IMG/VR virus record: IMGVR_UViG_3300050821_008147
Location: 1 to 56,761 of that record
Reading direction: 5' to 3' (one strand)
Source: a virus
DNA length: 56,761 nt
Shown piece after piece: positions 1 to 56,761 of this stretch. Made by a program: the position numbers and the translations under genes. The stretch's first letter is position 1. Every line of letters begins with the position of its first letter. Under the pieces are notes generated by a model. That model ran no database searches and was not told the origin of the DNA. It was given only the letters and a program-made list of their open reading frames with translations.

Positions 1-3000
1 GGCTGGCCCTGCGTCACACCACCGAGGGCTGAGGCAACTCGTCCCGCTGCCGATTGCACAGAGGGGAACGTGGGCTGCGGGTTCGGCGGTCCACCGAGAA
101 GATCGTCCAGTTCGTTGCCGCCCGATGCGGCTGAAGCCGTGCCTCCTCCGCCCTGCCCCAAGCCCGTAATCGGCGAGCCGTTCGCCGAGGCCCAGCGTAC
201 CCATAGCGCGTTTGATGAAGTCGATCCGTCGACCTTGCCCGTCGCACTGCCGAGGTCCACGCCGAAGAGCTTGCCGAGGGCGCCCAGACCCCCTTGGAGT
301 TGACTCTTGATCTGGGAATCGAGCAGATTCTTCCCGATGCCTTCGAACGTGCCAGCAAACGCATTGATCGCATCTTTCCGCTTGAACCGATTCGGCGCCG
401 TGATCAGCTGCGTCAGGTTATCGGAGAGCTTGTTGAACATCTCGTTCATGGTGTCGAAGATGGTCGCCGCGGCCGTCTTTGCGCTCTCTTGCATCTTGAG
501 GAAAAAGGCCGTAACGCCGTCCCCGAGCGAACCCTCTTTCAAGAGCAGTTCGACGGTCGCATCCGTGGCCTTATTGAATTCCTCCTGTTGCTTGGCCGCG
601 ATGCCTAACTCTTGCGCATAGGTGAGCGTCCCACCCTGGAGTTCCTTCAGTGCTTCGACGGCATGGTTCAGGCTATCGGCGCTGCGCTGGTATTCGTCTT
701 CGGGCGAAAGCAGGGACCTGGCTGCCTCGGCGTCATTCGCGGCCCACTCGGCTTTCGTCAGTTCGACGAGCGCGTCCTTTTGCCTGAGCAGAGCCTGGCG
801 CGTTGAATCGTCAGGGGCTTCAGCGATGTTCTGATCGAGCTTGTACGTCTTGCTCGCGAGTGCGGCCTGGCGCTGCACATCGATCGATGCCAGGGTCGCA
901 GAGGTTACCAGTTCGCGCTCGGCCAGCTGATCGCGTAACGCATCCACTTCCTTGTTCGCAGATGCGACGATCTCGATCGACGACTTAGCGGTGAGTTCCT
1001 CGCGCAGCTTTGCGAGCTCAGGAGTCATCGTCTTGATCTGCTCGGCCGTGCGGTTGAATGTGAGGCCTAGGATCGCGTTATCGACGGCAGTGCGGCGGAT
1101 CGCGGCATCGCCCTCGAGGTTGGCCGCGGCCATTGCCCGGGTCTGCTGAATAGCCAGGTCGGCGCCGTGCTGCTGTCCGACGAGTTCTTTGCCGTATTCG
1201 ACTAGAGCCTTAGTCGATTCCTCGGTCGAAACCTTCTGGCTGATGGTCGCTTGCTGGAGTTCCGTCAGCTTTGGCTTTCCCTCGCCGATGAGCCGATTAT
1301 TCAACTCGAGGATGACGGCTTGGGCCTTTTCCGCCGCCGCAACTTCCGCAATCTTTTCTGGCGTGCCGTCGAGAACCGCCAGATACGCTTTCTGGGCTGC
1401 GATCGCCTCATCGAGCTTCCGGATTTCCTCAGCATAAGGATCCTTCTGCGGTTTGCCGAGCCCGGTCGTATCGAGTGTCGGCTTCGGTGCGCGAATAGGC
1501 GCAGGAGCAGTCCCCGAGCGTTTAGCCTCTGGATGCTCGCGTTCAAATTTGGCTTGATTGAGTGCGTCGATCGCAAATTGGGGAACGAGGCTGCCGAGGA
1601 TGCTCTTCGCAAAGGCCAGCGCCTTGCCAAATGCACTCTCGAGCGCGTTCACGATCCAGTTCGCACCGAACCAGGCGGTGAATGCCGTCCACGCGGCTCG
1701 CATACCATCGATCAGCTTTGAGAACTCGCCCTTGATCCAGGTAAGCGACTTGCCCATGACGATCCAGGCAGCACTCCAAACGTCGCGGAGCTCGTAAGTC
1801 GTGCCCTGCAGCGAGAAGGTTGCGTCCCTGAACTTATAGAGGGCCACTCCCAGTCCGATGATCGCGATCGCGGCCACACCGACCGGACCGCCTACCGTTG
1901 CCACTGCTCCGCCGAGTACATACGCCGCGGCCGATGCGATGCCCTCTTCCGATGCGAGAAGCCCGACGAATGCCGCGGTCTCTGATGCCCACGTGCCGAA
2001 CTTCGCCAGTACGGGCAAAACGCGGGTAAGTCCCAGGAGTCCGACCGTCGCACGCGTTATGCCGGCGCCGAGCTTGTCGATTCCGCCGGCAGCCAGATCG
2101 CCAGCGATCGGGATTGCAATCTTGAGCGCACCCAAGCCGACGAGGGCCTCGAGCGCGATCTTCAGACCTTGCGCGTGCTTCTCCGCGAACTGCAGAGCGT
2201 TGCCAAGTATGTTGACCGCGGTGACGACTTTCTCGCCGAACGCTTTGGCTAGGTCGGGAATATCGGCATTTTTAGCGACCTCTATCAACTTGTCGCTAAG
2301 CTCGACCATAGATGGCAAGGTCGCACCCAGGATCGCGAAGCCGACGCCGCGGAGAACCTCCTGCATGCGCATCAGGTTGTCGTGGGCTTGCGCGGCGACT
2401 TCGACGGTCGACGTGCTCAGCACCAGGCCGAATTGATGGGCCTCTTCATTGACGCGCGCCTGCTCGCTCCCATACTGATTAAGCATCGGAATCAGCGACG
2501 CGCCAGACTTGCCGAACAGTGCGACCGCGAGAGCCGTCTTCCCGGCGCCGTCCGCGGTGCCCGAGAACTTAACGGCGAGCTGTTCCATCAGCACGCCGGA
2601 ATCTTTCAGATGACCGTTAGAGTCGGTAGCTGATACGCCCAGACGGCCGAATATGTTCTGGAGTTGCGCGTTGCCATTCTGGGCCTTGAACGCAGCCTGG
2701 CTAAGCTTCACGAGTCCGATACCGAGCTTTTCGGTCTCGACTCCGCTCAGCTTTGCCGCATAGGTGAGCACGGATAGCGTCTCGGCCGTCGTGCCAGCCG
2801 ATTCAGCCATCTTGCCCATTTTGTCCGCCGCATCGATCGCCCCCTCGACCATGGCTGCGGTTCCGGTAGCGATCGCGGCTCCCATCGCGAGGCCGACGGC
2901 CGTGATTTTTTCGAGCGAGCGCTTGATGTCGTTTGCCGTCTTCGCGGACAGCTGCGACATCTTATCCATCGACTGCGAGAACGAGGCTGTATTCGCAGTC

Positions 3001-3035
3001 AAATCGATGGAAAGTGTTCCGACGACTATGCTCAT
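1..3035 (-). CDS. Tail tape measure protein, N-terminal part (runs off window start)
   Basis: This is the N-terminal ~1011 residues of the tail length tape measure protein, which sets tail length and is the scaffold for tail tube assembly. The reading frame starts at the ATG at 3035, overlapping the stop of the upstream chaperone gene in an ATGA, and stays open to position 1. Visible are an N-terminal region of alternating helices (many Ser-Gln-Met-Asp-Lys type turns), hydrophobic Ala/Gly/Val-rich segments around residues 330-400 that could be membrane-inserting, a long charged coiled-coil stretch around residues 500-780, and a Gly/Ser/Pro-rich end. Size and position after the tail tube and chaperones fit the family. 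The rest of the protein is at the other end of the window (55847-56761), as expected for a circular map opened inside this gene. Confidence 0.93.
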   Translation of the reverse strand, partial: MSIVVGTLSIDLTANTASFSQSMDKMSQLSAKTANDIKRSLEKITAVGLAMGAAIATGTAAMVEGAIDAADKMGKMAESAGTTAETLSVLTYAAKLSGVETEKLGIGLVKLSQAAFKAQNGNAQLQNIFGRLGVSATDSNGHLKDSGVLMEQLAVKFSGTADGAGKTALAVALFGKSGASLIPMLNQYGSEQARVNEEAHQFGLVLSTSTVEVAAQAHDNLMRMQEVLRGVGFAILGATLPSMVELSDKLIEVAKNADIPDLAKAFGEKVVTAVNILGNALQFAEKHAQGLKIALEALVGLGALKIAIPIAGDLAAGGIDKLGAGITRATVGLLGLTRVLPVLAKFGTWASETAAFVGLLASEEGIASAAAYVLGGAVATVGGPVGVAAIAIIGLGVALYKFRDATFSLQGTTYELRDVWSAAWIVMGKSLTWIKGEFSKLIDGMRAAWTAFTAWFGANWIVNALESAFGKALAFAKSILGSLVPQFAIDALNQAKFEREHPEAKRSGTAPAPIRAPKPTLDTTGLGKPQKDPYAEEIRKLDEAIAAQKAYLAVLDGTPEKIAEVAAAEKAQAVILELNNRLIGEGKPKLTELQQATISQKVSTEESTKALVEYGKELVGQQHGADLAIQQTRAMAAANLEGDAAIRRTAVDNAILGLTFNRTAEQIKTMTPELAKLREELTAKSSIEIVASANKEVDALRDQLAERELVTSATLASIDVQRQAALASKTYKLDQNIAEAPDDSTRQALLRQKDALVELTKAEWAANDAEAARSLLSPEDEYQRSADSLNHAVEALKELQGGTLTYAQELGIAAKQQEEFNKATDATVELLLKEGSLGDGVTAFFLKMQESAKTAAATIFDTMNEMFNKLSDNLTQLITAPNRFKRKDAINAFAGTFEGIGKNLLDSQIKSQLQGGLGALGKLFGVDLGSATGKVDGSTSSNALWVRWASANGSPITGLGQGGGGTASAASGGNELDDLLGGPPNPQPTFPSVQSAAGRVASALGGVTQGQ

Positions 3036-3340
3036 GCTGCGGTCCTCTTTTGTCGCGCAATGATCGGGGCGAATGCGGCCATGATGTCCTCGCCGGTTAT
3101 GGGTTTCTCTGGTTCAGATGGGAAGGGATGAAGCATGAACGATTCCGGGGTGATCGGGCGCTTGTGATCGCGGAAACCGTTGTTTGCAACCGTCGAAGAG
3201 ATGATGCCGACGAGGAGTTCCTCGCGTTGCATCTTCTGTTCCTGACGCAAGCGCAACGCATGAAGGTGGCGCGGCGTCATCCTGAGCCACTCTTCATCGG
3301 AAAGCCCGAGGTCATGGCGCGCTATCGCCCAGGCCTCCAT
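3032..3340 (-). CDS. Tail assembly chaperone, downstream (T-like) frame
   Basis: This 102-residue ORF lies between the tail assembly chaperone at 3358-3705 and the tape measure, the position of the T part of lambda G/GT. It contains an EEW-R-MTP type helix (around residues 16-22) often seen in such chaperones and a Gln/Arg-rich helix after it. The frame is open upstream of its ATG, back through the stop of the preceding gene. A -1 slip at 3376-3382 would fuse it to the upstream protein with no intervening stop. It is therefore likely made mostly as the C-terminal half of a fusion protein rather than from its own start. It ends in an ATGA overlap with the tape measure gene. Confidence 0.75.
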   Translation of the reverse strand: MEAWAIARHDLGLSDEEWLRMTPRHLHALRLRQEQKMQREELLVGIISSTVANNGFRDHKRPITPESFMLHPFPSEPEKPITGEDIMAAFAPIIARQKRTAA

Positions 3341-3357
3341 CCATGAGGTGAGCGGCT

Positions 3358-3705
3358 TTACGGAGCCGCTTCCGTAGGGTTTTCGAGTTCCTCTTTCTCG
3401 GGCATGGATGCTTCCCAGGCGCTCAGCAGTCCCTCTTGGATCTTGACAATATTTTTTGGATTGATCAGCAATCCCACGTTTTGAAGCGTGTATTCCGCCC
3501 CCGCATCCTTGAGGGCGAGAAAGAGCAGTGCACGAATAAGTTTTGCTGATGGGCGAAGGATGCTTACTTCGCCCGTCAGCGTGTTTAGGCCGGTCAAGTC
3601 CTCAGCTTCGATCAGCGTGTTGTGCGTGATGATGAGGGGCCAGACTTTACCATCGAGCTTGACCTCGACCCTTTTTATCAGCTTGTCAGTTGCTTTCCTT
3701 GCCAC
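3358..3705 (-). CDS. Tail assembly chaperone, upstream (G-like) frame
   Basis: This 115-residue protein is encoded directly after the tail tube gene. It is a compact alpha/beta domain with a basic N-terminus and an acidic C-terminus, as is common for G-like chaperones, which bind the tape measure during tail assembly. The last codons contain the heptamer A AAC CCT. A -1 shift there enters the frame of the next ORF (3032-3340). No sequence motif alone proves the function. Gene order (tube, chaperone, overlapping second frame, tape measure) is the main support. Confidence 0.8.
   Translation of the reverse strand: MARKATDKLIKRVEVKLDGKVWPLIITHNTLIEAEDLTGLNTLTGEVSILRPSAKLIRALLFLALKDAGAEYTLQNVGLLINPKNIVKIQEGLLSAWEASMPEKEELENPTEAAP
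3376..3382 (-). promoter_or_regulatory. Candidate -1 frameshift slippery heptamer
   Basis: On the minus strand the sequence A AAC CCT, in the zero frame of the 3358-3705 gene, matches the X XXY YYZ layout of slippery sites. The zero frame stops after only five more codons. The -1 frame stays open and reads straight into the 3032-3340 ORF. The CCC second triplet is less typical than AAA or TTT, so efficiency cannot be judged. Confidence 0.6.
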
Positions 3706-3750
3706 GAATTACTCCCTCAAATGCAGTTGGAAAAACAGGAAGGTCCCCAT

Positions 3751-4191
3751 TTAGACGACTGTCTCGGTGACGGTTCCGGTGATCTCCATGCTCAGCGAGA
3801 ACTCGTTCAACTTGCTGGGCTCAAGCGGGCCGTTCTCGTATTTGGAGACGAATCCGGTCCCGGTGCATGTATAGACCTGGGTCCCGGAATTGATGGGTGC
3901 GGTGATCTTGAATGGAAACACGTCGCGGGATTCTGCGAGCGCCAGGATGTTCAATTGGGACGAATCGCCGATGAAGTTCCCGCTGATCTCGACTGTACCC
4001 GGCTTGATCAGGCCTGGCAGTTTCTCTTCAGTTGCGTTCGGGCTGAGGAGGTGCGTTGCGTCGATCGCGGGGATGGTGGCGATCGAAGGCTTGATTGATT
4101 TCACCTCGGCCATCTGCGTATAGGAGGTCGGGCTCCCGCTTCCGGTCGAGAATGTTGCTAAATATCCAATCGTTGCTTTCGTTGTTGGCAT
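3751..4191 (-). CDS. Major tail tube protein
   Basis: This 146-residue protein forms the stacked rings of the tail tube. It begins with a short MPTTKAT-like leader and a Gly/Ser-rich loop, followed by beta-rich segments ending in an EITGTV-type strand, the pattern of tail tube proteins of TP901-1/lambda V style. It sits between the tail terminator (4276-4677) and the tail chaperones (3358-3705), the usual slot. The 45-base gap to the next gene is one of the wider gaps in this operon, fitting a protein made in high copy. Confidence 0.82.
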   Translation of the reverse strand: MPTTKATIGYLATFSTGSGSPTSYTQMAEVKSIKPSIATIPAIDATHLLSPNATEEKLPGLIKPGTVEISGNFIGDSSQLNILALAESRDVFPFKITAPINSGTQVYTCTGTGFVSKYENGPLEPSKLNEFSLSMEITGTVTETVV

Positions 4192-4275
4192 GGTGTCGCT
4201 CCTTGGTTTGTGGCGGTCAAAAGAAAACCCGCCACACGGGCGGGTGCTGTTACATCGGTGGACTCGTTACTGCGT

Positions 4276-4677
4276 CTAGCTGGAATCGGCGCAGAAGAGG
4301 TACTCGAGCATGCGGCGATAATTGCGCGCATTGTCGTCGAAGAAATCGATCTTGTTGGTGCGGAAGCACCCCTGGACGAATGTCGAATCCGCGTCCGTCA
4401 TGGTTCCGCGATAGCCATTGAGCACGGCATCGATCGCTTTGGCCAGCCGGATCGCGTCCGCGCCATTCGCGCCGTAGCAATCAATCTGGATCCGCGTCGA
4501 CCCGAGCGCGACCGGTCCCGTTAGTTCATAGTCGACCGGGTCCGAAACGATCACATAGCTCCAACTCGGAAGCGTGAAATCCTTCGGAAGCGTGCCCATG
4601 AACCCGCCACCGGCCGCGGCGATCGCCGCGACAGCTCCGTTTCCCTGCACCAATAGCGCGAGCCCTTGTTCGATCAT
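4276..4677 (-). CDS. Tail terminator / tail completion protein (DUF3168-like)
   Basis: This 133-residue protein resembles the DUF3168 family of tail terminators, which cap the tail tube and join it to the head. It has an N-terminal helix (MIEQGLALL), a conserved strand ending in a Gln-Ile-Asp-Cys-Tyr motif, and a following helix with ADAIRLAKAI, typical of the fold. It overlaps the preceding gp10-like gene by four bases (ATGA). Gene order supports the call. Confidence 0.8.
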   Translation of the reverse strand: MIEQGLALLVQGNGAVAAIAAAGGGFMGTLPKDFTLPSWSYVIVSDPVDYELTGPVALGSTRIQIDCYGANGADAIRLAKAIDAVLNGYRGTMTDADSTFVQGCFRTNKIDFFDDNARNYRRMLEYLFCADSS

Positions 4678-5111
4678 GACTTCAGCGAATCCACGCCTTC
4701 GCGCATAACCTCGGTGAACTTATCGAGTGCGGCTCCCTTTGCCTGATCGAACCCCGGCCGCATATGGGGCTGAGCGGCACCGTGAATCGATCCGAACTCG
4801 ACGAACTTGTCATAAACGCCCGGGGACTGGCTGCCGTCCTCTTTCTTGTATTCCGCCCCGATCACCGTATAGCCGGACTGTTCCTTTGCCGAGAGCTTGG
4901 TCTTCATCGTCATCGCGTCCCGGAGCTCGCCCGGCTCCCGCTGCGGAGTGCCTACCTTAGCGACCGGAGTCAGACCCTTGACGGCATCGACTAGAACCTG
5001 GCCACCAGCGATCAGGCCTTTGCGAAGTGAAGCCTTTGCGATCTTGGGACCGGCCTGGGAGAGCGCGTCCTCAACTCCCTGGAGACCTTTGACGTCGACC
5101 TTAATTTCCAT
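4674..5111 (-). CDS. HK97 gp10-like tail/neck protein
   Basis: This 145-residue protein starts MEIKVDVKGL and continues with a helix (VEDALSQAGPKIAK), then LRDAM and HMRPGF motifs. These are hallmarks of the HK97-gp10 family, whose members act at the head-tail junction or in tail completion. The C-terminal helix (FDQAKGAALDKFTEVMREG) is also typical. It overlaps the small gene upstream by 11 bases and the tail terminator downstream by 4, showing translational coupling in the operon. Confidence 0.85.
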   Translation of the reverse strand: MEIKVDVKGLQGVEDALSQAGPKIAKASLRKGLIAGGQVLVDAVKGLTPVAKVGTPQREPGELRDAMTMKTKLSAKEQSGYTVIGAEYKKEDGSQSPGVYDKFVEFGSIHGAAQPHMRPGFDQAKGAALDKFTEVMREGVDSLKS

Positions 5112-5319
5112 CGGCGTGTGTCACCTCAAGACTGATCCGGACCGTCCGATCACTGCCGGCATAAAGCTTATCCGCGAGTGCCTGCGTTTCCTTGACTGCC
5201 TTCAGGACCTCTTCGAACTCGGGCGTGATCCGGTCTTTCAGCGATTCGAAAGCCTGCGAGGATGCCCAGATTTCGTTCTCTGGGATCTCTGGGCTCAGCA
5301 TCACTTTGAATTCGGCCAT
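5101..5319 (-). CDS. Small hypothetical protein in head-tail operon
   Basis: This 72-residue protein, acidic in the middle with a Lys/Glu-rich helix, is not recognised. It shares one base with the stop of the head-closure gene upstream and overlaps the gp10-like gene by 11 bases, so it is almost certainly expressed. Position suggests a small accessory of the neck or tail, but nothing in the residues shows a function. Confidence 0.65.
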   Translation of the reverse strand: MAEFKVMLSPEIPENEIWASSQAFESLKDRITPEFEEVLKAVKETQALADKLYAGSDRTVRISLEVTHADGN

Positions 5320-5663
5320 TACTCATTGCTCCCGAGCCCCAGGCACGTGAGCACCAGGATGACGTTCCGCTCGCCCGGGTTCTCGATCGCCTGGATCACA
5401 TATTGCCCATTCAGCGATTGCACCCGCATCTTCGCCAGAATCCCGGTCTGCCAGCGAATCTTGACCGTCAGAAATAGCTGCGTCGTGTCCTGGCCCGATC
5501 GCACGACGTCGATCCCGCGAACGGGAATGATCTCGGCCCAGGTCGTGACGAATGGAACCCATTGCGTTGAGGCGCCGGAAATGTCCTGGATCGTTTGCTG
5601 CTGCAGGATGGTGACCTGGTGAACCATCTTGCCGGGGTCGATCTGTGGCCATGCTGTTCCCAC
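5319..5663 (-). CDS. Head closure / head-tail joining protein
   Basis: This 114-residue protein resembles the phage head-tail adaptor (SPP1 gp16-like) family. It has an early segment MVHQVTILQQQ, a WVPFVTTWAEIIPVRG segment (Trp-Ala-x-Ile plus an Arg-Gly turn) and a C-terminal YVIQAIENPGER strand. The W-A-x-I...R-G pattern is characteristic. It follows the gp6-like connector directly and precedes gp10, the classical order of head completion proteins. Confidence 0.85.
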   Translation of the reverse strand: MGTAWPQIDPGKMVHQVTILQQQTIQDISGASTQWVPFVTTWAEIIPVRGIDVVRSGQDTTQLFLTVKIRWQTGILAKMRVQSLNGQYVIQAIENPGERNVILVLTCLGLGSNE

Positions 5664-6374
5664 TTATCGCGCCCTCACAAGTGAACCGTACGACAGGCAC
5701 GACGTCACCGCATACGGGTATTCCTGCGTCGCGGCCGCGCCCTTCTCAAACGGCATCCGGTTGTTATACCAAGCCGAAATCAGCAGCTTCATTCCGGTCT
5801 TGATCCGGGCGCCGGAATCATTCCAGAACGGGTCCGCGTTCGAGTAACCGCTAGTGAACCGGATCAATAGCGCAGATGTTGGCCACGGGGTGAACGTTGG
5901 CCAGGTCTTGCTGTATGGCGGATAGATGCTTCCGGGCTGCTTGGAAGCGTCTACGATGTAATCGCCATTCGGTCCCTCGGTCATCACCGTGATAGCGCCA
6001 GTCGAATCCATATACTGCGCTAGGTCCACAGAGACAAGCGGTGCGCGCAACTGGACGCGGTACGACATCCAGTAATCGTAAGTCAGGTCCCATTGCTTGC
6101 GTACCAAATCCCTGTTTTGAAGAATCTCCGCTTGCTCGCGAGATGCCGAGATCATCGAGGTGATGTAATCGTCCTCTTCGGGATCGACGGGCGAGCGGGC
6201 CGGGATCTTCAGATAGGAATACATCTCCGCGTTGGTGAGCGGCTCGACGAATGTTTGTACCGGCGACTGTTGCGTTAAATTGAGGGAGCCGTAACCGTCG
6301 TAGGCGGGGTACAAAAGAATGTTCGAATAGGCTCCCCAACCAGAGCCGCCACCAGCGAAGGGTCCCCAACTCAT
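5664..6374 (-). CDS. Head-tail connector protein (gp6-like)
   Basis: This 236-residue protein has a Gly-rich N-terminus, then a core from about residue 40 (EPLTNAEMYSYLKI, DYITSMISASREQAE) matching the helical gp6/gp15-type adaptor that binds under the portal. The C-terminal helix (GMKLLISAWYNNR) is also characteristic. The gene comes directly after the sugar-modification block and overlaps the GT2 gene by ATGA, so the inserted block and the connector are translationally coupled. Confidence 0.85.
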   Translation of the reverse strand: MSWGPFAGGGSGWGAYSNILLYPAYDGYGSLNLTQQSPVQTFVEPLTNAEMYSYLKIPARSPVDPEEDDYITSMISASREQAEILQNRDLVRKQWDLTYDYWMSYRVQLRAPLVSVDLAQYMDSTGAITVMTEGPNGDYIVDASKQPGSIYPPYSKTWPTFTPWPTSALLIRFTSGYSNADPFWNDSGARIKTGMKLLISAWYNNRMPFEKGAAATQEYPYAVTSCLSYGSLVRAR

Positions 6375-7258
6375 TGAGTCACCGCCGCAGGTTCAACTAC
6401 GCCAAACAGATCAAGCCCCGCGAACCGCTCGGAGCCATGTTCCACGTGGAGCGTTCTGCACATCTCTTCCTGCCAGGGAATCGTGTCCAACTTTACGCAT
6501 GAGCGCAACTCGCTATAGGGCGCCCACCAATCCGCTGGTACCTCGGCATAGCGCCAGAGTTGCTCGAATTGCATGTTCGCAGACGGCACAAAAGCGAGAT
6601 TGTAAAGCCGATCGATGTCCTGTTTCGACTTCGATGGCCAGCGCAGGGTCTCGATCATCTTGTATGCCGCATGCTTGGCCCTTAGTCGACGCTCGCTTGC
6701 TCCCCAAAGATGCATAATCCCGCCCTGGCCCTGCGCAATTGGACGCGATTGCCGAACAATCCCTCCGCTCGGCTCGCGCTGATGAAACCGATCACCGGAC
6801 CAGCCGAGTCGCGGGTCATCCCCGAACGCCGTCGAGAACCAGCGCTGCCCCCAGATCCCGTTCCCGTGGTAGCGATCGAGGCCGCCGCGGAGGTTATACC
6901 CGGGCAGCTGCAGGATCCAGCCCTTCGGCATGCATTCGATGTGGGTGCGGATCGACCCAAGTAGATTGCCGGTCAGGACCTCGTCCGCGTCGACAATGGC
7001 GAGGTGCGTCGCGCCCAGTTGCCTGGAGAAATCGAGCATTCGCTGCCGGTGCTGCATCTCGGCCCAATCGCCATCAATGGGTTCGGCAAAGACTCTGCTC
7101 GGGAATTCGGCCATCAGGTCGAAGATGATAGCCTCTGTGCCGTCAGTGCTCGCGTGATTCAAGATCACCAGGACGTCGCACCACATCAGAGCCGCGCGCG
7201 CAGAGAGACCGAGGACCCAGTCTTCGTTGCGGCACGGCATCATTCCGATCAGGCGCAT
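6371..7258 (-). CDS. GT2-type glycosyltransferase
   Basis: This 295-residue protein has the GT-A fold signature of family 2 glycosyltransferases: an N-terminal MMPCRNE strand-loop, a second strand ending NHASTDGT (residues 34-41) and a DAD metal-binding motif (residues 90-92, in AIVDADE). A later Trp-rich region (residues 130-190) probably forms the acceptor site. It would transfer a sugar from a nucleotide sugar in the cytoplasm. It is the last gene of a block of sugar-modifying enzymes between the capsid and connector genes. The substrate cannot be read from sequence; a virion protein or a host glycan are both possible. Confidence 0.85.
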   Translation of the reverse strand: MRLIGMMPCRNEDWVLGLSARAALMWCDVLVILNHASTDGTEAIIFDLMAEFPSRVFAEPIDGDWAEMQHRQRMLDFSRQLGATHLAIVDADEVLTGNLLGSIRTHIECMPKGWILQLPGYNLRGGLDRYHGNGIWGQRWFSTAFGDDPRLGWSGDRFHQREPSGGIVRQSRPIAQGQGGIMHLWGASERRLRAKHAAYKMIETLRWPSKSKQDIDRLYNLAFVPSANMQFEQLWRYAEVPADWWAPYSELRSCVKLDTIPWQEEMCRTLHVEHGSERFAGLDLFGVVEPAAVTQ

Positions 7259-7734
7259 CAGTTCGCTCGCCGCCCGTCGAGAAATTTGTCAAATCTTTCT
7301 CGCGAATTCACTACGGCGCATGAGAAATACAGGTCAGCGCCTTCCGGGAGGATCAGCTTCCCATCGCCAGCGCGGGGGATGTGCTGCTTATAGAACTTTA
7401 TGCCGCCGTCATGGGCATTGTGCACACCTGGACGATGAACATAGACCTTGTAACCCTTGTCGCTCGGCTCAATCCGCGTCGCCGTTTCGTAGGGAACCTC
7501 GGCATCCGTTTCGGCGCACGCCTTGACTAGGGCGAAGAAGTCCTCTGGATGGAGCGAGCCGCAATAACTACATACCCTGTCGCCGTTCGATTTGAACTTC
7601 TGCCAACGGTCCAGGCCGTTTCCGGAGTTTTTAAACGGACCATTGTCGCGATCCATCCCGTTTTCCGCACGCCGCGGACAGGTCATGGGTTCGGGCAATT
7701 CGTCCACCAGGTCTTTGAACGCCGTTTCGGCCAT
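7258..7734 (-). CDS. Zinc-ribbon protein of unknown function
   Basis: This 158-residue protein carries a CSYC-x-SLHPEDFF segment (around residues 55-66) and a further Cys near residue 19, suggesting a zinc ribbon. It shares the Cys-x2-Cys-(Gly)...Pro-x-x-(E/D)-(F/E)-F layout with the protein at 10786-11367 in the same block. No enzymatic motif was recognised. The start codon shares a base with the stop of the GT-like gene upstream. A role in recognising or presenting the target of the neighbouring transferases is speculation. Confidence 0.7.
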   Translation of the reverse strand: MAETAFKDLVDELPEPMTCPRRAENGMDRDNGPFKNSGNGLDRWQKFKSNGDRVCSYCGSLHPEDFFALVKACAETDAEVPYETATRIEPSDKGYKVYVHRPGVHNAHDGGIKFYKQHIPRAGDGKLILPEGADLYFSCAVVNSRERFDKFLDGRRAN

Positions 7735-8396
7735 TAATAGTCTCCGTCCGCTAATAGGACCGTGCTGGAAATCTCGCCGCCCTTGTATGCGAATATCTCG
7801 GGCGGATCCGTGAGCTTAAGCTGCAGCTTCCACGCGATCACACTGAGGGCCGTCTGGTCGTGCCGGTGACCGAGCACTTCAGGTCCGCCGCACGGCGTTT
7901 CCGGGCAATTCCGCCATGGTCCACAGAAAGCGCGTGTTTTCGCCAACCGCACATATTCATTCAGGATTGCCCGGCCTTTCGGATGGAGCACGTTCAGCCC
8001 AAAGGCGGTCGCCACGACGTGAGGCACGCTGGCATTATCGTGCCGGCTGATCCCGAGATCCGCATAGGCCGAATCCGCGGTCCATTCCGAGTTCGTCCAG
8101 CCGTTCTTCGAAATCCAGTAACCGTCCTCGTAGATGCGGTCGAAAAGTGGGCCGAGTGGGCCAACTGGCAAGATCGACGCATCGGCCCATAACAGCAAAG
8201 AATTACCACGTGCGGCAGCATCTTGGAGCGCGAATGCCTTGAACGCATACGGGACTTCGGAATGAGGCGGCGACCCGACCGGGAGTATGTTCGTCCAGGA
8301 GAGCATAGTGGCGCCGCTCCCCAGTGCTTGGGTGAGCCGCTTCTGCCCCTTCACGTAATGGTCGCCGGTCGCCACGTTGACCACGAATCCTTTCAT
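7734..8396 (-). CDS. Glycosyltransferase-like protein
   Basis: This 220-residue protein resembles GT-A-like transferases that lack a textbook DxD but carry a hydrophobic strand followed by WADAS (residues 70-74), matching the position of the metal/nucleotide-sugar motif. Before it lies a helix (PYAFKAFALQDA), as in hexosyltransferase-like families. A C-terminal GHRHDQTALSVIAWKL segment, with H-x-x-Q-x-x-x-S, fits the acceptor side of such enzymes. It is one of four candidate glycosyltransferases in this block. Its donor and acceptor are unknown. Confidence 0.6.
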   Translation of the reverse strand: MKGFVVNVATGDHYVKGQKRLTQALGSGATMLSWTNILPVGSPPHSEVPYAFKAFALQDAAARGNSLLLWADASILPVGPLGPLFDRIYEDGYWISKNGWTNSEWTADSAYADLGISRHDNASVPHVVATAFGLNVLHPKGRAILNEYVRLAKTRAFCGPWRNCPETPCGGPEVLGHRHDQTALSVIAWKLQLKLTDPPEIFAYKGGEISSTVLLADGDY

Positions 8397-8399
8397 CGC

Positions 8400-8639
8400 C
8401 TATGCGACCTCTTCTGCTTTGCCCTGATGGACGAGATTGAAGCTTGCTGGCCCCGTTGGCACCAGCTTGTATTTCTCGCCCGGATAGGCTTTGTCTACTT
8501 CCTCGCAAACGCGGCCGAGGAGATGTTCGACCGTTTGGGGATAGAACGCGCGACCGTTTCCCGCCTCGTACACGTGGACCGTTTTGGACTTGTTGCCCGG
8601 GGCGAATACTTTAATCTTGATCTTCTTTACGCGTTTCAT
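8400..8639 (-). CDS. Small basic protein in modification block
   Basis: This 79-residue protein has a very basic start (MKRVKKIKIK). The start is taken as the ATG that overlaps the FkbM gene stop (ATGA), not the longer in-frame upstream start. A two-strand, one-helix layout can be guessed (YEAGNGRAF, EHLLGRVCEEV). No family was recognised. Tight coupling to both neighbours implies co-expression with the methyltransferase and glycosyltransferase. Confidence 0.65.
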   Translation of the reverse strand: MKRVKKIKIKVFAPGNKSKTVHVYEAGNGRAFYPQTVEHLLGRVCEEVDKAYPGEKYKLVPTGPASFNLVHQGKAEEVA

Positions 8640-9226
8640 CGCGCGAACACCACATTCTCGCTGCTCGTGTAGAGCATGCGATAACCCTTCTGGCCAGCGG
8701 AATGGATGCATTCCTCCGACCGGAAATCGTACTCGACACAGATCGCGGCCGGGCGCATCTCTGTTGCCAGGAGCGCGTGCAAGAGGTCCACGCTCGAGCC
8801 CTCGGCGTCGATGCTCACAAAGTCGAAGTCCCCAAAGCGATGCAGGATCTCGGGAATGGTGATTACGGGCACATAAAACGAACCGTAGAAGCCCCCGACG
8901 CCCTTCCAGCGCTCGTAACTTTCTTCGCTCGAGGTTGTGAGCGCATCGGACGTCGCATGAAATCGCGTGATCGATCTATCGACTGCCACGGCCCCACTCA
9001 AAAGCTGGATGCGATCCTCATTGCCGTATTCGCGCAACAGAACCAGGAGCGGCTCCGGGGACGGCTCAACCATGACGCCGGACCAGCCGCGCTCGAATAA
9101 TGCGCGCGTATTCGATAGGTTCGTGGGATGCCAGGCGCCGATATCCAGGAACCGTCCGTGCTCGCGCGCGATATTCTTGACCGCTTGCAGGATGTACTTC
9201 TCTTCGTCCCCCTGCGAATAGCTCAT
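8636..9226 (-). CDS. FkbM-family SAM methyltransferase
   Basis: This 196-residue protein has a class I SAM-binding motif FLDIGAW (residues 26-32), an acidic end of strand 2 (MVEPSPE) and a DFVSIDAEGSS segment (about residue 135), all diagnostic of the FkbM family. These enzymes methylate hydroxyl groups, often on sugars of glycans or macrolides. Presence beside glycosyltransferases suggests it caps the sugar chain built by the block. It overlaps both neighbours by four bases. Confidence 0.88.
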   Translation of the reverse strand: MSYSQGDEEKYILQAVKNIAREHGRFLDIGAWHPTNLSNTRALFERGWSGVMVEPSPEPLLVLLREYGNEDRIQLLSGAVAVDRSITRFHATSDALTTSSEESYERWKGVGGFYGSFYVPVITIPEILHRFGDFDFVSIDAEGSSVDLLHALLATEMRPAAICVEYDFRSEECIHSAGQKGYRMLYTSSENVVFAR

Positions 9227-9342
9227 AGGTAGCGCTCGATAACGAGGCCGATTAAAAGCACGATTGCGGTCGCAAGCATGAGCGAGCCCACGACCACGGC
9301 CACCGCCTCTAAGAGATCCGCAGCCCTATTCCATTTGCTCAC
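9223..9342 (-). CDS. Single-span small membrane protein
   Basis: This 39-residue protein starts at a GTG that overlaps the stop of the methyltransferase gene upstream (GTGA) and ends overlapping the FkbM gene (ATGA). After a short charged start (SKWNRAADLLEA) it has one hydrophobic helix of about 22 residues ending in a short basic tail. It may anchor the modification enzymes at the inner membrane. That idea rests on its place in the block only. Confidence 0.6.
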   Translation of the reverse strand: MSKWNRAADLLEAVAVVVGSLMLATAIVLLIGLVIERYL

Positions 9343-10076
9343 GCGCACGCCCCGAAATCGAAGTCGCTCATCGAATTCTTTACCGCTTCCCAGTTGATCC
9401 TGGGATCGCGAACGTGGTCGGGCGGAATGAAGCCCCGCGAGCAGCAAGCGACCATGTGTGGCGTCCAGTAGACCCGGCATTGAAAGCCGATCGACATCAG
9501 GTACTCGACGCCTTCGCGGACCGGGCGCCCGATGAAATCATGGAAGAGAATGACGCCGGTAGTCTCGAGATGATCGGCTGCATTCTTGGCGTCCTCGAGA
9601 GGGCATGGTGACATGTGATCGCCGTCGATTACCACGCCGGAAAACAGTTCCGAAGAATGGAGATCAGAGAAGAACTCTTTGGACGTCATGGCGTATCGAG
9701 GAATCCGCGATGCGCGCGCCCCGGCATAAAATAGATTCTCAGATGCCCGCTCACTGAACTCCGGGACCCCCAACATCGGATCGATTGCGCGGACTTCGCA
9801 GCCACCGGCGGCAACATGGGCCGACGTCCAACCCGTATGGCAGCCGATATCGATCCACTCCCCGCGCAAGTCATTCGCGATGGTATAGAGAATCGCCGCC
9901 TCATCATGAGTCCAGAAGCCGCAATTTTTATAAAGTCCCAGCAACGGATCGCCGGCGGGACGGTCCGCGAAATCGCTCAGGATGTCGTGGCCCATGCTGT
10001 GACCCATTGGGCGACAATGCACGTGCTTGAAGAACGGCTGCAGATCCGGAGCGGAAAGGTTCGAGCGGTAAATCAA
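9339..10076 (-). CDS. Class I SAM methyltransferase (Methyltransf_24-like)
   Basis: This ~245-residue protein carries WIDIGCHTG (SAM motif I, about residues 74-82), an acidic residue ending strand 2 (VRAIDP), and a VVIDGDH motif followed by a helix and VILFHDF, typical of the Methyltransf_24 group found with glycan genes. The start is taken as a TTG overlapping the preceding stop (TTGA), with GGGAGG just upstream. An in-frame GTG at 10097 is an alternative. It is likely to methylate a sugar or an amino-sugar intermediate. Confidence 0.82.
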   Translation of the reverse strand: MIYRSNLSAPDLQPFFKHVHCRPMGHSMGHDILSDFADRPAGDPLLGLYKNCGFWTHDEAAILYTIANDLRGEWIDIGCHTGWTSAHVAAGGCEVRAIDPMLGVPEFSERASENLFYAGARASRIPRYAMTSKEFFSDLHSSELFSGVVIDGDHMSPCPLEDAKNAADHLETTGVILFHDFIGRPVREGVEYLMSIGFQCRVYWTPHMVACCSRGFIPPDHVRDPRINWEAVKNSMSDFDFGACA

Positions 10077-10783
10077 GCTGCCTCCCTCGGCATGCACGGC
10101 GCAAAGTCACAGCGCTTCAATCGCATATAAATCGCCTGCATCTCCGCCCAGTGAGTAGAACTGTTCCACTTCACCAGGTGGGCCGGCGGGTTCACCCGGT
10201 TGACGTCCAGGCTTTCGTTCTTCCGCATGAAGTGCCGATGCAAATGGATCAGGTCCCGGCGTTGCCAGAAAACTCCGCAGCGCTTCGCCGTATCCATCAG
10301 GCATTGATCCACGAACATATGCGTGAATTCAGGCCAAAGCGGCCCCGCGCCACCGTTGGCGCGCTCGCACCATTCGCGGCCCATCCAGGGGCTGCCGGCT
10401 ATCCGGTCGATGGACCCGTCCGCCCAACGGTCTCCGGTTGGCTGCATCACCCCGAAAGTTCCGCCAAAATGCTCCTCGCACTCTTTGACGATGCTGTCCG
10501 GGTCATGCGCGCGATCTGGCTCTGTATCGTCACCGCCTGTAACAATGAATCGGCACTCCGGGTCGAATTCCAGTACCTTGCCAGCGAGCGCGTTCACCGC
10601 ATTTGCATAACCGGGGTATTTGCCGGTGAGATAGAAGTCGCAGACGGGTTCGCCGGTGTAGAGAACATCGGGTCCTGTGTCACGCCAGACGGCGACGCCG
10701 TAGCCCTTTTCCTTCCATTTACGCAGAACGACGTTCGCCTCTTCCGCTGGTCTTGCCGAAGGGATCGCAAACCAAGCCTTCAT
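10073..10783 (-). CDS. Glycosyltransferase-like protein (GT-A type)
   Basis: This 236-residue protein has an N-terminal nucleotide-sugar-type strand (MKAWFAIPSARP), a helix, then FIVTGGDDTEPD (residues 79-90), where GGDD sits where GT-A enzymes hold their DxD. The C-terminal half has an FTHMFVDQCLMD segment and H-L-H-R-H residues, resembling the acceptor half of GT2-like proteins. It is one of four candidate glycosyltransferases in the 6.4-12.0 kb block and is translationally coupled to the methyltransferase downstream. Confidence 0.68.
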   Translation of the reverse strand: MKAWFAIPSARPAEEANVVLRKWKEKGYGVAVWRDTGPDVLYTGEPVCDFYLTGKYPGYANAVNALAGKVLEFDPECRFIVTGGDDTEPDRAHDPDSIVKECEEHFGGTFGVMQPTGDRWADGSIDRIAGSPWMGREWCERANGGAGPLWPEFTHMFVDQCLMDTAKRCGVFWQRRDLIHLHRHFMRKNESLDVNRVNPPAHLVKWNSSTHWAEMQAIYMRLKRCDFAPCMPREAA

Positions 10784-10785
10784 GG

Positions 10786-11367
10786 TCAGCTCCCCACTCG
10801 CTCAGTAGTGCCTTCCCAGACAAACTCTTCAAGCGGCCTGTGAGTCCCGCAATGAGAACAGAATGTCCCGCTATAGAATCCGGGGTCTCGCGCGTAAGTT
10901 TCGGCGATAACCAGCGCCATGCTGGTTCTACTTCCGCATCCCTTTTCGCCCGGCTTCACCAGAACGATCCCGTTCATTTTCGGGTCAAGCCCGACGTGGA
11001 TGTAGCTTCGCCGAACGGGGCGAACGAATCCCTTCGCGCGCTCCTCTGCGTCGAGCACCACATAATCCTTCTGTTGCCCGGTAGCAGGGTTGATTTCTCG
11101 ATGGTCTTCGGTGACTGGCGAGCCATCGACCAGAACGCGCGCGCTGCGGTCTACTTCCTCCTCAACGGTGCAGTCGATTTGAGAACCGCAGATTCCACAC
11201 TTGCCGATCATGCTGTCTGTCCCGCGGGGAGAGGCTACGTAGAAGGCGGACGTGCCGTCCATGAGCGCGGCCCAGGCCTTGGCCCACTCCATTGCCATCC
11301 CGTAGACCTGGATCGTTTGCTTATGGCCTTCTGTGCAGGTTGCCGTCACGCTGATTGTCTTGTTCAT
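10786..11367 (-). CDS. Zinc-ribbon protein, modification block
   Basis: This 193-residue protein contains C-x2-C (KCGICGS, about residues 57-60) and a second CSHCGTHRPLEEF near the C-terminus, giving two potential zinc sites. The second has the same layout as the protein at 7258-7734. The start overlaps the upstream GT2 stop. No catalytic motif was seen. Two related zinc-ribbon proteins within one glycosylation block suggest a shared structural or adaptor role, which is an inference. Confidence 0.7.
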   Translation of the reverse strand: MNKTISVTATCTEGHKQTIQVYGMAMEWAKAWAALMDGTSAFYVASPRGTDSMIGKCGICGSQIDCTVEEEVDRSARVLVDGSPVTEDHREINPATGQQKDYVVLDAEERAKGFVRPVRRSYIHVGLDPKMNGIVLVKPGEKGCGSRTSMALVIAETYARDPGFYSGTFCSHCGTHRPLEEFVWEGTTERVGS

Positions 11368-11957
11368 AACTTCTTCCAGTTATCCGCGATCATGCGCGGA
11401 CTCGTGTTGCCCGGGTGAATCGTTGCGTACATCAATTCGCCGGCGTCTTCCGAGACGATCTGTTTCGCATGCTGTGCCGCCCACACCATCGTGTTGTCTT
11501 CGCCGATGTTCGCGAGACTGAACCTGTTCGCCTGCCACCATTCGCGCCGGTAACAGAGTGAGGTCCCGAGCGCGTAATTCTTGGACCCCAGATACTGCCA
11601 CCAGTTCGACCCATCCGTGAACCGCATCGAGTGGAAGCCCGCGACCGATAGCCCGCTTTCATTGAGCATCTCGACCTGATGAGCAATTCGACCAGGTGCA
11701 GAATAGTCGTCATCGTCCCAATGACAGATGACATCGCCCAGCGCACGCTCGCATCCAAAGTTCCGCTTCTCGCCAATTTTCCGTTGCTCGGCCAGGTGAA
11801 CGAGCCGGATGCGATCGTCAGCGGGAACCAGATCCTGAACGTCTTCCCCGTCCGCGAGGATCAGTAGTTCGGTCCGACGATAGGTCTGCGACAGGAAACA
11901 TTCGATCGCTTTCGGAAGCCACGTTCTCCTGTTTCGCGTCAGGCATAGTGCGGTCAC
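11364..11957 (-). CDS. Short GT2-type glycosyltransferase
   Basis: This 197-residue protein opens immediately with the family 2 core (CLTRNRRTWLPKAIECFLSQTY) and contains HWDDDDYSAPGR (residues 79-90), the metal-binding DxD region, followed by a NIGEDNTMVW acceptor-side motif. At under 200 residues it is shorter than most GT2 enzymes. Because the fold starts at its first residues, the start is firm, and this forces a 140-base out-of-frame overlap with the 11818-12156 gene. Confidence 0.85.
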   Translation of the reverse strand: MTALCLTRNRRTWLPKAIECFLSQTYRRTELLILADGEDVQDLVPADDRIRLVHLAEQRKIGEKRNFGCERALGDVICHWDDDDYSAPGRIAHQVEMLNESGLSVAGFHSMRFTDGSNWWQYLGSKNYALGTSLCYRREWWQANRFSLANIGEDNTMVWAAQHAKQIVSEDAGELMYATIHPGNTSPRMIADNWKKL

Positions 11958-12156
11958 GAAACGGTTCCCGCGGGCCCACCTCGGGAGCTTCCGGCTTGAT
12001 GATCTTGGTTTCGTATTCGACCTTGGGCGGGAGCGCGTTCCGCACCAGGCCGGATTTCAGAAGCTGTTGCGCGATCTCGTCACGGCATTCGAATTCCTGA
12101 TCGGGAACCACGGTCCCGTACTCACCGCGGAGCGCCCGGTTTGCGATTACCTTCAT
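11818..12156 (-). CDS. Hypothetical protein after capsid gene, long C-terminal overlap
   Basis: This 112-residue protein begins MKVIANRALRGEYGTVVPDQEF, a beta-rich start frequently seen in small proteins near phage capsid genes, followed by a helix (EIAQQLLKSGLVRNAL). The last ~45 residues, rich in Asp, Arg, Ser and Gly, overlap the GT2 gene in another frame and look unstructured. The N-terminal part is convincing. The C-terminal tail may be functional or just open by chance. Confidence 0.62.
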   Translation of the reverse strand: MKVIANRALRGEYGTVVPDQEFECRDEIAQQLLKSGLVRNALPPKVEYETKIIKPEAPEVGPREPFRDRTMPDAKQENVASESDRMFPVADLSSDRTTDPRGRGRRSGSGSR

Positions 12157-12223
12157 TTATGCCTCGCGACATTGGTGGTTAAAATTTTCCGGGCCCGAAA
12201 ATAATTCGCATCGAAGTCGCGGA

Positions 12224-12241
12224 GAGGCTAGGTTTAGCCTC
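12224..12241 (-). terminator. Hairpin downstream of capsid gene, possible weak terminator
   Basis: A perfect 7-bp stem (GAGGCTA/TAGCCTC) with a 4-base loop lies just after the major capsid gene. A second GC palindrome flanked by A and T runs is at about 12186-12202. No clean T tract follows the first hairpin directly, so it may lower rather than stop transcription into the modification block, or act as an mRNA processing or stabilising element. Confidence 0.4.
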
Positions 12242-12261
12242 CCCGCGCCGATACTTACTGG

Positions 12262-13482
12262 TTAGGGAGAGGTGTTGAACGAGCCCTGGACGAAACTGAG
12301 CGGCCTTTTGACAACCATTGCGAGCCGTTTCTCCGCTCTTATTGTGACCAAGTTCCTTCTAAAATTGTCGGAATCTTCAGTCGATATTTCGACCGCCATC
12401 TCCATGCGATCCCTGATCTCAGCAGCCACCGGCGAACCGGAGCCAACCAAGAACGTTCCTGCCGCCTGCGATGTGGTCGGGACTACGTCGAGGCCAAAAA
12501 TGTTAGGCCTGACGTAAGCTTGTGGATCGCCGAGGATATACCGGCCGAACCCATCCTTAGTGAGACGAATCTTCCACCAGTCGGTGGGATTCATCACGAC
12601 AAAGGTTGGGTCGATTTCCTTGGCGATGTTGATCTGTTCAATCGCGGTCCCCACTATATCGATGCGATTCCAGCCCGCTGCTGCGGAGGGCAATAGCGCA
12701 GTGTTGAAGGATGTGGCCTGCGTGCCGACACCGTGCAGGTCTTCATTCACATTGTCACCCGACAAAAGTTGCAGCTCTTCCTCGAGGTTGACATAGTAGG
12801 GAAGTGATGTCTCGATGAAACTCATCAACTCTACAAAATCGTCGAGCACCTGGCGGGTGGCCAAAATGAAAGTGGCCAGGAGCTTGATCCTTTCGCTGAG
12901 GGCCGTGAAGGTCAGTTGGTTTTCCGGCTTGGTGCTCGCTTCGGCAACCGGCGAAGCAATCGACAGGGGCTGGTTAACCCTGACGAAATCGACGAGTGCC
13001 ATCGTGGTTGGCCGCTGACTGAACAGGTCGCGAATCCGGAGGACCTGACGCGCTTCCGCGACGATTCCCGGAATGCGGCCGATTGGCAAGACACCCGTGG
13101 TCTGGGTGCCTACTGGCGCCAGTGGATCGCCGCCAGGGCCGGTCCCAGAAGTGACCGCAGTGATGATCGACTTACGATTCATCAACTCCATCATGTCGTT
13201 GCCCTTGATGGTTACGAAGGCATGGCCTTTCTTGTCTCTCAAAAGACGCTGGACGCCTTCGCTCTCCTGGAAGGTCTTGACTAGGGTCGAACCTTGGCCC
13301 TGATCGGCAACCATCCTCGTTGCCAGCTTTACGTCCATCGCATCAACCTGCGTCTGGAGCTTAGTGATGGAGGCTTTGGTTTCTTCGCGCATGGTGCCGT
13401 TGAGCTTCTGCTCTTCGGTAGCCTTGTCGAAGTGAGTCTTAAGCTCGGCCTGCAGCGCAGTGAGCTGGTCTTTGAGTTCCAT
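12262..13482 (-). CDS. Major capsid protein, HK97 fold
   Basis: This 406-residue protein has an N-terminal coiled-coil delta/scaffold region (about residues 1-60, Lys/Glu/Gln-rich), followed by the HK97-type body: a TGVLPIGRIPGIV loop, FVRVNQP strand, EELQLLSGDN segment and MNPTDWWKIRL helix region, ending in a strand (RLAMVVKRPLSFVQG). These are strong family signatures. It lies after the prohead protease, which should remove the delta region during maturation. Confidence 0.93.
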   Translation of the reverse strand: MELKDQLTALQAELKTHFDKATEEQKLNGTMREETKASITKLQTQVDAMDVKLATRMVADQGQGSTLVKTFQESEGVQRLLRDKKGHAFVTIKGNDMMELMNRKSIITAVTSGTGPGGDPLAPVGTQTTGVLPIGRIPGIVAEARQVLRIRDLFSQRPTTMALVDFVRVNQPLSIASPVAEASTKPENQLTFTALSERIKLLATFILATRQVLDDFVELMSFIETSLPYYVNLEEELQLLSGDNVNEDLHGVGTQATSFNTALLPSAAAGWNRIDIVGTAIEQINIAKEIDPTFVVMNPTDWWKIRLTKDGFGRYILGDPQAYVRPNIFGLDVVPTTSQAAGTFLVGSGSPVAAEIRDRMEMAVEISTEDSDNFRRNLVTIRAEKRLAMVVKRPLSFVQGSFNTSP

Positions 13483-13515
13483 GGTGTTCCTCGGGTATTG
13501 AGATTTTTCCGTCGA

Positions 13516-14625
13516 TTACGCTTTCGGAATCAGCGACCTCAGACCAGTGAGGATTTCTGCAGCTGCCGAGTGGTCTTCAACCGGCTCGGTTTTCGTTTCC
13601 GGCACGGCTGTCGATTTTGAAGTGTCGTCGCCCGAATCAACTTCGGTTTCGTCGTCGGCTTCGTCATCGAACAGTGAACCGAAAATATCGTCGAGGCTCT
13701 TGCAACTATCGCCCATGTCCTTTACGTGCTCGTGGGCTGCCTTCAAAGTCTTTGTGGTCTCGGCCGAGAACTTGCGGCCTTCCTTCAGCTCGGTTCTCGC
13801 CTGGGTGAGCGAGATCAGGCCTGCCTGCAGCTTGCGATACGTACCCACGCGCTTAATGCCGCGGCTGAGCACCGAGCCCATGTCCTTCTCTTCCATTTGA
13901 AGGCGGCCCATCATCTCCATGTCGCCGTACACGCTCGCGAGCCAATCGAGATACTGGGGAAAATAGGTAAGGTAGGCTTCGGCGAATTGGTCGATCGAGG
14001 CCTTTGCCGCGGCAACCTTGTCGTCCTTTGTCATGCCGCTGGCCCAGATGCAGCTTCCGAGCGCGTTAAACAGTGCATAGCGCATTTGGTAGCCGGCGTC
14101 CTGCAGCTGAATCTCTGAGAGCTCGGTATTGAAATCGTCCTTCGTCTCAGTTCCGCCCACGTTTTTGACCGAGGTGATCATCGCAGCTTCGTTCATCGGG
14201 AAGGTGACGATGGATCCCTCCCAGAGCCGTACTTCTTTCAGCATCCGCACGCCGTTCTCGACCTGGTCCTTGATCGTGTCATAGCCGATCGACATGCCCT
14301 TGATCACGCGGGCCTTGATGAGCCGATAAGCATTCATCGCATCGGGGACGTCCATCACGAGCTGGCCCTTGACGCGGAGCGCATCTGGGCCGTCGACCAG
14401 GCTCAACGTGCCGATAGGACGATCTGCTTTGTGCTGCCAGAGAAGTGGAACCTCTGATCCGTGCTCCTTGATGGTCTTCGCAAAGGCGCCGGGCTCGATG
14501 ATGTCTCCGCCAAGATCCTTGGTGTTGTAGGAAGCGAGTATTGCTTCGAATGATCCATCGGCTCCGATTTCCTTGACCTGGATCGAGAAACGTCGTTTCG
14601 TCGACGTGGCGTTAGTTGGAGGCAT
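13516..14625 (-). CDS. Prohead protease (S78), long form
   Basis: This 369-residue protein has an HK97 prohead protease domain in its first ~180 residues: SYNTKDLGGDIIEPGAF near residue 33, a catalytic His in LLWQH (residue 65) and a catalytic Ser in GMSIGY (residue 112). The extra C-terminal ~190 residues are helical, then strongly acidic (Asp/Glu-rich around 330-350), which may serve as a scaffold domain fused to the protease. It cleaves the capsid protein delta region during prohead maturation. Confidence 0.9.
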   Translation of the reverse strand: MPPTNATSTKRRFSIQVKEIGADGSFEAILASYNTKDLGGDIIEPGAFAKTIKEHGSEVPLLWQHKADRPIGTLSLVDGPDALRVKGQLVMDVPDAMNAYRLIKARVIKGMSIGYDTIKDQVENGVRMLKEVRLWEGSIVTFPMNEAAMITSVKNVGGTETKDDFNTELSEIQLQDAGYQMRYALFNALGSCIWASGMTKDDKVAAAKASIDQFAEAYLTYFPQYLDWLASVYGDMEMMGRLQMEEKDMGSVLSRGIKRVGTYRKLQAGLISLTQARTELKEGRKFSAETTKTLKAAHEHVKDMGDSCKSLDDIFGSLFDDEADDETEVDSGDDTSKSTAVPETKTEPVEDHSAAAEILTGLRSLIPKA

Positions 14626-14645
14626 TGTGTTCCTTTCGAAGTGAC

Positions 14646-16025
14646 TTATTCGCTGATGCGTACCAGTTGCGGCGATTGGCTTGCAGGGGGCGCCAGTCCC
14701 GTCGCAGGTACCGGCTGCATGTTGAGCTGGATATTGTGACCATCGCCGCCCTTGAACGGGTTCATATCCAGAGAATTCCTGACTTCGTTATCGCTCCAGA
14801 CTCCGTTCTGCAGCCCGATCGAGAAGCCTTGCATTCTTGTCAGGAAGTCGCCGCTAACCAAGTCGGTGATGTCGTGCTTAAAGTAATAGCCTTGGCCCTT
14901 CTCATCTGGGGTGAGCACGCACCGCCATAGATCCTGTTCCCAGCGCTTGAACCATGGCCCCATCGTGACCTTGACGAATTCGAGCGCCAATTGCTCGATG
15001 TTGCTGAACGTGGCGCGGCTCAAATCGCCGACCAGGTGCGGACTCATGAGAAACCAGCGGCAGATTTCGTGGATGTCGAAGAGCCGGCTCTCGAGCATTT
15101 GCGAATCTACGGCGCTCATGCCGTCCTGCACATACTTGATCTCGTCCTCTAGGATCGGGACCTTGTGTGGCTCGGAGTATGTCTGCTCCCAGTCCTGCCG
15201 GAACTTATTGAACTCCTCGTCGTTCTTAAATTTCCTCGGCCTTTCCAAGTGATAAGGAACCCGGCCGCCGTTGGCATAGAAGCGAGCAACGTGACGCTCC
15301 GTAGCGAGCGCGGTCCCGATGCTCTGCCTGGCCATGGTGATGACCGAGTAGCCGCGGAGGCCGTCCCAGCCCAAACCGCGAATGTGCAGGATGTCTTGCG
15401 GCTTGCCGGGATCGACCGTGTAAGTTGTCTCGTTGTTACCGGCAACGCCTCCCAAGCTGTGCTTGACGATGTACACCAGGCGCTTCTGCCCGGTTTTCTC
15501 GCGGTCGAGTCCCACTTGCCCGGGATCAAGCGCGTTTAACTCAATCGCAACGCCCGTCCCACTTCGCCGGACGATCTGCGCGAACCCGTTCCCCTGCATG
15601 ACACAGTGGCTCGTCCGCGTTTCCTGAAAACTCATCGCCGACATCTCATGGTTTGGCGCGTTCAGGAGAGCCGAATACATCGGGTGGCTGGTCGCTTGCT
15701 GCTTCTCGGAGCCCTTCCGCTGCATCATCATGAGCGGCGCCGATCCCTGCGTCTCGCTAATCAGCCGGTTGCATGCATTCACAACCGAATGACCCATCGC
15801 CGTCTGAAGCGATACCGGCTCTCCGGACCATGCAGGCGCCCCGCCGGTTAACGCGTTGTAGAGGAGGGGGAATCCGTGGCGCGCGTACCATCCTGCATTG
15901 ATCAGCGAGAAGTCGAGGATGGCGTTCTTTGTTTCGCCGATCCCGAGCGAGAGGGTCTCGTCTCCTGTACCTGCCTTGATCGCCTTGTACGCTCCCTTTA
16001 CCGCGTCGACGAGGGCAGGAAACAC
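14646..16025 (-). CDS. Portal protein, HK97 type
   Basis: This 459-residue protein matches the HK97-type portal family: TAMGHSVVNACNRLISETQGSAPL (about residues 70-95), a LLNAPNHEMSAMSFQ segment, WYNG-like turns and a C-terminal SDNEVRNSLDMNPFKGGDG motif. It forms the dodecameric ring through which DNA enters and leaves. The GTG start shares one base with the terminase stop codon. Length is normal for the family. Confidence 0.92.
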   Translation of the reverse strand: MFPALVDAVKGAYKAIKAGTGDETLSLGIGETKNAILDFSLINAGWYARHGFPLLYNALTGGAPAWSGEPVSLQTAMGHSVVNACNRLISETQGSAPLMMMQRKGSEKQQATSHPMYSALLNAPNHEMSAMSFQETRTSHCVMQGNGFAQIVRRSGTGVAIELNALDPGQVGLDREKTGQKRLVYIVKHSLGGVAGNNETTYTVDPGKPQDILHIRGLGWDGLRGYSVITMARQSIGTALATERHVARFYANGGRVPYHLERPRKFKNDEEFNKFRQDWEQTYSEPHKVPILEDEIKYVQDGMSAVDSQMLESRLFDIHEICRWFLMSPHLVGDLSRATFSNIEQLALEFVKVTMGPWFKRWEQDLWRCVLTPDEKGQGYYFKHDITDLVSGDFLTRMQGFSIGLQNGVWSDNEVRNSLDMNPFKGGDGHNIQLNMQPVPATGLAPPASQSPQLVRISE

Positions 16026-17716
16026 TAGTTCATACTCCGCAAGCCCGTGTATGTGATCGTGCTATCGTCGTGAACGATTCCGCGATTCAGCATGGTCACC
16101 GTGGCCTGGATTCCGTCGATGCGCTTGGAAGACTTGAGTCGCTCAGGCTTCGACGGCTGAACGTTGTCTTTGCGGTCGTACTGCAACTGCAGACATGCTG
16201 CGTGCCAGTTGAGCACCGGGTGATTTCCATGCCTGATCCTCTGGTCGACGTAAGCAGCCAGCAGAAACTTTGTCGGATAACTGAGCTGCATGAAACTTTG
16301 CTGTACCTCGACGGTCGTGATGCCCTCGTCGAGTAACTCCATCGCCTCCGTGCGAAAGTTGCAGCGGTCATAGGCGAGCTCGCGCAGTTCGAACATCTCG
16401 GCGCCCCACCGAATGCGATCCTTGACGGACCTCAGATCGATGGCATTCCCGGGCGTCGCGATCACAAACCCGCGGTTGATCCAGGACTGCAGCGGGATTC
16501 TGCAAATTCTCTCGATCGCCGGCACCCGCTCGACTGGCACAAAGAAGAACGGCAGCAGTGTCCAGATGCCGCCTTCTCGCTCCGGCGGAAAACCGAATAC
16601 GACCGCGGTCATGTCCGTGGTCCAAGACGCGTCCACGCCCACCAGGCAAGTCTTATCGAGAAGGCCCCATTTGCTGATGAGTAGCTCGACGTCCATCTCC
16701 GGCCACTCCCGGAGGTCTGTATCCCCGCCGCATGCCAACCACTGAGCGGTGTCGATGATCGGCTCAGTCGTCGAAGTTAATGGGAGGTTCAGGTGGTAAC
16801 GCATGTAGATCGATTTCTTCGCCGGCTGAACGATAGCCTTTTCGAGCTCGACGACGATCGCCGCGTCTTTCAGAAATCCACCCAGGTCCTCGTGGCTAGG
16901 GTTCGCAGCCACACGCGCCTCCCGCGATTTCCAATATTCCGGATCCGCCTCCGCTTTCTTTTTGTCCGCCTCCCAGATCGCCGCGAAGAAATTCTCCGAC
17001 TCTACCGCGCCGCTCAGAACCTGCTTCGCGAACTCGTACTCACCAAACCACAAGGGCGATTCGTACTCCGCGCCGGCAGTCGTAATCGCGATGTCGAGCG
17101 GTTCGTCTCGGCTGATCTGTCCCTTGGTCGTTACCTCGTAAAGCGTCTCCGCCTTTTGAGTCTTCCAGCGGTGCATCTCATCGCGGATGTTGAGACTGGG
17201 ACGGATGCCGTCCTGAACATCGCCATCCGCCGAAAGCACCTGATAGGTTCCGCCGCCATCCCGCCGAACTATCCGCTTTGTGCTGGCCAGGACCTTCAGC
17301 CTGGCACGCAGATCAGGGTTCGCATCGACAAGCTGCTTCGCTGCTTTAAAGACCAGGCCGGCTTGCTCCTTCGCTCCGGCCGAGCCGTATGCTTCAGGGT
17401 TGAGTTCATCCTCCATCAGCATGTGGTAGATCGGAAGGCCGCCGGTGATGAACGACTTCCCGTTTTGCTTGCCGGTTGAAACGTATGCGCGCCTGAAGCG
17501 CCGGCGGCCGTCTTCTGGCTTTACGGTGCCGAATAATCCGCGCAGGACTTTACGGTGCCAGCCCATGAGCGACAGGCCGAGCGGTGGATACAAGACCCGC
17601 TCATAAAACTTCTCGACCTTGCACCCGCGGCATTGCGGCTTCCCGTTAGACCTGGTCTCGCACCAGGTGTCGGCGCTGCAATATGCGCACGTGTCCGGAC
17701 GGTAGTTACTACCCAC
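16025..17716 (-). CDS. terL: Terminase large subunit
   Basis: This 563-residue protein is the packaging motor. An N-terminal four-Cys cluster (C10, C13, C29, C32) suggests a zinc ribbon ahead of the ATPase. The ATPase has a Walker A-like GKQNGKS (82-88) and Walker B NIRDE (around 176-180). The nuclease half begins at GVDASWTTD (about residue 365), with acidic residues for metal binding. It is a Terminase_1-type protein paired with a P27-type small subunit and an HNH nuclease, a common cos-phage arrangement. Confidence 0.93.
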   Translation of the reverse strand: MGSNYRPDTCAYCSADTWCETRSNGKPQCRGCKVEKFYERVLYPPLGLSLMGWHRKVLRGLFGTVKPEDGRRRFRRAYVSTGKQNGKSFITGGLPIYHMLMEDELNPEAYGSAGAKEQAGLVFKAAKQLVDANPDLRARLKVLASTKRIVRRDGGGTYQVLSADGDVQDGIRPSLNIRDEMHRWKTQKAETLYEVTTKGQISRDEPLDIAITTAGAEYESPLWFGEYEFAKQVLSGAVESENFFAAIWEADKKKAEADPEYWKSREARVAANPSHEDLGGFLKDAAIVVELEKAIVQPAKKSIYMRYHLNLPLTSTTEPIIDTAQWLACGGDTDLREWPEMDVELLISKWGLLDKTCLVGVDASWTTDMTAVVFGFPPEREGGIWTLLPFFFVPVERVPAIERICRIPLQSWINRGFVIATPGNAIDLRSVKDRIRWGAEMFELRELAYDRCNFRTEAMELLDEGITTVEVQQSFMQLSYPTKFLLAAYVDQRIRHGNHPVLNWHAACLQLQYDRKDNVQPSKPERLKSSKRIDGIQATVTMLNRGIVHDDSTITYTGLRSMN

Positions 17717-18239
17717 ACAGTTTCATCTCCAGGGGATCTCCGCCGCCTCCGGTCGGGCCACCCTGCCAACCGTCGAGTGCCTCCACGCGCGACCGAGCCG
17801 ATGGGGTCAGGCCAAATTCACGCCGTTGAATGATCACCCGAACGCTCATGTCGCGGACCGCCGACATTGCCATCCGACCACTCGTCTCGCTGAGCAGGGA
17901 CATGAGTGCGCCCCCGGGAAGTTTTTTGCCCTCCGCCTTAGCCTGCTTCTTGGCGGAACGGATGGTCTTCCAGATGCCGGCGTATACCTCGGCAATCAGA
18001 GCCTCGTCTTCGCACAAGTGCCACAGCGCACGCTGATCGATTCGCCGGAGCACGAAAGCACTGGCCATCTCATCGACGAGTTCATCCCAAATTCGCCTCG
18101 CCGCCGGGCTCATCCCCTTCGGCTTCTCAGGAACGCCGGGAAGATACTTTGGCTCGTTCGACGGGAGCGGCCGATGAGACGGGTTGCCCTCCATTTTGCG
18201 CACCTCGGTCGGCTTAGGTGCTGGCCCTCGGAGTCCCAT
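17709..18239 (-). CDS. terS: Terminase small subunit (P27 family)
   Basis: This ~176-residue protein begins with the signature MGLRGPAPKPTEVRKMEGNP and PLPSNEPKYLPG of the P27/Terminase_4 family, which recognises the packaging site. The ATG at 18239 matches the family start and has a GGTGAG sequence just upstream. A GTG at 18248 would add three residues. It overlaps the large subunit gene by 8 bases. A non-coding, repeat-bearing stretch lies just upstream. Confidence 0.9.
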   Translation of the reverse strand: MGLRGPAPKPTEVRKMEGNPSHRPLPSNEPKYLPGVPEKPKGMSPAARRIWDELVDEMASAFVLRRIDQRALWHLCEDEALIAEVYAGIWKTIRSAKKQAKAEGKKLPGGALMSLLSETSGRMAMSAVRDMSVRVIIQRREFGLTPSARSRVEALDGWQGGPTGGGGDPLEMKLCG

Positions 18240-18248
18240 TTGGCTCAC

Positions 18249-18588
18249 CGTCCTGAAAATTTTGGAAACCTGCGATTTTTTTCGCTCGACTCGGCGTGCG
18301 GTTAAACTCTTGATGTTGTAGGGATTAGACCCGCCCTACCCCCCTGCCAGGTCGCCGTGTCGGGAGGGATGTTGTTGCGAATTCAGAAGTCTAGGGCGAC
18401 GGTGCCGTATGGGTCCCGGTACCTTTTGCGGTACCACGCGATTGAGAGTGCTCGCACGCGTGCGCGTATCCACCCTCTTGTTTTTATGTATTGTTACTGT
18501 CTATGTATATGTATTATGTGCCGGTCACCGTGCGCACACCGTTACGGTCACCGTCCGGTCACCGCTGAAGTAATGGATTGAAGCGGGT
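18249..18588. other. Non-coding region with iterons, candidate cos/origin region
   Basis: This 340-base gap lies between the HNH nuclease and small terminase genes. It holds a 6-bp inverted repeat GTAGGG/CCCTAC (18318-18339), two CGGTACC copies 12 bases apart (18417-18435), a strongly AT-rich tract (about 18478-18519) and an array of CGGTCACC units (18522-18563). No ORF with good signals is seen. In HNH-terminase phages the packaging site is usually in this neighbourhood. Confidence 0.6.
18522..18563 (+). repeat. Iteron array CGGTCACC x3 plus one degenerate copy
   Basis: CGGTCACC occurs at 18522, 18545 and 18556, with a degenerate CGCACACC at 18533, giving spacings of 11, 12 and 11 bases, about one helical turn. 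The array directly follows an AT-rich tract. The same octamer occurs in an array inside the replication gene at 32.4 kb. Confidence 0.75.
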
Positions 18589-19044
18589 TTAAGGCATGGT
18601 GCATCCTTTCAATTCGCGCATGGTTTTGGCACTGTGGCATAAGTTGCAGCGTGTTGCGTAGTTGTCGAGGTCGAGCCTGAGATCGGGCCGGTTCTCGATC
18701 GGAATGACGTGGTCGCCGTGGAGGTGACGGTCGCCCCGATTGAACGCCTGGCGGAGGAATCCGAGGACCTCCTCGAGCGGCGGGTCGCCCAACTCGTATT
18801 GCTCGGAGTCGACGATGATCTGCGGTTGCCAGCCACAGTCCACGCACCGCCAGCTGTCCCGCTGAAAGGCCAGGATGCGCATGCGACGGTGGTCGGTATC
18901 GTATCCGCGTTCAGTTGTGGATCCGCGCCGGTAGCTGTCGATGAGCGTTTGACGGGTCCGCTCGCAGCCTTCACATAGCGATCCGATCGTGCGTAGCTTG
19001 CCGCATCCAGGCGTCGAGCAGACGCGTCCAGGTAGTGATGGCAT
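18589..19044 (-). CDS. HNH endonuclease next to terminase
   Basis: This 151-residue protein has an N-terminal zinc cluster (C9, C14, C24, C27), a second pair (C67, C70), the HGDHVIP active-site segment (109-115, with catalytic His) and CNLCHSAK (133-140), completing the HNH beta-beta-alpha-metal fold. HNH proteins next to terminase genes stimulate cos cleavage in several phages, so packaging is the likely role. An AAGGTG ribosome site precedes the ATG. Confidence 0.9.
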   Translation of the reverse strand: MPSLPGRVCSTPGCGKLRTIGSLCEGCERTRQTLIDSYRRGSTTERGYDTDHRRMRILAFQRDSWRCVDCGWQPQIIVDSEQYELGDPPLEEVLGFLRQAFNRGDRHLHGDHVIPIENRPDLRLDLDNYATRCNLCHSAKTMRELKGCTMP

Positions 19045-19145
19045 GGCACCTTGGTGGAATGGCTCGGTTAGTGTTCTGAGCCGAAAGTTGCTTTACGAAA
19101 CAACGCAGAACTGGGGAAACGGGCTGCTGATGGGCGAACCTGCAA

Positions 19146-19298
19146 TCAGCGGCCCAACTTTTTGCCCGAATGTTTTCGGATGTATTCCCAACCTTTCGTG
19201 CGTGCCACTTCAAAGGTCAGGCACCAATCTTCCAAAAGGTTCGGGTACGAGATGATCCACACGTCGATTTCGCTGCTCTTGCGAATCCGGATCTTCAT
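19146..19298 (-). CDS. Small basic hypothetical protein
   Basis: This 50-residue protein begins MKIRIRKSSEIDVWIISYP and ends in a Lys/Arg-rich helix (GWEYIRKHSGKKLGR). The sequence has a coherent strand-helix pattern with Trp and Tyr, unlike a random frame. No strong ribosome site was seen. It is unrecognised; position between small genes and the HNH gene suggests a phage accessory protein. Confidence 0.55.
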   Translation of the reverse strand: MKIRIRKSSEIDVWIISYPNLLEDWCLTFEVARTKGWEYIRKHSGKKLGR

Positions 19299-19345
19299 GG
19301 GCGCTCGCGAGAACGATTATCCAACTTTGCATCAAGCGCGCCTGT

Positions 19346-19690
19346 TCAGCGATGCGCCGCGTACGTTCCGCTTCGGGTCTCAGAGTCCCGATCGACTCTC
19401 CGCACAGATTTGGCCCCAACTTTCGATTCCTCTTTCGGTTCCAGCCATATCCACATCTCCGTCTTGTCCGCGGTGCGGCTGGAAAGCAATCGGCGTCCTG
19501 TTGGCCTAACGAGCGCCAGAAGCTGCTTCTTTGCCGTGTGAAAATGCTTGGCGTCTTTGGTCCGGAGGTGAATCGCCTCGTCCACCGTAAGTCCTTGCAG
19601 CGCTATCAAAATGCGGGCATATTTCCCAGGCCGGCGAATCTGCGGCGGTTCAGGGACGGCGCCCATCGGTACAACTTCCCATTCGCTCAC
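19346..19690 (-). CDS. Hypothetical protein
   Basis: This 114-residue protein starts with GTG directly after the stop of the small membrane protein upstream. It has a helix-turn-helix-like core (KYARILIALQGLTVDEAIHL) followed by a basic helix (KQLLALVRPTGRRL) and a WIWLEP strand. A nucleic-acid-binding role is possible from charge only. The family is not recognised. Confidence 0.6.
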   Translation of the reverse strand: MSEWEVVPMGAVPEPPQIRRPGKYARILIALQGLTVDEAIHLRTKDAKHFHTAKKQLLALVRPTGRRLLSSRTADKTEMWIWLEPKEESKVGAKSVRRVDRDSETRSGTYAAHR

Positions 19691-19834
19691 TTAGATGAGC
19701 TTCAACAGCAGCAGAATAAGGACGATAACTATGATCAGCGAGATTCCGCCGCCGCCATAATAGCCGAGTCCTGGCCCCATACGGTAGCCGCCGAAACCGA
19801 AGAGAAGAAGCAGGATAACCAGAACGATAACCAT
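19691..19834 (-). CDS. Small DUF3309-like membrane protein
   Basis: This 47-residue protein has two hydrophobic segments (VIVLVILLLLFGFG and LIIVIVLILLLLKLI) around a Gly/Tyr-rich middle, the layout of the short DUF3309-type hydrophobic proteins. A GGGAGGT ribosome site lies a few bases before the ATG at 19834. A longer frame over the same bases is Arg/Ser-rich and is taken as a shadow. It may be a membrane-active accessory of lysis. Confidence 0.68.
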   Translation of the reverse strand: MVIVLVILLLLFGFGGYRMGPGLGYYGGGGISLIIVIVLILLLLKLI

Positions 19835-19918
19835 GAAAATACCTCCCGCAGTGAGCAAAACCGGGCATCTGTTTCGTCGTCAACTGCATATAAACAGCGA
19901 AAAGGGGCCTAGACGACA

Positions 19919-20107
19919 ATGGAAACTATTGAAAAATGGATTGCCTGGCACTTGCCGAGGCGCGTGGTTTATTGGTGCGTAGTTCGCGGTCAAAGTCAGA
20001 CGTTTCAGCGCGAAGCCGCTTGGCCGGCAGAGCCATCCTATTCCTTTTCCGCCCTTAAGCGGTCCGCGACCTTAATGAGTTCAGGATCACAATCGCGCGC
20101 CTTGTAG
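19919..20107 (+). CDS. Small conserved-type protein, lone plus-strand gene
   Basis: This 62-residue ORF begins METIEKWIAWHLPRRVVYWCVVR, a pattern (aromatic and basic, LPRR-V-YW) I associate with a small protein found in many actinobacterial and phage genomes. An AAAAGGGG ribosome site precedes the ATG. The C-terminal half does not continue the pattern and runs antisense to the end of the 20038-20298 gene, so the gene may be truncated. It is the only plus-strand gene in the 18.6-23.1 kb stretch. Confidence 0.5.
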   Translation: METIEKWIAWHLPRRVVYWCVVRGQSQTFQREAAWPAEPSYSFSALKRSATLMSSGSQSRAL

Positions 20108-20298
20108 AGGTGGAACCGGACATAGCAGCCATAAGCCTTCTCGTACTCGCGCACCAGTTTGCGCGACGGACGCCACATGAGTTCGATCGCGTCCTTGTCC
20201 ACGCGAAGCTCGTTGCCTATGCGCAGCTCAGCGAGATCATGTTGGGCTTGGTCGAAGTGCGTGGGCATGGACATCAGGAGAGCGAGAAGTAGGATCAT
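20038..20298 (-). CDS. Small exported or membrane-anchored hypothetical protein
   Basis: The ATG at 20298 overlaps the stop of the upstream gene (ATGA), giving 86 residues. The first 13 are hydrophobic (MILLLALLMSMP), resembling a signal peptide or anchor. The rest is helical and charged, with one Cys-rich turn (YGCYVRFHLYKARDCD). It may be a spanin-like or other lysis accessory, as it lies near holin-like genes, but no spanin motif is clear. Confidence 0.6.
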   Translation of the reverse strand: MILLLALLMSMPTHFDQAQHDLAELRIGNELRVDKDAIELMWRPSRKLVREYEKAYGCYVRFHLYKARDCDPELIKVADRLRAEKE

Positions 20299-20690
20299 TT
20301 GCGCTTTAGCATCTCCTCGTTTTTCTGCTTCACAAAGGCCTCGGCATCGGACTCGCAATCGAACAAATAAACGATTCCGCGGCCGGTATAGTTCACCGGC
20401 TCAACTCTCCAGCTAGGCTCGAATCCCTGGTCTTCATCTCGGCGCACCTGGTATTGCGCGACCGGCTGCGGTTTCACGACTTCGATCGGCTTCGGCAGCT
20501 TCAGTAGTGAGCGGACTTTCTTAGGATCGAACCAGCGGCGAACCGGCTTCTGTGCTTTCTTCGGCTCCCCCAAGATCGCCCGCACCGATTTGTTCTCGTC
20601 CAAGAACTTTTCCCGCTGGCACGGTGGGCAATTCGGAATTGGGCACGTGCCTCTCGAATGCTCCATTTGCCATCCGCCAGATTTCTCCAA
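20295..20690 (-). CDS. Hypothetical protein with Cys-rich N-terminus
   Basis: This 131-residue protein has a Cys cluster near its start (CPIPNCPPC), then a basic, Pro-rich middle (KKAQKPVRRWFDPKKVRSLLKLPKP) and a C-terminal half with strands and a helix (YLFDCESDAEAFVKQKNEE). The start may be the TTG at 20690 or an ATG at 20666. Unrecognised; coupled to the next gene by ATGA. Confidence 0.6.
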   Translation of the reverse strand: MEKSGGWQMEHSRGTCPIPNCPPCQREKFLDENKSVRAILGEPKKAQKPVRRWFDPKKVRSLLKLPKPIEVVKPQPVAQYQVRRDEDQGFEPSWRVEPVNYTGRGIVYLFDCESDAEAFVKQKNEEMLKRK

Positions 20691-20708
20691 ACACCCCGGT
20701 GAATGATC

Positions 20709-21050
20709 TCAAGCCGTGGTCTTTTTGCGGCCAAGGAATCGCAGAGCGGTCGCGCAAGCTCCAATTGCAGCGATGATTCCTTCGTGCCATTTCGTGTCAT
20801 CGTCGTGGTTTGCCGCCTGCATCGCCACCAGGTTCAATTCGGCCTGCTGGATTTCCTTGGTCTGCTCGTCATCGATGCCGTCATTGTGATCCAGATGCTT
20901 GTCGATCTGATCCATGCGCCTCGTGGCATCATCGAGCTTCGCGTCCTGGACATAATCTTCGGACGTCCTGGTTTGCGCCCGCATCCTGGCTACCGTGAAG
21001 ATTCCGACCGTGATGACGCCGGCAACCAGTGCACGGCGGCGCCAGCTCAC
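20709..21050 (-). CDS. Membrane-associated coiled-coil protein, lysis region
   Basis: The GTG at 21050 overlaps the stop of the holin-like gene (GTGA), giving 113 residues. A basic start is followed by a hydrophobic helix (ALVAGVITVGIFTVA), a long charged helical stretch (about 25-90, Asp/Gln-rich) and a second short hydrophobic helix near the C-terminus (GIIAAIGACATALRFLG). This resembles inner-membrane lysis accessories, but the exact class is unclear. Confidence 0.62.
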   Translation of the reverse strand: MSWRRRALVAGVITVGIFTVARMRAQTRTSEDYVQDAKLDDATRRMDQIDKHLDHNDGIDDEQTKEIQQAELNLVAMQAANHDDDTKWHEGIIAAIGACATALRFLGRKKTTA

Positions 21051-21265
21051 TGCTGGCCCTGTATTTTGAAGCTCGTATAAATTAGGGCCAGGAACGGCGC
21101 AACGCCGGCGATAGCCTGAATCCAATGTGGCGCGGAGTGCAGGTTGTTTTCGACATAGGCGCGGAAGTCTGGACTTTTACCCCAAACGCCGGCGACAGCG
21201 ACTCCAACGCCAGCTAATGTGTGCGCTACCGTTTTATGACTGTTCCACCAGGCAACGAGGTTCAT
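21047..21265 (-). CDS. Holin-like small membrane protein
   Basis: This 72-residue protein has two hydrophobic segments (TLAGVGVAVAGVWG and WIQAIAGVAPFLALIYTSF) separated by a short polar loop, and a polar C-terminus. Size and topology fit a class II-type holin, which would open the inner membrane for the endolysin. The endolysin itself lies far away at 40.2 kb. A GGAGGG ribosome site precedes the ATG and a terminator hairpin lies right upstream. Confidence 0.58.
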   Translation of the reverse strand: MNLVAWWNSHKTVAHTLAGVGVAVAGVWGKSPDFRAYVENNLHSAPHWIQAIAGVAPFLALIYTSFKIQGQQ

Positions 21266-21280
21266 GGTGCGGGGCCCTCC

Positions 21281-21312
21281 AGGGTAAAAATAGGCCCCTC
21301 GGGTGAGGGGCC
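21281..21312 (-). terminator. Intrinsic terminator upstream of holin-like gene
   Basis: An 8-bp perfect stem GGCCCCTC/GAGGGGCC with a 4-base loop (21293-21312) is followed on the minus strand by TATTTTTA, the classical form of an intrinsic terminator. It stops leftward transcription from the 21426-23085 genes. Two further hairpins lie upstream of it on the minus strand (21327-21343 and 21345-21362). Because the next gene starts only ~16 bases beyond, it could also control entry into the lysis genes. Confidence 0.75.
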
Positions 21313-21425
21313 AATCTGCCTTGGTTCTCTCGTTGTGTGAGAGTGTCTCGTTTGAGCGAGACCATGCGTAGCTTCAATCCAAAATCACCGGGGCGCCATG
21401 ACCCGGATGCGTTAGCGCCGATCCT

Positions 21426-22091
21426 TTAAAAAAGCGGTGGCGAAACCTTATGCACGACTTGAGCGGCCGCCCAAAGTCCTCCCCAGAAACCGAGCCGCTT
21501 CTTGCTGGGGTGCGCGTATTTCTCGACGACCTGGCGGCCATCCGTTGAGATGACAGCGGCGTTGTCGCTGGTCACGGCAAATCCCGCGATCATCTTCGGG
21601 ATATTCGGATCCGCGATGATTTCGTTCGCATCGACCTCGATCGATTGCAGTTGCTGTGCCGTGTCACCGAGATCCTCGACCGTTGCCTTCGCAGCCTTGA
21701 CGGTTTCGGTGGCCGCGTCGAGCATCGCCGTCGAGGACTGGACTAACCGGGCCTGGTTGGACCCGGTTTCGTCCACTGTGCGCTTCAAGGAAATCAATAC
21801 CTGGTTGAAGTTACCGATCGCCTCGCCCAGGTCGCCATTCGCTTGGTCTAAATAGGCCACTTCCTTAGCGCTGGCCTTGCGCGCTTCCATGGCGGTAAGT
21901 CCAGCCTCGAGCGTGAGCCGGTGAACCTCGTCCAATTCCAAATTCAACTTCGTAACCACGCCCGCGGCTTGAGTTCTTGCCGCCTCCATGTCGCGGGTGG
22001 CTACGATCGCGAGCACGCTCACTGCGGCGCACGCCACGGCGGCCGTAAGGGCGAGAAGCGTCTTCGCAAAGTACAGGGCCCGGTCTTGCAC
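21426..22091 (-). CDS. Membrane-anchored coiled-coil protein
   Basis: This 221-residue protein has one N-terminal membrane helix (about residues 8-30, Ala/Val-rich), then a long helical region with heptad-like spacing (residues 35-150: LNLELDEVHRLTLEAG, QVLISLKRTVDETG) and a short C-terminal domain. This is the shape of a membrane-tethered spacer or sensor protein. It is not recognised as a known lysis or exclusion protein. Confidence 0.65.
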   Translation of the reverse strand: MQDRALYFAKTLLALTAAVACAAVSVLAIVATRDMEAARTQAAGVVTKLNLELDEVHRLTLEAGLTAMEARKASAKEVAYLDQANGDLGEAIGNFNQVLISLKRTVDETGSNQARLVQSSTAMLDAATETVKAAKATVEDLGDTAQQLQSIEVDANEIIADPNIPKMIAGFAVTSDNAAVISTDGRQVVEKYAHPSKKRLGFWGGLWAAAQVVHKVSPPLF

Positions 22092-22098
22092 TTGAATT

Positions 22099-22425
22099 TT
22101 AGAGCTTGATGCCGAGCGCTTCGAAGTCGGCGACGATGGTCTTCTCGCCGGCCTTGAAATCGGTGATGACCTGCTTGATAAGGCCGACGGTCGTTTCGCT
22201 CAGCGTGATCGCGGTCGGTACATTGCCGGCTGCCGCGGATGCAGCTGCAGCTTCGGCCGAGGCGAAGGCCTTGGTGACGTCGTAGAAGACGGCGAGAGAT
22301 GCAGCCAGCACGGGACCGGAAAGTCCGTTGTAAAGCTTCTTTAGCTTCGACGCGCCAGAAACGACAGATTCCAGAAAGGTCTCCACTTTGGCCCCAGCTG
22401 CTTCGATTTCAGAAATCAAGTTCAT
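22099..22425 (-). CDS. Hypothetical helical protein
   Basis: This 108-residue protein is almost entirely helical: an amphipathic start (MNLISEIEAAGAKVETFLESV), an Ala-rich middle (about residues 55-68) and a C-terminal helix (LIKQVITDFKAGEKTIVADFEALG). It has no predicted membrane span of full length and no catalytic motif. Seven bases separate it from the next coiled-coil gene. Function unknown. Confidence 0.6.
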   Translation of the reverse strand: MNLISEIEAAGAKVETFLESVVSGASKLKKLYNGLSGPVLAASLAVFYDVTKAFASAEAAAASAAAGNVPTAITLSETTVGLIKQVITDFKAGEKTIVADFEALGIKL

Positions 22426-22432
22426 GGTTCTC

Positions 22433-22705
22433 CTATCGCGGATTGATCAGTCCGCCCTGGCACGACTTTTGTTGAAATTGTGCGATTTCGATGATGCGCC
22501 GAGATTCAGGGCTGCTTTTTGCCGCCGAGGGTCTATGCGTGTCTGTGCGCATCTGCAGGGCCATGCCCCGATAGCGGGAACGAGCCAGGCGGCGATCTAC
22601 CAATTCCTGAGCGCGCGCGAAACTGACAAACCCGACCGGTTCGCTCTTGCTCGGATGCCCAAAATATACCGGGATTAAACCCTTCCGCAATGATGGGTGG
22701 CTCAC
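22433..22705 (-). CDS. Hypothetical protein
   Basis: The GTG at 22705 overlaps the previous stop (GTGA), giving 90 residues. Arg/Ser-rich, with a GHPSKSEPVGFVSFARAQELV segment. It was chosen over other frames in the same place because of the overlap start and because it continues the tight spacing of this group. No family recognised. Confidence 0.5.
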   Translation of the reverse strand: MSHPSLRKGLIPVYFGHPSKSEPVGFVSFARAQELVDRRLARSRYRGMALQMRTDTHRPSAAKSSPESRRIIEIAQFQQKSCQGGLINPR

Positions 22706-23085
22706 GCTGAAGCCTCGCACGAAGGCTCATCGACAGTGAAACCATCTCTGAGTACAAGCGGACAGTAGCTGCCCTGGTGAATCGTGGGGTAATTCTCCAG
22801 CACGCCGGCATAGAACCCCATCATGATGCCCTCAATGATGCGAGGACCCATTTTGCAGCTAACGCCGCGGATAGTGATTAGGAGGAATTTCCTGTACTTG
22901 GCCACCGGTCCGCGTGGCTTGCGGAGCTGAATACCGAACCCCTTCATGCAGCCCTTGGCGAGCTTCAACTCAACCAGGCGCTTGGCATGTGCGGGCTCGC
23001 AAAGGTCCAGTGGCTCGGTGCCAGGCTTCTGCCACCATCCAAAGATGCGTACTTTCGGGGTTTCCTTAGAGACAGGTCCGCTCAT
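22702..23085 (-). CDS. Hypothetical protein
   Basis: This ~127-residue protein is basic in its first half (KVRIFGWWQKPGTEPLDLCEPAHAKRLVELKLAKG), then has a beta-rich second half. The start may be this ATG or an in-frame GTG at 23103. It is the most upstream gene of the leftward group that faces away from the integrase. Not recognised. Confidence 0.58.
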   Translation of the reverse strand: MSGPVSKETPKVRIFGWWQKPGTEPLDLCEPAHAKRLVELKLAKGCMKGFGIQLRKPRGPVAKYRKFLLITIRGVSCKMGPRIIEGIMMGFYAGVLENYPTIHQGSYCPLVLRDGFTVDEPSCEASA

Positions 23086-23103
23086 CGTCCGTGCACGTCG
23101 CAC

Positions 23104-23414
23104 CTGTAGGAGCTGGGCCAGGCTAACCCGTAAAGATGCACATGCCGGTGGAGCGGGAAACAGATTGGTTATATCAGAAACGGTTGCTTGGCGTTGGGTA
23201 ATTGATCTGGTTCATTGGCAATCGAAGGTAACGAGGAGCAAGCGCCGACCAGCAAAAACGTCCCATTTTGCTACACAACGGGCGATAAAACCGGTTACCC
23301 GGTTACCAAATAAATACCCGCAGGCCACTTGCGCCTTACCCTGCATCGTTTACAGTTCAATCCATTCCCCGTGTTTCGGATCCGCAACAGCGGCAAACCA
23401 CCGTAACTAGACAG
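23104..23414. promoter_or_regulatory. Divergent control region before integrase
   Basis: This 311-base gap lies between the leftward group and the rightward integrase gene. It must hold promoters in both directions; no unambiguous -35/-10 pair can be named. It contains a perfect tandem of two CGGTTACC units (23292-23307) flanked by A-rich sequence on both sides. Confidence 0.6.
23292..23307 (+). promoter_or_regulatory. Tandem CGGTTACC pair, candidate operator
   Basis: Two perfect CGGTTACC octamers abut (23292-23299, 23300-23307) about 108 bases before the integrase start. The octamer matches the CGGTYACC units at 18.5, 32.4, 40.8 and 45.4 kb. Here the spacing is 8 bases instead of 11. Confidence 0.55.
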
Positions 23415-24524
23415 GTGTCCGACTTGAAAGATATTGTTCGCGACACTCCCCCGAAGCACACACGCAACCATGTAAGATGTCCGATTTGCGGCGTGCACGG
23501 GAAGCCCTTGAGTGACATTGTCGTTCGTTCAATGCCCGCAGATGAGGCATTGGCTGCCTGGTTTAAGCAACACCGGCAATACATCGCCGGAGGGACTCCG
23601 AGAACCTACCTGCAATATGTGAAGGTTCTCACGGAGTTTTTCCAACAGATGCCCTTGAAGACCATCGGCATTGGCAATATCCGCGCCTTTCAGGACTGGC
23701 GCAAGCAGAAGTGCGTAGCGTCGCGAGTCAATGCCGAACTATCCGCCCTGCAGATGTGCATGAAAGAGGCTGATCTCTGGGATAAGCGCATCGCCCCGCT
23801 ATACCGGCCATTACCCGTACCTAAAACCAAGGTGCGGCAAAACATGAGCGAGGACGAGGAACGCCGCCTATTGGCGGTGGCTTTCGATAAGCCTCGGCGC
23901 CGACTGGCGGGCCACTGCCTGATCATCATGGCGAACACGAGCATGGGCTTCGGCGAGCTCCGCCACCTGCGGAGGCGGGATGTGTTCCTGAACGAGGACC
24001 CGCCATTTGTCGAGGTGAATGGAGGCGCAAAGAATGACTATAGGCTGAGGTCTATCCCGCTAAATTTCTTGGCGCTGAGGTCCGTACGGTGGATCGTGAA
24101 GCGATGGCAGCAGCTTGGCGGGAATGGCGAAGATCAATACATCCTTCCGCACCACGCCAGGCGCACACTCGAGGAAAAGACCGAACGCGGCCACGTCGGG
24201 GCAGGCCCCATTTTCACTGAACCGATGGGCCACATCTACCGAGCGGCTCGTGGAATCCTGCACGATGCCGGCCTTGATCATCTTGATCCCTACGATATGC
24301 GCTCACACTTCATCACCAAGATCCTCTCCGATCCCAACGTTTCCGACCAGATGGGTAACGAACTCTTCGGGCACGCGAGCAAAGCGATGAGGCGGCGCTA
24401 TTCAAAGCAGCGTATGGAATTAAAAAAGGTCCATGTCGATGCGATGTGCAAAAAGCAGGTCAAATCTGAGGGCGAAACGCATAAACTAGCCGTCTTTCCT
24501 GGGGGAAAGCGCGTTCTAAAATAA
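23415..24524 (+). CDS. int: Tyrosine-type integrase
   Basis: This 369-residue protein integrates the phage into the host chromosome. It has a CPIC-type Cys pair near residues 22-25, an SAM-like core-binding domain (about 45-125) and a catalytic domain. Seen are K206, Y293-D-M-R296 (in place of the usual HxxR), GH at 319-320 and the nucleophile Y329. At the first catalytic Arg position (TGxR...E in most members) the sequence is T175-S-M-G178-F-G-E, so Arg is replaced by Gly. Start is GTG at 23415. It faces the HTH regulator downstream. Confidence 0.9.
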   Translation: MSDLKDIVRDTPPKHTRNHVRCPICGVHGKPLSDIVVRSMPADEALAAWFKQHRQYIAGGTPRTYLQYVKVLTEFFQQMPLKTIGIGNIRAFQDWRKQKCVASRVNAELSALQMCMKEADLWDKRIAPLYRPLPVPKTKVRQNMSEDEERRLLAVAFDKPRRRLAGHCLIIMANTSMGFGELRHLRRRDVFLNEDPPFVEVNGGAKNDYRLRSIPLNFLALRSVRWIVKRWQQLGGNGEDQYILPHHARRTLEEKTERGHVGAGPIFTEPMGHIYRAARGILHDAGLDHLDPYDMRSHFITKILSDPNVSDQMGNELFGHASKAMRRRYSKQRMELKKVHVDAMCKKQVKSEGETHKLAVFPGGKRVLK

Positions 24525-24544
24525 ATGTTCGGAAGGTGTTGACG

Positions 24545-24784
24545 ATGATTAGCGAACAGGATAGTCTTGCTTTCGTGATGGTTCGTGGATATACGAAACA
24601 GCAAGTAATCGATATGGTTCGGGCGAAGCTAAGCGGCGTGTCCCAGTCCGACTTGGCCCGCGAAATCGGTATTAGCCGCGGGTATCTCGCGGACGTGTTA
24701 AGCGGAAGGGCTCTTCCGGGGCCAATGATTCTTCACCATCTTGGGCTTGAGGCAGGATACATCAAGTCCGAAAGAGCAGCGTAG
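24545..24784 (+). CDS. Small HTH transcriptional regulator
   Basis: This 79-residue protein contains a Cro/XRE-like helix-turn-helix at residues 33-53 (SQSDLAREIGISRGYLADVLSG). The start is the ATG at 24545 with GGAAGG eight bases before; an in-frame GTG nine bases upstream is less likely. Directly after the integrase it is a candidate lysogeny or excision regulator. Its binding site is unknown; the repeated CGGTYACC pairs are a candidate. Confidence 0.82.
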   Translation: MISEQDSLAFVMVRGYTKQQVIDMVRAKLSGVSQSDLAREIGISRGYLADVLSGRALPGPMILHHLGLEAGYIKSERAA

Positions 24785-24826
24785 GACCTAACCAAAAGCA
24801 AGCGTTAAACCACCTTCCTTAAGGTC

Positions 24827-24870
24827 GACCCCGTACCTCAGCTGGATAGAGGAGCAGTTTCCTAAATCGC
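24827..24870 (+). tRNA. tRNA-Arg(CCT)-like 5' half (partial, not a functional tRNA)
   Basis: The sequence folds like the first half of a tRNA: a 7-base lead, TA at positions 8-9, a perfect 4-bp D stem (CCTC/GAGG) with loop AGCTGGATA, one spacer base, and an anticodon arm with loop TTCCTAA reading CCT (Arg), with one mismatch in its stem. No acceptor 3' half or T arm follows. It is a remnant or attachment-site copy rather than a working gene. Confidence 0.5.
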
Positions 24871-24878
24871 TCCGCTTT

Positions 24879-24887
24879 CCCGTACCT
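24879..24887 (+). repeat. Second copy of CCCGTACCT direct repeat
   Basis: A 9-base direct repeat of 24830-24838, 49 bases apart, flanking most of the tRNA-like sequence. It could be an integrase arm site or a duplicated core. Confidence 0.4.
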
Positions 24888-24928
24888 TAAAGCGCATGGT
24901 TTGAACGCTTGCCCGTCAGGGTGAGCTT

Positions 24929-25114
24929 GTGGCAAACAGTCTCAAAACTGCTTCTCTATCCACCGCCGTCCACTCCCCGACTCCCCCATACGAGCTCCGC
25001 CACACCTTCGCCTACAATCTGCGCTGCCGATTCTGTCGCCATGAGCGCCCACACACGGAAGCCCAGCACGCGAAAGCGGTCACGCTCTGGGCCCCCGGTG
25101 ACGACAAATGGTAG
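24929..25114 (+). CDS. Small zinc-finger-like protein
   Basis: This 61-residue protein starts with GTG after AGGGTGAG. It contains CRFCRHERPH, a compact Cys2-His candidate metal site, in a sequence (YELRHTFAYNL) that looks folded. Two overlapping frames are Pro/Ser-rich and were rejected. It opens the early rightward gene set. Function unknown. Confidence 0.55.
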   Translation: MANSLKTASLSTAVHSPTPPYELRHTFAYNLRCRFCRHERPHTEAQHAKAVTLWAPGDDKW

Positions 25115-25217
25115 CCGCCTGCACCCATCCCGTTATCCTTTCTCGCCCTGGTCATCTGCCAGTGTGCTGGTGCTGTGGCCAGCGAGTCACGCGTAGCGCG
25201 TCGATAGGTGCAGCCCA
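25115..25217. promoter_or_regulatory. Leader before the early operon
   Basis: This 103-base gap contains a short inverted repeat GCGTAGCGC-like element near 25190-25201 and no gene. It likely carries the promoter or leader for the long early operon that begins at 25218, though no promoter boxes are clear. Confidence 0.35.
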
Positions 25218-25475
25218 ATGAAGGTCATGCACAAATTCGAATTGCGCGGCCAGAAGACCGTGCTTCATTTAGCTGCCGGATCTATCCCCAGGCATGTTCA
25301 CGAGCAAAACGGCGGCGTGATGCTCTGGATTGAGTTAGATCTTGCCACGCCCGGCCCTTCGGTAGCGAGAGCGTTCGCCATCGAGGGAACCGGTTGTGGA
25401 TTCGAACGCGGCGACTATCTCGGCACCGCTCACGTCGAGGGCTTTGTCTGGCACGTATTCGAGGTGCCAGTATGA
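25218..25475 (+). CDS. DUF7352-like small protein
   Basis: This 85-residue protein has the pattern MKVMHKFEL, ...H-x-QNGGVMLWIELD, ...IEGTGCGF, ...YLGTAHVEGFVWHVFE, which matches the small beta-rich DUF7352 family common in phages. Function of that family is unknown. The stop overlaps the next start in an ATGA. Confidence 0.78.
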   Translation: MKVMHKFELRGQKTVLHLAAGSIPRHVHEQNGGVMLWIELDLATPGPSVARAFAIEGTGCGFERGDYLGTAHVEGFVWHVFEVPV

Positions 25476-25678
25476 GCAACATCTGGACCGAGGAATACAC
25501 GGCCGAGTCGCACCAGGGAGCCGTGCCATCGTCCTGCAGGTACTGCAACAAGCCGATGCGAGCCCATTCGAGTGGCGTCTGCGCGTCTTGCCTGATTATT
25601 CACCACGGCCACCCTTCGGATTCTGATTACAAGGCGATGCTGCGCTGGCGTGCGCGGCGAGAAAGGGGTACGGCATGA
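25472..25678 (+). CDS. Small double-CxxC protein
   Basis: This 68-residue protein has CRYCNKP and CASC separated by 12 residues, a zinc-ribbon-like layout in the middle, and a basic C-terminus (LRWRARRERGTA). The ATG overlaps the previous stop (ATGA) and the stop overlaps the next start. Possibly a nucleic-acid-binding early protein. Confidence 0.68.
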   Translation: MSNIWTEEYTAESHQGAVPSSCRYCNKPMRAHSSGVCASCLIIHHGHPSDSDYKAMLRWRARRERGTA

Positions 25679-25791
25679 GCCGATACAAACTATGCCGCCA
25701 CTGCGGCCAACCGATGAAGCCCAAAGGTGTGAAGAAAAAACCAAACGAATACGACCACGCTCGGGGATGCCCATATAGCAGGACAAAATAA
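25675..25791 (+). CDS. Very small CxxC/HxxxxC protein
   Basis: This 38-residue protein reads from an ATGA overlap. It has CRHC near residue 7 and a DHARGC motif, together a likely single zinc site, in a Lys-rich peptide. It is too short for most gene finders, but the overlapping start and cysteine pattern support it. Confidence 0.55.
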   Translation: MSRYKLCRHCGQPMKPKGVKKKPNEYDHARGCPYSRTK

Positions 25792-25839
25792 CCCGCTCCC
25801 GTTCGCGGGTGCCGAACCAAGCTGTAACGGAGATACGCC

Positions 25840-25938
25840 ATGTTTCACGCCACGCTCCACATACCCACCATTTACGGATTATTTCCCCTCGCCGTCCTCT
25901 TGCTCTGCGCCTGGAACACTCGTCGGGCAGGGAGATAG
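25840..25938 (+). CDS. 32-residue single-span membrane peptide
   Basis: The ATG at 25840 follows AACGGAGA. The peptide has a hydrophobic segment (YGLFPLAVLLLCAW) with basic residues after it (NTRRAGR), so N-out/C-in is likely. Its stop lies two bases before the next gene. Small phage membrane peptides of this type can alter host membrane functions, but nothing specific can be said. Confidence 0.5.
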   Translation: MFHATLHIPTIYGLFPLAVLLLCAWNTRRAGR

Positions 25939-25940
25939 CC

Positions 25941-26132
25941 ATGTCGATGACGCTGCAGACATACGACCACGACGGGGAAAAGAACTCATGCTGGTGCGAT
26001 GCCTGCGGGAGCTACCACTCCGGCAACTGCCCGCCGGCCATTAGCAGAGCCTGCCGACTTGGCGGCCATTCCGCTTGCGGGGCTACCTGGTGCGATTGCG
26101 ATTGCCACGAAGACAGCGAGGTAACCGCATGA
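25941..26132 (+). CDS. Cys/His-rich small protein
   Basis: This 63-residue protein starts at the ATG at 25941 after GGGAG. It holds CWCDACGSYH, CPP, C-x-LGGH, CGATWCDCDCH: at least eight Cys and several His in under 60 residues, enough for two zinc sites. A longer in-frame ORF exists upstream, but the ribosome site supports this start. Confidence 0.62.
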   Translation: MSMTLQTYDHDGEKNSCWCDACGSYHSGNCPPAISRACRLGGHSACGATWCDCDCHEDSEVTA

Positions 26133-26371
26133 TCGCCGCCAGGATGACTCTCGCAGACGCCCGAACGTTCGCGCTCAGGCAATTACTCGAAGCCGAATGG
26201 AATGTCGTCCATCCCCGTGAATGCAACTGCGAACGTTGCGAATGGCAATGGTCAGTGCTGTTCAGGGATGCGGTTCAGGCCACCAACGCGTTCAAGGAAG
26301 AGTTCGCCGGGCCCGGGTACAAGGTCGTCGACCTGATGGAACCCCACTCCAAGACTGAAGGTGAACTATGA
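26129..26371 (+). CDS. Hypothetical small protein with CxxC
   Basis: From the ATGA overlap at 26129, 80 residues. A helical start (MIAARMTLADARTFALRQLLEAEW), an ECNCERCEW Cys cluster and a C-terminal helix. It is another of the small Cys-containing proteins of the early operon. Unrecognised. Confidence 0.62.
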   Translation: MIAARMTLADARTFALRQLLEAEWNVVHPRECNCERCEWQWSVLFRDAVQATNAFKEEFAGPGYKVVDLMEPHSKTEGEL

Positions 26372-26598
26372 GACGGGAACTTGAAAGCGCCGTGACGCTG
26401 ATGCAGCAAGACGGCGTTAACTACGAGGCCGCGGTGCGGACATTCAAGCGGCTATTTATCGTGATGATGCTCGAGCGCTGCAGGGGCAACAAATGTAAGG
26501 CAGCCCGGGAAATGGGCATGCACCGGAATACTATCCGGCGGATCATGGACGACTTGAAGATCGAGCGCGAGCCGCACGAGACGGAGAGTGCAGCTTGA
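26368..26598 (+). CDS. Fis-type HTH protein
   Basis: This 76-residue protein carries a Fis/HTH_8-type DNA-binding motif at residues 41-63 (NKCKAAREMGMHRNTIRRIM), the form that ends NtrC-type activators and Fis. The first 40 residues are helical (ESAVTLMQ, TFKRLFIVMMLERC) and could dimerise. As a stand-alone Fis-like protein it may be a nucleoid-type regulator or recombination accessory. Confidence 0.82.
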   Translation: MRRELESAVTLMQQDGVNYEAAVRTFKRLFIVMMLERCRGNKCKAAREMGMHRNTIRRIMDDLKIEREPHETESAA

Positions 26599-26861
26599 GC
26601 GCCACGACTGCGGCCCCCAGCCGGTTGATTCAGAATCTAGCGCTCGCGAACGCTGCTGCCGATCTACGGGATGCGCTGCAAGCTTTCTTGCCGCTGGCCA
26701 GGAATGAGCGCGACGGATTGCTTCGCCAAATGGTAACCGGCGAGGAGATAAGCATCGGCCAGCGCCTCGTGAACCATGCCCTCGCGCGCAAGGCGAAGAT
26801 TTGGAATGACCGGATCGACGCGGCCGAGCTCGCGATCCGCAAGTCGAAAGCGGGCGAGTGA
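26595..26861 (+). CDS. Hypothetical helical protein
   Basis: This 88-residue protein uses a TTG start that overlaps the previous stop. It is helical throughout (LANAAADLRDALQAFLPLARNE, NDRIDAAELAIRKSK), perhaps a coiled coil. It also ends overlapping the next start. No recognised family. Confidence 0.58.
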   Translation: MSATTAAPSRLIQNLALANAAADLRDALQAFLPLARNERDGLLRQMVTGEEISIGQRLVNHALARKAKIWNDRIDAAELAIRKSKAGE

Positions 26862-27376
26862 TGGCGGCAAGAGCGCTGTCGATCGACGCGGCGGGCGAAC
26901 TGGTAGCGAAGATCCGCGAGCTTCGGGATCTACGCAAGGTTATGCTCGCCGCTCTTCAGAAGACCGCCGACATCGTCGAGGGAGAGATAGCGATCATGGT
27001 CGATTCTGGCTGCGTTAAGGATGGCGACGGCCACGCGATCTTATCCACGCTGAACGATGAGTTTAAGCCCGACTTCGAGCTTCAAGAAAGTTCTGTTCCA
27101 GGCGCGAAGGGCAATCAAGAGAGCCACAGACAAGAAAGCAGGCACGATTTGATTCGCAGCATGAACCCCTACAGAACCGCAGCCTTCAACCGCTCCGTAA
27201 TCGCAGCCAGTCCCATGACCCCGGATGAGATCCGCCGGCAGGAACAGGTTCAAGACATAATCGATTTCTGGAACCATGAGCATCGGGAAAGACACCAGGC
27301 CGCTCGCGGCTTCCTCAACGCCATCGTGTTCACGCTCCTCGCTGGCATCGCGTTCTTTGTGGGGTGCTGTCTCTAG
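26861..27376 (+). CDS. Helical protein with C-terminal membrane anchor
   Basis: About 171 residues from an ATG that overlaps the previous stop by one base. The first half is helical (LRDLRKVMLAALQKTADIVEGEI). The second half is basic and polar. The last 22 residues form a membrane helix (FLNAIVFTLLAGIAFFVGCCL) with no cytoplasmic tail, i.e. a tail-anchored topology. Confidence 0.6.
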   Translation: MAARALSIDAAGELVAKIRELRDLRKVMLAALQKTADIVEGEIAIMVDSGCVKDGDGHAILSTLNDEFKPDFELQESSVPGAKGNQESHRQESRHDLIRSMNPYRTAAFNRSVIAASPMTPDEIRRQEQVQDIIDFWNHEHRERHQAARGFLNAIVFTLLAGIAFFVGCCL

Positions 27377-27378
27377 TC

Positions 27379-28215
27379 ATGAAACTATCCCCCGGTTTTT
27401 ATCAGAGCCTTTCCTATGCCGAATATGACCAAATTGACGCGCTCCGGTTCTCGGACCTGAAATATCTCGAGCGCAGTCCGATGGCCTACAAGTATCATCT
27501 CGACCACCCGACTGAACCTACGACCCCGATGATCCTGGGTAATGCTTCCCATCTCGCCATCCTCGAACCGAGCATGGTCAAGTTCGCAGTGTTCACCGGC
27601 AAGGTCCGTAACGGGCACGTATACGACGAATGGGCTAAGGAGAATGCGGAAAAGACTCAGCTCAACCAGAAGGAATATGACCACGTTCTCGGCATGACCC
27701 GGGCCGTTCACGCTAATCCGGTCTCGCACAAGTATCTGCGCTTCGTCCGCACCGAGGTAACGGCCGTCTGGCGCTATTCCCTTTTCGGTCGCGACTTCAA
27801 GGCGCGCTTTGATGCGCTGACCGATATCGACGATGAGACATACCTGGTCTCGCTGAAATCCACGACTGATTGCCGCGATTTTAGGTTCGCATCGCAGTAC
27901 GTGAAGATGGCCTATCACGTCCAAGATTGCATTTACGAGAGCGCTTACTGCTATCTCAACGGAAGCGCGCCGAAGATGATCACCATCGCATACGAGAACA
28001 AGCCACCTTACGAGAGCGCCGTTTATCTCGTCGGCAAATCCGTACTAAACCAGGGCGACGCTGATCTCCGGAAGTGGATGCAGAGATTGAACCAGTGCGA
28101 GGCTGCGAATCGATGGCCGCCCGCAGTTGAGGAAGAGACGGAGCTGGTGCTGCCGGCCTGGGCGACCGCGGACGGGGATTTTTCGATGGATGATCTCGAA
28201 CCGATTGAGAGGTAA
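27379..28215 (+). CDS. RecE/PD-(D/E)xK nuclease-like protein
   Basis: This 278-residue protein resembles the RecE/exonuclease VIII-type core used in phage homologous recombination: an N-terminal YLERSPMAYKYH motif, MILGNASHLAILEP (with His58) and FKARFDALTDI (Asp145). At the position of the catalytic D-x-K it reads V-S-L-K160-S, so the usual acidic residue is Ser158. It is followed by a conserved QYVKMAYHVQDCIYESA helix. It may be an altered or inactive nuclease. Neighbours (coiled-coil and OB-like proteins) fit a recombination module. Confidence 0.78.
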   Translation: MKLSPGFYQSLSYAEYDQIDALRFSDLKYLERSPMAYKYHLDHPTEPTTPMILGNASHLAILEPSMVKFAVFTGKVRNGHVYDEWAKENAEKTQLNQKEYDHVLGMTRAVHANPVSHKYLRFVRTEVTAVWRYSLFGRDFKARFDALTDIDDETYLVSLKSTTDCRDFRFASQYVKMAYHVQDCIYESAYCYLNGSAPKMITIAYENKPPYESAVYLVGKSVLNQGDADLRKWMQRLNQCEAANRWPPAVEEETELVLPAWATADGDFSMDDLEPIER

Positions 28216-28218
28216 TAA

Positions 28219-29373
28219 GTGGAAACGGAAATAGAAGCAGTTACAGCCTTAGTCCACGTTGAGCAGTTAACCCCGATACAGCTCTTTGCACCGGGCGCCC
28301 TTAACCCGATCCTCGAACGCATCAAGGCCGAGGTCCGCGCAATCGAGACGGACATCTCTACAGATGCGGGACGGAAGGCGATCAAGTCCCTGGCATATAA
28401 GGTCGCGCGCACCAAGACGTTCATCGACGATCAGCGCAAGTCCCTGGTCGCCGACGAAAAGAAACGCCTGGCCGCAATCGATGCTGAAGGCGGCCGGGTA
28501 TGGGATGAGCTGGAAGCGCTAAAGGAAGAGGTTCGGAAGCCGCTCACGGACTGGGAGGACGCCGAGCTGGTGCGCGTGCAGGAGCACGAGCGCCGCATCG
28601 CTGACATGAAGGCCGTTAGCGAGGTCGATCACTTCTCGCTTGCAAACATCGAGACGGCGCGTGCGTATTTGGATGAGCGATGGGATCACAACTTTCAAGA
28701 GTTCAGCAAGCGAGCCATCCAAGCCCGCGAAGCCGCGGAACTCCATTTGGCCCGAGAAGAGGCCAGCATCCGGAAAGCTGAACAGGAGCGCGCCGAGACC
28801 GAGCGCCTGCGCCTCGAGGCCGAAGAGAAAGCTCGGGTGGAACGCGAGGCCAAGATCGCTGAGGATGCCCGGCTCGAGGCCGAAGCTGTGGCCAAGCGAC
28901 GCGAGGAAGCCCAGGCCAGGGAAGCGAAGCAGCGCGAGGATGACCTGGCCGCGGCCGCTGCGGAAGAGAAGGCGCGGCTCGAGCGCGAACGCCTGGCGGC
29001 CGAGACGCGACTAGCGGAAGCGAAGGCCCAGGCTGAACGTGACCGGCTGGCCGCGCAGGAACGCGAACGGAAGGCTGAGACGGATCGCATCGAAGCAGCG
29101 CGCAAGGCAGAGGCGGATCGGGTCGAGGCAGCCAAACAGGCCGAACGCGATCGCGAGGCTGCCGTGGTCGCCGAACGCAAGCGCCAGGACGACGCGCGCA
29201 AAGCCGAAGAGGATGCCCGGGCTAAGCGCGAACGCGATAAGAAGCACCAGGGGGAAATCCACCGGGAAGCGCTCGCGGCCCTGACTAAGTTCGGGATCGA
29301 AGAGGTGGTCGCGAAAACGTTCATCGAGTTGGTCGCCCGCAAGATTGTTCCCCACGTTTCCATCACTTACTAG
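28219..29373 (+). CDS. Long coiled-coil protein in recombination module
   Basis: This 384-residue protein starts with GTG. Its first ~130 residues (LTPIQLFAPGALNPILERI, GRKAIKSLAYKVARTKTFID) match a domain often found next to phage recombination nucleases. A region of about 200 residues rich in Ala, Glu, Arg, Lys and Gln follows, forming a long single helix or coiled coil. A short C-terminal domain ends LTKFGIEEVVAKTFIELV. TolA-like annotations of such proteins are due to the Ala/Glu/Lys composition only. Confidence 0.72.
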   Translation: METEIEAVTALVHVEQLTPIQLFAPGALNPILERIKAEVRAIETDISTDAGRKAIKSLAYKVARTKTFIDDQRKSLVADEKKRLAAIDAEGGRVWDELEALKEEVRKPLTDWEDAELVRVQEHERRIADMKAVSEVDHFSLANIETARAYLDERWDHNFQEFSKRAIQAREAAELHLAREEASIRKAEQERAETERLRLEAEEKARVEREAKIAEDARLEAEAVAKRREEAQAREAKQREDDLAAAAAEEKARLERERLAAETRLAEAKAQAERDRLAAQERERKAETDRIEAARKAEADRVEAAKQAERDREAAVVAERKRQDDARKAEEDARAKRERDKKHQGEIHREALAALTKFGIEEVVAKTFIELVARKIVPHVSITY

Positions 29374-29382
29374 GAAGCTGCC

Positions 29383-30015
29383 ATGCCGATTACAGAGAAA
29401 TCTTACGACGTCATGTATCCGGGCAGGTTCCTAAAGTCTGCGGACCTGGATGGCAAGATTGTGACAGTAACGATTGCCGATATCAACGCTGAGGAGTTAG
29501 AGGGCGACAAGAATAAGAAGAAGCGGGAATACATCCTCACGTTCGTCGGCAAAAAGAAGGCGTTTGTGCTCAATAAGACGAACGCGTGCCTCATCGTTCA
29601 AATGTTCGGCAAGAATCCCAATACCTGGCGCGGCAAGCGGGTGACGATCTATCCCACTCAGTGCAGGTTCGGCCCGAAGATGGTCGATTGTATTCGCGTC
29701 TTCGGATCGCCGGACGTGACCGAGGATGTGACGGTCGCGGAAAAGATCGGGCGCTCGATGCTGAAGACGACGCTGCGCGCGGTAAAGGGGAGCAAGCCGG
29801 AAGCTGCTCCTCCGCCGCCGCAGGATGAGCCGCCGGAGCAGGAAGAGCCCGACTCGTCCGTCCTCGAAGCCTGGTCCGTGCTCGGATGGTCACGCGAGCA
29901 GGGTCAGGCGGACTTCGATCAGCAAATGGCCGTCGATGGCTCGGTTTCTGGTTACCTCGCGCACCTGAACGCATTGATCGACCAGGACAACTCGAAGGAA
30001 GAGGTGACGTTTTGA
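29383..30015 (+). CDS. OB-fold-like DNA-binding candidate
   Basis: This 210-residue protein has a beta-rich first ~125 residues (RFLKSADLDGKIVTVTI, EYILTFVGKKKAFVLNKTNA, GKRVTIYPTQCRFGPKMVDCIRV) with the spacing of a predicted OB fold found in many phages beside recombinases. A Pro/Glu linker (about 135-155) leads to a C-terminal helical domain. It is probably a single-strand DNA-binding or annealing partner. No RecT/Beta sequence was found elsewhere. Confidence 0.62.
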   Translation: MPITEKSYDVMYPGRFLKSADLDGKIVTVTIADINAEELEGDKNKKKREYILTFVGKKKAFVLNKTNACLIVQMFGKNPNTWRGKRVTIYPTQCRFGPKMVDCIRVFGSPDVTEDVTVAEKIGRSMLKTTLRAVKGSKPEAAPPPPQDEPPEQEEPDSSVLEAWSVLGWSREQGQADFDQQMAVDGSVSGYLAHLNALIDQDNSKEEVTF

Positions 30016-30017
30016 CG

Positions 30018-30428
30018 ATGGAAACATGGACGGACGCAGACAATTTGGGCGAGTTCGAGAAGGCGACCATCACGCACGTTAACGGGATAGCGGCGCTAGA
30101 ACGGGAACGGGATCGACTGCGGGAGGCGCTCTCGATGCTCTATGACAAGTGGGAAAACGGAGTTCCCTGCCATGAAGCCATCGATGGCCAGATAGATGAC
30201 GACAGCACCCCTATCGGAAATGCCGTAAAGCTTTCCTTTGAAGAGGAGCAGGCGATCCTCAACCTCATCGTGCTCAAGCCGGTGATGGGGGAAGAAGCGT
30301 GCGCCAACTGCGGCAAACCATATCGAGCACACCTTTTACATGATGGCAATAAGTGCGGGCCGGGGACGGTAACTGGATGGTTCCCGGGAAAAGTTGCGGA
30401 AGCTCTCACCCCGGACAAGGCCAACTAA
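30018..30428 (+). CDS. Hypothetical protein with CxxC finger
   Basis: This 136-residue protein begins at the ATG at 30018, ten bases after GAGGTGA. It has an N-terminal helix, a Lys/Trp middle and a single CANCGKPYRAHLLHDGNKC motif (C-x2-C...H...C), a probable zinc site. Unrecognised; its stop overlaps the cold-shock gene start. Confidence 0.6.
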   Translation: METWTDADNLGEFEKATITHVNGIAALERERDRLREALSMLYDKWENGVPCHEAIDGQIDDDSTPIGNAVKLSFEEEQAILNLIVLKPVMGEEACANCGKPYRAHLLHDGNKCGPGTVTGWFPGKVAEALTPDKAN

Positions 30429-30715
30429 TGCAAGCTCTCGAATCCCCCACCGTGCGCGCGCAGACTCTCCAGAGCACGGGCACGCTCATAAAGTGGGACC
30501 CTAAGCGTGGATGGGGCCTGATCACAGCTGCGGACGGTCGCCGGGTCTACTTCGCGCATTACAGCAAGTTCATCGGAGAGTGCGCGTGCGGGTCATACGT
30601 GCACCGCTGCATGATCCACCTGGGGATGGAAGTCGAGTTCACGTTCACGCCCGGGGCCGAGCACAAGGGCCCTTTCCCGGCCGCGCACGAAATACGAATC
30701 AAGGAACGCCATTGA
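30428..30715 (+). CDS. Cold-shock-domain-like protein
   Basis: This 95-residue protein has the cold-shock fold pattern: GTLIKWDPKRGWGLI (RNP1-like at 27-32) and VYFAHYSKF (RNP2-like at 40-45), then a Cys-rich insertion (ECACGSYVHRCM) and GMEVEFTFTPG...A-H-E-I-R, the last strand. It probably binds single-stranded nucleic acid. The Cys insertion is unusual for the family. The ATG shares one base with the previous stop. Confidence 0.82.
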   Translation: MQALESPTVRAQTLQSTGTLIKWDPKRGWGLITAADGRRVYFAHYSKFIGECACGSYVHRCMIHLGMEVEFTFTPGAEHKGPFPAAHEIRIKERH

Positions 30716-31122
30716 GACCGAAGAAAACGATTCTGTGCGTCGACGACAACGAGCAGTCCTTGAGCATTCGCAAGTTTATGCTTCAGACCCGAGGCTATAG
30801 GGTACTAACCGCATCCGGAGGCGAGCAGGCGATCGCGATCTTTCGCGAGGGCGGGATCGAGCTCCTGTTAACCGACCTGGTCATGCCGCTCATGGACGGG
30901 AACGAGCTCGTGCGCCGGATCAAGAGGATCAATCCCCTTATACCGGCCATCGTGTTCAGCGGAACCGTTAAGTCATATGACCGCGCTAGCCATGCCGATG
31001 CGTTTACCCCAAAAGGGGTTTCCATCGAGGACCTGTTAACTCGCATCCGCGTGATGACGGCCAGAAAACGCGGGCCAAAGAAAGCGCTGCCGGTCGTCGT
31101 GGCGGAACAGGTGCCAGCGTGA
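30712..31122 (+). CDS. Stand-alone response-regulator receiver domain
   Basis: This 136-residue protein uses a TTG start overlapping the preceding stop. It has the full receiver set: D11-D12, the phospho-acceptor D55 in LLTDLVMP, S83 in VFSG, and K101 in TPKGV. A basic C-terminal tail (TARKRGPKKALP) replaces an output domain. Phage genomes rarely carry such a domain. It may tap a host phosphorelay. No kinase is seen in the window. Confidence 0.88.
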   Translation: MRPKKTILCVDDNEQSLSIRKFMLQTRGYRVLTASGGEQAIAIFREGGIELLLTDLVMPLMDGNELVRRIKRINPLIPAIVFSGTVKSYDRASHADAFTPKGVSIEDLLTRIRVMTARKRGPKKALPVVVAEQVPA

Positions 31123-31628
31123 CGTATCGAATCCTCCAGGGCGACGTGATAAAGCGACTTCGCGATCTGCACGGTAGAAGCGTGGACTGCGTCGTCACGT
31201 CCCCTCCCTATTGGGGATTGCGGGATTATGGCGTGTCGGGACAGATCGGCCTCGAGGCGACACCGGCAGAATATATCGCGAAAATGGTGGATGTCTTCCG
31301 CGAGGTGCGTCGAGTACTCCGCAAGGATGGAACCTGCTGGATCAATATGGGCGACAAGCGCTCAGTCTGGAATGTCCCGACCCAAGCATTTCCCGAGGCA
31401 CACTTCGCCACATTCCCCGAAAAGTTGATCGAGCCCTGCATCCTCGCCGGATCACCGGAGGGAGGCCTGGTGCTCGACCCGTTCAGTGGAAGCGGAACGA
31501 CCGGAGTGGTAGCCCTGCGAAATCGTCGCGAATATGTCGGGATTGAGTTATCGGAGGATTACGCCGCCATGAGCGAGCGGAGAATTCTCCGGGCCATAAC
31601 TCAACTCGGAACGGAGGTGACGGCGTGA
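31119..31628 (+). CDS. Trimmed DNA methyltransferase (adenine-N6/cytosine-N4)
   Basis: This 169-residue protein has TSPPYW (27-32, motif IV) first and DPFSGSGTT (120-128, motif I) later, the beta-class order. Full-length relatives as I know them are about 280-330 residues. Here the target recognition region is absent: the chain passes from WINMGD (motif-V-side strand) at residue 79 directly to KRSVWNVPTQAF, which in relatives follows that region. A Cys-rich segment is also missing before motif I. GTG start overlaps the previous stop. Confidence 0.8.
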   Translation: MTYRILQGDVIKRLRDLHGRSVDCVVTSPPYWGLRDYGVSGQIGLEATPAEYIAKMVDVFREVRRVLRKDGTCWINMGDKRSVWNVPTQAFPEAHFATFPEKLIEPCILAGSPEGGLVLDPFSGSGTTGVVALRNRREYVGIELSEDYAAMSERRILRAITQLGTEVTA

Positions 31629-32065
31629 AGATAGTTCCTTGCACGCTCAAAGAGGCCCATGCCTTCACCGCGCGATGGCACCGACACCACGGCCCTTCGG
31701 TCGGCGCACTGTTCGCCCTGGCGTGTGCGGCAAGCGACGACTTTGTTTGCGGTGTGGCTGTCATAGGTCGCCCAGTTTCGCGCATGCTCCAGGACGGCTT
31801 TACCGCTGAAGTGACGCGCCTATCCACCGACGGAACCAAGAACGCCTGCTCCATGCTCTATGCCGCATCCTGGCGCGCCGCGAGAGCTATGGGATATCGC
31901 AGGCTGATCACCTACATTCTCGCCGCCGAGCCCGGGACGTCGCTGAAAGCTGCTGGATGGAAGTTGGTGGCCGAGACAAAAGGCGGACCCTGGAATCGCC
32001 CTTCTAGGCCCCGCGTGGACCTACATCCACTTCAGGGCAAGATGCGATATGAGGTGCACGCGTGA
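31625..32065 (+). CDS. XF1762-family protein
   Basis: This 146-residue protein matches the phage XF1762 family: KEAHAFTARWHRHHGPSVGALFALA near the N-terminus, VCGVAVIGRPVSR, and EVTRLSTDGTKNACSMLYAASWRAARAMGY. The layout is acetyltransferase-like, though no function is proven. It is commonly found in phage early regions. GTG start with TGA overlap. Confidence 0.85.
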   Translation: MKIVPCTLKEAHAFTARWHRHHGPSVGALFALACAASDDFVCGVAVIGRPVSRMLQDGFTAEVTRLSTDGTKNACSMLYAASWRAARAMGYRRLITYILAAEPGTSLKAAGWKLVAETKGGPWNRPSRPRVDLHPLQGKMRYEVHA

Positions 32066-33135
32066 ATCGACCGATGAGGGATTGGCAGCAGTGGTATCCG
32101 CATTACATAGACGCTTGGCAATCGGGCTCCGTCCAGGATCTTTCAGACGCTGGCTACCGCGCTTATCACAACCTGATTCAACGGCAATTCCAATCGGAAG
32201 ATGGGATGTTGCCGGGGGAGGACCGTGAACTGGCTCGGATTAGCCGGGCCCGCGATAAGTGGAGGTCGGTTCGAAAAGAGGTGCTGGCTCTGTTTGAAAA
32301 GCATGAGAGTGGACGGATTTACTCCCAGCGCCAATATGAGCAGTGGACAAAAACAAGTCACAAATATAAGCGGCAAGCGGAAGGCGCAAAGTCGACAAAT
32401 GACAAGCGTAAATCGGTCCCCGAGCGGTCACCGGGCGCTAACCGCACGACTAAGAAGCGGTTACCGGGGGAGATAGAGACTGACAATACAAGTACAAAGA
32501 CACAGCAGAAAGAACCACAAGGGGTGCCCGCGGATCCCGAGGCCATCCCGTCGCTCGTCAACGAAATCGTGCGTGCTCACCCGAAGAGTCGCCTTCGCAA
32601 GCTGCAGCCGCGGGAGGTCACTCAGGCGCAGGAGGTCGCGGTCCTTGGCGCGATGGCGGATGAGATCGGGCCCGCGGTCACGGACGTACAGGCGCTCGAG
32701 ATGATCCTCGATCGAACGGAGACGCTCGCCGAAAAGGTTCCGCGAACGCAGTGGCGCTTTTTCAAAGACGTGAGCGAGTTTTTCCGCAATCACGATTACC
32801 GCATAGAACCCGAAGAGTTTATGCGCACAAAGGAGGAATCGCATGGAAGAAACAAGCCTGGTATCGCTCCAGCAGATAGCCGCATCGTCGACGGCATTAG
32901 CGCGGCGCGAGCAGCGGCTAGACGAAGCGCAGATCGTGCAAGTGGGCGAGTTGATGGCGAACATGATCGCGGGGTATCCGCATCAGTCGCTGGGAATGGC
33001 CATGGAGGTGTACCAGATGGCGTTCGAGCAACTGACGCTAGAGTTCGGGATGGAGAACCTCGAGACGGCCCTGCGATCGTTCCTGACGCACCAGAAATTC
33101 TTTCCCCATCCCAGCGAAGTCCGCGAGGTGCTTGA
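32062..33135 (+). CDS. DUF1376-type replication protein with iterons in its gene
   Basis: This 357-residue ORF has a DUF1376 domain in about residues 8-80 (WYPHYIDAWQSGSVQDLSDAGYRAYHNLI, GMLPGEDRELARISR), typical of phage replication initiators. A polar linker (about 95-155) follows, then a helical domain (155-255). The linker DNA holds the 11-bp iteron array at 32414-32465. After residue ~255 the frame overlaps the next gene for about 290 bases and becomes Arg/Asp/Gly-rich, so the real protein may be shorter in effect or have a disordered tail. Confidence 0.75.
   Translation: MNRPMRDWQQWYPHYIDAWQSGSVQDLSDAGYRAYHNLIQRQFQSEDGMLPGEDRELARISRARDKWRSVRKEVLALFEKHESGRIYSQRQYEQWTKTSHKYKRQAEGAKSTNDKRKSVPERSPGANRTTKKRLPGEIETDNTSTKTQQKEPQGVPADPEAIPSLVNEIVRAHPKSRLRKLQPREVTQAQEVAVLGAMADEIGPAVTDVQALEMILDRTETLAEKVPRTQWRFFKDVSEFFRNHDYRIEPEEFMRTKEESHGRNKPGIAPADSRIVDGISAARAAARRSADRASGRVDGEHDRGVSASVAGNGHGGVPDGVRATDARVRDGEPRDGPAIVPDAPEILSPSQRSPRGA
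32414..32465 (+). repeat. 11-bp iteron array, candidate replication origin
   Basis: Five units begin at 32414, 32425, 32436, 32447 and 32458, each exactly 11 bases apart: CGGTCCCC, CGGTCACC, CGCTAACC, CGACTAAG, CGGTTACC. An A-rich stretch follows (about 32470-32525). The array lies inside the replication protein gene, as the lambda origin lies inside O. 11-base spacing is not a multiple of three, so it is not a protein repeat. Confidence 0.65.
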
Positions 33136-33343
33136 AGAGATGGCGGCCAAAGTGAAGGCGAAGGCGAAGGCGGATCTGCTGGCGAAGCTGCCAAAGATCG
33201 GGTGCGAGAAGTGCCAGGGCGAGGACGGGTTTGCGGCCGGCCTGGTGATGGTAAGCAAGCCGGGCCAGCCTCGGATGGTGGACGAGTGCGAATGCAAGCT
33301 GGCATGGAGACGCGCGAAGAAGGAACTGGAGGCGAAAGCGTGA
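32843..33343 (+). CDS. Helicase-loader-like protein
   Basis: This 166-residue protein starts after a strong AAGGAGGAA. Residues 30-100 (QVGELMANMIAGYPHQSL, FEQLTLEFG, ALRSFLTHQKFFPHPSEV) resemble phage replisome organiser/loader families, in which a KFFPxPSEV motif ends the domain. A basic helix (AKVKAKAKADLLAKLP) and a Cys motif (CEKCQG...CECKLAW) follow. It probably loads the host helicase at the origin together with the DUF1376 protein. Confidence 0.72.
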   Translation: MEETSLVSLQQIAASSTALARREQRLDEAQIVQVGELMANMIAGYPHQSLGMAMEVYQMAFEQLTLEFGMENLETALRSFLTHQKFFPHPSEVREVLEEMAAKVKAKAKADLLAKLPKIGCEKCQGEDGFAAGLVMVSKPGQPRMVDECECKLAWRRAKKELEAKA

Positions 33344-33762
33344 CCACTTCGGAGAAGGCGATCGCGGCATGTGCAGAATACTTCCACGCATGGGACACAT
33401 GCCAGAATCTGCGCGCTAAAGTGCGAGCGATGCGGTGCGAACTCAGGGACTCTGAAACGGTCGCATGTCACGCTGATGCAACCATGCTCGAGGATGACTG
33501 GTGCGCCCAATGCATCGAGGGCAAGAGGGTGATCGAAGAAGAACTAAAGCCAGCTAAGCGATTGGTGCTGTCAAAGCTCGGGATCCTTCGGCGATGCGGC
33601 AAAAGGATCGTAACGACAACCGAGTGCGAGAACTGCGAGAAGCGGGTTCGCGATGATCAGATCCGGATGACCGACGACGACGTCCCGCTGTGCCCCAAAT
33701 GCTATGAGGCATGCGCTAACGACACCGACTGCGACCAAGAGGAGGTAAAGGCCAATGGGTGA
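33340..33762 (+). CDS. Zinc-ribbon hypothetical protein
   Basis: This 140-residue protein starts at a GTG that overlaps the previous stop. It has CAQC (about residue 55) and CENCEKR...CPKCYEAC (about 100-125), giving two CxxC knuckles and a typical zinc ribbon. The rest is helical and acidic. No family recognised; perhaps a replication or transcription accessory. Confidence 0.65.
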   Translation: MTTSEKAIAACAEYFHAWDTCQNLRAKVRAMRCELRDSETVACHADATMLEDDWCAQCIEGKRVIEEELKPAKRLVLSKLGILRRCGKRIVTTTECENCEKRVRDDQIRMTDDDVPLCPKCYEACANDTDCDQEEVKANG

Positions 33763-34567
33763 AGAGACAGGCATCTCCTGGACCAATGCGACCTGGAACC
33801 CTTGGCACGGCTGCGCGAAGGTTTCGCCCGGGTGCAAAAACTGTTACATGTTCCGCGAGAAGAAGTACTACGGCCAGGATCCGACGAAGGTCGTGCGCTC
33901 AAAGACTAAGTTCAAGGATCCGCTGAAGTGGGTCGCAACCGGCAAGGCGCCGAAGTATTGCTTCACGTGCTCATGGTCGGATTTCTTCATCGAGCAAGCT
34001 GATCCGTGGAGAGCGGACGCCTGGGAGATCATCAGGAAGACGCCCGAGATCACATACCAAATACTCACTAAACGGCCGGAGAGAATCTTCGATTGTCTGC
34101 CGAAAGATTGGCATTTGGGATACTCAAACGTTTGGCTCGGCGTCTCCTGCGAAAACCGCGAAGCCAAGCGGCGCCTTGATGCCTTGCGGGACATCCCCGC
34201 TGCCCTACGTTTCGTGTCGCTCGAGCCCCTATTAGAAGATTTGGGCCTGATCGACCTTTCCTTCATCGATTGGGTTATCGTCGGCGGCGAGAGCGGGCCC
34301 GGAGCCCGGCCTATGCATCCCGGCTGGGCCCGTTCATTGCGCGACCAATGCCAAGCGGCCAACGTCCCGTTCTTCTTTAAACAGAATGGCGAATACGTCT
34401 CCGTGAGCGAGGTCGAAGGCGCTGGTCCGCACCATCACTTTCCTGACGGCGCGACCGTGAGGCGGATCGGCACCAAGAACACAGGCGCAACCCTCGACGG
34501 GCGCGAGTGGCACGAGTTCCCAAAAGTGTGTGTAGTCCAATCCAGCAGAACGGAGGATCGATCTTGA
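33755..34567 (+). CDS. DUF5131 family (phage Gp37/Gp68-like) protein
   Basis: This 270-residue protein has the family signature NATWNPWHGCAKVSPGCKNCYM, with C20, C27 and C30 (CX6CX2C), then KDPLKW, FTCSWSDFF and SNVWLGVSCENREAKRRLDALRDIPA, and IVGGESGPGARPMHPGW. The Cys layout suggests a bound iron-sulfur cluster and a relation to radical SAM enzymes, but the reaction is unknown. The gene starts after a GGAGG site. Confidence 0.88.
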   Translation: MGEETGISWTNATWNPWHGCAKVSPGCKNCYMFREKKYYGQDPTKVVRSKTKFKDPLKWVATGKAPKYCFTCSWSDFFIEQADPWRADAWEIIRKTPEITYQILTKRPERIFDCLPKDWHLGYSNVWLGVSCENREAKRRLDALRDIPAALRFVSLEPLLEDLGLIDLSFIDWVIVGGESGPGARPMHPGWARSLRDQCQAANVPFFFKQNGEYVSVSEVEGAGPHHHFPDGATVRRIGTKNTGATLDGREWHEFPKVCVVQSSRTEDRS

Positions 34568-34609
34568 TCCACGGTGCCTCCCCCGCATCGTGACTAGGTC
34601 GCGAGACTT

Positions 34610-34777
34610 ATGACAGAGCCATTAGTTACGCCAGCCGCGAGACAGCTTGCATCCGAAGCCCTCGTCCGCGACCTAGCGCGATGGCTGAAGGCAATTAGGA
34701 ATGCGAAGAATTTACACGAGGCCGAGTTACATGCCGAGCAGGCCCTATCCCGCATCCCCAAGGAGTTACTGCCGTGA
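34610..34777 (+). CDS. Small helical protein
   Basis: 55 residues from the ATG at 34610, mostly one amphipathic helix pair (LASEALVRDLARWLKAIRNAKNLHEAELHAEQAL). The stop overlaps the next GTG. Unrecognised, but placed within tight gene spacing. Confidence 0.5.
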   Translation: MTEPLVTPAARQLASEALVRDLARWLKAIRNAKNLHEAELHAEQALSRIPKELLP

Positions 34778-34926
34778 CCGCACGCCAGACCATGACCGAA
34801 GCACTGAAGGACGCCAGGGCGAAGGCGATCTACCACACGGATTACGCGGCGCTCACGGCGGCCCAGAGGCAGCACGTCGACGAACTTATGGCGCGGTCGA
34901 CTAAGTATGCGAAGGCGGGTAAATGA
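34774..34926 (+). CDS. Small helical protein
   Basis: 50 residues from a GTG overlapping the previous stop, ending in an ATGA-type overlap with the HNH gene. Helical and basic (ALKDARAKAIYHTDYAAL, HVDELMARSTKYAKAGK). Unrecognised. Confidence 0.5.
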   Translation: MTARQTMTEALKDARAKAIYHTDYAALTAAQRQHVDELMARSTKYAKAGK

Positions 34927-35258
34927 ATAAGCTGGCCAACGAAATCCGCATGATACTGGTCGTCAAACTCGCCAGCAGACCACCGAAGCCGAGCAGCTAC
35001 AAAAAGCTTGGTTCTCGGCATGAGCACCGCATCGTCGCGGAGAAACACCTGGGTCGACAACTTGCCCGCGGTGAGATAGTTCACCATTGCGACGACAACA
35101 AGCAGCACAACGTCGACCGAAATCTGGCTGTCATCACCCAGAATCGGCACGCCAGCATCCACTTCACGGGCACAAAGCAGACGCCAGAGCATGTTGCGAA
35201 ACGCATGGCATCCAAGGCCGCAACGATAGCGGAACGAAAGAGCGCAGCCAATGCTTAG
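34923..35258 (+). CDS. HNH endonuclease (HNH_3 type)
   Basis: This 111-residue protein has HEHRIVAEKHLGRQLARGEIVHHCDDNKQHNVDRNL, the HNH_3 active site, with the catalytic HH pair, the Asn in NL and H in HASIHF. A conserved basic N-terminus (SYKKLGSRHEH) precedes it. This family often includes homing endonucleases, and freestanding copies such as this one are common in phages. Confidence 0.88.
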   Translation: MNKLANEIRMILVVKLASRPPKPSSYKKLGSRHEHRIVAEKHLGRQLARGEIVHHCDDNKQHNVDRNLAVITQNRHASIHFTGTKQTPEHVAKRMASKAATIAERKSAANA

Positions 35259-36933
35259 GATTTCACAGACGCTAGACTTGCCGATCGAAGTCGTGACAAT
35301 GACGCAGGCCGTGCTCGCGCGCAAGCGATCTGGTAAGAGTTACGCCGCGCAGAAGCTCGCGGAACAGATGTTGACCGCCGGCCAGCAGATCGTCGCCATC
35401 GATCCCACTTCCGCCTGGTGGGGATTGCGATCCTCTGCCGATGGCAACGGCCCCGGATACCCTATCGTGGTCATGGGCGGCGACCATGCCGATGCGCCGC
35501 TGGACCATCGTTCAGGAGAAATGCTCGCGCGAGCCGTCGTCGAACACGGCTTCTCTGTGATCTTCGACGTCGGAAACATGGAGATGGAGGAGCAGGTTAT
35601 GCACGTCTTCATGGACGAGGCTCATAACTGGGCCCCACAGAACCCTATAACGCGCCCAGAGAAGCATGCCCTGAGCGCAGTCACAAAGATGGTGCTGCAG
35701 GGAGGCATCCGCGGCATCGGCTTCACCATGATCTCTCAGCGGTCGGCGCTCTTGAACAAGAACATCCTGAGCCAGGTGGATCTTCTGATGGTCCTCCGCA
35801 TGTCGCACCCGCTCGATATCGCGACGGTCACCGAGTGGGTGAAGAGCGAGGTTGGCGCAGACTTCGCGACTGAGGTAAAGGCCGGGCTTCCATCGCTCCC
35901 TATCGGAACGGCATATTTCTGCTCTGCCCCGCTGGGGTTGGGCCAGCGCATCGTAATAGCGCCAAAGGAAACCTTCAATAGTGGGGCAACCCCGAAGCCG
36001 GGAGAGCGGAAGGAAAAGCCAAAGGTCTTGGCGCCAATTGATATCGCCAAGCTGGGCGAACAAATCGCGGCAACGATCAAAGAGGACGAGGCCAATTCGC
36101 CAGAGGCATTGCGTCGGCGGATTGCGGAACTCGAACGGGCCCCGAAAGGTAACAGCGAAAGGGAAGCCATGCTGGTTGAGCAGATTCAGAAGATGGAAGA
36201 GGAACTGAGGGAACTGCGCGGTCGCGAGGCGAATATCCAGCAGGCGAAGGAGACCGTTTCCGCGTTGCAGAAAGCGCTCGCAACTGCCTCCGAGGTTGTG
36301 GGGGACCTGGCCGCGCTACTGTATTTCCCTCCGAGTGAGGAGCAGCATACGCCCCGCAATTTAGTGGACGATAACCATCCACTTGTGCGCGGACTGGTCC
36401 AGCCTAACAACGGCACCCATTCGAACAACGTCACGACTGCCGATCTAAGTGCGCCACAAGCCCGCATCCTCGAGGCTCTCGCTCGCTGCCTCAGCATCAA
36501 ACGCGCACGGGTCACCAAGCCATGGGTTGCATTCCTGGCAGGGGCCAGTCCTAAATCGAGCGCGTTCACAAATAACCTCGGCGCGCTCCGAAGCAAAGGC
36601 TTCATTGATTACGAAAACGGCTTAGTCTATCTCACCGAGAATGGCCGCAAGTCAGTCCACGTTTCCAATCCGATGAGCGAGCGCGAACTGCACGATCGGA
36701 TCGTAGACATGCTTCCAGCGCCACAAGGGCGAATTCTTAACCTATTGCTCAATCGCCGCGGCAAGAGCATAGAACGTCCGAAGCTGGCAGAGCTCGCGAA
36801 TGCAAGTCCGACCTCGAGCGCATACACAAACAACCTGGGCGCCATGCGGTCACTGGGCCTGATCGAATACGGGTCCGGAAGCACTAGCCGCGAAGAGCGA
36901 TCTATTTCTGTAAGGAGGAACGATGGGACTTAG
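35251..36933 (+). CDS. HerA-like P-loop ATPase with duplicated winged-helix domain
   Basis: This 560-residue protein has a P-loop at 23-31 (ARKRSGKSY), IVAIDPTSAWWGLRSS, and Walker B MHVFMDEA (117-124), then QGGIRGIGFTMISQR and VLRMSHPLDIATVTEW, the HerA/DUF87 type core of related phage ATPases. The segment between the strand FSVIFDVGN and the Walker B strand is about 20 residues shorter than I expect. After a coiled coil (280-345), two copies of a winged-helix unit (about 405-470 and 490-550) repeat TNNLGA-R-LG-I. Probably DNA-binding. Confidence 0.82.
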   Translation: MLRISQTLDLPIEVVTMTQAVLARKRSGKSYAAQKLAEQMLTAGQQIVAIDPTSAWWGLRSSADGNGPGYPIVVMGGDHADAPLDHRSGEMLARAVVEHGFSVIFDVGNMEMEEQVMHVFMDEAHNWAPQNPITRPEKHALSAVTKMVLQGGIRGIGFTMISQRSALLNKNILSQVDLLMVLRMSHPLDIATVTEWVKSEVGADFATEVKAGLPSLPIGTAYFCSAPLGLGQRIVIAPKETFNSGATPKPGERKEKPKVLAPIDIAKLGEQIAATIKEDEANSPEALRRRIAELERAPKGNSEREAMLVEQIQKMEEELRELRGREANIQQAKETVSALQKALATASEVVGDLAALLYFPPSEEQHTPRNLVDDNHPLVRGLVQPNNGTHSNNVTTADLSAPQARILEALARCLSIKRARVTKPWVAFLAGASPKSSAFTNNLGALRSKGFIDYENGLVYLTENGRKSVHVSNPMSERELHDRIVDMLPAPQGRILNLLLNRRGKSIERPKLAELANASPTSSAYTNNLGAMRSLGLIEYGSGSTSREERSISVRRNDGT

Positions 36934-37090
36934 ATATCAAATCACGATTTCCGATCAAGCCCAGGTGATCCTAGAGTCCATGCTTTCGGCTGGAATTTAT
37001 GGCGCGAGCATACCGGAGATAATGAAGCGCCTGATTGATCGGTCGCTTGTGGAATTAATAGAGCCGCAAACCCGGAAGCCAAAGCCATGA
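36923..37090 (+). CDS. Small ribbon-helix-helix-like protein
   Basis: 55 residues from an ATG after AAGGAGGAA. The sequence (LRYQITISDQAQVILESM, ASIPEIMKRLIDRSLVELI) has the strand plus two-helix layout of ribbon-helix-helix regulators. It may be an autoregulator or early repressor. The stop is overlapped by the next gene. Confidence 0.62.
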   Translation: MGLRYQITISDQAQVILESMLSAGIYGASIPEIMKRLIDRSLVELIEPQTRKPKP

Positions 37091-37596
37091 TCGAACCCAA
37101 GCAAGTTCGCGAGCGAGCACAAAAGCTGTACTCGGACATCAAGCGGCGCAGTCAACCAAAGCTATGGAAGGCGGGACGTATGGCTGGTCGTGTGCGGTGG
37201 CCGGGCGTGGACGTGCCTTATACCAGTGACGAATTCGCGACGTGGTTGTTGACGGAGGTGGGTTGCAACGCATTCCTATGCCCGTATTGTTCCGCGCCCC
37301 TGGACGTGCTCTCGATGACGCTCGATCACGATTTCCCGCTCGCATGCGGAGGGTCGAACGAGACCAGGAATCTGGTGCCGTGCTGTCGCGACTGCAATGA
37401 ATTGAAGGGCAAAATGACCGGGAAAGAGTACATGCTTTTCCGTGATCTCATGCGCAAATTATCGCCGGCTGCGGAAGGTGACGTGCTCCAGCGGCTACGC
37501 TTTGGCTTGAACGGAATGCGGGCTTCGCAACGATCGCATGCTGAGAAGAAACGCAAACTTCAACCTTCGCTTGTGACGAGCGACGAACCGTTCTAA
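37087..37596 (+). CDS. HNH endonuclease
   Basis: This 169-residue protein has CPYC, then MTLDHDFPLACGGSNETRNLVPCCRDCNELKGKMT, the full HNH site: DH, N and a C-x2-C knuckle. A helical N-terminal domain (about 1-65) and a basic C-terminal tail (SHAEKKRKLQPS) flank it. Third HNH protein of the window. Its role could be in DNA processing, packaging or homing. Confidence 0.86.
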   Translation: MIEPKQVRERAQKLYSDIKRRSQPKLWKAGRMAGRVRWPGVDVPYTSDEFATWLLTEVGCNAFLCPYCSAPLDVLSMTLDHDFPLACGGSNETRNLVPCCRDCNELKGKMTGKEYMLFRDLMRKLSPAAEGDVLQRLRFGLNGMRASQRSHAEKKRKLQPSLVTSDEPF

Positions 37597-37598
37597 AG

Positions 37599-37676
37599 TT
37601 TGCAGCGGTTCACGGCCCATAGCTGAATCGAGTCCGGACTCTGATCAGTCAGCTTTTGCTTCCAGACCGCTGCAAA
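37599..37676. repeat. Nested palindromic intergenic element
   Basis: Between two genes lies an outer 11-bp inverted repeat (TTTGCAGCGGT at 37599-37609, ACCGCTGCAAA at 37666-37676), a middle one (AGCTGA at 37621-37626, TCAGCT at 37649-37654) and an inner perfect 12-bp palindrome GAGTCCGGACTC (37630-37641) followed by CTGATCAG (37641-37648). No T tract follows, so a simple terminator is unlikely. It may be a structured RNA or a cruciform DNA site. Confidence 0.6.
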
Positions 37677-37700
37677 GTTTAGAAAAAGGAGAGAGCCTTA

Positions 37701-38150
37701 ATGGAAGCAGCGCAGAATCATCTCGAAACGTGGGCAGTAGTTGAACTGATGGGCCACCAGAAAGAGGTTGGCTTTGTCACCACGCAATATTACGGAACGG
37801 CATGCATGTTCAAGATCGACGTGCCGGATCTGCCAGAGCGTGAACATACGCTCGAAAGGTCTAGATGGGTAGGTGATGTGCTCGCGCCACCGGGAACGAC
37901 GATTCGCCTGGGATCACAACCGGGTCGCACGCGCCTGGTCGGCGTCTCATCCGTGTACGCGATGAACCCCTGCGATCGCGCGACCGCCATCGCGTTGCTG
38001 GAAGAGAAGCAGGACGAGGTCATCAAGATCGTATCGCTGGCGGGATGCAAACAGTTACCGCTAAGTTCGGTGCTGCCTGGAGAGCCTGAAGACGGTGACA
38101 TCGACGACGACGAAGGCGAAGACGATTTCGAGGACGACGGCCCCGCTTAA
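37701..38150 (+). CDS. Hypothetical protein with acidic tail
   Basis: This 149-residue protein starts after AAGGAGAG. The N-terminus (ETWAVVELMGHQKEVGFVTTQYYG) resembles a small family seen in other phages near early or late-early genes. The last 20 residues are almost all Asp, Glu and Gly. Function unknown. Annotations of relatives as acetyltransferases have no visible support here. Confidence 0.65.
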   Translation: MEAAQNHLETWAVVELMGHQKEVGFVTTQYYGTACMFKIDVPDLPEREHTLERSRWVGDVLAPPGTTIRLGSQPGRTRLVGVSSVYAMNPCDRATAIALLEEKQDEVIKIVSLAGCKQLPLSSVLPGEPEDGDIDDDEGEDDFEDDGPA

Positions 38151-38188
38151 CTAAACAACGCATCACTTACCCCGAAAGGAATGCCAAC

Positions 38189-38791
38189 ATGACCTCAGCC
38201 GAATTGGCCAAGTTATTTTTCCCTAATACGCGCAAGGAGATCCTTGTGCAAGGTATCAGCCTGCTCCAATCTGCAGAAGGCGAGAAGCGCGTAAGGCTAG
38301 AACTCGTGATGCCATTTGGTGATGGCAAAGTCATCGGAATGCCGTCCTATATTGGCGATGTCTATGATCACATCGCGAAGGCCGAAACCGTCGAACGGTT
38401 TTCCAAGCTCGACCTGGATTTCGAAGCGATGAGCCTCTTCATCTATTCGACTGAGGATCATGATAAGACGGCGCAGATCCTCTACAACGCGCATATGACC
38501 GGCTTCACGATGACGCGAGAGAAGCAGAAAGAGGGAGCGGAGGAGCTTTCGGAAGTGTTCCTAAAGTTCGTCGTCCTGGCGCCGTCGAACCCAAAGCTGT
38601 GGTCATGGCTGTACCCGTATCACCGCGGGACCATGTTCGTTCGCTTCGAGCCAACGCAATCGGATGTGGACGATATCCAGGCCGCGAAACCGGACACGCA
38701 GATGAAGCTGGGCGATGACGGTTACGAGGCCGCGCGCAAGGATGAGACCAGCAAAGAAAGGGATGCGGAGTTTGCAGGGAAGGCGAACTAA
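38189..38791 (+). CDS. Hypothetical protein
   Basis: This 200-residue protein starts after AAAGGAA. It has alternating strands and helices (LVMPFGDGKVIGMPSYIGDVYDHI), a middle region with HDKTAQILYNAHMTGFTM and a charged C-terminus rich in Lys and Asp. Not recognised. The genes on both sides (acidic-tail protein and radical SAM protein) suggest a common late-early set. Confidence 0.6.
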   Translation: MTSAELAKLFFPNTRKEILVQGISLLQSAEGEKRVRLELVMPFGDGKVIGMPSYIGDVYDHIAKAETVERFSKLDLDFEAMSLFIYSTEDHDKTAQILYNAHMTGFTMTREKQKEGAEELSEVFLKFVVLAPSNPKLWSWLYPYHRGTMFVRFEPTQSDVDDIQAAKPDTQMKLGDDGYEAARKDETSKERDAEFAGKAN

Positions 38792-38793
38792 AG

Positions 38794-39642
38794 ATGGGCC
38801 TCGTTCAGCTAGATCGAGGTGGACCGGTCATCCGGGTATTCCCGGCACGCACAAAGTGGACGCCAGATGACGAATGGGCGTTCGTTGGCGAGCCGGGATT
38901 CTTCCGGCCAGGCGATCGCACGACGCCGGTCATGGTGTCATGCACGTTCACTTGGCTGCGGAAGCGCGCAGAGCAAATCGCTGACAGCTGGCGGATGTTC
39001 TATGACAACGTTCAGATAGGCGGTCCCGCGTATGACGACCCGGGCGGAGAGTTCGTGCCAGGCAGATTCCTAAAGCTCGGCTGTACGATCACGACCCGTG
39101 GTTGCCCCAAAAAGTGCGGATGGTGCAAAGTGCCATTCGCGGAGGGGGAGTTAAGGGAAATAGCCATCAAGCCTGGATGGATCGTTCAGGACAATAACTT
39201 GCTTGCATGCACCGAGCACCGCCTTACGGCAGTGTTCGACATGCTTCGCGCGCAGGGGCGGAATATATATTTCAATGGCGGCCTCGATAAACACTTTCTT
39301 AAGCCATTGCACCGCGGACTATTCGACTCGATTCCAATTGGTGAACTATGGTTCGCATGCGACAGAACCATGGACCTTCCCCATCTGGAGCGGGCGGCAA
39401 AGATCCTTGACGGAATCCCCATCCGCAAACTGCGCTGTTACACCATGATTGGCTACGATGACGAGACGGCAGAACAGGCAGAACAGAGAATCAAGGACGT
39501 GCTCGATCTAGGGTTCGCTCCATTCACGCAACTTTACCAGCCGCCCACTGCGATGATGCCCACAAAGATATATACCGCTGAATGGAAGGCGATCATGCGC
39601 AAGTGGTGTCGTCCGGCCGCCTACCTAAAGGGCATTAAATAA
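38794..39642 (+). CDS. Radical SAM protein
   Basis: This 282-residue protein has the radical SAM cluster motif TRGCPKKCGWC (C104, C108, C111), which binds a [4Fe-4S] cluster to cleave SAM. It is followed by a strand with GWIVQDNNLLAC and FNGGLDKHF, and MIGYDDETAEQAEQR. The substrate is unknown. Radical SAM genes of this size occur in scattered phages. It shares a base with the next gene. Confidence 0.85.
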   Translation: MGLVQLDRGGPVIRVFPARTKWTPDDEWAFVGEPGFFRPGDRTTPVMVSCTFTWLRKRAEQIADSWRMFYDNVQIGGPAYDDPGGEFVPGRFLKLGCTITTRGCPKKCGWCKVPFAEGELREIAIKPGWIVQDNNLLACTEHRLTAVFDMLRAQGRNIYFNGGLDKHFLKPLHRGLFDSIPIGELWFACDRTMDLPHLERAAKILDGIPIRKLRCYTMIGYDDETAEQAEQRIKDVLDLGFAPFTQLYQPPTAMMPTKIYTAEWKAIMRKWCRPAAYLKGIK

Positions 39643-40037
39643 TGGCGGACATAATAAAAACGTGGCCCGCGTTTATGGACGCTAAGAAGGTCGCGCAAAT
39701 CTTCGCTCCAAAGGGATGCTTTGCCCGCTACTATTTCACGCTCGGCCGCGGAAAGCCTAAGCAGCCAATCACGCGGATCTGGTTCACCTGGCGCGGCCGG
39801 ATCCTGGGAAGCTTCGCGATCGACGTCGTCGTCTGCAATGACGGTTCGTTACCGCGGCTGAGCAGAATCGACGGCGAGCCGAGTGAGTGGCAGATTCGGA
39901 AGGATGCGTGGGTCGCAGTCTGCGCGCCCGGATGTGAACGCCTGAAAGAGCGCGTCTTCATGAGCGGCTTCCGCGGTTGGCACTATTTCGATCTGGAGAC
40001 GTACCGGTCAAATCCGGAATCCAGGATAAGAGTTTAA
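39642..40037 (+). CDS. Hypothetical protein, radical SAM partner
   Basis: This 131-residue protein starts at the last base of the radical SAM gene. It has RIWFTWRGRILGSFAIDVVVCNDGSLPRLS, a beta-rich fold with some likeness to ASCH-type RNA-binding domains, and a WQIRKDAWVAVC helix. Likely made together with the radical SAM enzyme. Function unknown. Confidence 0.6.
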   Translation: MADIIKTWPAFMDAKKVAQIFAPKGCFARYYFTLGRGKPKQPITRIWFTWRGRILGSFAIDVVVCNDGSLPRLSRIDGEPSEWQIRKDAWVAVCAPGCERLKERVFMSGFRGWHYFDLETYRSNPESRIRV

Positions 40038-40053
40038 GGAAAAGAGGCAGAAA

Positions 40054-40239
40054 ATGGACGTTCAGAAGGCGATCGAATCACTACAGTGCGCAGAGATGAA
40101 CTGCAAGCAGAACCTCCGCGGCGTCTACTCCGACGTCGTGCGGCTCCAGATCCAGGACGCGCTGAAAGAGCTCGGCGGCCACCTGGTCACGCCATCGGTC
40201 GAGGAAGAGACCAAAGCGAACAACCCGGCCCTAAGGTGA
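40054..40239 (+). CDS. Last small gene of early operon
   Basis: 61 residues (VQKAIESLQCAEMNCKQNLRGV, VVRLQIQDALKELGG), helical, starting after AAGAGG. It ends two bases before the convergent endolysin gene, with no clear terminator hairpin between them. Unrecognised. Confidence 0.55.
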   Translation: MDVQKAIESLQCAEMNCKQNLRGVYSDVVRLQIQDALKELGGHLVTPSVEEETKANNPALR

Positions 40240-40240
40240 T

Positions 40241-40765
40241 CTAGGCCTTCACACGATTAAGCCAGCCCGCCAAGTACTCCTCCTGGGCCGGATTCGCCGC
40301 CACAACGCGCCGATAGAAAGCGGTGAGCTGGTTCCTCCAGCCGGCCATGAGCGCGGCCTCGTTGGCCCCTAGCTGCGCGTTCAGGGCCGAAATCGTGGAC
40401 GGTCCCGGGTCCCCGTCCACGCCGATCCGCGCACCCAGGGCCACAAGGCTTTCCTGAGCGAGCTTGACGGCCTGGTGAATGCCAAGATTGATCCCGAAGC
40501 TAAGGTATCGGTTGGCAAAATCCTGGGAGTTCACCGCGGCGCCGTTGATCGGGACCCAATAACCCGACTCGTAGAGTCCCTCCGCGATCGCCTGAGCATC
40601 CGCGGCCGCCATGCCGTCGAAGAACCCGCGCGAGGTCAGTTCCGGGTGCCAGCGCTCGGCGATTCCGAACCTGGTCCGGCCGCCGGCGTCGTCCGTTACC
40701 ACACCGGAAAGCGTCGAATCTTCTTGCCTAAGAACGAATTCAATCGCCGTTTTCGCGTCTGCCAT
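40241..40765 (-). CDS. Endolysin, GH108-like muramidase
   Basis: This 174-residue protein matches the glycoside hydrolase 108 family, which cuts the peptidoglycan sugar backbone. Early part: an EFVLRQEDSTLSG region with Glu15 as catalytic candidate, then DDAGGRTRFGI (25-35), and a C-terminal peptidoglycan-binding part (LGARIGVDGDPGPSTISALNAQ). It stands alone on the minus strand, far from the holin-like genes at about 21 kb, and shares its control region with the small gene at 40865. Confidence 0.85.
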   Translation of the reverse strand: MADAKTAIEFVLRQEDSTLSGVVTDDAGGRTRFGIAERWHPELTSRGFFDGMAAADAQAIAEGLYESGYWVPINGAAVNSQDFANRYLSFGINLGIHQAVKLAQESLVALGARIGVDGDPGPSTISALNAQLGANEAALMAGWRNQLTAFYRRVVAANPAQEEYLAGWLNRVKA

Positions 40766-40782
40766 GTTACCTCGCGGTTACC
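40764..40782 (+). promoter_or_regulatory. Paired GTTACC motif between endolysin and exported genes
   Basis: TGTTACC-TCGC-GGTTACC: two units with starts 11 bases apart, directly before the endolysin start codon. The 18 bases from 40766 differ by one base from the site at 45447-45464. It is placed where a regulator could block both the endolysin and the rightward genes. Confidence 0.6.
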
Positions 40783-40864
40783 ACAATTCAGTTGCACAAA
40801 TTCGTGTTCGGTAGCACACTGATCTCGTAACAAAAGCGGCCACCAACCGCTATGGAGATCCCAA

Positions 40865-40972
40865 ATGAAAATGCTTTTGAGCACTTATACCGTCGCCGTC
40901 GGCTTGCTTGCCGTCGGCCTTTTTCATGTCTGCTCGCTTATGGGCCACTTCCTATTGGTCGTGGCAAGATAG
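40865..40972 (+). CDS. 35-residue membrane peptide
   Basis: Starts at the ATG at 40865 after GGAG. A hydrophobic stretch (YTVAVGLLAVGLFHVCSLMGHFLLVV) spans almost the full length, so a membrane peptide or a leader peptide is likely. It is divergent from the endolysin and in the same direction as the secreted protein that follows. Confidence 0.5.
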   Translation: MKMLLSTYTVAVGLLAVGLFHVCSLMGHFLLVVAR

Positions 40973-41078
40973 CCTCTGCCGAGCGCACTCCAGCGCAAGC
41001 GGAGCCTCCCGGGTGGTACCGGGGGCCGGTAGGTCAACCCGGCATCCGACCCGAATCTCCCCCCAAAGGAGATGGATC

Positions 41079-41492
41079 ATGAAGAAAGTCGCTCTATTCG
41101 CAATCTGCATGGTTTTCGCACCCGCGCTCGCGCAGACTAACTCGACACACGAACAGAACCTCGCGGCTTTTCGTGCGGCGGAATCTCAGGCCCCGAAGGG
41201 TTACCCGATCCTCTTCATGATCGACAACGCTTCGGGAACGCCATCGAACGCGTTTTCAAACGGGCAATGCTCGATGGACGTCGAAACCATAGGGGAGATC
41301 TATTCCGTTGGGATCTCCGGCGGATGGGGCGGCTGCAAACTCTTTACCCCGAGGAGCTTTGTCTTTGGTCGCGTCGGCCGTGGGCCGCTCGGGGATATGT
41401 ACGTAGACCTCTTGGACCAGGATGGCGGGAAGACTCACAACCGGCGCTATTTCGTTACCGGAACGCAGCTCGTCGATCCATCAACCCAATAA
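41079..41492 (+). CDS. Secreted hypothetical protein
   Basis: This 137-residue protein starts after AAAGGAG. It has a classical signal peptide (MKKVALFAICMVFAPALA) with an A-L-A cleavage site before QTN, then a beta-rich domain with two Cys (QCSMDV, GGCKLF). It is exported and may act in the periplasm or outside. It ends six bases before the end of the convergent 1305-residue gene. No family recognised; a lysogenic conversion role is possible. Confidence 0.68.
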   Translation: MKKVALFAICMVFAPALAQTNSTHEQNLAAFRAAESQAPKGYPILFMIDNASGTPSNAFSNGQCSMDVETIGEIYSVGISGGWGGCKLFTPRSFVFGRVGRGPLGDMYVDLLDQDGGKTHNRRYFVTGTQLVDPSTQ

Positions 41493-41497
41493 GGGCT

Positions 41498-44400
41498 CTA
41501 GTCCACAACCCAAGCCGTCCCATTGCAGAGGGCATGAATCTTGTTGCTTCCGCCGCCCGAGACAGCCGCCCCATAAGTGCTCGTGCTTGAGTCGAGGACG
41601 AACGCGGTCGCGCCCTGGTTCGTCGAATTACATGGCGTCGCGGTGTTCACAGCGCTGTATGACCCCACATTCACCATCTGAAAAAAGGTTCCTGTCGTCC
41701 CTAACCTTTCCGCGGCCTTGATCTGGTTGTAGTCGATGTTCCCACCGCCAGCCGGCGTCGGGATCGAGATCGTGTAACTGAACGCGGCCACTGGCGAATT
41801 CGTAAGACCGCTCTTGGTGCCGATTGCGTTGACGGTTTCCGATGAACTCACAGAGATGGCGCCGGAATAGGTCGTTCCGGCGGTGCAGGCTCCTGAGATT
41901 GCCGCCGGCGTCGATCCATCCGTCGTATAGCAAATGCTGGCCCCGGAGGTGCTATCGCTAAGCGTGACGGATTGGGTCGCGAAATAAGTTCCAGCAGCCG
42001 GCGCGGCGGTTGGGGTCGCCGTAGTTGTCGGTCCGCCGCCTCCGCCGGTTAGGGTATAGGTCGCGGACCCGATCGCGCTCGTGGTCAGTCCGGAGGCCGT
42101 CGCGATCGCCTTGACGGTAGTCGTAGTCGAGACTGTGATCGGTCCCGTGTAGACCTGGCCGCAAGGCATCGAGACCAGGCCGGAAGGAAGCCCGGTGTTG
42201 CATAGCCACGTCGGGAAATACGGATCGGTGATAGGCGTTGAGGACGGTACGTGGTAGCCGTAAGCGGTCGCGGTGGGCGCGGTCGGAGTAAAGTTCGATA
42301 TCAGGCCAGCCATGCAAGCCGGAACGTTAGCTGAGCTTCCGCAGGATGGTGCGCCGGGAATCGTGGTGCTTACAAAGGCTGGGCTGGTGCCGAGGACATT
42401 GGAGCCATAGGCAAAAGACCCGCTGCTCGAAATGAAAGTATTGTTGCCGCTCGTGCCCTGCAGCCAGTTGCCGGCCACCGAAACCGTGTTGTCAGAATCC
42501 GCTACTGCGGCGGCGTAGATCGCGTCCGAAGAGCACCCGGTAGCCGAGTTGGTCGAGGCCAGGTTGCCGGTGGCCGTGACGTGCAGCGCCGCTTGCGCGG
42601 TGATCTCTCCGTGGCCAAGGCAAAAGGATAAATTCGTCGCCTTAAGATTTCCGTAGGTCGTGTTCTGCTTGATAAAGACGGGCGCCTGCGAAGTGCCCGT
42701 CTTGTTGTTCTCAACCAGTATCGCGCTCGATCCGTTCGACACGGAGATATTGTTCTCGACCGCCGCTTGCTGGGTATAAGCGGTCCCACTGAGCTGCGAA
42801 TAATCGAAGGTGTCGAGGTTAATGCCCTCGCCATCGGTCGTGAAGCCTCCGCTGCAAGGGCTGGCGTCCACATTGTTATAGGAGAAGTTCCCGGCGATAA
42901 ACATATGCGTGCCGGAGTTGGTATCCGAGGCGATCGGCTGGTAGATATTCAAGCCGCTGTAGCATGCGCCGTTCCCCTGGGCCGCGTTATATGCGACGTT
43001 CCCCACATATGCGATGTAATCAACGCTGGCAGTGGTCGAGGTGGGTTTATTGTAGGCTGTAAATCCGCCGCCCATGCAGCCATTGGCGACGTCGTTTGCA
43101 AAGATGACGTGGTGAATGCTCGTCGATCCGCTGGGCCCGGCGTGGAAGCAGGCGCCGGACGGCGTTGTATTCGTCGAAGTCTCCCATCCTTGCACGCCCC
43201 AGTAGCTCGCATCGACCCAGATCGCGTCTGACCCGGTTGCCGTGATCTTGCAGGCATCAAAGGTCGCGCATTTGAGCCAGGCGACATTCTTACCGGACGC
43301 GCAGGTGACCGCACCCCATTTCCCATTTTGGAAGTTTGCGGCCGAATATGTGCCCGCCGCGGCGATGATCGTATCACCGCAATTGACCGCATGGTTTGGC
43401 GAGAGCCAGGGACTGCCCGAACTGGTCCCGGCGTTCGAATCACTGCCGCTCGGGCTCAGATAGTAAGTCGCGCCCCCTCCTCCGCCTCCGGTTGTGCCAG
43501 GAGTGCTCCCATCTGTTGTGTAATAGATCGTCGAGCTGGGCGTGAGATCCGAAATGGATACGGAAACGCTGCCGGTAAACGATTCGGAGGGCGGCGAAAA
43601 CGTCGGCGTGGATACAACGGTCGTGCTGATATAGGTGCCCGTGGCCACGGCGCTCTGGGAATTCCCTGCGTGAGTTGCGATCGCCTTGACCACCGTGCTC
43701 GCCCCGGTGACAGTGATCGGGCCGGTATAGACGGTCGAGGATGTGGTCGGGGTCGTGCCGTCGGTCGTGTAGTAGATCGTTGCGCCGATTGTTGCATCCG
43801 ACATGGAAACGCTCAGGCTGGTCGCGAAACTGGTCGAGCCTGGGGTAAGGACAGGAGTGGCCGCGGCCGCGGCGCTGGTATATGTTCCGGTGACGACTGC
43901 GCTCGGAACAAATCCATAACCGCTTGGGTAGGTCTTTGTGTTCGCGCCCGTGCCCCACATGCCGATGCACTTCACCGTGACGGGATACGAGACCGCGAGC
44001 GGGCCGGTGTAGAGCGGCGAACTGACGGTCGGCGTGCTCCCATCGGTCGTGCAGTAGATGGACGTGTTTCCGCGCGGCTGCGGTCCAGAGGTGAAGCCGG
44101 GATCGGTCACGGTGATGGGGCCAAGGAGGAATCCGCTCGCTGGCAGGGTTGGGGCGACGCTGGTGACGGCGGACGCCGTGCTGCCGGTCACGTTGCCGGT
44201 CACGGTAGCAGGGGAACCCATCGAGCAGCCGCCGTTCGTGCCCTCGTTGCCGATGTATCCATTTCCGCCAAAGGGGACGCCGCCCGCGCTGTAATTAGGA
44301 CCTTGAACCGTGTTGTTACTTACAGTCCCCGAGCCCATGCCATAGCACCAGGCGATGCCCTGCGGACTGCCAAGACCCTGGATTAGGTTGTTGCTGTAGT

Positions 44401-45415
44401 TGGCGCCAAGACCCCAGGCCTCGATCCCATATCCATAGCGAACGTGAGGCGAGACGTTTTGGATTAAGGTGTTGTCGCTGACGGTGATCCCGGGCGCAGT
44501 GGCTCCAGAATCGCAGCAAGCCATTGAGACGGCGAAGTTGCCGAAGTATGGATTAGTTGAGTCGTGCAGGCTGTTGTATTGGAAAAACGACCCGGATGTT
44601 ACCTGTGGTTGTTCCTCCCAGGCTATCCGGTGAATGCCGACAAAGTCATTGCCTCGTGCGATCAAATTTCTGATGATCGGACCTGGCGGAGTCTGGGTCG
44701 GCTGGCAGTTATTCCCATAGCAGAGGATGTGGACGCCTTCGGAGACCGGGCCGATGACGTTGTTTAGGATGTTCATCCCGTTGATGCTGCTGGGAGCTCC
44801 GATGCCCTCGCAGTTGCCGTTCTTTTGTTCTGGCGAGGTGTAGTCGGTCATGTCATCGAAGGTTGGGCCAGTGCAGGAAGTTGAATCTCCGATCTGATTC
44901 CAGGAGATAGTTACATTGTTTGCTGAGCGCGCGTTACTGCTCCCTCCGTCAAAGAAGATGCCAGCAGACGGAGCGTCCGCAAAGCTCTTGCAGCAAGGGA
45001 TATCCCCAAACTGATTGTGTGTGATGACGAGGTTAGAAAATGAAGTCTGGACGTAGATGCCGCCCTCGTGCATGAATTGTAGGTACTGGATCGTGGTCGT
45101 TTGAGTGCAGGAGCTCTGAAACAAATTGAAGATGTTGCCCGATAGCCGGGTGAATGTGCCATTTAGGATCACATTCGACGGCGTGGCCGGGGCTGTCGCG
45201 GTATAGGTGATGCCACACTTCAGGGTGATCCCGCTCGAGATGTTGTACGTGGCCGCGTTGAATTGGACCACGTCTCCCGCGGAGGCGCCGTTGATCGTGC
45301 TCTGAATCGTCGCCGTGCTTGATCCGGAAGTGATCGTCCAGATGGTCGATTCGTGCAGGACTGGAGTGGTGGCGAAAAGCGCAAGCGCGACGACGAACAT
45401 CAACAGTTTCTTCAT
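41498..45415 (-). CDS. Large signal-peptide protein: beta-helices plus chitobiase-type repeats
   Basis: This 1305-residue protein starts with a clear signal peptide (KKLLMFVVALALFATTPVLH). Then a right-handed beta-helix-like part (about 30-400: GDIPCC, NNVTISWNQIG, NGMNILNNVIG), three units of a chitobiase/beta-hexosaminidase C-terminal-type repeat (about 420-640, each with YYTTDGTTP and Y-x-GPITV), a second beta-helix region (about 640-1080), further repeats (about 1080-1230) and a short C-terminal domain that resembles phage fibre ends. It is polysaccharide-binding or polysaccharide-cutting by fold. A signal peptide is unexpected on a virion protein. Confidence 0.75.
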   Translation of the reverse strand: MKKLLMFVVALALFATTPVLHESTIWTITSGSSTATIQSTINGASAGDVVQFNAATYNISSGITLKCGITYTATAPATPSNVILNGTFTRLSGNIFNLFQSSCTQTTTIQYLQFMHEGGIYVQTSFSNLVITHNQFGDIPCCKSFADAPSAGIFFDGGSSNARSANNVTISWNQIGDSTSCTGPTFDDMTDYTSPEQKNGNCEGIGAPSSINGMNILNNVIGPVSEGVHILCYGNNCQPTQTPPGPIIRNLIARGNDFVGIHRIAWEEQPQVTSGSFFQYNSLHDSTNPYFGNFAVSMACCDSGATAPGITVSDNTLIQNVSPHVRYGYGIEAWGLGANYSNNLIQGLGSPQGIAWCYGMGSGTVSNNTVQGPNYSAGGVPFGGNGYIGNEGTNGGCSMGSPATVTGNVTGSTASAVTSVAPTLPASGFLLGPITVTDPGFTSGPQPRGNTSIYCTTDGSTPTVSSPLYTGPLAVSYPVTVKCIGMWGTGANTKTYPSGYGFVPSAVVTGTYTSAAAAATPVLTPGSTSFATSLSVSMSDATIGATIYYTTDGTTPTTSSTVYTGPITVTGASTVVKAIATHAGNSQSAVATGTYISTTVVSTPTFSPPSESFTGSVSVSISDLTPSSTIYYTTDGSTPGTTGGGGGGATYYLSPSGSDSNAGTSSGSPWLSPNHAVNCGDTIIAAAGTYSAANFQNGKWGAVTCASGKNVAWLKCATFDACKITATGSDAIWVDASYWGVQGWETSTNTTPSGACFHAGPSGSTSIHHVIFANDVANGCMGGGFTAYNKPTSTTASVDYIAYVGNVAYNAAQGNGACYSGLNIYQPIASDTNSGTHMFIAGNFSYNNVDASPCSGGFTTDGEGINLDTFDYSQLSGTAYTQQAAVENNISVSNGSSAILVENNKTGTSQAPVFIKQNTTYGNLKATNLSFCLGHGEITAQAALHVTATGNLASTNSATGCSSDAIYAAAVADSDNTVSVAGNWLQGTSGNNTFISSSGSFAYGSNVLGTSPAFVSTTIPGAPSCGSSANVPACMAGLISNFTPTAPTATAYGYHVPSSTPITDPYFPTWLCNTGLPSGLVSMPCGQVYTGPITVSTTTTVKAIATASGLTTSAIGSATYTLTGGGGGPTTTATPTAAPAAGTYFATQSVTLSDSTSGASICYTTDGSTPAAISGACTAGTTYSGAISVSSSETVNAIGTKSGLTNSPVAAFSYTISIPTPAGGGNIDYNQIKAAERLGTTGTFFQMVNVGSYSAVNTATPCNSTNQGATAFVLDSSTSTYGAAVSGGGSNKIHALCNGTAWVVD

Positions 45416-45444
45416 GGGGTCTGCCCCTTCTTTCTAGAGCCTTG

Positions 45445-45463
45445 CAGTTACCTGGCGGTTACC
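45445..45463 (+). promoter_or_regulatory. Paired GTTACC motif in divergent promoter region
   Basis: CAGTTACC-TGG-CGGTTACC: two units 11 bases apart, in the 110-base gap between the 1305-residue gene and the GT87 gene. Eighteen bases (45447-45464) match 40766-40783 with one difference. The position fits an operator for both divergent genes. Confidence 0.62.
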
Positions 45464-45525
45464 AAAGAAATCCGTGGAAATCTGAGAGATGGGCGTAGAG
45501 TGGGACTTCCCCCAGACAGGCAGAA

Positions 45526-46686
45526 ATGGTTAAGACTTCGCCACTGCGCATCCTTGCCGCTATCCTCATGCTCGCGGCTGGTATCGGAATCCTCAGCTAT
45601 GCGATGAATGCTTCAGACGTGGCAAACCGCGACTACATTTGCTATTGGGCTGCAGGACAGCAACTTGCTCATCACGAGAACCCTTACGACGGCGCCACGA
45701 TCCTCCAGATGCAAAACGCGCACGGATACGATGGCCACCAGCCGTTCTTTATGCGGAATCCGCCCTCGGCTTTCTTTCTTGCGCTTCCGCTCGGTTATGT
45801 ATCCGAACGAACCGGATCAATCCTCTGGTCGATAGCCATCGTCGGCGCGCTCATGGCCTCGATTCGCATGCTGTGGATTCTCCACGGGAAACCGGAAGGG
45901 CGCTTGCACCTTGTCGGCTATCTTTTCCCGCCCGCGCTCGCGTGCTTGCTCGTGGGACAGATCGGCATTTTCGTGTTGCTCGGCGTCACGCTGTTTCTTT
46001 ATTTACATTCCGCGAAGCCCGCGCTCGCCGGGGCTGCACTTCTGCTCTGCGCCCTCAAGCCTCACCTGTTCCTGCCCTTCGGTGTCGCGTTGCTGGCCTG
46101 GATCATAGCTCGCCAAGCGTGGGCTATTCTTGCCGGGGCTGCTGGCGCGTTGGTGGCCAGCCTCGCGCTCGCCGCCTATTTCGATCCCCACGGGTGGACA
46201 CAATATTCCGCCATGCTCCGCAGTTCAGCGATCCCCCATGAATTCATTCCTACGATCAGCCTTGTCTTTCGACTCGCGATCAATCGCGACGCGGCCTGGT
46301 TGCAGATAATCCCGTCGTTAGTCGCGGCATGCTGGGCGCTGTGGTATTTCCGCAAGCATCAATCGAAGTGGGACTGGTTGCATCATGGGTCCGTGATCCT
46401 GCTGGTCGGCGTAGCCTTCGCGCCCTATGCATGGGTGCAGGACCAAGCAATCGTGCTCCCTGCGATCTTGGCGGGATTATATGCGGCGATCCATTCAGGG
46501 CGATCTCTCGTCCCTTTCCTATGTATCGCATGCGTCGCCCTGATTGAGGTGCTGATCCCGGTGTCCGCCCATTCGGCGCTGTATCTTTGGACCGCTCCGG
46601 GCTGGACGATTTGGTATCTATCTGTAACCAGGACTCCTCAGAAGCTGGTCGAGCCCGTGAATTTGGCCCAGGAGTTCGCCGCGTAA
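45526..46686 (+). CDS. GT87-type membrane glycosyltransferase
   Basis: This 386-residue protein has about nine hydrophobic segments and the early loop motif (YICYWAAGQQLAHHENPYD, then NPPSAFFLALPLG) typical of GT87/DUF2029 enzymes, which use polyprenyl-phosphate mannose to modify surface glycans from outside the membrane. It starts 110 bases from the divergent 1305-residue gene. Its end overlaps, antisense, the small fibre gene at 46638. Phage copies usually alter the host surface against superinfection. Confidence 0.82.
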   Translation: MVKTSPLRILAAILMLAAGIGILSYAMNASDVANRDYICYWAAGQQLAHHENPYDGATILQMQNAHGYDGHQPFFMRNPPSAFFLALPLGYVSERTGSILWSIAIVGALMASIRMLWILHGKPEGRLHLVGYLFPPALACLLVGQIGIFVLLGVTLFLYLHSAKPALAGAALLLCALKPHLFLPFGVALLAWIIARQAWAILAGAAGALVASLALAAYFDPHGWTQYSAMLRSSAIPHEFIPTISLVFRLAINRDAAWLQIIPSLVAACWALWYFRKHQSKWDWLHHGSVILLVGVAFAPYAWVQDQAIVLPAILAGLYAAIHSGRSLVPFLCIACVALIEVLIPVSAHSALYLWTAPGWTIWYLSVTRTPQKLVEPVNLAQEFAA

Positions 46687-46940
46687 CAGACGTATAGGTT
46701 CCCGCTTGAGTCGTACGCGATTTGACCCGGGGTGCCGGTGCTTCCATGGCCGCCTGGAGCCGGTGTGGTCCACGTATGCAGCTGGTTCCCGTTGCCCGTC
46801 CGGGCCGCGACGAGAATCTGATCGAAATCAATGTCGCCTCTCGCGGTCGCCGGAACCGGGGCCAGCGCTGCGCTGCGGTTGCGAAGCCCCATCAAAAGCG
46901 GACCGGCGGACGGTCCGGTATTCAGAAAGTGAAGAAACAT
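46638..46940 (-). CDS. Small tail fibre-like protein
   Basis: This 100-residue protein ends with GTPGQIAYDSSGNLYVCYAANSWAKFTGSTSF, a motif typical of the short C-terminal ends of phage tail fibre proteins. The first part is a Phe/Leu/Pro-rich leader. As the last gene of the tail cluster it could be a fibre tip or chaperone. The last 49 bases lie antisense to the GT87 gene. Confidence 0.65.
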   Translation of the reverse strand: MFLHFLNTGPSAGPLLMGLRNRSAALAPVPATARGDIDFDQILVAARTGNGNQLHTWTTPAPGGHGSTGTPGQIAYDSSGNLYVCYAANSWAKFTGSTSF

Positions 46941-46952
46941 TCGCGCTCCGTC

Positions 46953-47639
46953 TTACGGCTGGGTGACGACGGGAAATGCAGTTGCATCCGCGCCAGTCGC
47001 AGTGAATTCGAACAGGATCAGGTCTGCGTTCGTGTCCGTGGTGGCGAGCGCTATCACATACCAGCCGAGCCCGATTTCGGACGCCGAGTTTGCGCAACTC
47101 GAGAATGCCCCTCCGTCGAGCGAGCGCTGGGCGGTGATGGTGAGGCCGGTCTTAGGCGTGACATGGTCGACGGACGAAACCATGTAGATCGGAAAGTTGG
47201 CCATGGACGCATTCTTCTTTATGCGCGTTGAGCCGTTGGGGAGCGCCGACATCCCAAAGCGGACCGAGTCCTGGTTGTCGACTGCGGTAAGTTCTATCTC
47301 GAGGACGACTGGCGCCATGTTCGTCGCACCCTGGAGAAAGATTACGACCGATTTCGCGCCTGAAGCCAGGGCGGCATTCGGGATGCTGAGGATATAGACC
47401 CCCGGCATGTTCGTCGCATCAGCGACTATGAGCCCGCCGGTCGCCCAGGTGCCCAGCGTCATCGTGGCCAGGGTAATTTGTACCGTAGAGCCCGCCCCTT
47501 CGCGCAAGTAGTACGCCGTCAGGCCGCTGGTGTTGTAGGCCAATCCGGTAAGCCCCGCGCCTGTGGTGACGCTCGAATTCAGAACGAAGATCGCGACCAT
47601 CTTCGAGGTCGAACCTTGAACTATGCTGAGCTTTGCCAT
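46953..47639 (-). CDS. Tail-associated beta-rich protein
   Basis: This 228-residue protein is made of two beta-sandwich-like halves. The first (SIVQGSTSKMVAIFVLNSS, TAYYLREGAGSTVQITL, PGVYILSIP) resembles a domain common in phage tail-end gene clusters. The second starts at FPIYMVSSVDHVTPKTGLTITAQ. Fits a baseplate or fibre component. Its beginning overlaps the end of the previous gene by 221 bases in another frame. Confidence 0.68.
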   Translation of the reverse strand: MAKLSIVQGSTSKMVAIFVLNSSVTTGAGLTGLAYNTSGLTAYYLREGAGSTVQITLATMTLGTWATGGLIVADATNMPGVYILSIPNAALASGAKSVVIFLQGATNMAPVVLEIELTAVDNQDSVRFGMSALPNGSTRIKKNASMANFPIYMVSSVDHVTPKTGLTITAQRSLDGGAFSSCANSASEIGLGWYVIALATTDTNADLILFEFTATGADATAFPVVTQP

Positions 47640-48381
47640 TCATTCCCCCTTTAAATTGCGGGCGCATCCCGCCATCCATTCCGCGATTGACAAGTAAGCC
47701 GCCGGCCGGTGCCGTGGCGAAGAGCGCGAGCAAATTGGCGGCCACGTCGCTTAGAGTCGCACCCGCGCTATAAGTCAAGGTGTTGGTCACGCTGCCGGCG
47801 CCCCCGCCGACGCCATCCCATGATGCGATGAACGGGCTGTTTGTGGCTCCGGACGCTGCGAATTCCCGCTGGGTCCAACTGAGACTGTTTGCGATAGCGC
47901 TGGCATCTCCCGAGTTACCTGACCCGCCAGTAGCTACGTGTAGGAGATCTCCCGCGGCCGAAGTGCTGAGTGTCGGAACAAGAGTCTGTCCATTTGTGCG
48001 AGAGGTTTGAAACTGCTGATTGATGGCATCCTGGGCGGATGTCAAAACCACACCGGAATATTCATGGACGGCCATGAGGCACTTGCCGCCGCTCCCTGTG
48101 TAGTTGACCTTAACCGTGTTCGCCCCGGCGGCGCAGTTCAGTGCGTAAAATGTGCCGAAAAAGCCATTGCCGGTATTCTCAGAATTCACCGCCGTATGCC
48201 ACGTATTGCCCGCAGAGTCAGAAACGGTGTAAGTTCCAAAGCCGGAAAACAACTCCTGCAAAAAAACGTCGACCACGAGGCAATTGCCGGAGGTATTGTT
48301 CGAGGAGAAGGCGCATATCGAGGTCAACCCGGCAACGCTCGAGTTGTATGCATTGTTCCCCTGGACGAATGCGACGGCCAT
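47419..48381 (-). CDS. Fibre-like protein sharing a domain with the upstream fibre
   Basis: This 320-residue ORF has one domain (about residues 2-235) clearly related to residues 229-448 of the 48392-50533 protein: VAFVQ, SNNTSGNCLVVDV, VSDSAGNTW, HEYSGV, AAGDLLHV. The remaining ~85 residues overlap the next gene out of frame and are Arg/Gly/His-rich, so the functional protein probably ends soon after LLVNRGMDGG. The domain is likely a beta-sandwich used in receptor binding. Confidence 0.65.
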   Translation of the reverse strand: MAVAFVQGNNAYNSSVAGLTSICAFSSNNTSGNCLVVDVFLQELFSGFGTYTVSDSAGNTWHTAVNSENTGNGFFGTFYALNCAAGANTVKVNYTGSGGKCLMAVHEYSGVVLTSAQDAINQQFQTSRTNGQTLVPTLSTSAAGDLLHVATGGSGNSGDASAIANSLSWTQREFAASGATNSPFIASWDGVGGGAGSVTNTLTYSAGATLSDVAANLLALFATAPAGGLLVNRGMDGGMRPQFKGGMNGKAQHSSRFDLEDGRDLRSEFERHHRRGAYRIGLQHQRPDGVLLARRGGLYGTNYPGHDDAGHLGDRRAHSR

Positions 48382-48391
48382 GCTCTACCCC

Positions 48392-50533
48392 CTAATACGT
48401 GTATCGCGCGCGTAGCTTGTCCGTTGATTTGGGAGCCACGGTAAAAGTGATCGTCGCTCCGCTCACGCTGATCCAGTTCGGTCCCTGCCAGACGCCATTC
48501 AGATAAACGTCGAGCGATGCAGCCGGGTTCGGTGTGTTGGCCAGCGTGAATGTGAGGTTGACCCCGTTCATCGTGCCGGAGGGGGTTTCCTGGATCGGAG
48601 TTGGCGCACCGGAGCCATTAGCCGCTGCAGTGAGTCTCCCGTCCGCCTCGACGGTAATATTCGCGCTGGTATAGCTGCCAGGCGTCACCGTCGTTGCAGG
48701 GAGATCACCCGCGCCGATGGTCCGGAACGTTGGCGTGGCAGCGGGCGATGTGGGCCCGATCGGACCCGCAAGGAAGGTGTTTTCGGGCTGCACGCCGAGA
48801 GCGGCCGAAACATCGCCGGCAGACAGCGAAGCCCCTGAAGTCACGCGCCCCTTCGCGTCTACGGTCACCTTTTCATAGGTGCCGGCTGTGACGCCGGAAG
48901 CCGCCAGGGTCGCACTGACGGTGCCGACCCCAGGCCCCGCCGTCACATCGCCGACGAGGGTGGTTATGCCGCCGCCAGCTGGTCCCGGTGGACCTACTGA
49001 ACCGGAGAGATAGACCCAGACTAGCCAATCCGGCGACGGTACCGCGACCGGAGGAATAGCCATCGTGATCGTGGTGCCAACGATGGTGTAATCGGGCGTG
49101 GGTCCGAGCGGATTCTGAAGGACGCCATTGCGGTAAAGATTGCCTCTCGCGCCTCCGGTCGAGCCGCCTCCTCCGCCGCCCGCGGTCGTCGATTTGAGCG
49201 CTATGACATAGAGAAATCCATAGTTCACCGCGGTGCCGAATTCCACGGTTTCGGAAAACGTTCCTGCGGCGCCCTCCAAAATATCGAAGCTCGTGAAGTA
49301 AGACGGGTTGCTGTTCCCAACCGTCCCACTATTCGATTGCGACTCGCGTGCCGTAGCTCCTAGCGTGTCGGTAAATGGGACGGTCGACGCGGTGTTGGTT
49401 GCGCCGAAAACGTGGAGCAGATCGGGGCCAACCGAGGTGGTTGTTGAGGCCGTAAGCGAGGTAGGAGAGCCTCCTCCAGCTGGGGTGAAGGTGAAAACAT
49501 CAAGCGGGAGCGTGGTGGCAATCCCGCTGTATTCATGGATCGCGACTGCCATGCCCTGGTTTGCAGAAATGAATCCGGTGAATGTAACCGTTACGGTATT
49601 TGCGCCGGCTTTGCAGTTCGGAGCGATGAAGACCGATGCGAAATAATTGTTCTGCTCAGCGCTCGTATTCACAAGCGTGTATGTGTTTCCTTGTGAATCG
49701 GTGACGGCGATCGAACTGCCCGCTCCGGTGAACTGCTCGGACCAGATGACGTCGACGATTAGGCAGTTTCCAGCGGCATTATTCGAGGCGAACGCCTGAG
49801 AGATGGTCGAGTCGAGGTTTACGTAGCTCGACGCGCTCTGAACGAATGCGACGCCCGATCCGCCTCCGCCACCGCCGCCGCCAGGGCCGGGGCTCCCATC
49901 TGTGGGGACAGTGAACGTGACATTGACGCCGTCGATCGCGCCCGCGGGAATCACATCGCCGAGTCCGCTGCCCGATCCGCCTCCGCCTCCGCCCGTGCCG
50001 ATGCTTCCGGAGCCGCCGCCGACAATCTGAAAGTTAGTACCGTCAAATACCGCCTCGATGACCTGGCCCGCATCAATTTCGCCGCCGGTTAGAGGAAGGC
50101 CGCCCTCCTTGGTAATTGGCGCCGTGCTTATTGGCGACGAATCTATCGTTAGCGTGGATGGTCCGGTGTTGGCATTTGCCGCGAGAAAAACAACCTTCGA
50201 TCCTATGACGATGACGGGTGGAGGAGTCTGCGCGACTATGTATGCATTGGCCGTGCCAGTGTCATTCGCGAACACGTAAAGCTGCTGCTGGACGGCCTGG
50301 ATGATGCTAGACGCACCTGCAGTTTCGGTGCTGATCGTGCCGTCATCCGCGATGATGATTGTGGTTCCATCGGGCTTAACGACACCGAGGAGGGAATCCG
50401 TGGCCGGCTGAGGATAGAAGCTGACCGACTGCATGGGCACGGCGCCGTCAGATTGCGGCTTAACATTCTGATTGCCGGCTGGAGCGGACGGATTGGTGGA
50501 GTTGAGGAGTATCCCGGTGGTCGGCTGACTCAT
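48392..50533 (-). CDS. Tail fibre protein
   Basis: 713 residues from the ATG at 50533 (ATGA overlap with the tip gene). An N-terminal part with a GDGTTIIIADDGTI-type repeat, then Gly-rich linkers (several runs of 6-9 Gly), a VAFVQ beta domain (229-448), a collagen-like PPGPAGGG linker, and TVSATLAASGVTAGTYEKVTVDAKGRVTSG repeats typical of fibre shafts, ending with a FTLANTPNPAASLDVYLNG-type domain. Clearly a multi-domain virion fibre. Confidence 0.8.
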   Translation of the reverse strand: MSQPTTGILLNSTNPSAPAGNQNVKPQSDGAVPMQSVSFYPQPATDSLLGVVKPDGTTIIIADDGTISTETAGASSIIQAVQQQLYVFANDTGTANAYIVAQTPPPVIVIGSKVVFLAANANTGPSTLTIDSSPISTAPITKEGGLPLTGGEIDAGQVIEAVFDGTNFQIVGGGSGSIGTGGGGGGSGSGLGDVIPAGAIDGVNVTFTVPTDGSPGPGGGGGGGGSGVAFVQSASSYVNLDSTISQAFASNNAAGNCLIVDVIWSEQFTGAGSSIAVTDSQGNTYTLVNTSAEQNNYFASVFIAPNCKAGANTVTVTFTGFISANQGMAVAIHEYSGIATTLPLDVFTFTPAGGGSPTSLTASTTTSVGPDLLHVFGATNTASTVPFTDTLGATARESQSNSGTVGNSNPSYFTSFDILEGAAGTFSETVEFGTAVNYGFLYVIALKSTTAGGGGGGSTGGARGNLYRNGVLQNPLGPTPDYTIVGTTITMAIPPVAVPSPDWLVWVYLSGSVGPPGPAGGGITTLVGDVTAGPGVGTVSATLAASGVTAGTYEKVTVDAKGRVTSGASLSAGDVSAALGVQPENTFLAGPIGPTSPAATPTFRTIGAGDLPATTVTPGSYTSANITVEADGRLTAAANGSGAPTPIQETPSGTMNGVNLTFTLANTPNPAASLDVYLNGVWQGPNWISVSGATITFTVAPKSTDKLRARYTY

Positions 50534-53214
50534 GGGCCCACCTGAAACGTGGTGGGCGCAGGCCATCCGCCGGCTAACTCGCTAATCGCGCCTCCGCCCG
50601 GCAACATCAGGATCGCACCCATATAGGTCTGCCCGATGACTCCGCAGAGATTGGTATCCGTGGAGGCATTCGCGGTCAGCGTCGCGCTTATGGGGCTCCC
50701 AGATTCACCGCTCTGGGTTGGATCATTGATAGTGACGTAATACCATGTCGGAGCCGCCGGTGCGGGGATGGTGACGTTGCGGGCCGCATATTGCACTGTA
50801 TTGGCGCCAAACGTAACGGCCACTTGCTGCATCGCGATCGTGGTCCCGTCTGTCTGCGAAAGGGAAATGGCGGGATTATTGCTGTAGGAGTTCTGCAGCG
50901 AATTGGGCGCGCCGACGAGGACCGGTCCTGCTTCAACCCATACCGACGTGGCTCCATTCGCGCGAAGAGCCCGAATTTGCACGTTGTAATAATCGCCAGA
51001 GATGACGCCTGAGATATACGCGGACGTGGTCGCAGTGTCGACCGTGCCGACGTCGATCCATGGCCCCAGTGGGCTCGATGCGAGCTGATATTGAATCTGG
51101 GTTTGCGTCACGAGCACATCAGGAGACGGAACCCAGGTTGCGAGGATCCTTGGCGTGTTTACGCCGTCGGCTCCGATGACTGCCGTGGTGGCATCGGAAA
51201 GAAGCACAAGATCGGACGGCGGGTCCACCACGTATGGCGAGATGTTCGGATTTCCTGGCACGTCGTAAACGCTCAGCTCCTCGGTGGTCGACCATTCATA
51301 TGTGGTCTCGTCGGTCTCTTGCCCGCTCACAGTGAACCGGACGCTCGGTGCGCCGCCCTCGTCCTCTGCCGGATCGATGTGGAACGTGGTGGCGCTGATC
51401 TCGAGTTGCTTCGCGCCCCAGCCATAGGGGGAGAATGCGAGCTGCATCACGTCGAGCGGCTGCATCTGCCAGGCCTCGAGGGCCATCGGGAAGGTCCCAG
51501 TGCCCTGCTGGCGATTGCGCAGGAGCGTGATCTTTGCACAGCGTTGCGCCTGCGCTACGGAAAGAACGCAGTTCTGAACGAGTTCGAGCGGTAGCTGGTT
51601 GCTCCATGCTATCCAGCACTGGAAGAGTTGCCACGATAGCGGCGAAGTGTCCGGCTCATTTCCGGTATTCCCATCGGCGAGGGAGATATAGATATTTCCC
51701 TGGTAGGTGCAAGCCGCGCCGTCGGCGAATGTTCCGCCGCTCGTCCATGCGGTCGAGCTTCCCACGTATGGCACGCTGTGTGTGTCCGGCTCATTTCCGA
51801 CGTTGCCCTGGAATAGCGACCGGTAAATTATGGGAGGTCCAGCGGGCGAGGTTGGAGCCGAGAAGATGACCGCATCGTTTAGGTTGTAAGTCGTCCCTCC
51901 GTCCCAGGTGCCAACGACACCGCTATCTTGCTCGAGAAATACATCCGCCGCATAGCCGTGGAGGACGTCCTGCGCGTATTGGGGGTAATTTGTGGGAGTG
52001 AAGGCAAAAGGGAATTGGTTCGCGATCGTGCCGTTATACCAGCCGTTCGAGTCGTAAAGGTTGCCGGCGACGTTCCACGGGCTATTTGGCGCAATGTAAG
52101 TGCCATTTACGCGGTTTATCAGATCGCGGAGGCTGCGGTAAGGGACCCACTCTATCTCGCCAGTGAGTGAGCTTTCGTCGAACGTGAACGACGGCCCTTG
52201 CCAATATGCGGGCCAGATAAACCATTCCCCGCCGATGCGGCTTAAGCGCCCCGCGGCCGCCGGCATCATCGTCTGCAGAACATCTCCCGGCGAGGTTCCC
52301 GTGTCATAGTGCCAGTCGCAGCAGTAGCGCGATTCGGTCCCGCCGATCGCGAGTGGAACCTGCTCGTCGCATACATTGGCCGCGGCGATCAACTGGTCCG
52401 TGTTTACTGCGCCCACGTCTCCCAGGCCGAAGGTCGGATCCAGCAATACGTCCGCGATGATGAGGGCCCAGTTATTCGTGAAGCCGGTCGTGAATGTGCG
52501 CGGGTCATAAATGTTGTTTTTGCCGCGGACAGTGAGGCGAATCTCCGGCTCAGAGGGAAAGAGCCCCGGATTGTATTCAATCTTGAGATAGATGTAAGCG
52601 CAGCCCGCGACCCATGGACTGTTACCGCCAGAGGCTGCCCAGTTCGGATCGTTGGCGGTCATGGCGCTGATTACATCGCCCTCCTCCTGGTCGCCGTATC
52701 GCGCTTCGCAGTAGATCCCGCTATGCCCAGTTCCGCCGAAATTGTAGTGTTGGCCGCCAGGGCCGATATGCGTGTTGTTGTCGGCGATCCCTCCGAATCC
52801 GACGCCGTTGCGGACGGACCATCCGCTCCCGCTTCCCAGCCAATAAACTTGCCGGCCATCGAGATAGAGGTTGACGATGCTGTCTATCTCGTGGCCCGCG
52901 ATCACGATGATGTAATTGAATTGGTCGTGCTGGCTGCCCGTGGTCGAGCGATAGATTTCGACGCCGCCGACGCGCTGTTCCCCATAAACGATCTGGCGCA
53001 TCGACGCAGGCTGGCGCGTGGTGATGCCCATGCCGCGGTTCTGCATGAGGGCGCCCGCGATCGCGCCGGCTTCCATCGAAATTCCCCCGATGACGAGCGA
53101 CGCCATGATCTTGTCAAAGAATGGCGACGCCACCAGGGCGGGATCGAGGAACGCGGCCGCGCCCATGCCGACAGCTCCCGCAAGCATTGCGGCCCCTTGG
53201 ATTGCCTTAGACAT
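50530..53214 (-). CDS. Tail tip / J-like host-specificity protein
   Basis: 894 residues. The N-terminal hydrophobic part (AGAVGMGAAAFLDP, GAIAGALMQNRGMGITTRQPASMRQIVYGEQRVGG) is characteristic of tail tip proteins of lambda J style, followed by hub-like beta domains (ADVLLDPTFGLG, RYCCDWHYDTGTSPGDVLQTMMPAAAGRL). Between about residues 432 and 530 two tandem carbohydrate-binding-like modules are inserted (W-DGGTTYNLNDAVIF; FADGAACTYQGNIYISL; both end in GNEPDT). Fibronectin-like and fibre domains end the chain. Confidence 0.86.
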   Translation of the reverse strand: MSKAIQGAAMLAGAVGMGAAAFLDPALVASPFFDKIMASLVIGGISMEAGAIAGALMQNRGMGITTRQPASMRQIVYGEQRVGGVEIYRSTTGSQHDQFNYIIVIAGHEIDSIVNLYLDGRQVYWLGSGSGWSVRNGVGFGGIADNNTHIGPGGQHYNFGGTGHSGIYCEARYGDQEEGDVISAMTANDPNWAASGGNSPWVAGCAYIYLKIEYNPGLFPSEPEIRLTVRGKNNIYDPRTFTTGFTNNWALIIADVLLDPTFGLGDVGAVNTDQLIAAANVCDEQVPLAIGGTESRYCCDWHYDTGTSPGDVLQTMMPAAAGRLSRIGGEWFIWPAYWQGPSFTFDESSLTGEIEWVPYRSLRDLINRVNGTYIAPNSPWNVAGNLYDSNGWYNGTIANQFPFAFTPTNYPQYAQDVLHGYAADVFLEQDSGVVGTWDGGTTYNLNDAVIFSAPTSPAGPPIIYRSLFQGNVGNEPDTHSVPYVGSSTAWTSGGTFADGAACTYQGNIYISLADGNTGNEPDTSPLSWQLFQCWIAWSNQLPLELVQNCVLSVAQAQRCAKITLLRNRQQGTGTFPMALEAWQMQPLDVMQLAFSPYGWGAKQLEISATTFHIDPAEDEGGAPSVRFTVSGQETDETTYEWSTTEELSVYDVPGNPNISPYVVDPPSDLVLLSDATTAVIGADGVNTPRILATWVPSPDVLVTQTQIQYQLASSPLGPWIDVGTVDTATTSAYISGVISGDYYNVQIRALRANGATSVWVEAGPVLVGAPNSLQNSYSNNPAISLSQTDGTTIAMQQVAVTFGANTVQYAARNVTIPAPAAPTWYYVTINDPTQSGESGSPISATLTANASTDTNLCGVIGQTYMGAILMLPGGGAISELAGGWPAPTTFQVGP

Positions 53215-53243
53215 GCACGACCCTTTTGGAGGACAATTGCGAA

Positions 53244-53549
53244 ATGAAATCGGTGAGCATTGACACCTTCAGCTTCACGCTTCGACCGGGCGCCGAAAAG
53301 CTACCCATAGAAGAATTCCGGTACAGGGAAAACGGCGAAGTACGAATAGCCCGCATAGAGAGAGTTGAAGAGATGGAAGACGGGCGCCAGGTAGTGCGAG
53401 GCTCAGCCTATGAAGACATCCACGGACAAGCTGAGTTCTTGCCCGAATTAACGATTTTGTCCCAGTTCAGAAACGGGTATAGGCTCGATCCGGACCAATC
53501 TGTCGATCAGGTTGATATCCAATTGACCGACATTCGCGACCTCAATTGA
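53244..53549 (+). CDS. Lone plus-strand gene inside the tail cluster
   Basis: 101 residues from the ATG at 53244, ten bases after TTTGGAGGA. The protein (KSVSIDTFSFTLRPGAEKLPIEEF, RYRENGEVRIARIERVEEMEDGRQVVRGSAYEDIHG) is charged and beta-rich, with good codon use. No family is recognised. It lies between the leftward tip gene and the small secreted gene, divergent from the tip gene, and needs its own promoter. It may be a late-added moron gene. Confidence 0.6.
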   Translation: MKSVSIDTFSFTLRPGAEKLPIEEFRYRENGEVRIARIERVEEMEDGRQVVRGSAYEDIHGQAEFLPELTILSQFRNGYRLDPDQSVDQVDIQLTDIRDLN

Positions 53550-53563
53550 TCTGTGGTCCTGCG

Positions 53564-53692
53564 CTAAAGTAGTTGCCCATTTGCGTCGTCGTTAGAGCGC
53601 AGTTGTAGAGTGCAGCCCGGCCGCGGCTGCACCTGAGCATCGACTGCAAGAGCGCAGATAGACAAAACTGCGGCAACGAAGATCTTTCTCAT
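53564..53692 (-). CDS. 42-residue exported peptide in tail operon
   Basis: ATG at 53692 after GAGGTGGAAGGA. It has a signal-peptide-like start (RKIFVAAVLSICALAVDA) and a short mature part with one Cys (QPRPGCTLQLRSNDD). It follows the peptidase-like gene by 11 bases. No lipobox is visible, so a secreted peptide is likelier than a lipoprotein. Too short to name. Confidence 0.55.
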   Translation of the reverse strand: MRKIFVAAVLSICALAVDAQVQPRPGCTLQLRSNDDANGQLL

Positions 53693-53703
53693 TCCTTCCA
53701 CCT

Positions 53704-54144
53704 CTATACTGCCCACGCCCTTTTAACTGCTGTGATCGGCAGCCGTACTAATCCTGTTTCGCTGACCGTGATCACATGGCGTCCATTCAGGTGCACGACG
53801 CCCGCGATGAGTCCGCCCGGTTGATCGATCACCACTAGGTCGCCGCGCTTGGCCTGCAGCGGGAACGGCCACTCCTTCAATTCATGCTTGGCAGCGCAGT
53901 AGGCGGCGGCATCAGCGACGGTCACGCCATTCGCTACCGACTTAATCGCGGCGAACGCGCCCGCCTGGTCGGTGTATTTGCCGCGAAAGTCTGCAGCGAG
54001 ATCGACGCCGGTAAAGCTCTTGATCGCGTCCGCCGGGAACAGGCAGCAATCGTTCGTTCCCCAGGCAAATGGAACCTTCGCCCGCGCCAAGAGGAAGGTG
54101 TGGAATTCGCGAGTGGCCCAGTGCTCCGCGCGCTTCAGCCCCAT
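53704..54144 (-). CDS. Tail peptidase-like protein (DUF6950/NlpC-like)
   Basis: 146 residues. It contains FAWGTNDCCLFPADAI (Cys near residue 33) and a VHLNGRHVITVS His segment, an arrangement like NlpC/P60-type Cys-His enzymes and the DUF6950 family that replace lambda K in many tails. It probably cuts or binds peptidoglycan at DNA entry. It sits between the distal tail proteins and the tip protein, the normal slot. Confidence 0.8.
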   Translation of the reverse strand: MGLKRAEHWATREFHTFLLARAKVPFAWGTNDCCLFPADAIKSFTGVDLAADFRGKYTDQAGAFAAIKSVANGVTVADAAAYCAAKHELKEWPFPLQAKRGDLVVIDQPGGLIAGVVHLNGRHVITVSETGLVRLPITAVKRAWAV

Positions 54145-55220
54145 ACGAGCGCCATGTCGTTCAGGATCTCGACCCAGTTGAATGCTGAATCGGTTGGGAA
54201 ATAGAGCCGCTGATCCGCCGCGGTATACCGGCGCGCATTGGGCCGCTGCAGGTTAACCAGCCGGTTTTCGAGCGCCAGGGTGATGCTCAGCGTATCAACG
54301 CTGGCCTTCATTGTGGGCTTATCGACCTGGCCGCTGAAGATGAGATACGGTGTGCCAAGGAATGAACCGCTGGACATCAGTCCATACCAGATCTTCGCGG
54401 GTGCGCCCGTGCGGATATCCTGCAGTGCCTCATAGAGCAGCGTCGTTTTCGACTGCGGAACGCCCTTGTAATAAACGGCGAATCCAACGAAGCTGATCCC
54501 CATAGAAGTATTTGCAGGACCCGGAACGCTGTTTGCGACAAGGGCCGATATGGGCCCTGCGATTGTTAGGATCTTTGTGCCAACATTGGTCCCCCCTGAC
54601 ACGCCAAAATTGTCCGATCCGCAGCTGAGCTCCACAAGGCCGCCTGTTTCGAGCGAGGATACGACCACTACCGGATAGACCGCGGCAATGACTGCGCCAA
54701 GGGGAATTTCCGGAGGCATACGGAAGCCTGCCCACGTGAGCCCGATGCTGTTTTGCCCGAACAGCGATTGCCCATTCGTCATGCCAAGCGATCCGGAATT
54801 TAGACCTCCGCTAGCTGCACCGGAACAGCCGAGCTCCGCGTTGTAGATGCTGGGCGCATTGGAGAAAATGCCTGGGGTCGGGGCGACAGTCGCATGCGCC
54901 CACGCGACCGATTGACCGGCTGGCGGAGTGACGGGAGGATCCGGTGGGGTAGGCTGCCCAGGAATATCAAGGGAGGAAAGTCCGATGCCCGATAACGTGA
55001 CCGTGGTGCCATCTGCCTTGACCGCCGAGCCTTCTCCGATTGGGCCAATGCTGCCGAGATTCCCCACGCCACTGTAGGTGTTTCCATTCCAGACCAGGTC
55101 GCCGAGACCGCTCCACACGTGTACTATGCCCGAATTGAATGTGAGTTCGACGAGCACGACCGGTTGGATGAGCCCCGCAGATAGGCCAGCTGCGAGCGTC
55201 GGGTCGAGATTCCGGGTCAT
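54135..55220 (-). CDS. Distal tail / minor tail protein (DUF2163-like)
   Basis: 361 residues. The start (MTRNLDPTLAAGLSAGLIQPVVLVELTFNSG), with HVWSGLGDLVWNGNTYSGVG and VTLSGI, is typical of a minor tail protein of the lambda L-like region. A Gly/Pro/Ser-rich insert (about 90-240) looks like an added domain, followed by the C-terminal part ALENRLVNLQRPNARRYTAADQRLYFPTDSAF, seen in many relatives. It overlaps both neighbours by a few bases. Confidence 0.82.
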   Translation of the reverse strand: MTRNLDPTLAAGLSAGLIQPVVLVELTFNSGIVHVWSGLGDLVWNGNTYSGVGNLGSIGPIGEGSAVKADGTTVTLSGIGLSSLDIPGQPTPPDPPVTPPAGQSVAWAHATVAPTPGIFSNAPSIYNAELGCSGAASGGLNSGSLGMTNGQSLFGQNSIGLTWAGFRMPPEIPLGAVIAAVYPVVVVSSLETGGLVELSCGSDNFGVSGGTNVGTKILTIAGPISALVANSVPGPANTSMGISFVGFAVYYKGVPQSKTTLLYEALQDIRTGAPAKIWYGLMSSGSFLGTPYLIFSGQVDKPTMKASVDTLSITLALENRLVNLQRPNARRYTAADQRLYFPTDSAFNWVEILNDMALVWG

Positions 55221-55843
55221 CGATATTCCTGAATCTTGAAGGAGATCTGCGAATAACGAGTGATGTCAGACGACCAGGTCCGGTTATTTGCCGCGAGACG
55301 AAAGAGGCCTAGCGTATTCGAAGTGATGACCGTCTCTCCGTCGGTCACAGCTTCGCGGAGAGATGGCCAGATCCCCACCGAAGCCGTGCCAGAATCTTGC
55401 TGCTCGAGCACGCGATAGAGACGAAAGCCGACCTGGATCCAGTCCCCCGGGAGCAAACATCCGGAGCCGGTAAATCCGCTCATCGCGAGCGTCTGGCTGC
55501 CTGCAGCCTGCGCGCCGTTGACGACCGGCGTTCCTGCGCCCGTTCCCATCGGTGAGGTCTGGAGCGGATCGCCAATTTGGAACGCGTTCGCCATGCCCCG
55601 GAGCTCCATCAGAAAGGAGATCCACGCCGCGGCTTCCGGCTGCTTGAGCACAGGAAGCGTCATGGTTCCGCGCAGCATATCGGCGCCCGGCCACTGTTGT
55701 GCCTGTACCTGGCCGGTGAAACTCGAGGTTACGATCGCGACCGCGTCTCTCATCTCAAATTCAACCGTGCGCATACCTGGGAACGCAGGCATGGTTACAA
55801 GGTTGACGGGCTGGCCGCCGACTGTGATGGCTGAGATGGTCAT
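55217..55843 (-). CDS. Distal tail protein
   Basis: 208 residues. The pattern (MPAFPGMRTVEFEMRDAVAIVTSSFTGQVQAQQWPGADMLRGTM, PEAAAWISFLMELRG, FQIGDP) fits a minor tail protein at the distal end, in the position of lambda M. It also has a central GDWIQVGFRLYRVLEQ strand pair. It follows the tape measure by three bases and overlaps the next gene by ATGA. Confidence 0.8.
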   Translation of the reverse strand: MTISAITVGGQPVNLVTMPAFPGMRTVEFEMRDAVAIVTSSFTGQVQAQQWPGADMLRGTMTLPVLKQPEAAAWISFLMELRGMANAFQIGDPLQTSPMGTGAGTPVVNGAQAAGSQTLAMSGFTGSGCLLPGDWIQVGFRLYRVLEQQDSGTASVGIWPSLREAVTDGETVITSNTLGLFRLAANNRTWSSDITRYSQISFKIQEYR

Positions 55844-55846
55844 GGG

Positions 55847-56761
55847 TTATCTGGCGCTCGGTGCGCGCCGCAGTTGCTGATCCTTGACGGCGTGGAGAGC
55901 CAGGGCGGCGATCTGAGGGGCGGCCGTCCGCATGTGACGATCGAAGGCGGCCGTCATCTGAGCGGGATCATTGGCGCCTGGCGGGATGTGGATGTTCCAC
56001 TGGTGCGAATCGCCGCTAGATGATCGCGAGCCGGAGGTATTGGCGGCCGCCATTTGGTTCGACGCGCTGCTCATCGTGCTCCAGCTTCGTTCGCCGGGAG
56101 AATAAGCCGCGCTCGGTGAGACGAATCCGCCATCGTCGAAGCCGACATATCCGCCGCCCGCGAACTTTAGCGTGTCGCTGTTGATGGCCTTGAGCAGGGG
56201 TAGATACTTTGCTGTCGATGAGGCTTTGGTAATGAATTCGCCATTAGAAAAGCGGGCAAGCATGCTGTCGCTCGTCCCGGTGCCAGGCCCATGGACGCGA
56301 CCATTCAAGCCGCCCTTGGCGAAGCCGCTGAAATCCATGAGGTCGCTAAAATCTGAGTCCGAGATGTCGGATGCGCTTGAGCCCGCCGCATCTGCCGCTG
56401 ACGACGACGCCGCCGAGCCGCCGCCGGACCCTCCGCCTCCAAGCATCGACTTTCCGAGTCCGAGCACAGTATTAAGAACGCCATCCAACTCGCTCGGCTG
56501 GGGCCTGGTGATCAGTGTGTAAGGCTTCGGCTGTATGTCGGGCGCAATGGGAATCGCCGAGGTGGTGTCCTCGCCGGCAGTGAGCCCCGTCTCTGATTCA
56601 GGAGTGCGGCGAAGTAGCTGGGGGATCGATGACACGGCCGGCGGTATGTCGCCAGTTAGGTCGCTGAGCTCGTTCCCGCCGCCGGGCGCCATTGAGCCGA
56701 AGAGGGTAGGCAGACCGAGCGTCTCACCGCCCAGAGCGCCGCCGCCCCGGCTTGATGCTTG
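55847..56761 (-). CDS. Tail tape measure protein, C-terminal part (enters from window end)
   Basis: The frame is open to position 56761 and codes for about 304 residues. It contains Gly/Ser-rich linkers, then FAKGGLNGRVHGPGTGTSDSMLARFSNGEFI, the classical C-terminal tape-measure motif, and ends with a helical segment before RRAPSAR. It is the same gene as 1-3035. If the two ends are joined directly the frames differ: position 1 leaves two bases of a codon while 56761 begins a new codon, so one base (or 1+3n) is missing at the junction. Confidence 0.9.
   Translation of the reverse strand, partial: QASSRGGGALGGETLGLPTLFGSMAPGGGNELSDLTGDIPPAVSSIPQLLRRTPESETGLTAGEDTTSAIPIAPDIQPKPYTLITRPQPSELDGVLNTVLGLGKSMLGGGGSGGGSAASSSAADAAGSSASDISDSDFSDLMDFSGFAKGGLNGRVHGPGTGTSDSMLARFSNGEFITKASSTAKYLPLLKAINSDTLKFAGGGYVGFDDGGFVSPSAAYSPGERSWSTMSSASNQMAAANTSGSRSSSGDSHQWNIHIPPGANDPAQMTAAFDRHMRTAAPQIAALALHAVKDQQLRRAPSAR

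Follow-up and report, generated by a model that had tools for sequence, protein, structure and literature searches.

A small number of cultured phages have been shown to have glycosylated virions. In mycobacteriophages, capsid and tail-tube proteins are reported to bear glycans at their C-terminal ends, with phage glycosyltransferases implicated, according to PMC12619734, which cites Freeman 2023. In the Corndog-type (cluster O) mycobacteriophages, the stretch between the portal and protease genes encodes an O-methyltransferase and glycosyltransferases (PMC4351075), and in the relatives Firecracker and Dylan we read this cassette as an O-methyltransferase, a GT2-like protein, a GT25-like protein, and one protein without assignment. 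In the chlorovirus PBCV-1, the glycosyltransferase-glycosyltransferase-methyltransferase A064R, together with A061L, caps the capsid glycan with a methylated sugar (PMC9614988). Virion glycosylation by phage enzymes is already known, as is a head-operon cassette of glycosyltransferases and methyltransferases in mycobacteriophages; an earlier note on the DNA described here, which knew of no phage with this gene set in this place, is right about the precise combination of genes, though cassettes of this kind have been described.

The window analysed is the whole stretch of 56,761 nucleotides of IMG/VR record IMGVR_UViG_3300050821_008147, from an uncultured soil phage. At 6371-11957 on the minus strand its HK97-type head operon contains a block of ten coupled genes, bounded by the major capsid protein gene upstream and the first head-tail adaptor gene downstream. 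By PHROG assignment the upstream flank encodes TerS, TerL, portal, protease, major capsid protein and a small protein, and the downstream flank the head-tail adaptor Ad1, the head closure protein Hc1, a neck protein and the major tail protein. The earlier note had placed such a block between capsid and connector genes, and both its position and its open reading frames are as claimed. The cassette and its immediate neighbours are as follows.

5664..6374, minus strand: head-tail adaptor Ad1, the downstream flank (phrog_40 / phrog_442)
6371..7258, minus strand: GT2b, a GT2_4-like glycosyltransferase and the last cassette gene (Pfam PF13704 1.4e-4, below the curated cut-off)
7258..7734, minus strand: ZnB, a small protein with one CxxC and a putative passenger (no family in Pfam, PHROGs or NCBIfam)
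7734..8396, minus strand: U220, a predicted GT-A-fold glycosyltransferase without a Pfam family (AlphaFold pLDDT 97.8, Foldseek)
8400..8639, minus strand: small basic protein (open reading frame; ATG in an ATGA overlap)
8636..9226, minus strand: FkbM-family methyltransferase (TIGR01444 5e-11, PF05050 1.7e-8)
9223..9342, minus strand: single-span membrane peptide (hydropathy maximum 2.76; GTG start in a GTGA overlap)
9339..10076, minus strand: MT24, a SAM methyltransferase of the sugar O-methyltransferase type (Pfam Methyltransf_24 5e-7, above cut-off)
10073..10783, minus strand: U236, a predicted GT-A-fold glycosyltransferase without a Pfam family (AlphaFold pLDDT 96.4, Foldseek)
10786..11367, minus strand: ZnA, a Cys-rich putative zinc protein and putative passenger (no family in Pfam, PHROGs or NCBIfam)
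11364..11957, minus strand: GT2a, a family-2 glycosyltransferase and the anchor gene of the cassette (Pfam Glycos_transf_2 2e-16)
11818..12156, minus strand: sm112, a small gene between the capsid gene and GT2a, overlapping GT2a (phrog_2616)
12262..13482, minus strand: major capsid protein, the candidate acceptor (PHROG major head protein 2.5e-51; C-terminus ...GSFNTSP)

All ten cassette genes lie on the minus strand, and neighbours are joined by short overlaps or by gaps of 2-3 nt. Read from the DNA, the junctions GT2a/ZnA, membrane peptide/FkbM, FkbM/basic protein and GT2b/Ad1 are ATGA, U236/MT24 is TTGA (MT24 starts at the TTG), MT24/membrane peptide is GTGA, U220/ZnB is TAATG and ZnB/GT2b is TGATG, while ZnA/U236 and basic protein/U220 are separated by 2-3 nt; the tight start-stop coupling claimed previously is thus found at most junctions. 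GT2a starts ∼140 nt inside the small post-capsid gene, in another frame (overlap 11818-11957), and the start-to-start spacing of 199-202 nt between these two genes is kept in most relatives. Judged from sequence, the overlapping junctions and the position in the head operon fit co-expression of the cassette with the virion genes.

Structure prediction and profile searches, the checks proposed in the earlier note, leave all four of its glycosyltransferase calls standing, two by Pfam (GT2a and, below the cut-off, GT2b) and two by predicted GT-A fold. GT2a is a GT2 enzyme by both its profile and its catalytic motifs, with acidic residues (DDD, ED) that are invariant in its relatives. Neither U236 nor U220 has a convincing family match in Pfam, PHROGs or NCBIfam, their relatives (68 and 54, respectively) likewise lack a convincing Pfam match, and matches of the two to PDB sequence profiles were at chance level and were rejected. 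AlphaFold models, built with alignments of viral relatives, match PDB structures that are almost exclusively GT-A glycosyltransferases, with low E-values: the matches for U236, which has a conserved GDD motif, include b4GalT7 (beta-1,4-galactosyltransferase 7), chondroitin polymerase and POMGnT1 (best E 3.6e-5), and those for U220 include GT6 enzymes, collagen galactosyltransferase and the PBCV-1 capsid glycosyltransferase A064R (best E 5.1e-6). As the TM-scores to GT-A structures are moderate (0.4-0.6), these models settle the predicted fold of U236 and U220, but not their donor or acceptor specificity.

Both methyltransferases named earlier are confirmed, the FkbM protein with scores above the curated cut-offs for TIGR01444 (43.2 vs 37.7) and PF05050 (35.2 vs 22.7), and the second SAM methyltransferase through Methyltransf_24. 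The membrane peptide does contain one span-like helix by hydropathy; homolog searches with this peptide and with the small basic protein gave no match. ZnA and ZnB had been described as two related zinc proteins, although their similarity is limited to 14 residues around the CxxC (E 0.04 in a single comparison), and we reject kinship beyond that stretch. The C-terminal part of ZnA (residues 72-193) is common across viral contigs. One ZnA relative is gp16 of the haloarchaeal virus HFTV1, encoded at locus L249 (HFTV1 2816-11073) between portal and protease in a neighbourhood with several small zinc-finger genes.

A search of viral metagenomes for the same gene order, also suggested earlier, shows that dozens of IMG/VR contigs share, in near-fixed order, a backbone of GT2a-U236-(MT24)-FkbM/U220-GT2b. 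We found 39 viral loci with the capsid protein as query, 78 with a U236 profile and 48 with a U220 profile, and the U236 and U220 loci extend far beyond this capsid family. Among non-redundant loci, which are nonetheless not independent events, GT2b is preceded by U236 in 66 of 66, by FkbM in 59 of 59, by U220 in 62 of 62 and by GT2a in 64 of 65; the GT2b and FkbM labels in remote loci denote the best profile rather than proven orthology. GT2a precedes U236 in 60 loci and follows it in 11, many of the latter in a remote group (L190-L199) in which a U236-like gene is followed by a GT2a-like gene. The cassette genes share one strand in every locus, and pairwise tblastn agrees with the profile-based order.

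In the closer capsid-family loci GT2a lies directly behind the capsid gene and the small gene, and the content from there to Ad1 varies. This cargo ranges from nothing (L021, L302 and L305) to ∼6-7 kb (L292 and L293), the full range being 0 to ∼7 kb, and where sampled it includes GT2 enzymes, a TOD1/MUCI70 glycosyltransferase, several methyltransferase families, a DegT aminotransferase and a YdjC deacetylase. Cassettes of other phages also carry a GDP-mannose 4,6-dehydratase and a GFO/IDH oxidoreductase. Such variation, together with the passenger-like appearance of the ZnA, ZnB, membrane peptide and basic protein genes, might be taken to indicate a moron hotspot of unrelated cargo with no joint function, but the backbone order is kept in unrelated phages and the identifiable cargo consists almost entirely of sugar enzymes, and we find this reading hardly plausible. 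Variable sugar-enzyme cargo behind GT2a is the pattern expected from swapping of glycan structures, and cassettes reduced to GT2a are expected if GT2a is the starter enzyme. The segment behind GT2a is probably a swap site where transferases and sugar-modifying enzymes are traded between phages, in which case related phages would bear different glycans on their particles.

The cassette occupies at least five slots of the packaging and head-to-tail operon. The slot between the capsid gene or sm112 and Ad1 is used in 32 loci, and others lie between Ad1 and Hc1, between Hc1 and p133, the connector gene that follows it, and ahead of the tail-tube gene. In L168 and L214 the cassette lies between TerL and portal genes of families unrelated to those of this phage, and in phages with other terminases it lies between TerL and protease (L180), behind TerL (L144 and L161) or before TerL (L131). 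When GT2a alone is the query, the 80 best viral loci all lie inside head operons. One locus, L283, has portal, protease and capsid genes broken across several frames, which suggests frameshift errors or decay.

Because this block recurs, with its gene order almost unchanged, amid the virion genes of numerous uncultured viruses that are unrelated to one another, a methylated sugar chain on the particle is its most likely product, and we consider a role as a virion-glycosylation cassette probable. GT2a, produced together with the capsid protein, would most likely start a glycan on a virion protein, which U236, U220 and GT2b would extend with further sugars; FkbM and MT24 would O-methylate the added sugars, and the small zinc, basic and membrane proteins would be passengers. 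Such a soluble assembly line would modify the virion protein during its synthesis. The earlier idea of a methylated-glycan cassette is strongly supported by the enzyme families, the folds, the conserved order and the virion-operon slots, while a virion protein as acceptor and O-methylation of the glycan as the chemistry are what we infer from them.

FkbM and GT2 enzymes are frequent in surface polysaccharide clusters. The cassette might accordingly alter the host surface late in infection or in a lysogen, by receptor masking or superinfection exclusion in the manner of O-antigen conversion, and the phage does encode an integrase-like protein. However, by hydropathy the core cassette transferases have no clear membrane spans (GT2b has a borderline hydrophobic stretch), neither Pfam nor hydropathy identifies a multi-span flippase or membrane glucosyltransferase (the hallmark of Gtr modules) among the cassette proteins, a polymerase is likewise lacking, and every slot seen is in a virion operon. 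Moreover, the phage has a separate membrane glycosyltransferase gene that suits this role better. The earlier note had left virion proteins and the host surface as alternatives; the soluble transferases, the lack of flippase and polymerase, and the location favour the virion, and we regard action on the host surface as unlikely. The separate gene (window 45526-46686, plus strand; GT87, Pfam 7e-15) adjoins a large tail gene on the opposite strand and is likely a host-surface or lysogenic-conversion gene.

Phage glycosyltransferases that modify DNA are known, as cited in PMC12619734, and the cassette transferases could in principle glycosylate bases of hypermodified phage DNA. We think this very unlikely, as none of ten further window proteins scanned is a base-hypermodification enzyme, the two sugar-type methyltransferases and the amino-sugar and sugar-nucleotide enzymes of related cassettes fit glycoconjugates better, and the genes lie in the head operon.

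If virion glycosylation is the function, the acceptor could be a protein of the tail or one that binds the receptor, and not the capsid, since the cassette or a second GT2a copy adjoins tail-side genes in L145, L146, L156, L297, L298 and L315. This variant is the less probable one, given that the slot immediately after the capsid gene dominates, with the capsid gene or sm112 as the upstream neighbour of GT2a in 74 of the 80 best loci. In L297, L298 and L315 the two GT2a copies occupy the capsid slot and a position behind Hc1, as if serving two acceptors.

Capsid proteins with a cassette behind them have [STNQA]SP within the last 14 residues in 41 of 45 cases, compared with 0 of 49 for those lacking a cassette, although the tree supplies only about one informative independent contrast for this association, namely a clade from which both have disappeared. 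The same SP tail is seen at integrase-linked capsid-protease loci with no detected glycosyltransferase. Given the reports of C-terminal glycans on the capsid and tail tube of mycobacteriophages, the SP tail is a good lead, albeit insufficient as evidence, and the choice of the major capsid protein's Ser/Thr-Pro tail as acceptor is speculative. In L089, L025, L078, L080, L082-L084, L088 and L099, mostly in Acidobacteriota chromosomes, the capsid gene is followed by the protease gene, the reverse of the phage order; portal and terminase genes were not detected at these loci, and L089 and L025 have integrases. These loci are possibly capsid-carrying satellites whose capsid tails retain the SP motif.

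The nearest prophages in a genome scan with the capsid profile are in Acidobacteriota (Edaphobacter, Granulicella, Acidobacteriaceae KBS 89 and 96, and Sulfopaludibacter), and genomes of the class of KBS 96 contain additional GT2a prophage loci. In the KBS 96 locus (L081) the GT2a reading begins a few residues further in than it does in relatives. Among 396 Acidobacteriota genomes the sole strong match to U236 is the KBS 96 prophage, and a search without positive control gave no match in 399 genomes from the phylum to which Arsenicitalea belongs; for the genomes scanned we reject U236 as an ordinary bacterial gene. A tyrosine-integrase-like gene (window 23415-24524, plus strand; Pfam 7e-6, slightly under cut-off) points to a probably temperate lifestyle. 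With the entire head region as Megablast query no phage record matched, and the window has no close DNA relative among isolated phages. By tblastn against ∼50,000 phage records, U236, U220, FkbM and MT24 have no match, GT2a has one weak match to a short Enterococcus-labelled record, and GT2b matches Prochlorococcus phages at 21%.

We tentatively propose that a collinear virion-glycan assembly line may move as one module among phages of Acidobacteriota and other environmental bacteria whose packaging and head genes are unrelated, entering virion-operon slots only, with GT2a as its fixed starter and a swap site behind GT2a that lets the particle glycan change. Such exchange, if true, would resemble serotype switching, but of the virus particle. 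The cassette suggests that virion glycosylation is widespread and exchangeable among uncultured soil phages, a trait overlooked because two of the enzymes fall outside all described families and the phage records searched do not contain the cassette. It offers a marker gene order for finding more such loci, new glycosyltransferase families, and a direct test of the role of sugar coats in phages.

The parallels to the systems introduced above are partial. Phage-encoded sugar transfer is shared with the Gtr O-antigen conversion modules, although their membrane GtrA/GtrB/Gtr set is missing from the cassette. PBCV-1 A064R and A061L likewise combine GT-A transferases and O-methyltransferases, and domain 1 of A064R is among the structural matches of U220, but that system belongs to a eukaryotic giant virus, acts on N-glycans and has fused domains. 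Mycobacteriophage virion glycosylation is also linked to phage-encoded glycosyltransferases, but with other enzymes in other hosts, and it is demonstrated experimentally where ours is deduced from genes. The Corndog-type cassette likewise couples glycosyltransferases to a Methyltransf_24-type methyltransferase inside a head operon, whereas it occupies another slot, lacks FkbM and the U236 and U220 families, and has an actinobacterial host; Firecracker gp33-gp36 gave no significant match to our cassette profiles or proteins, and homology between the two cassettes is rejected. What is new here is the shared collinear backbone that recurs in unrelated head operons.
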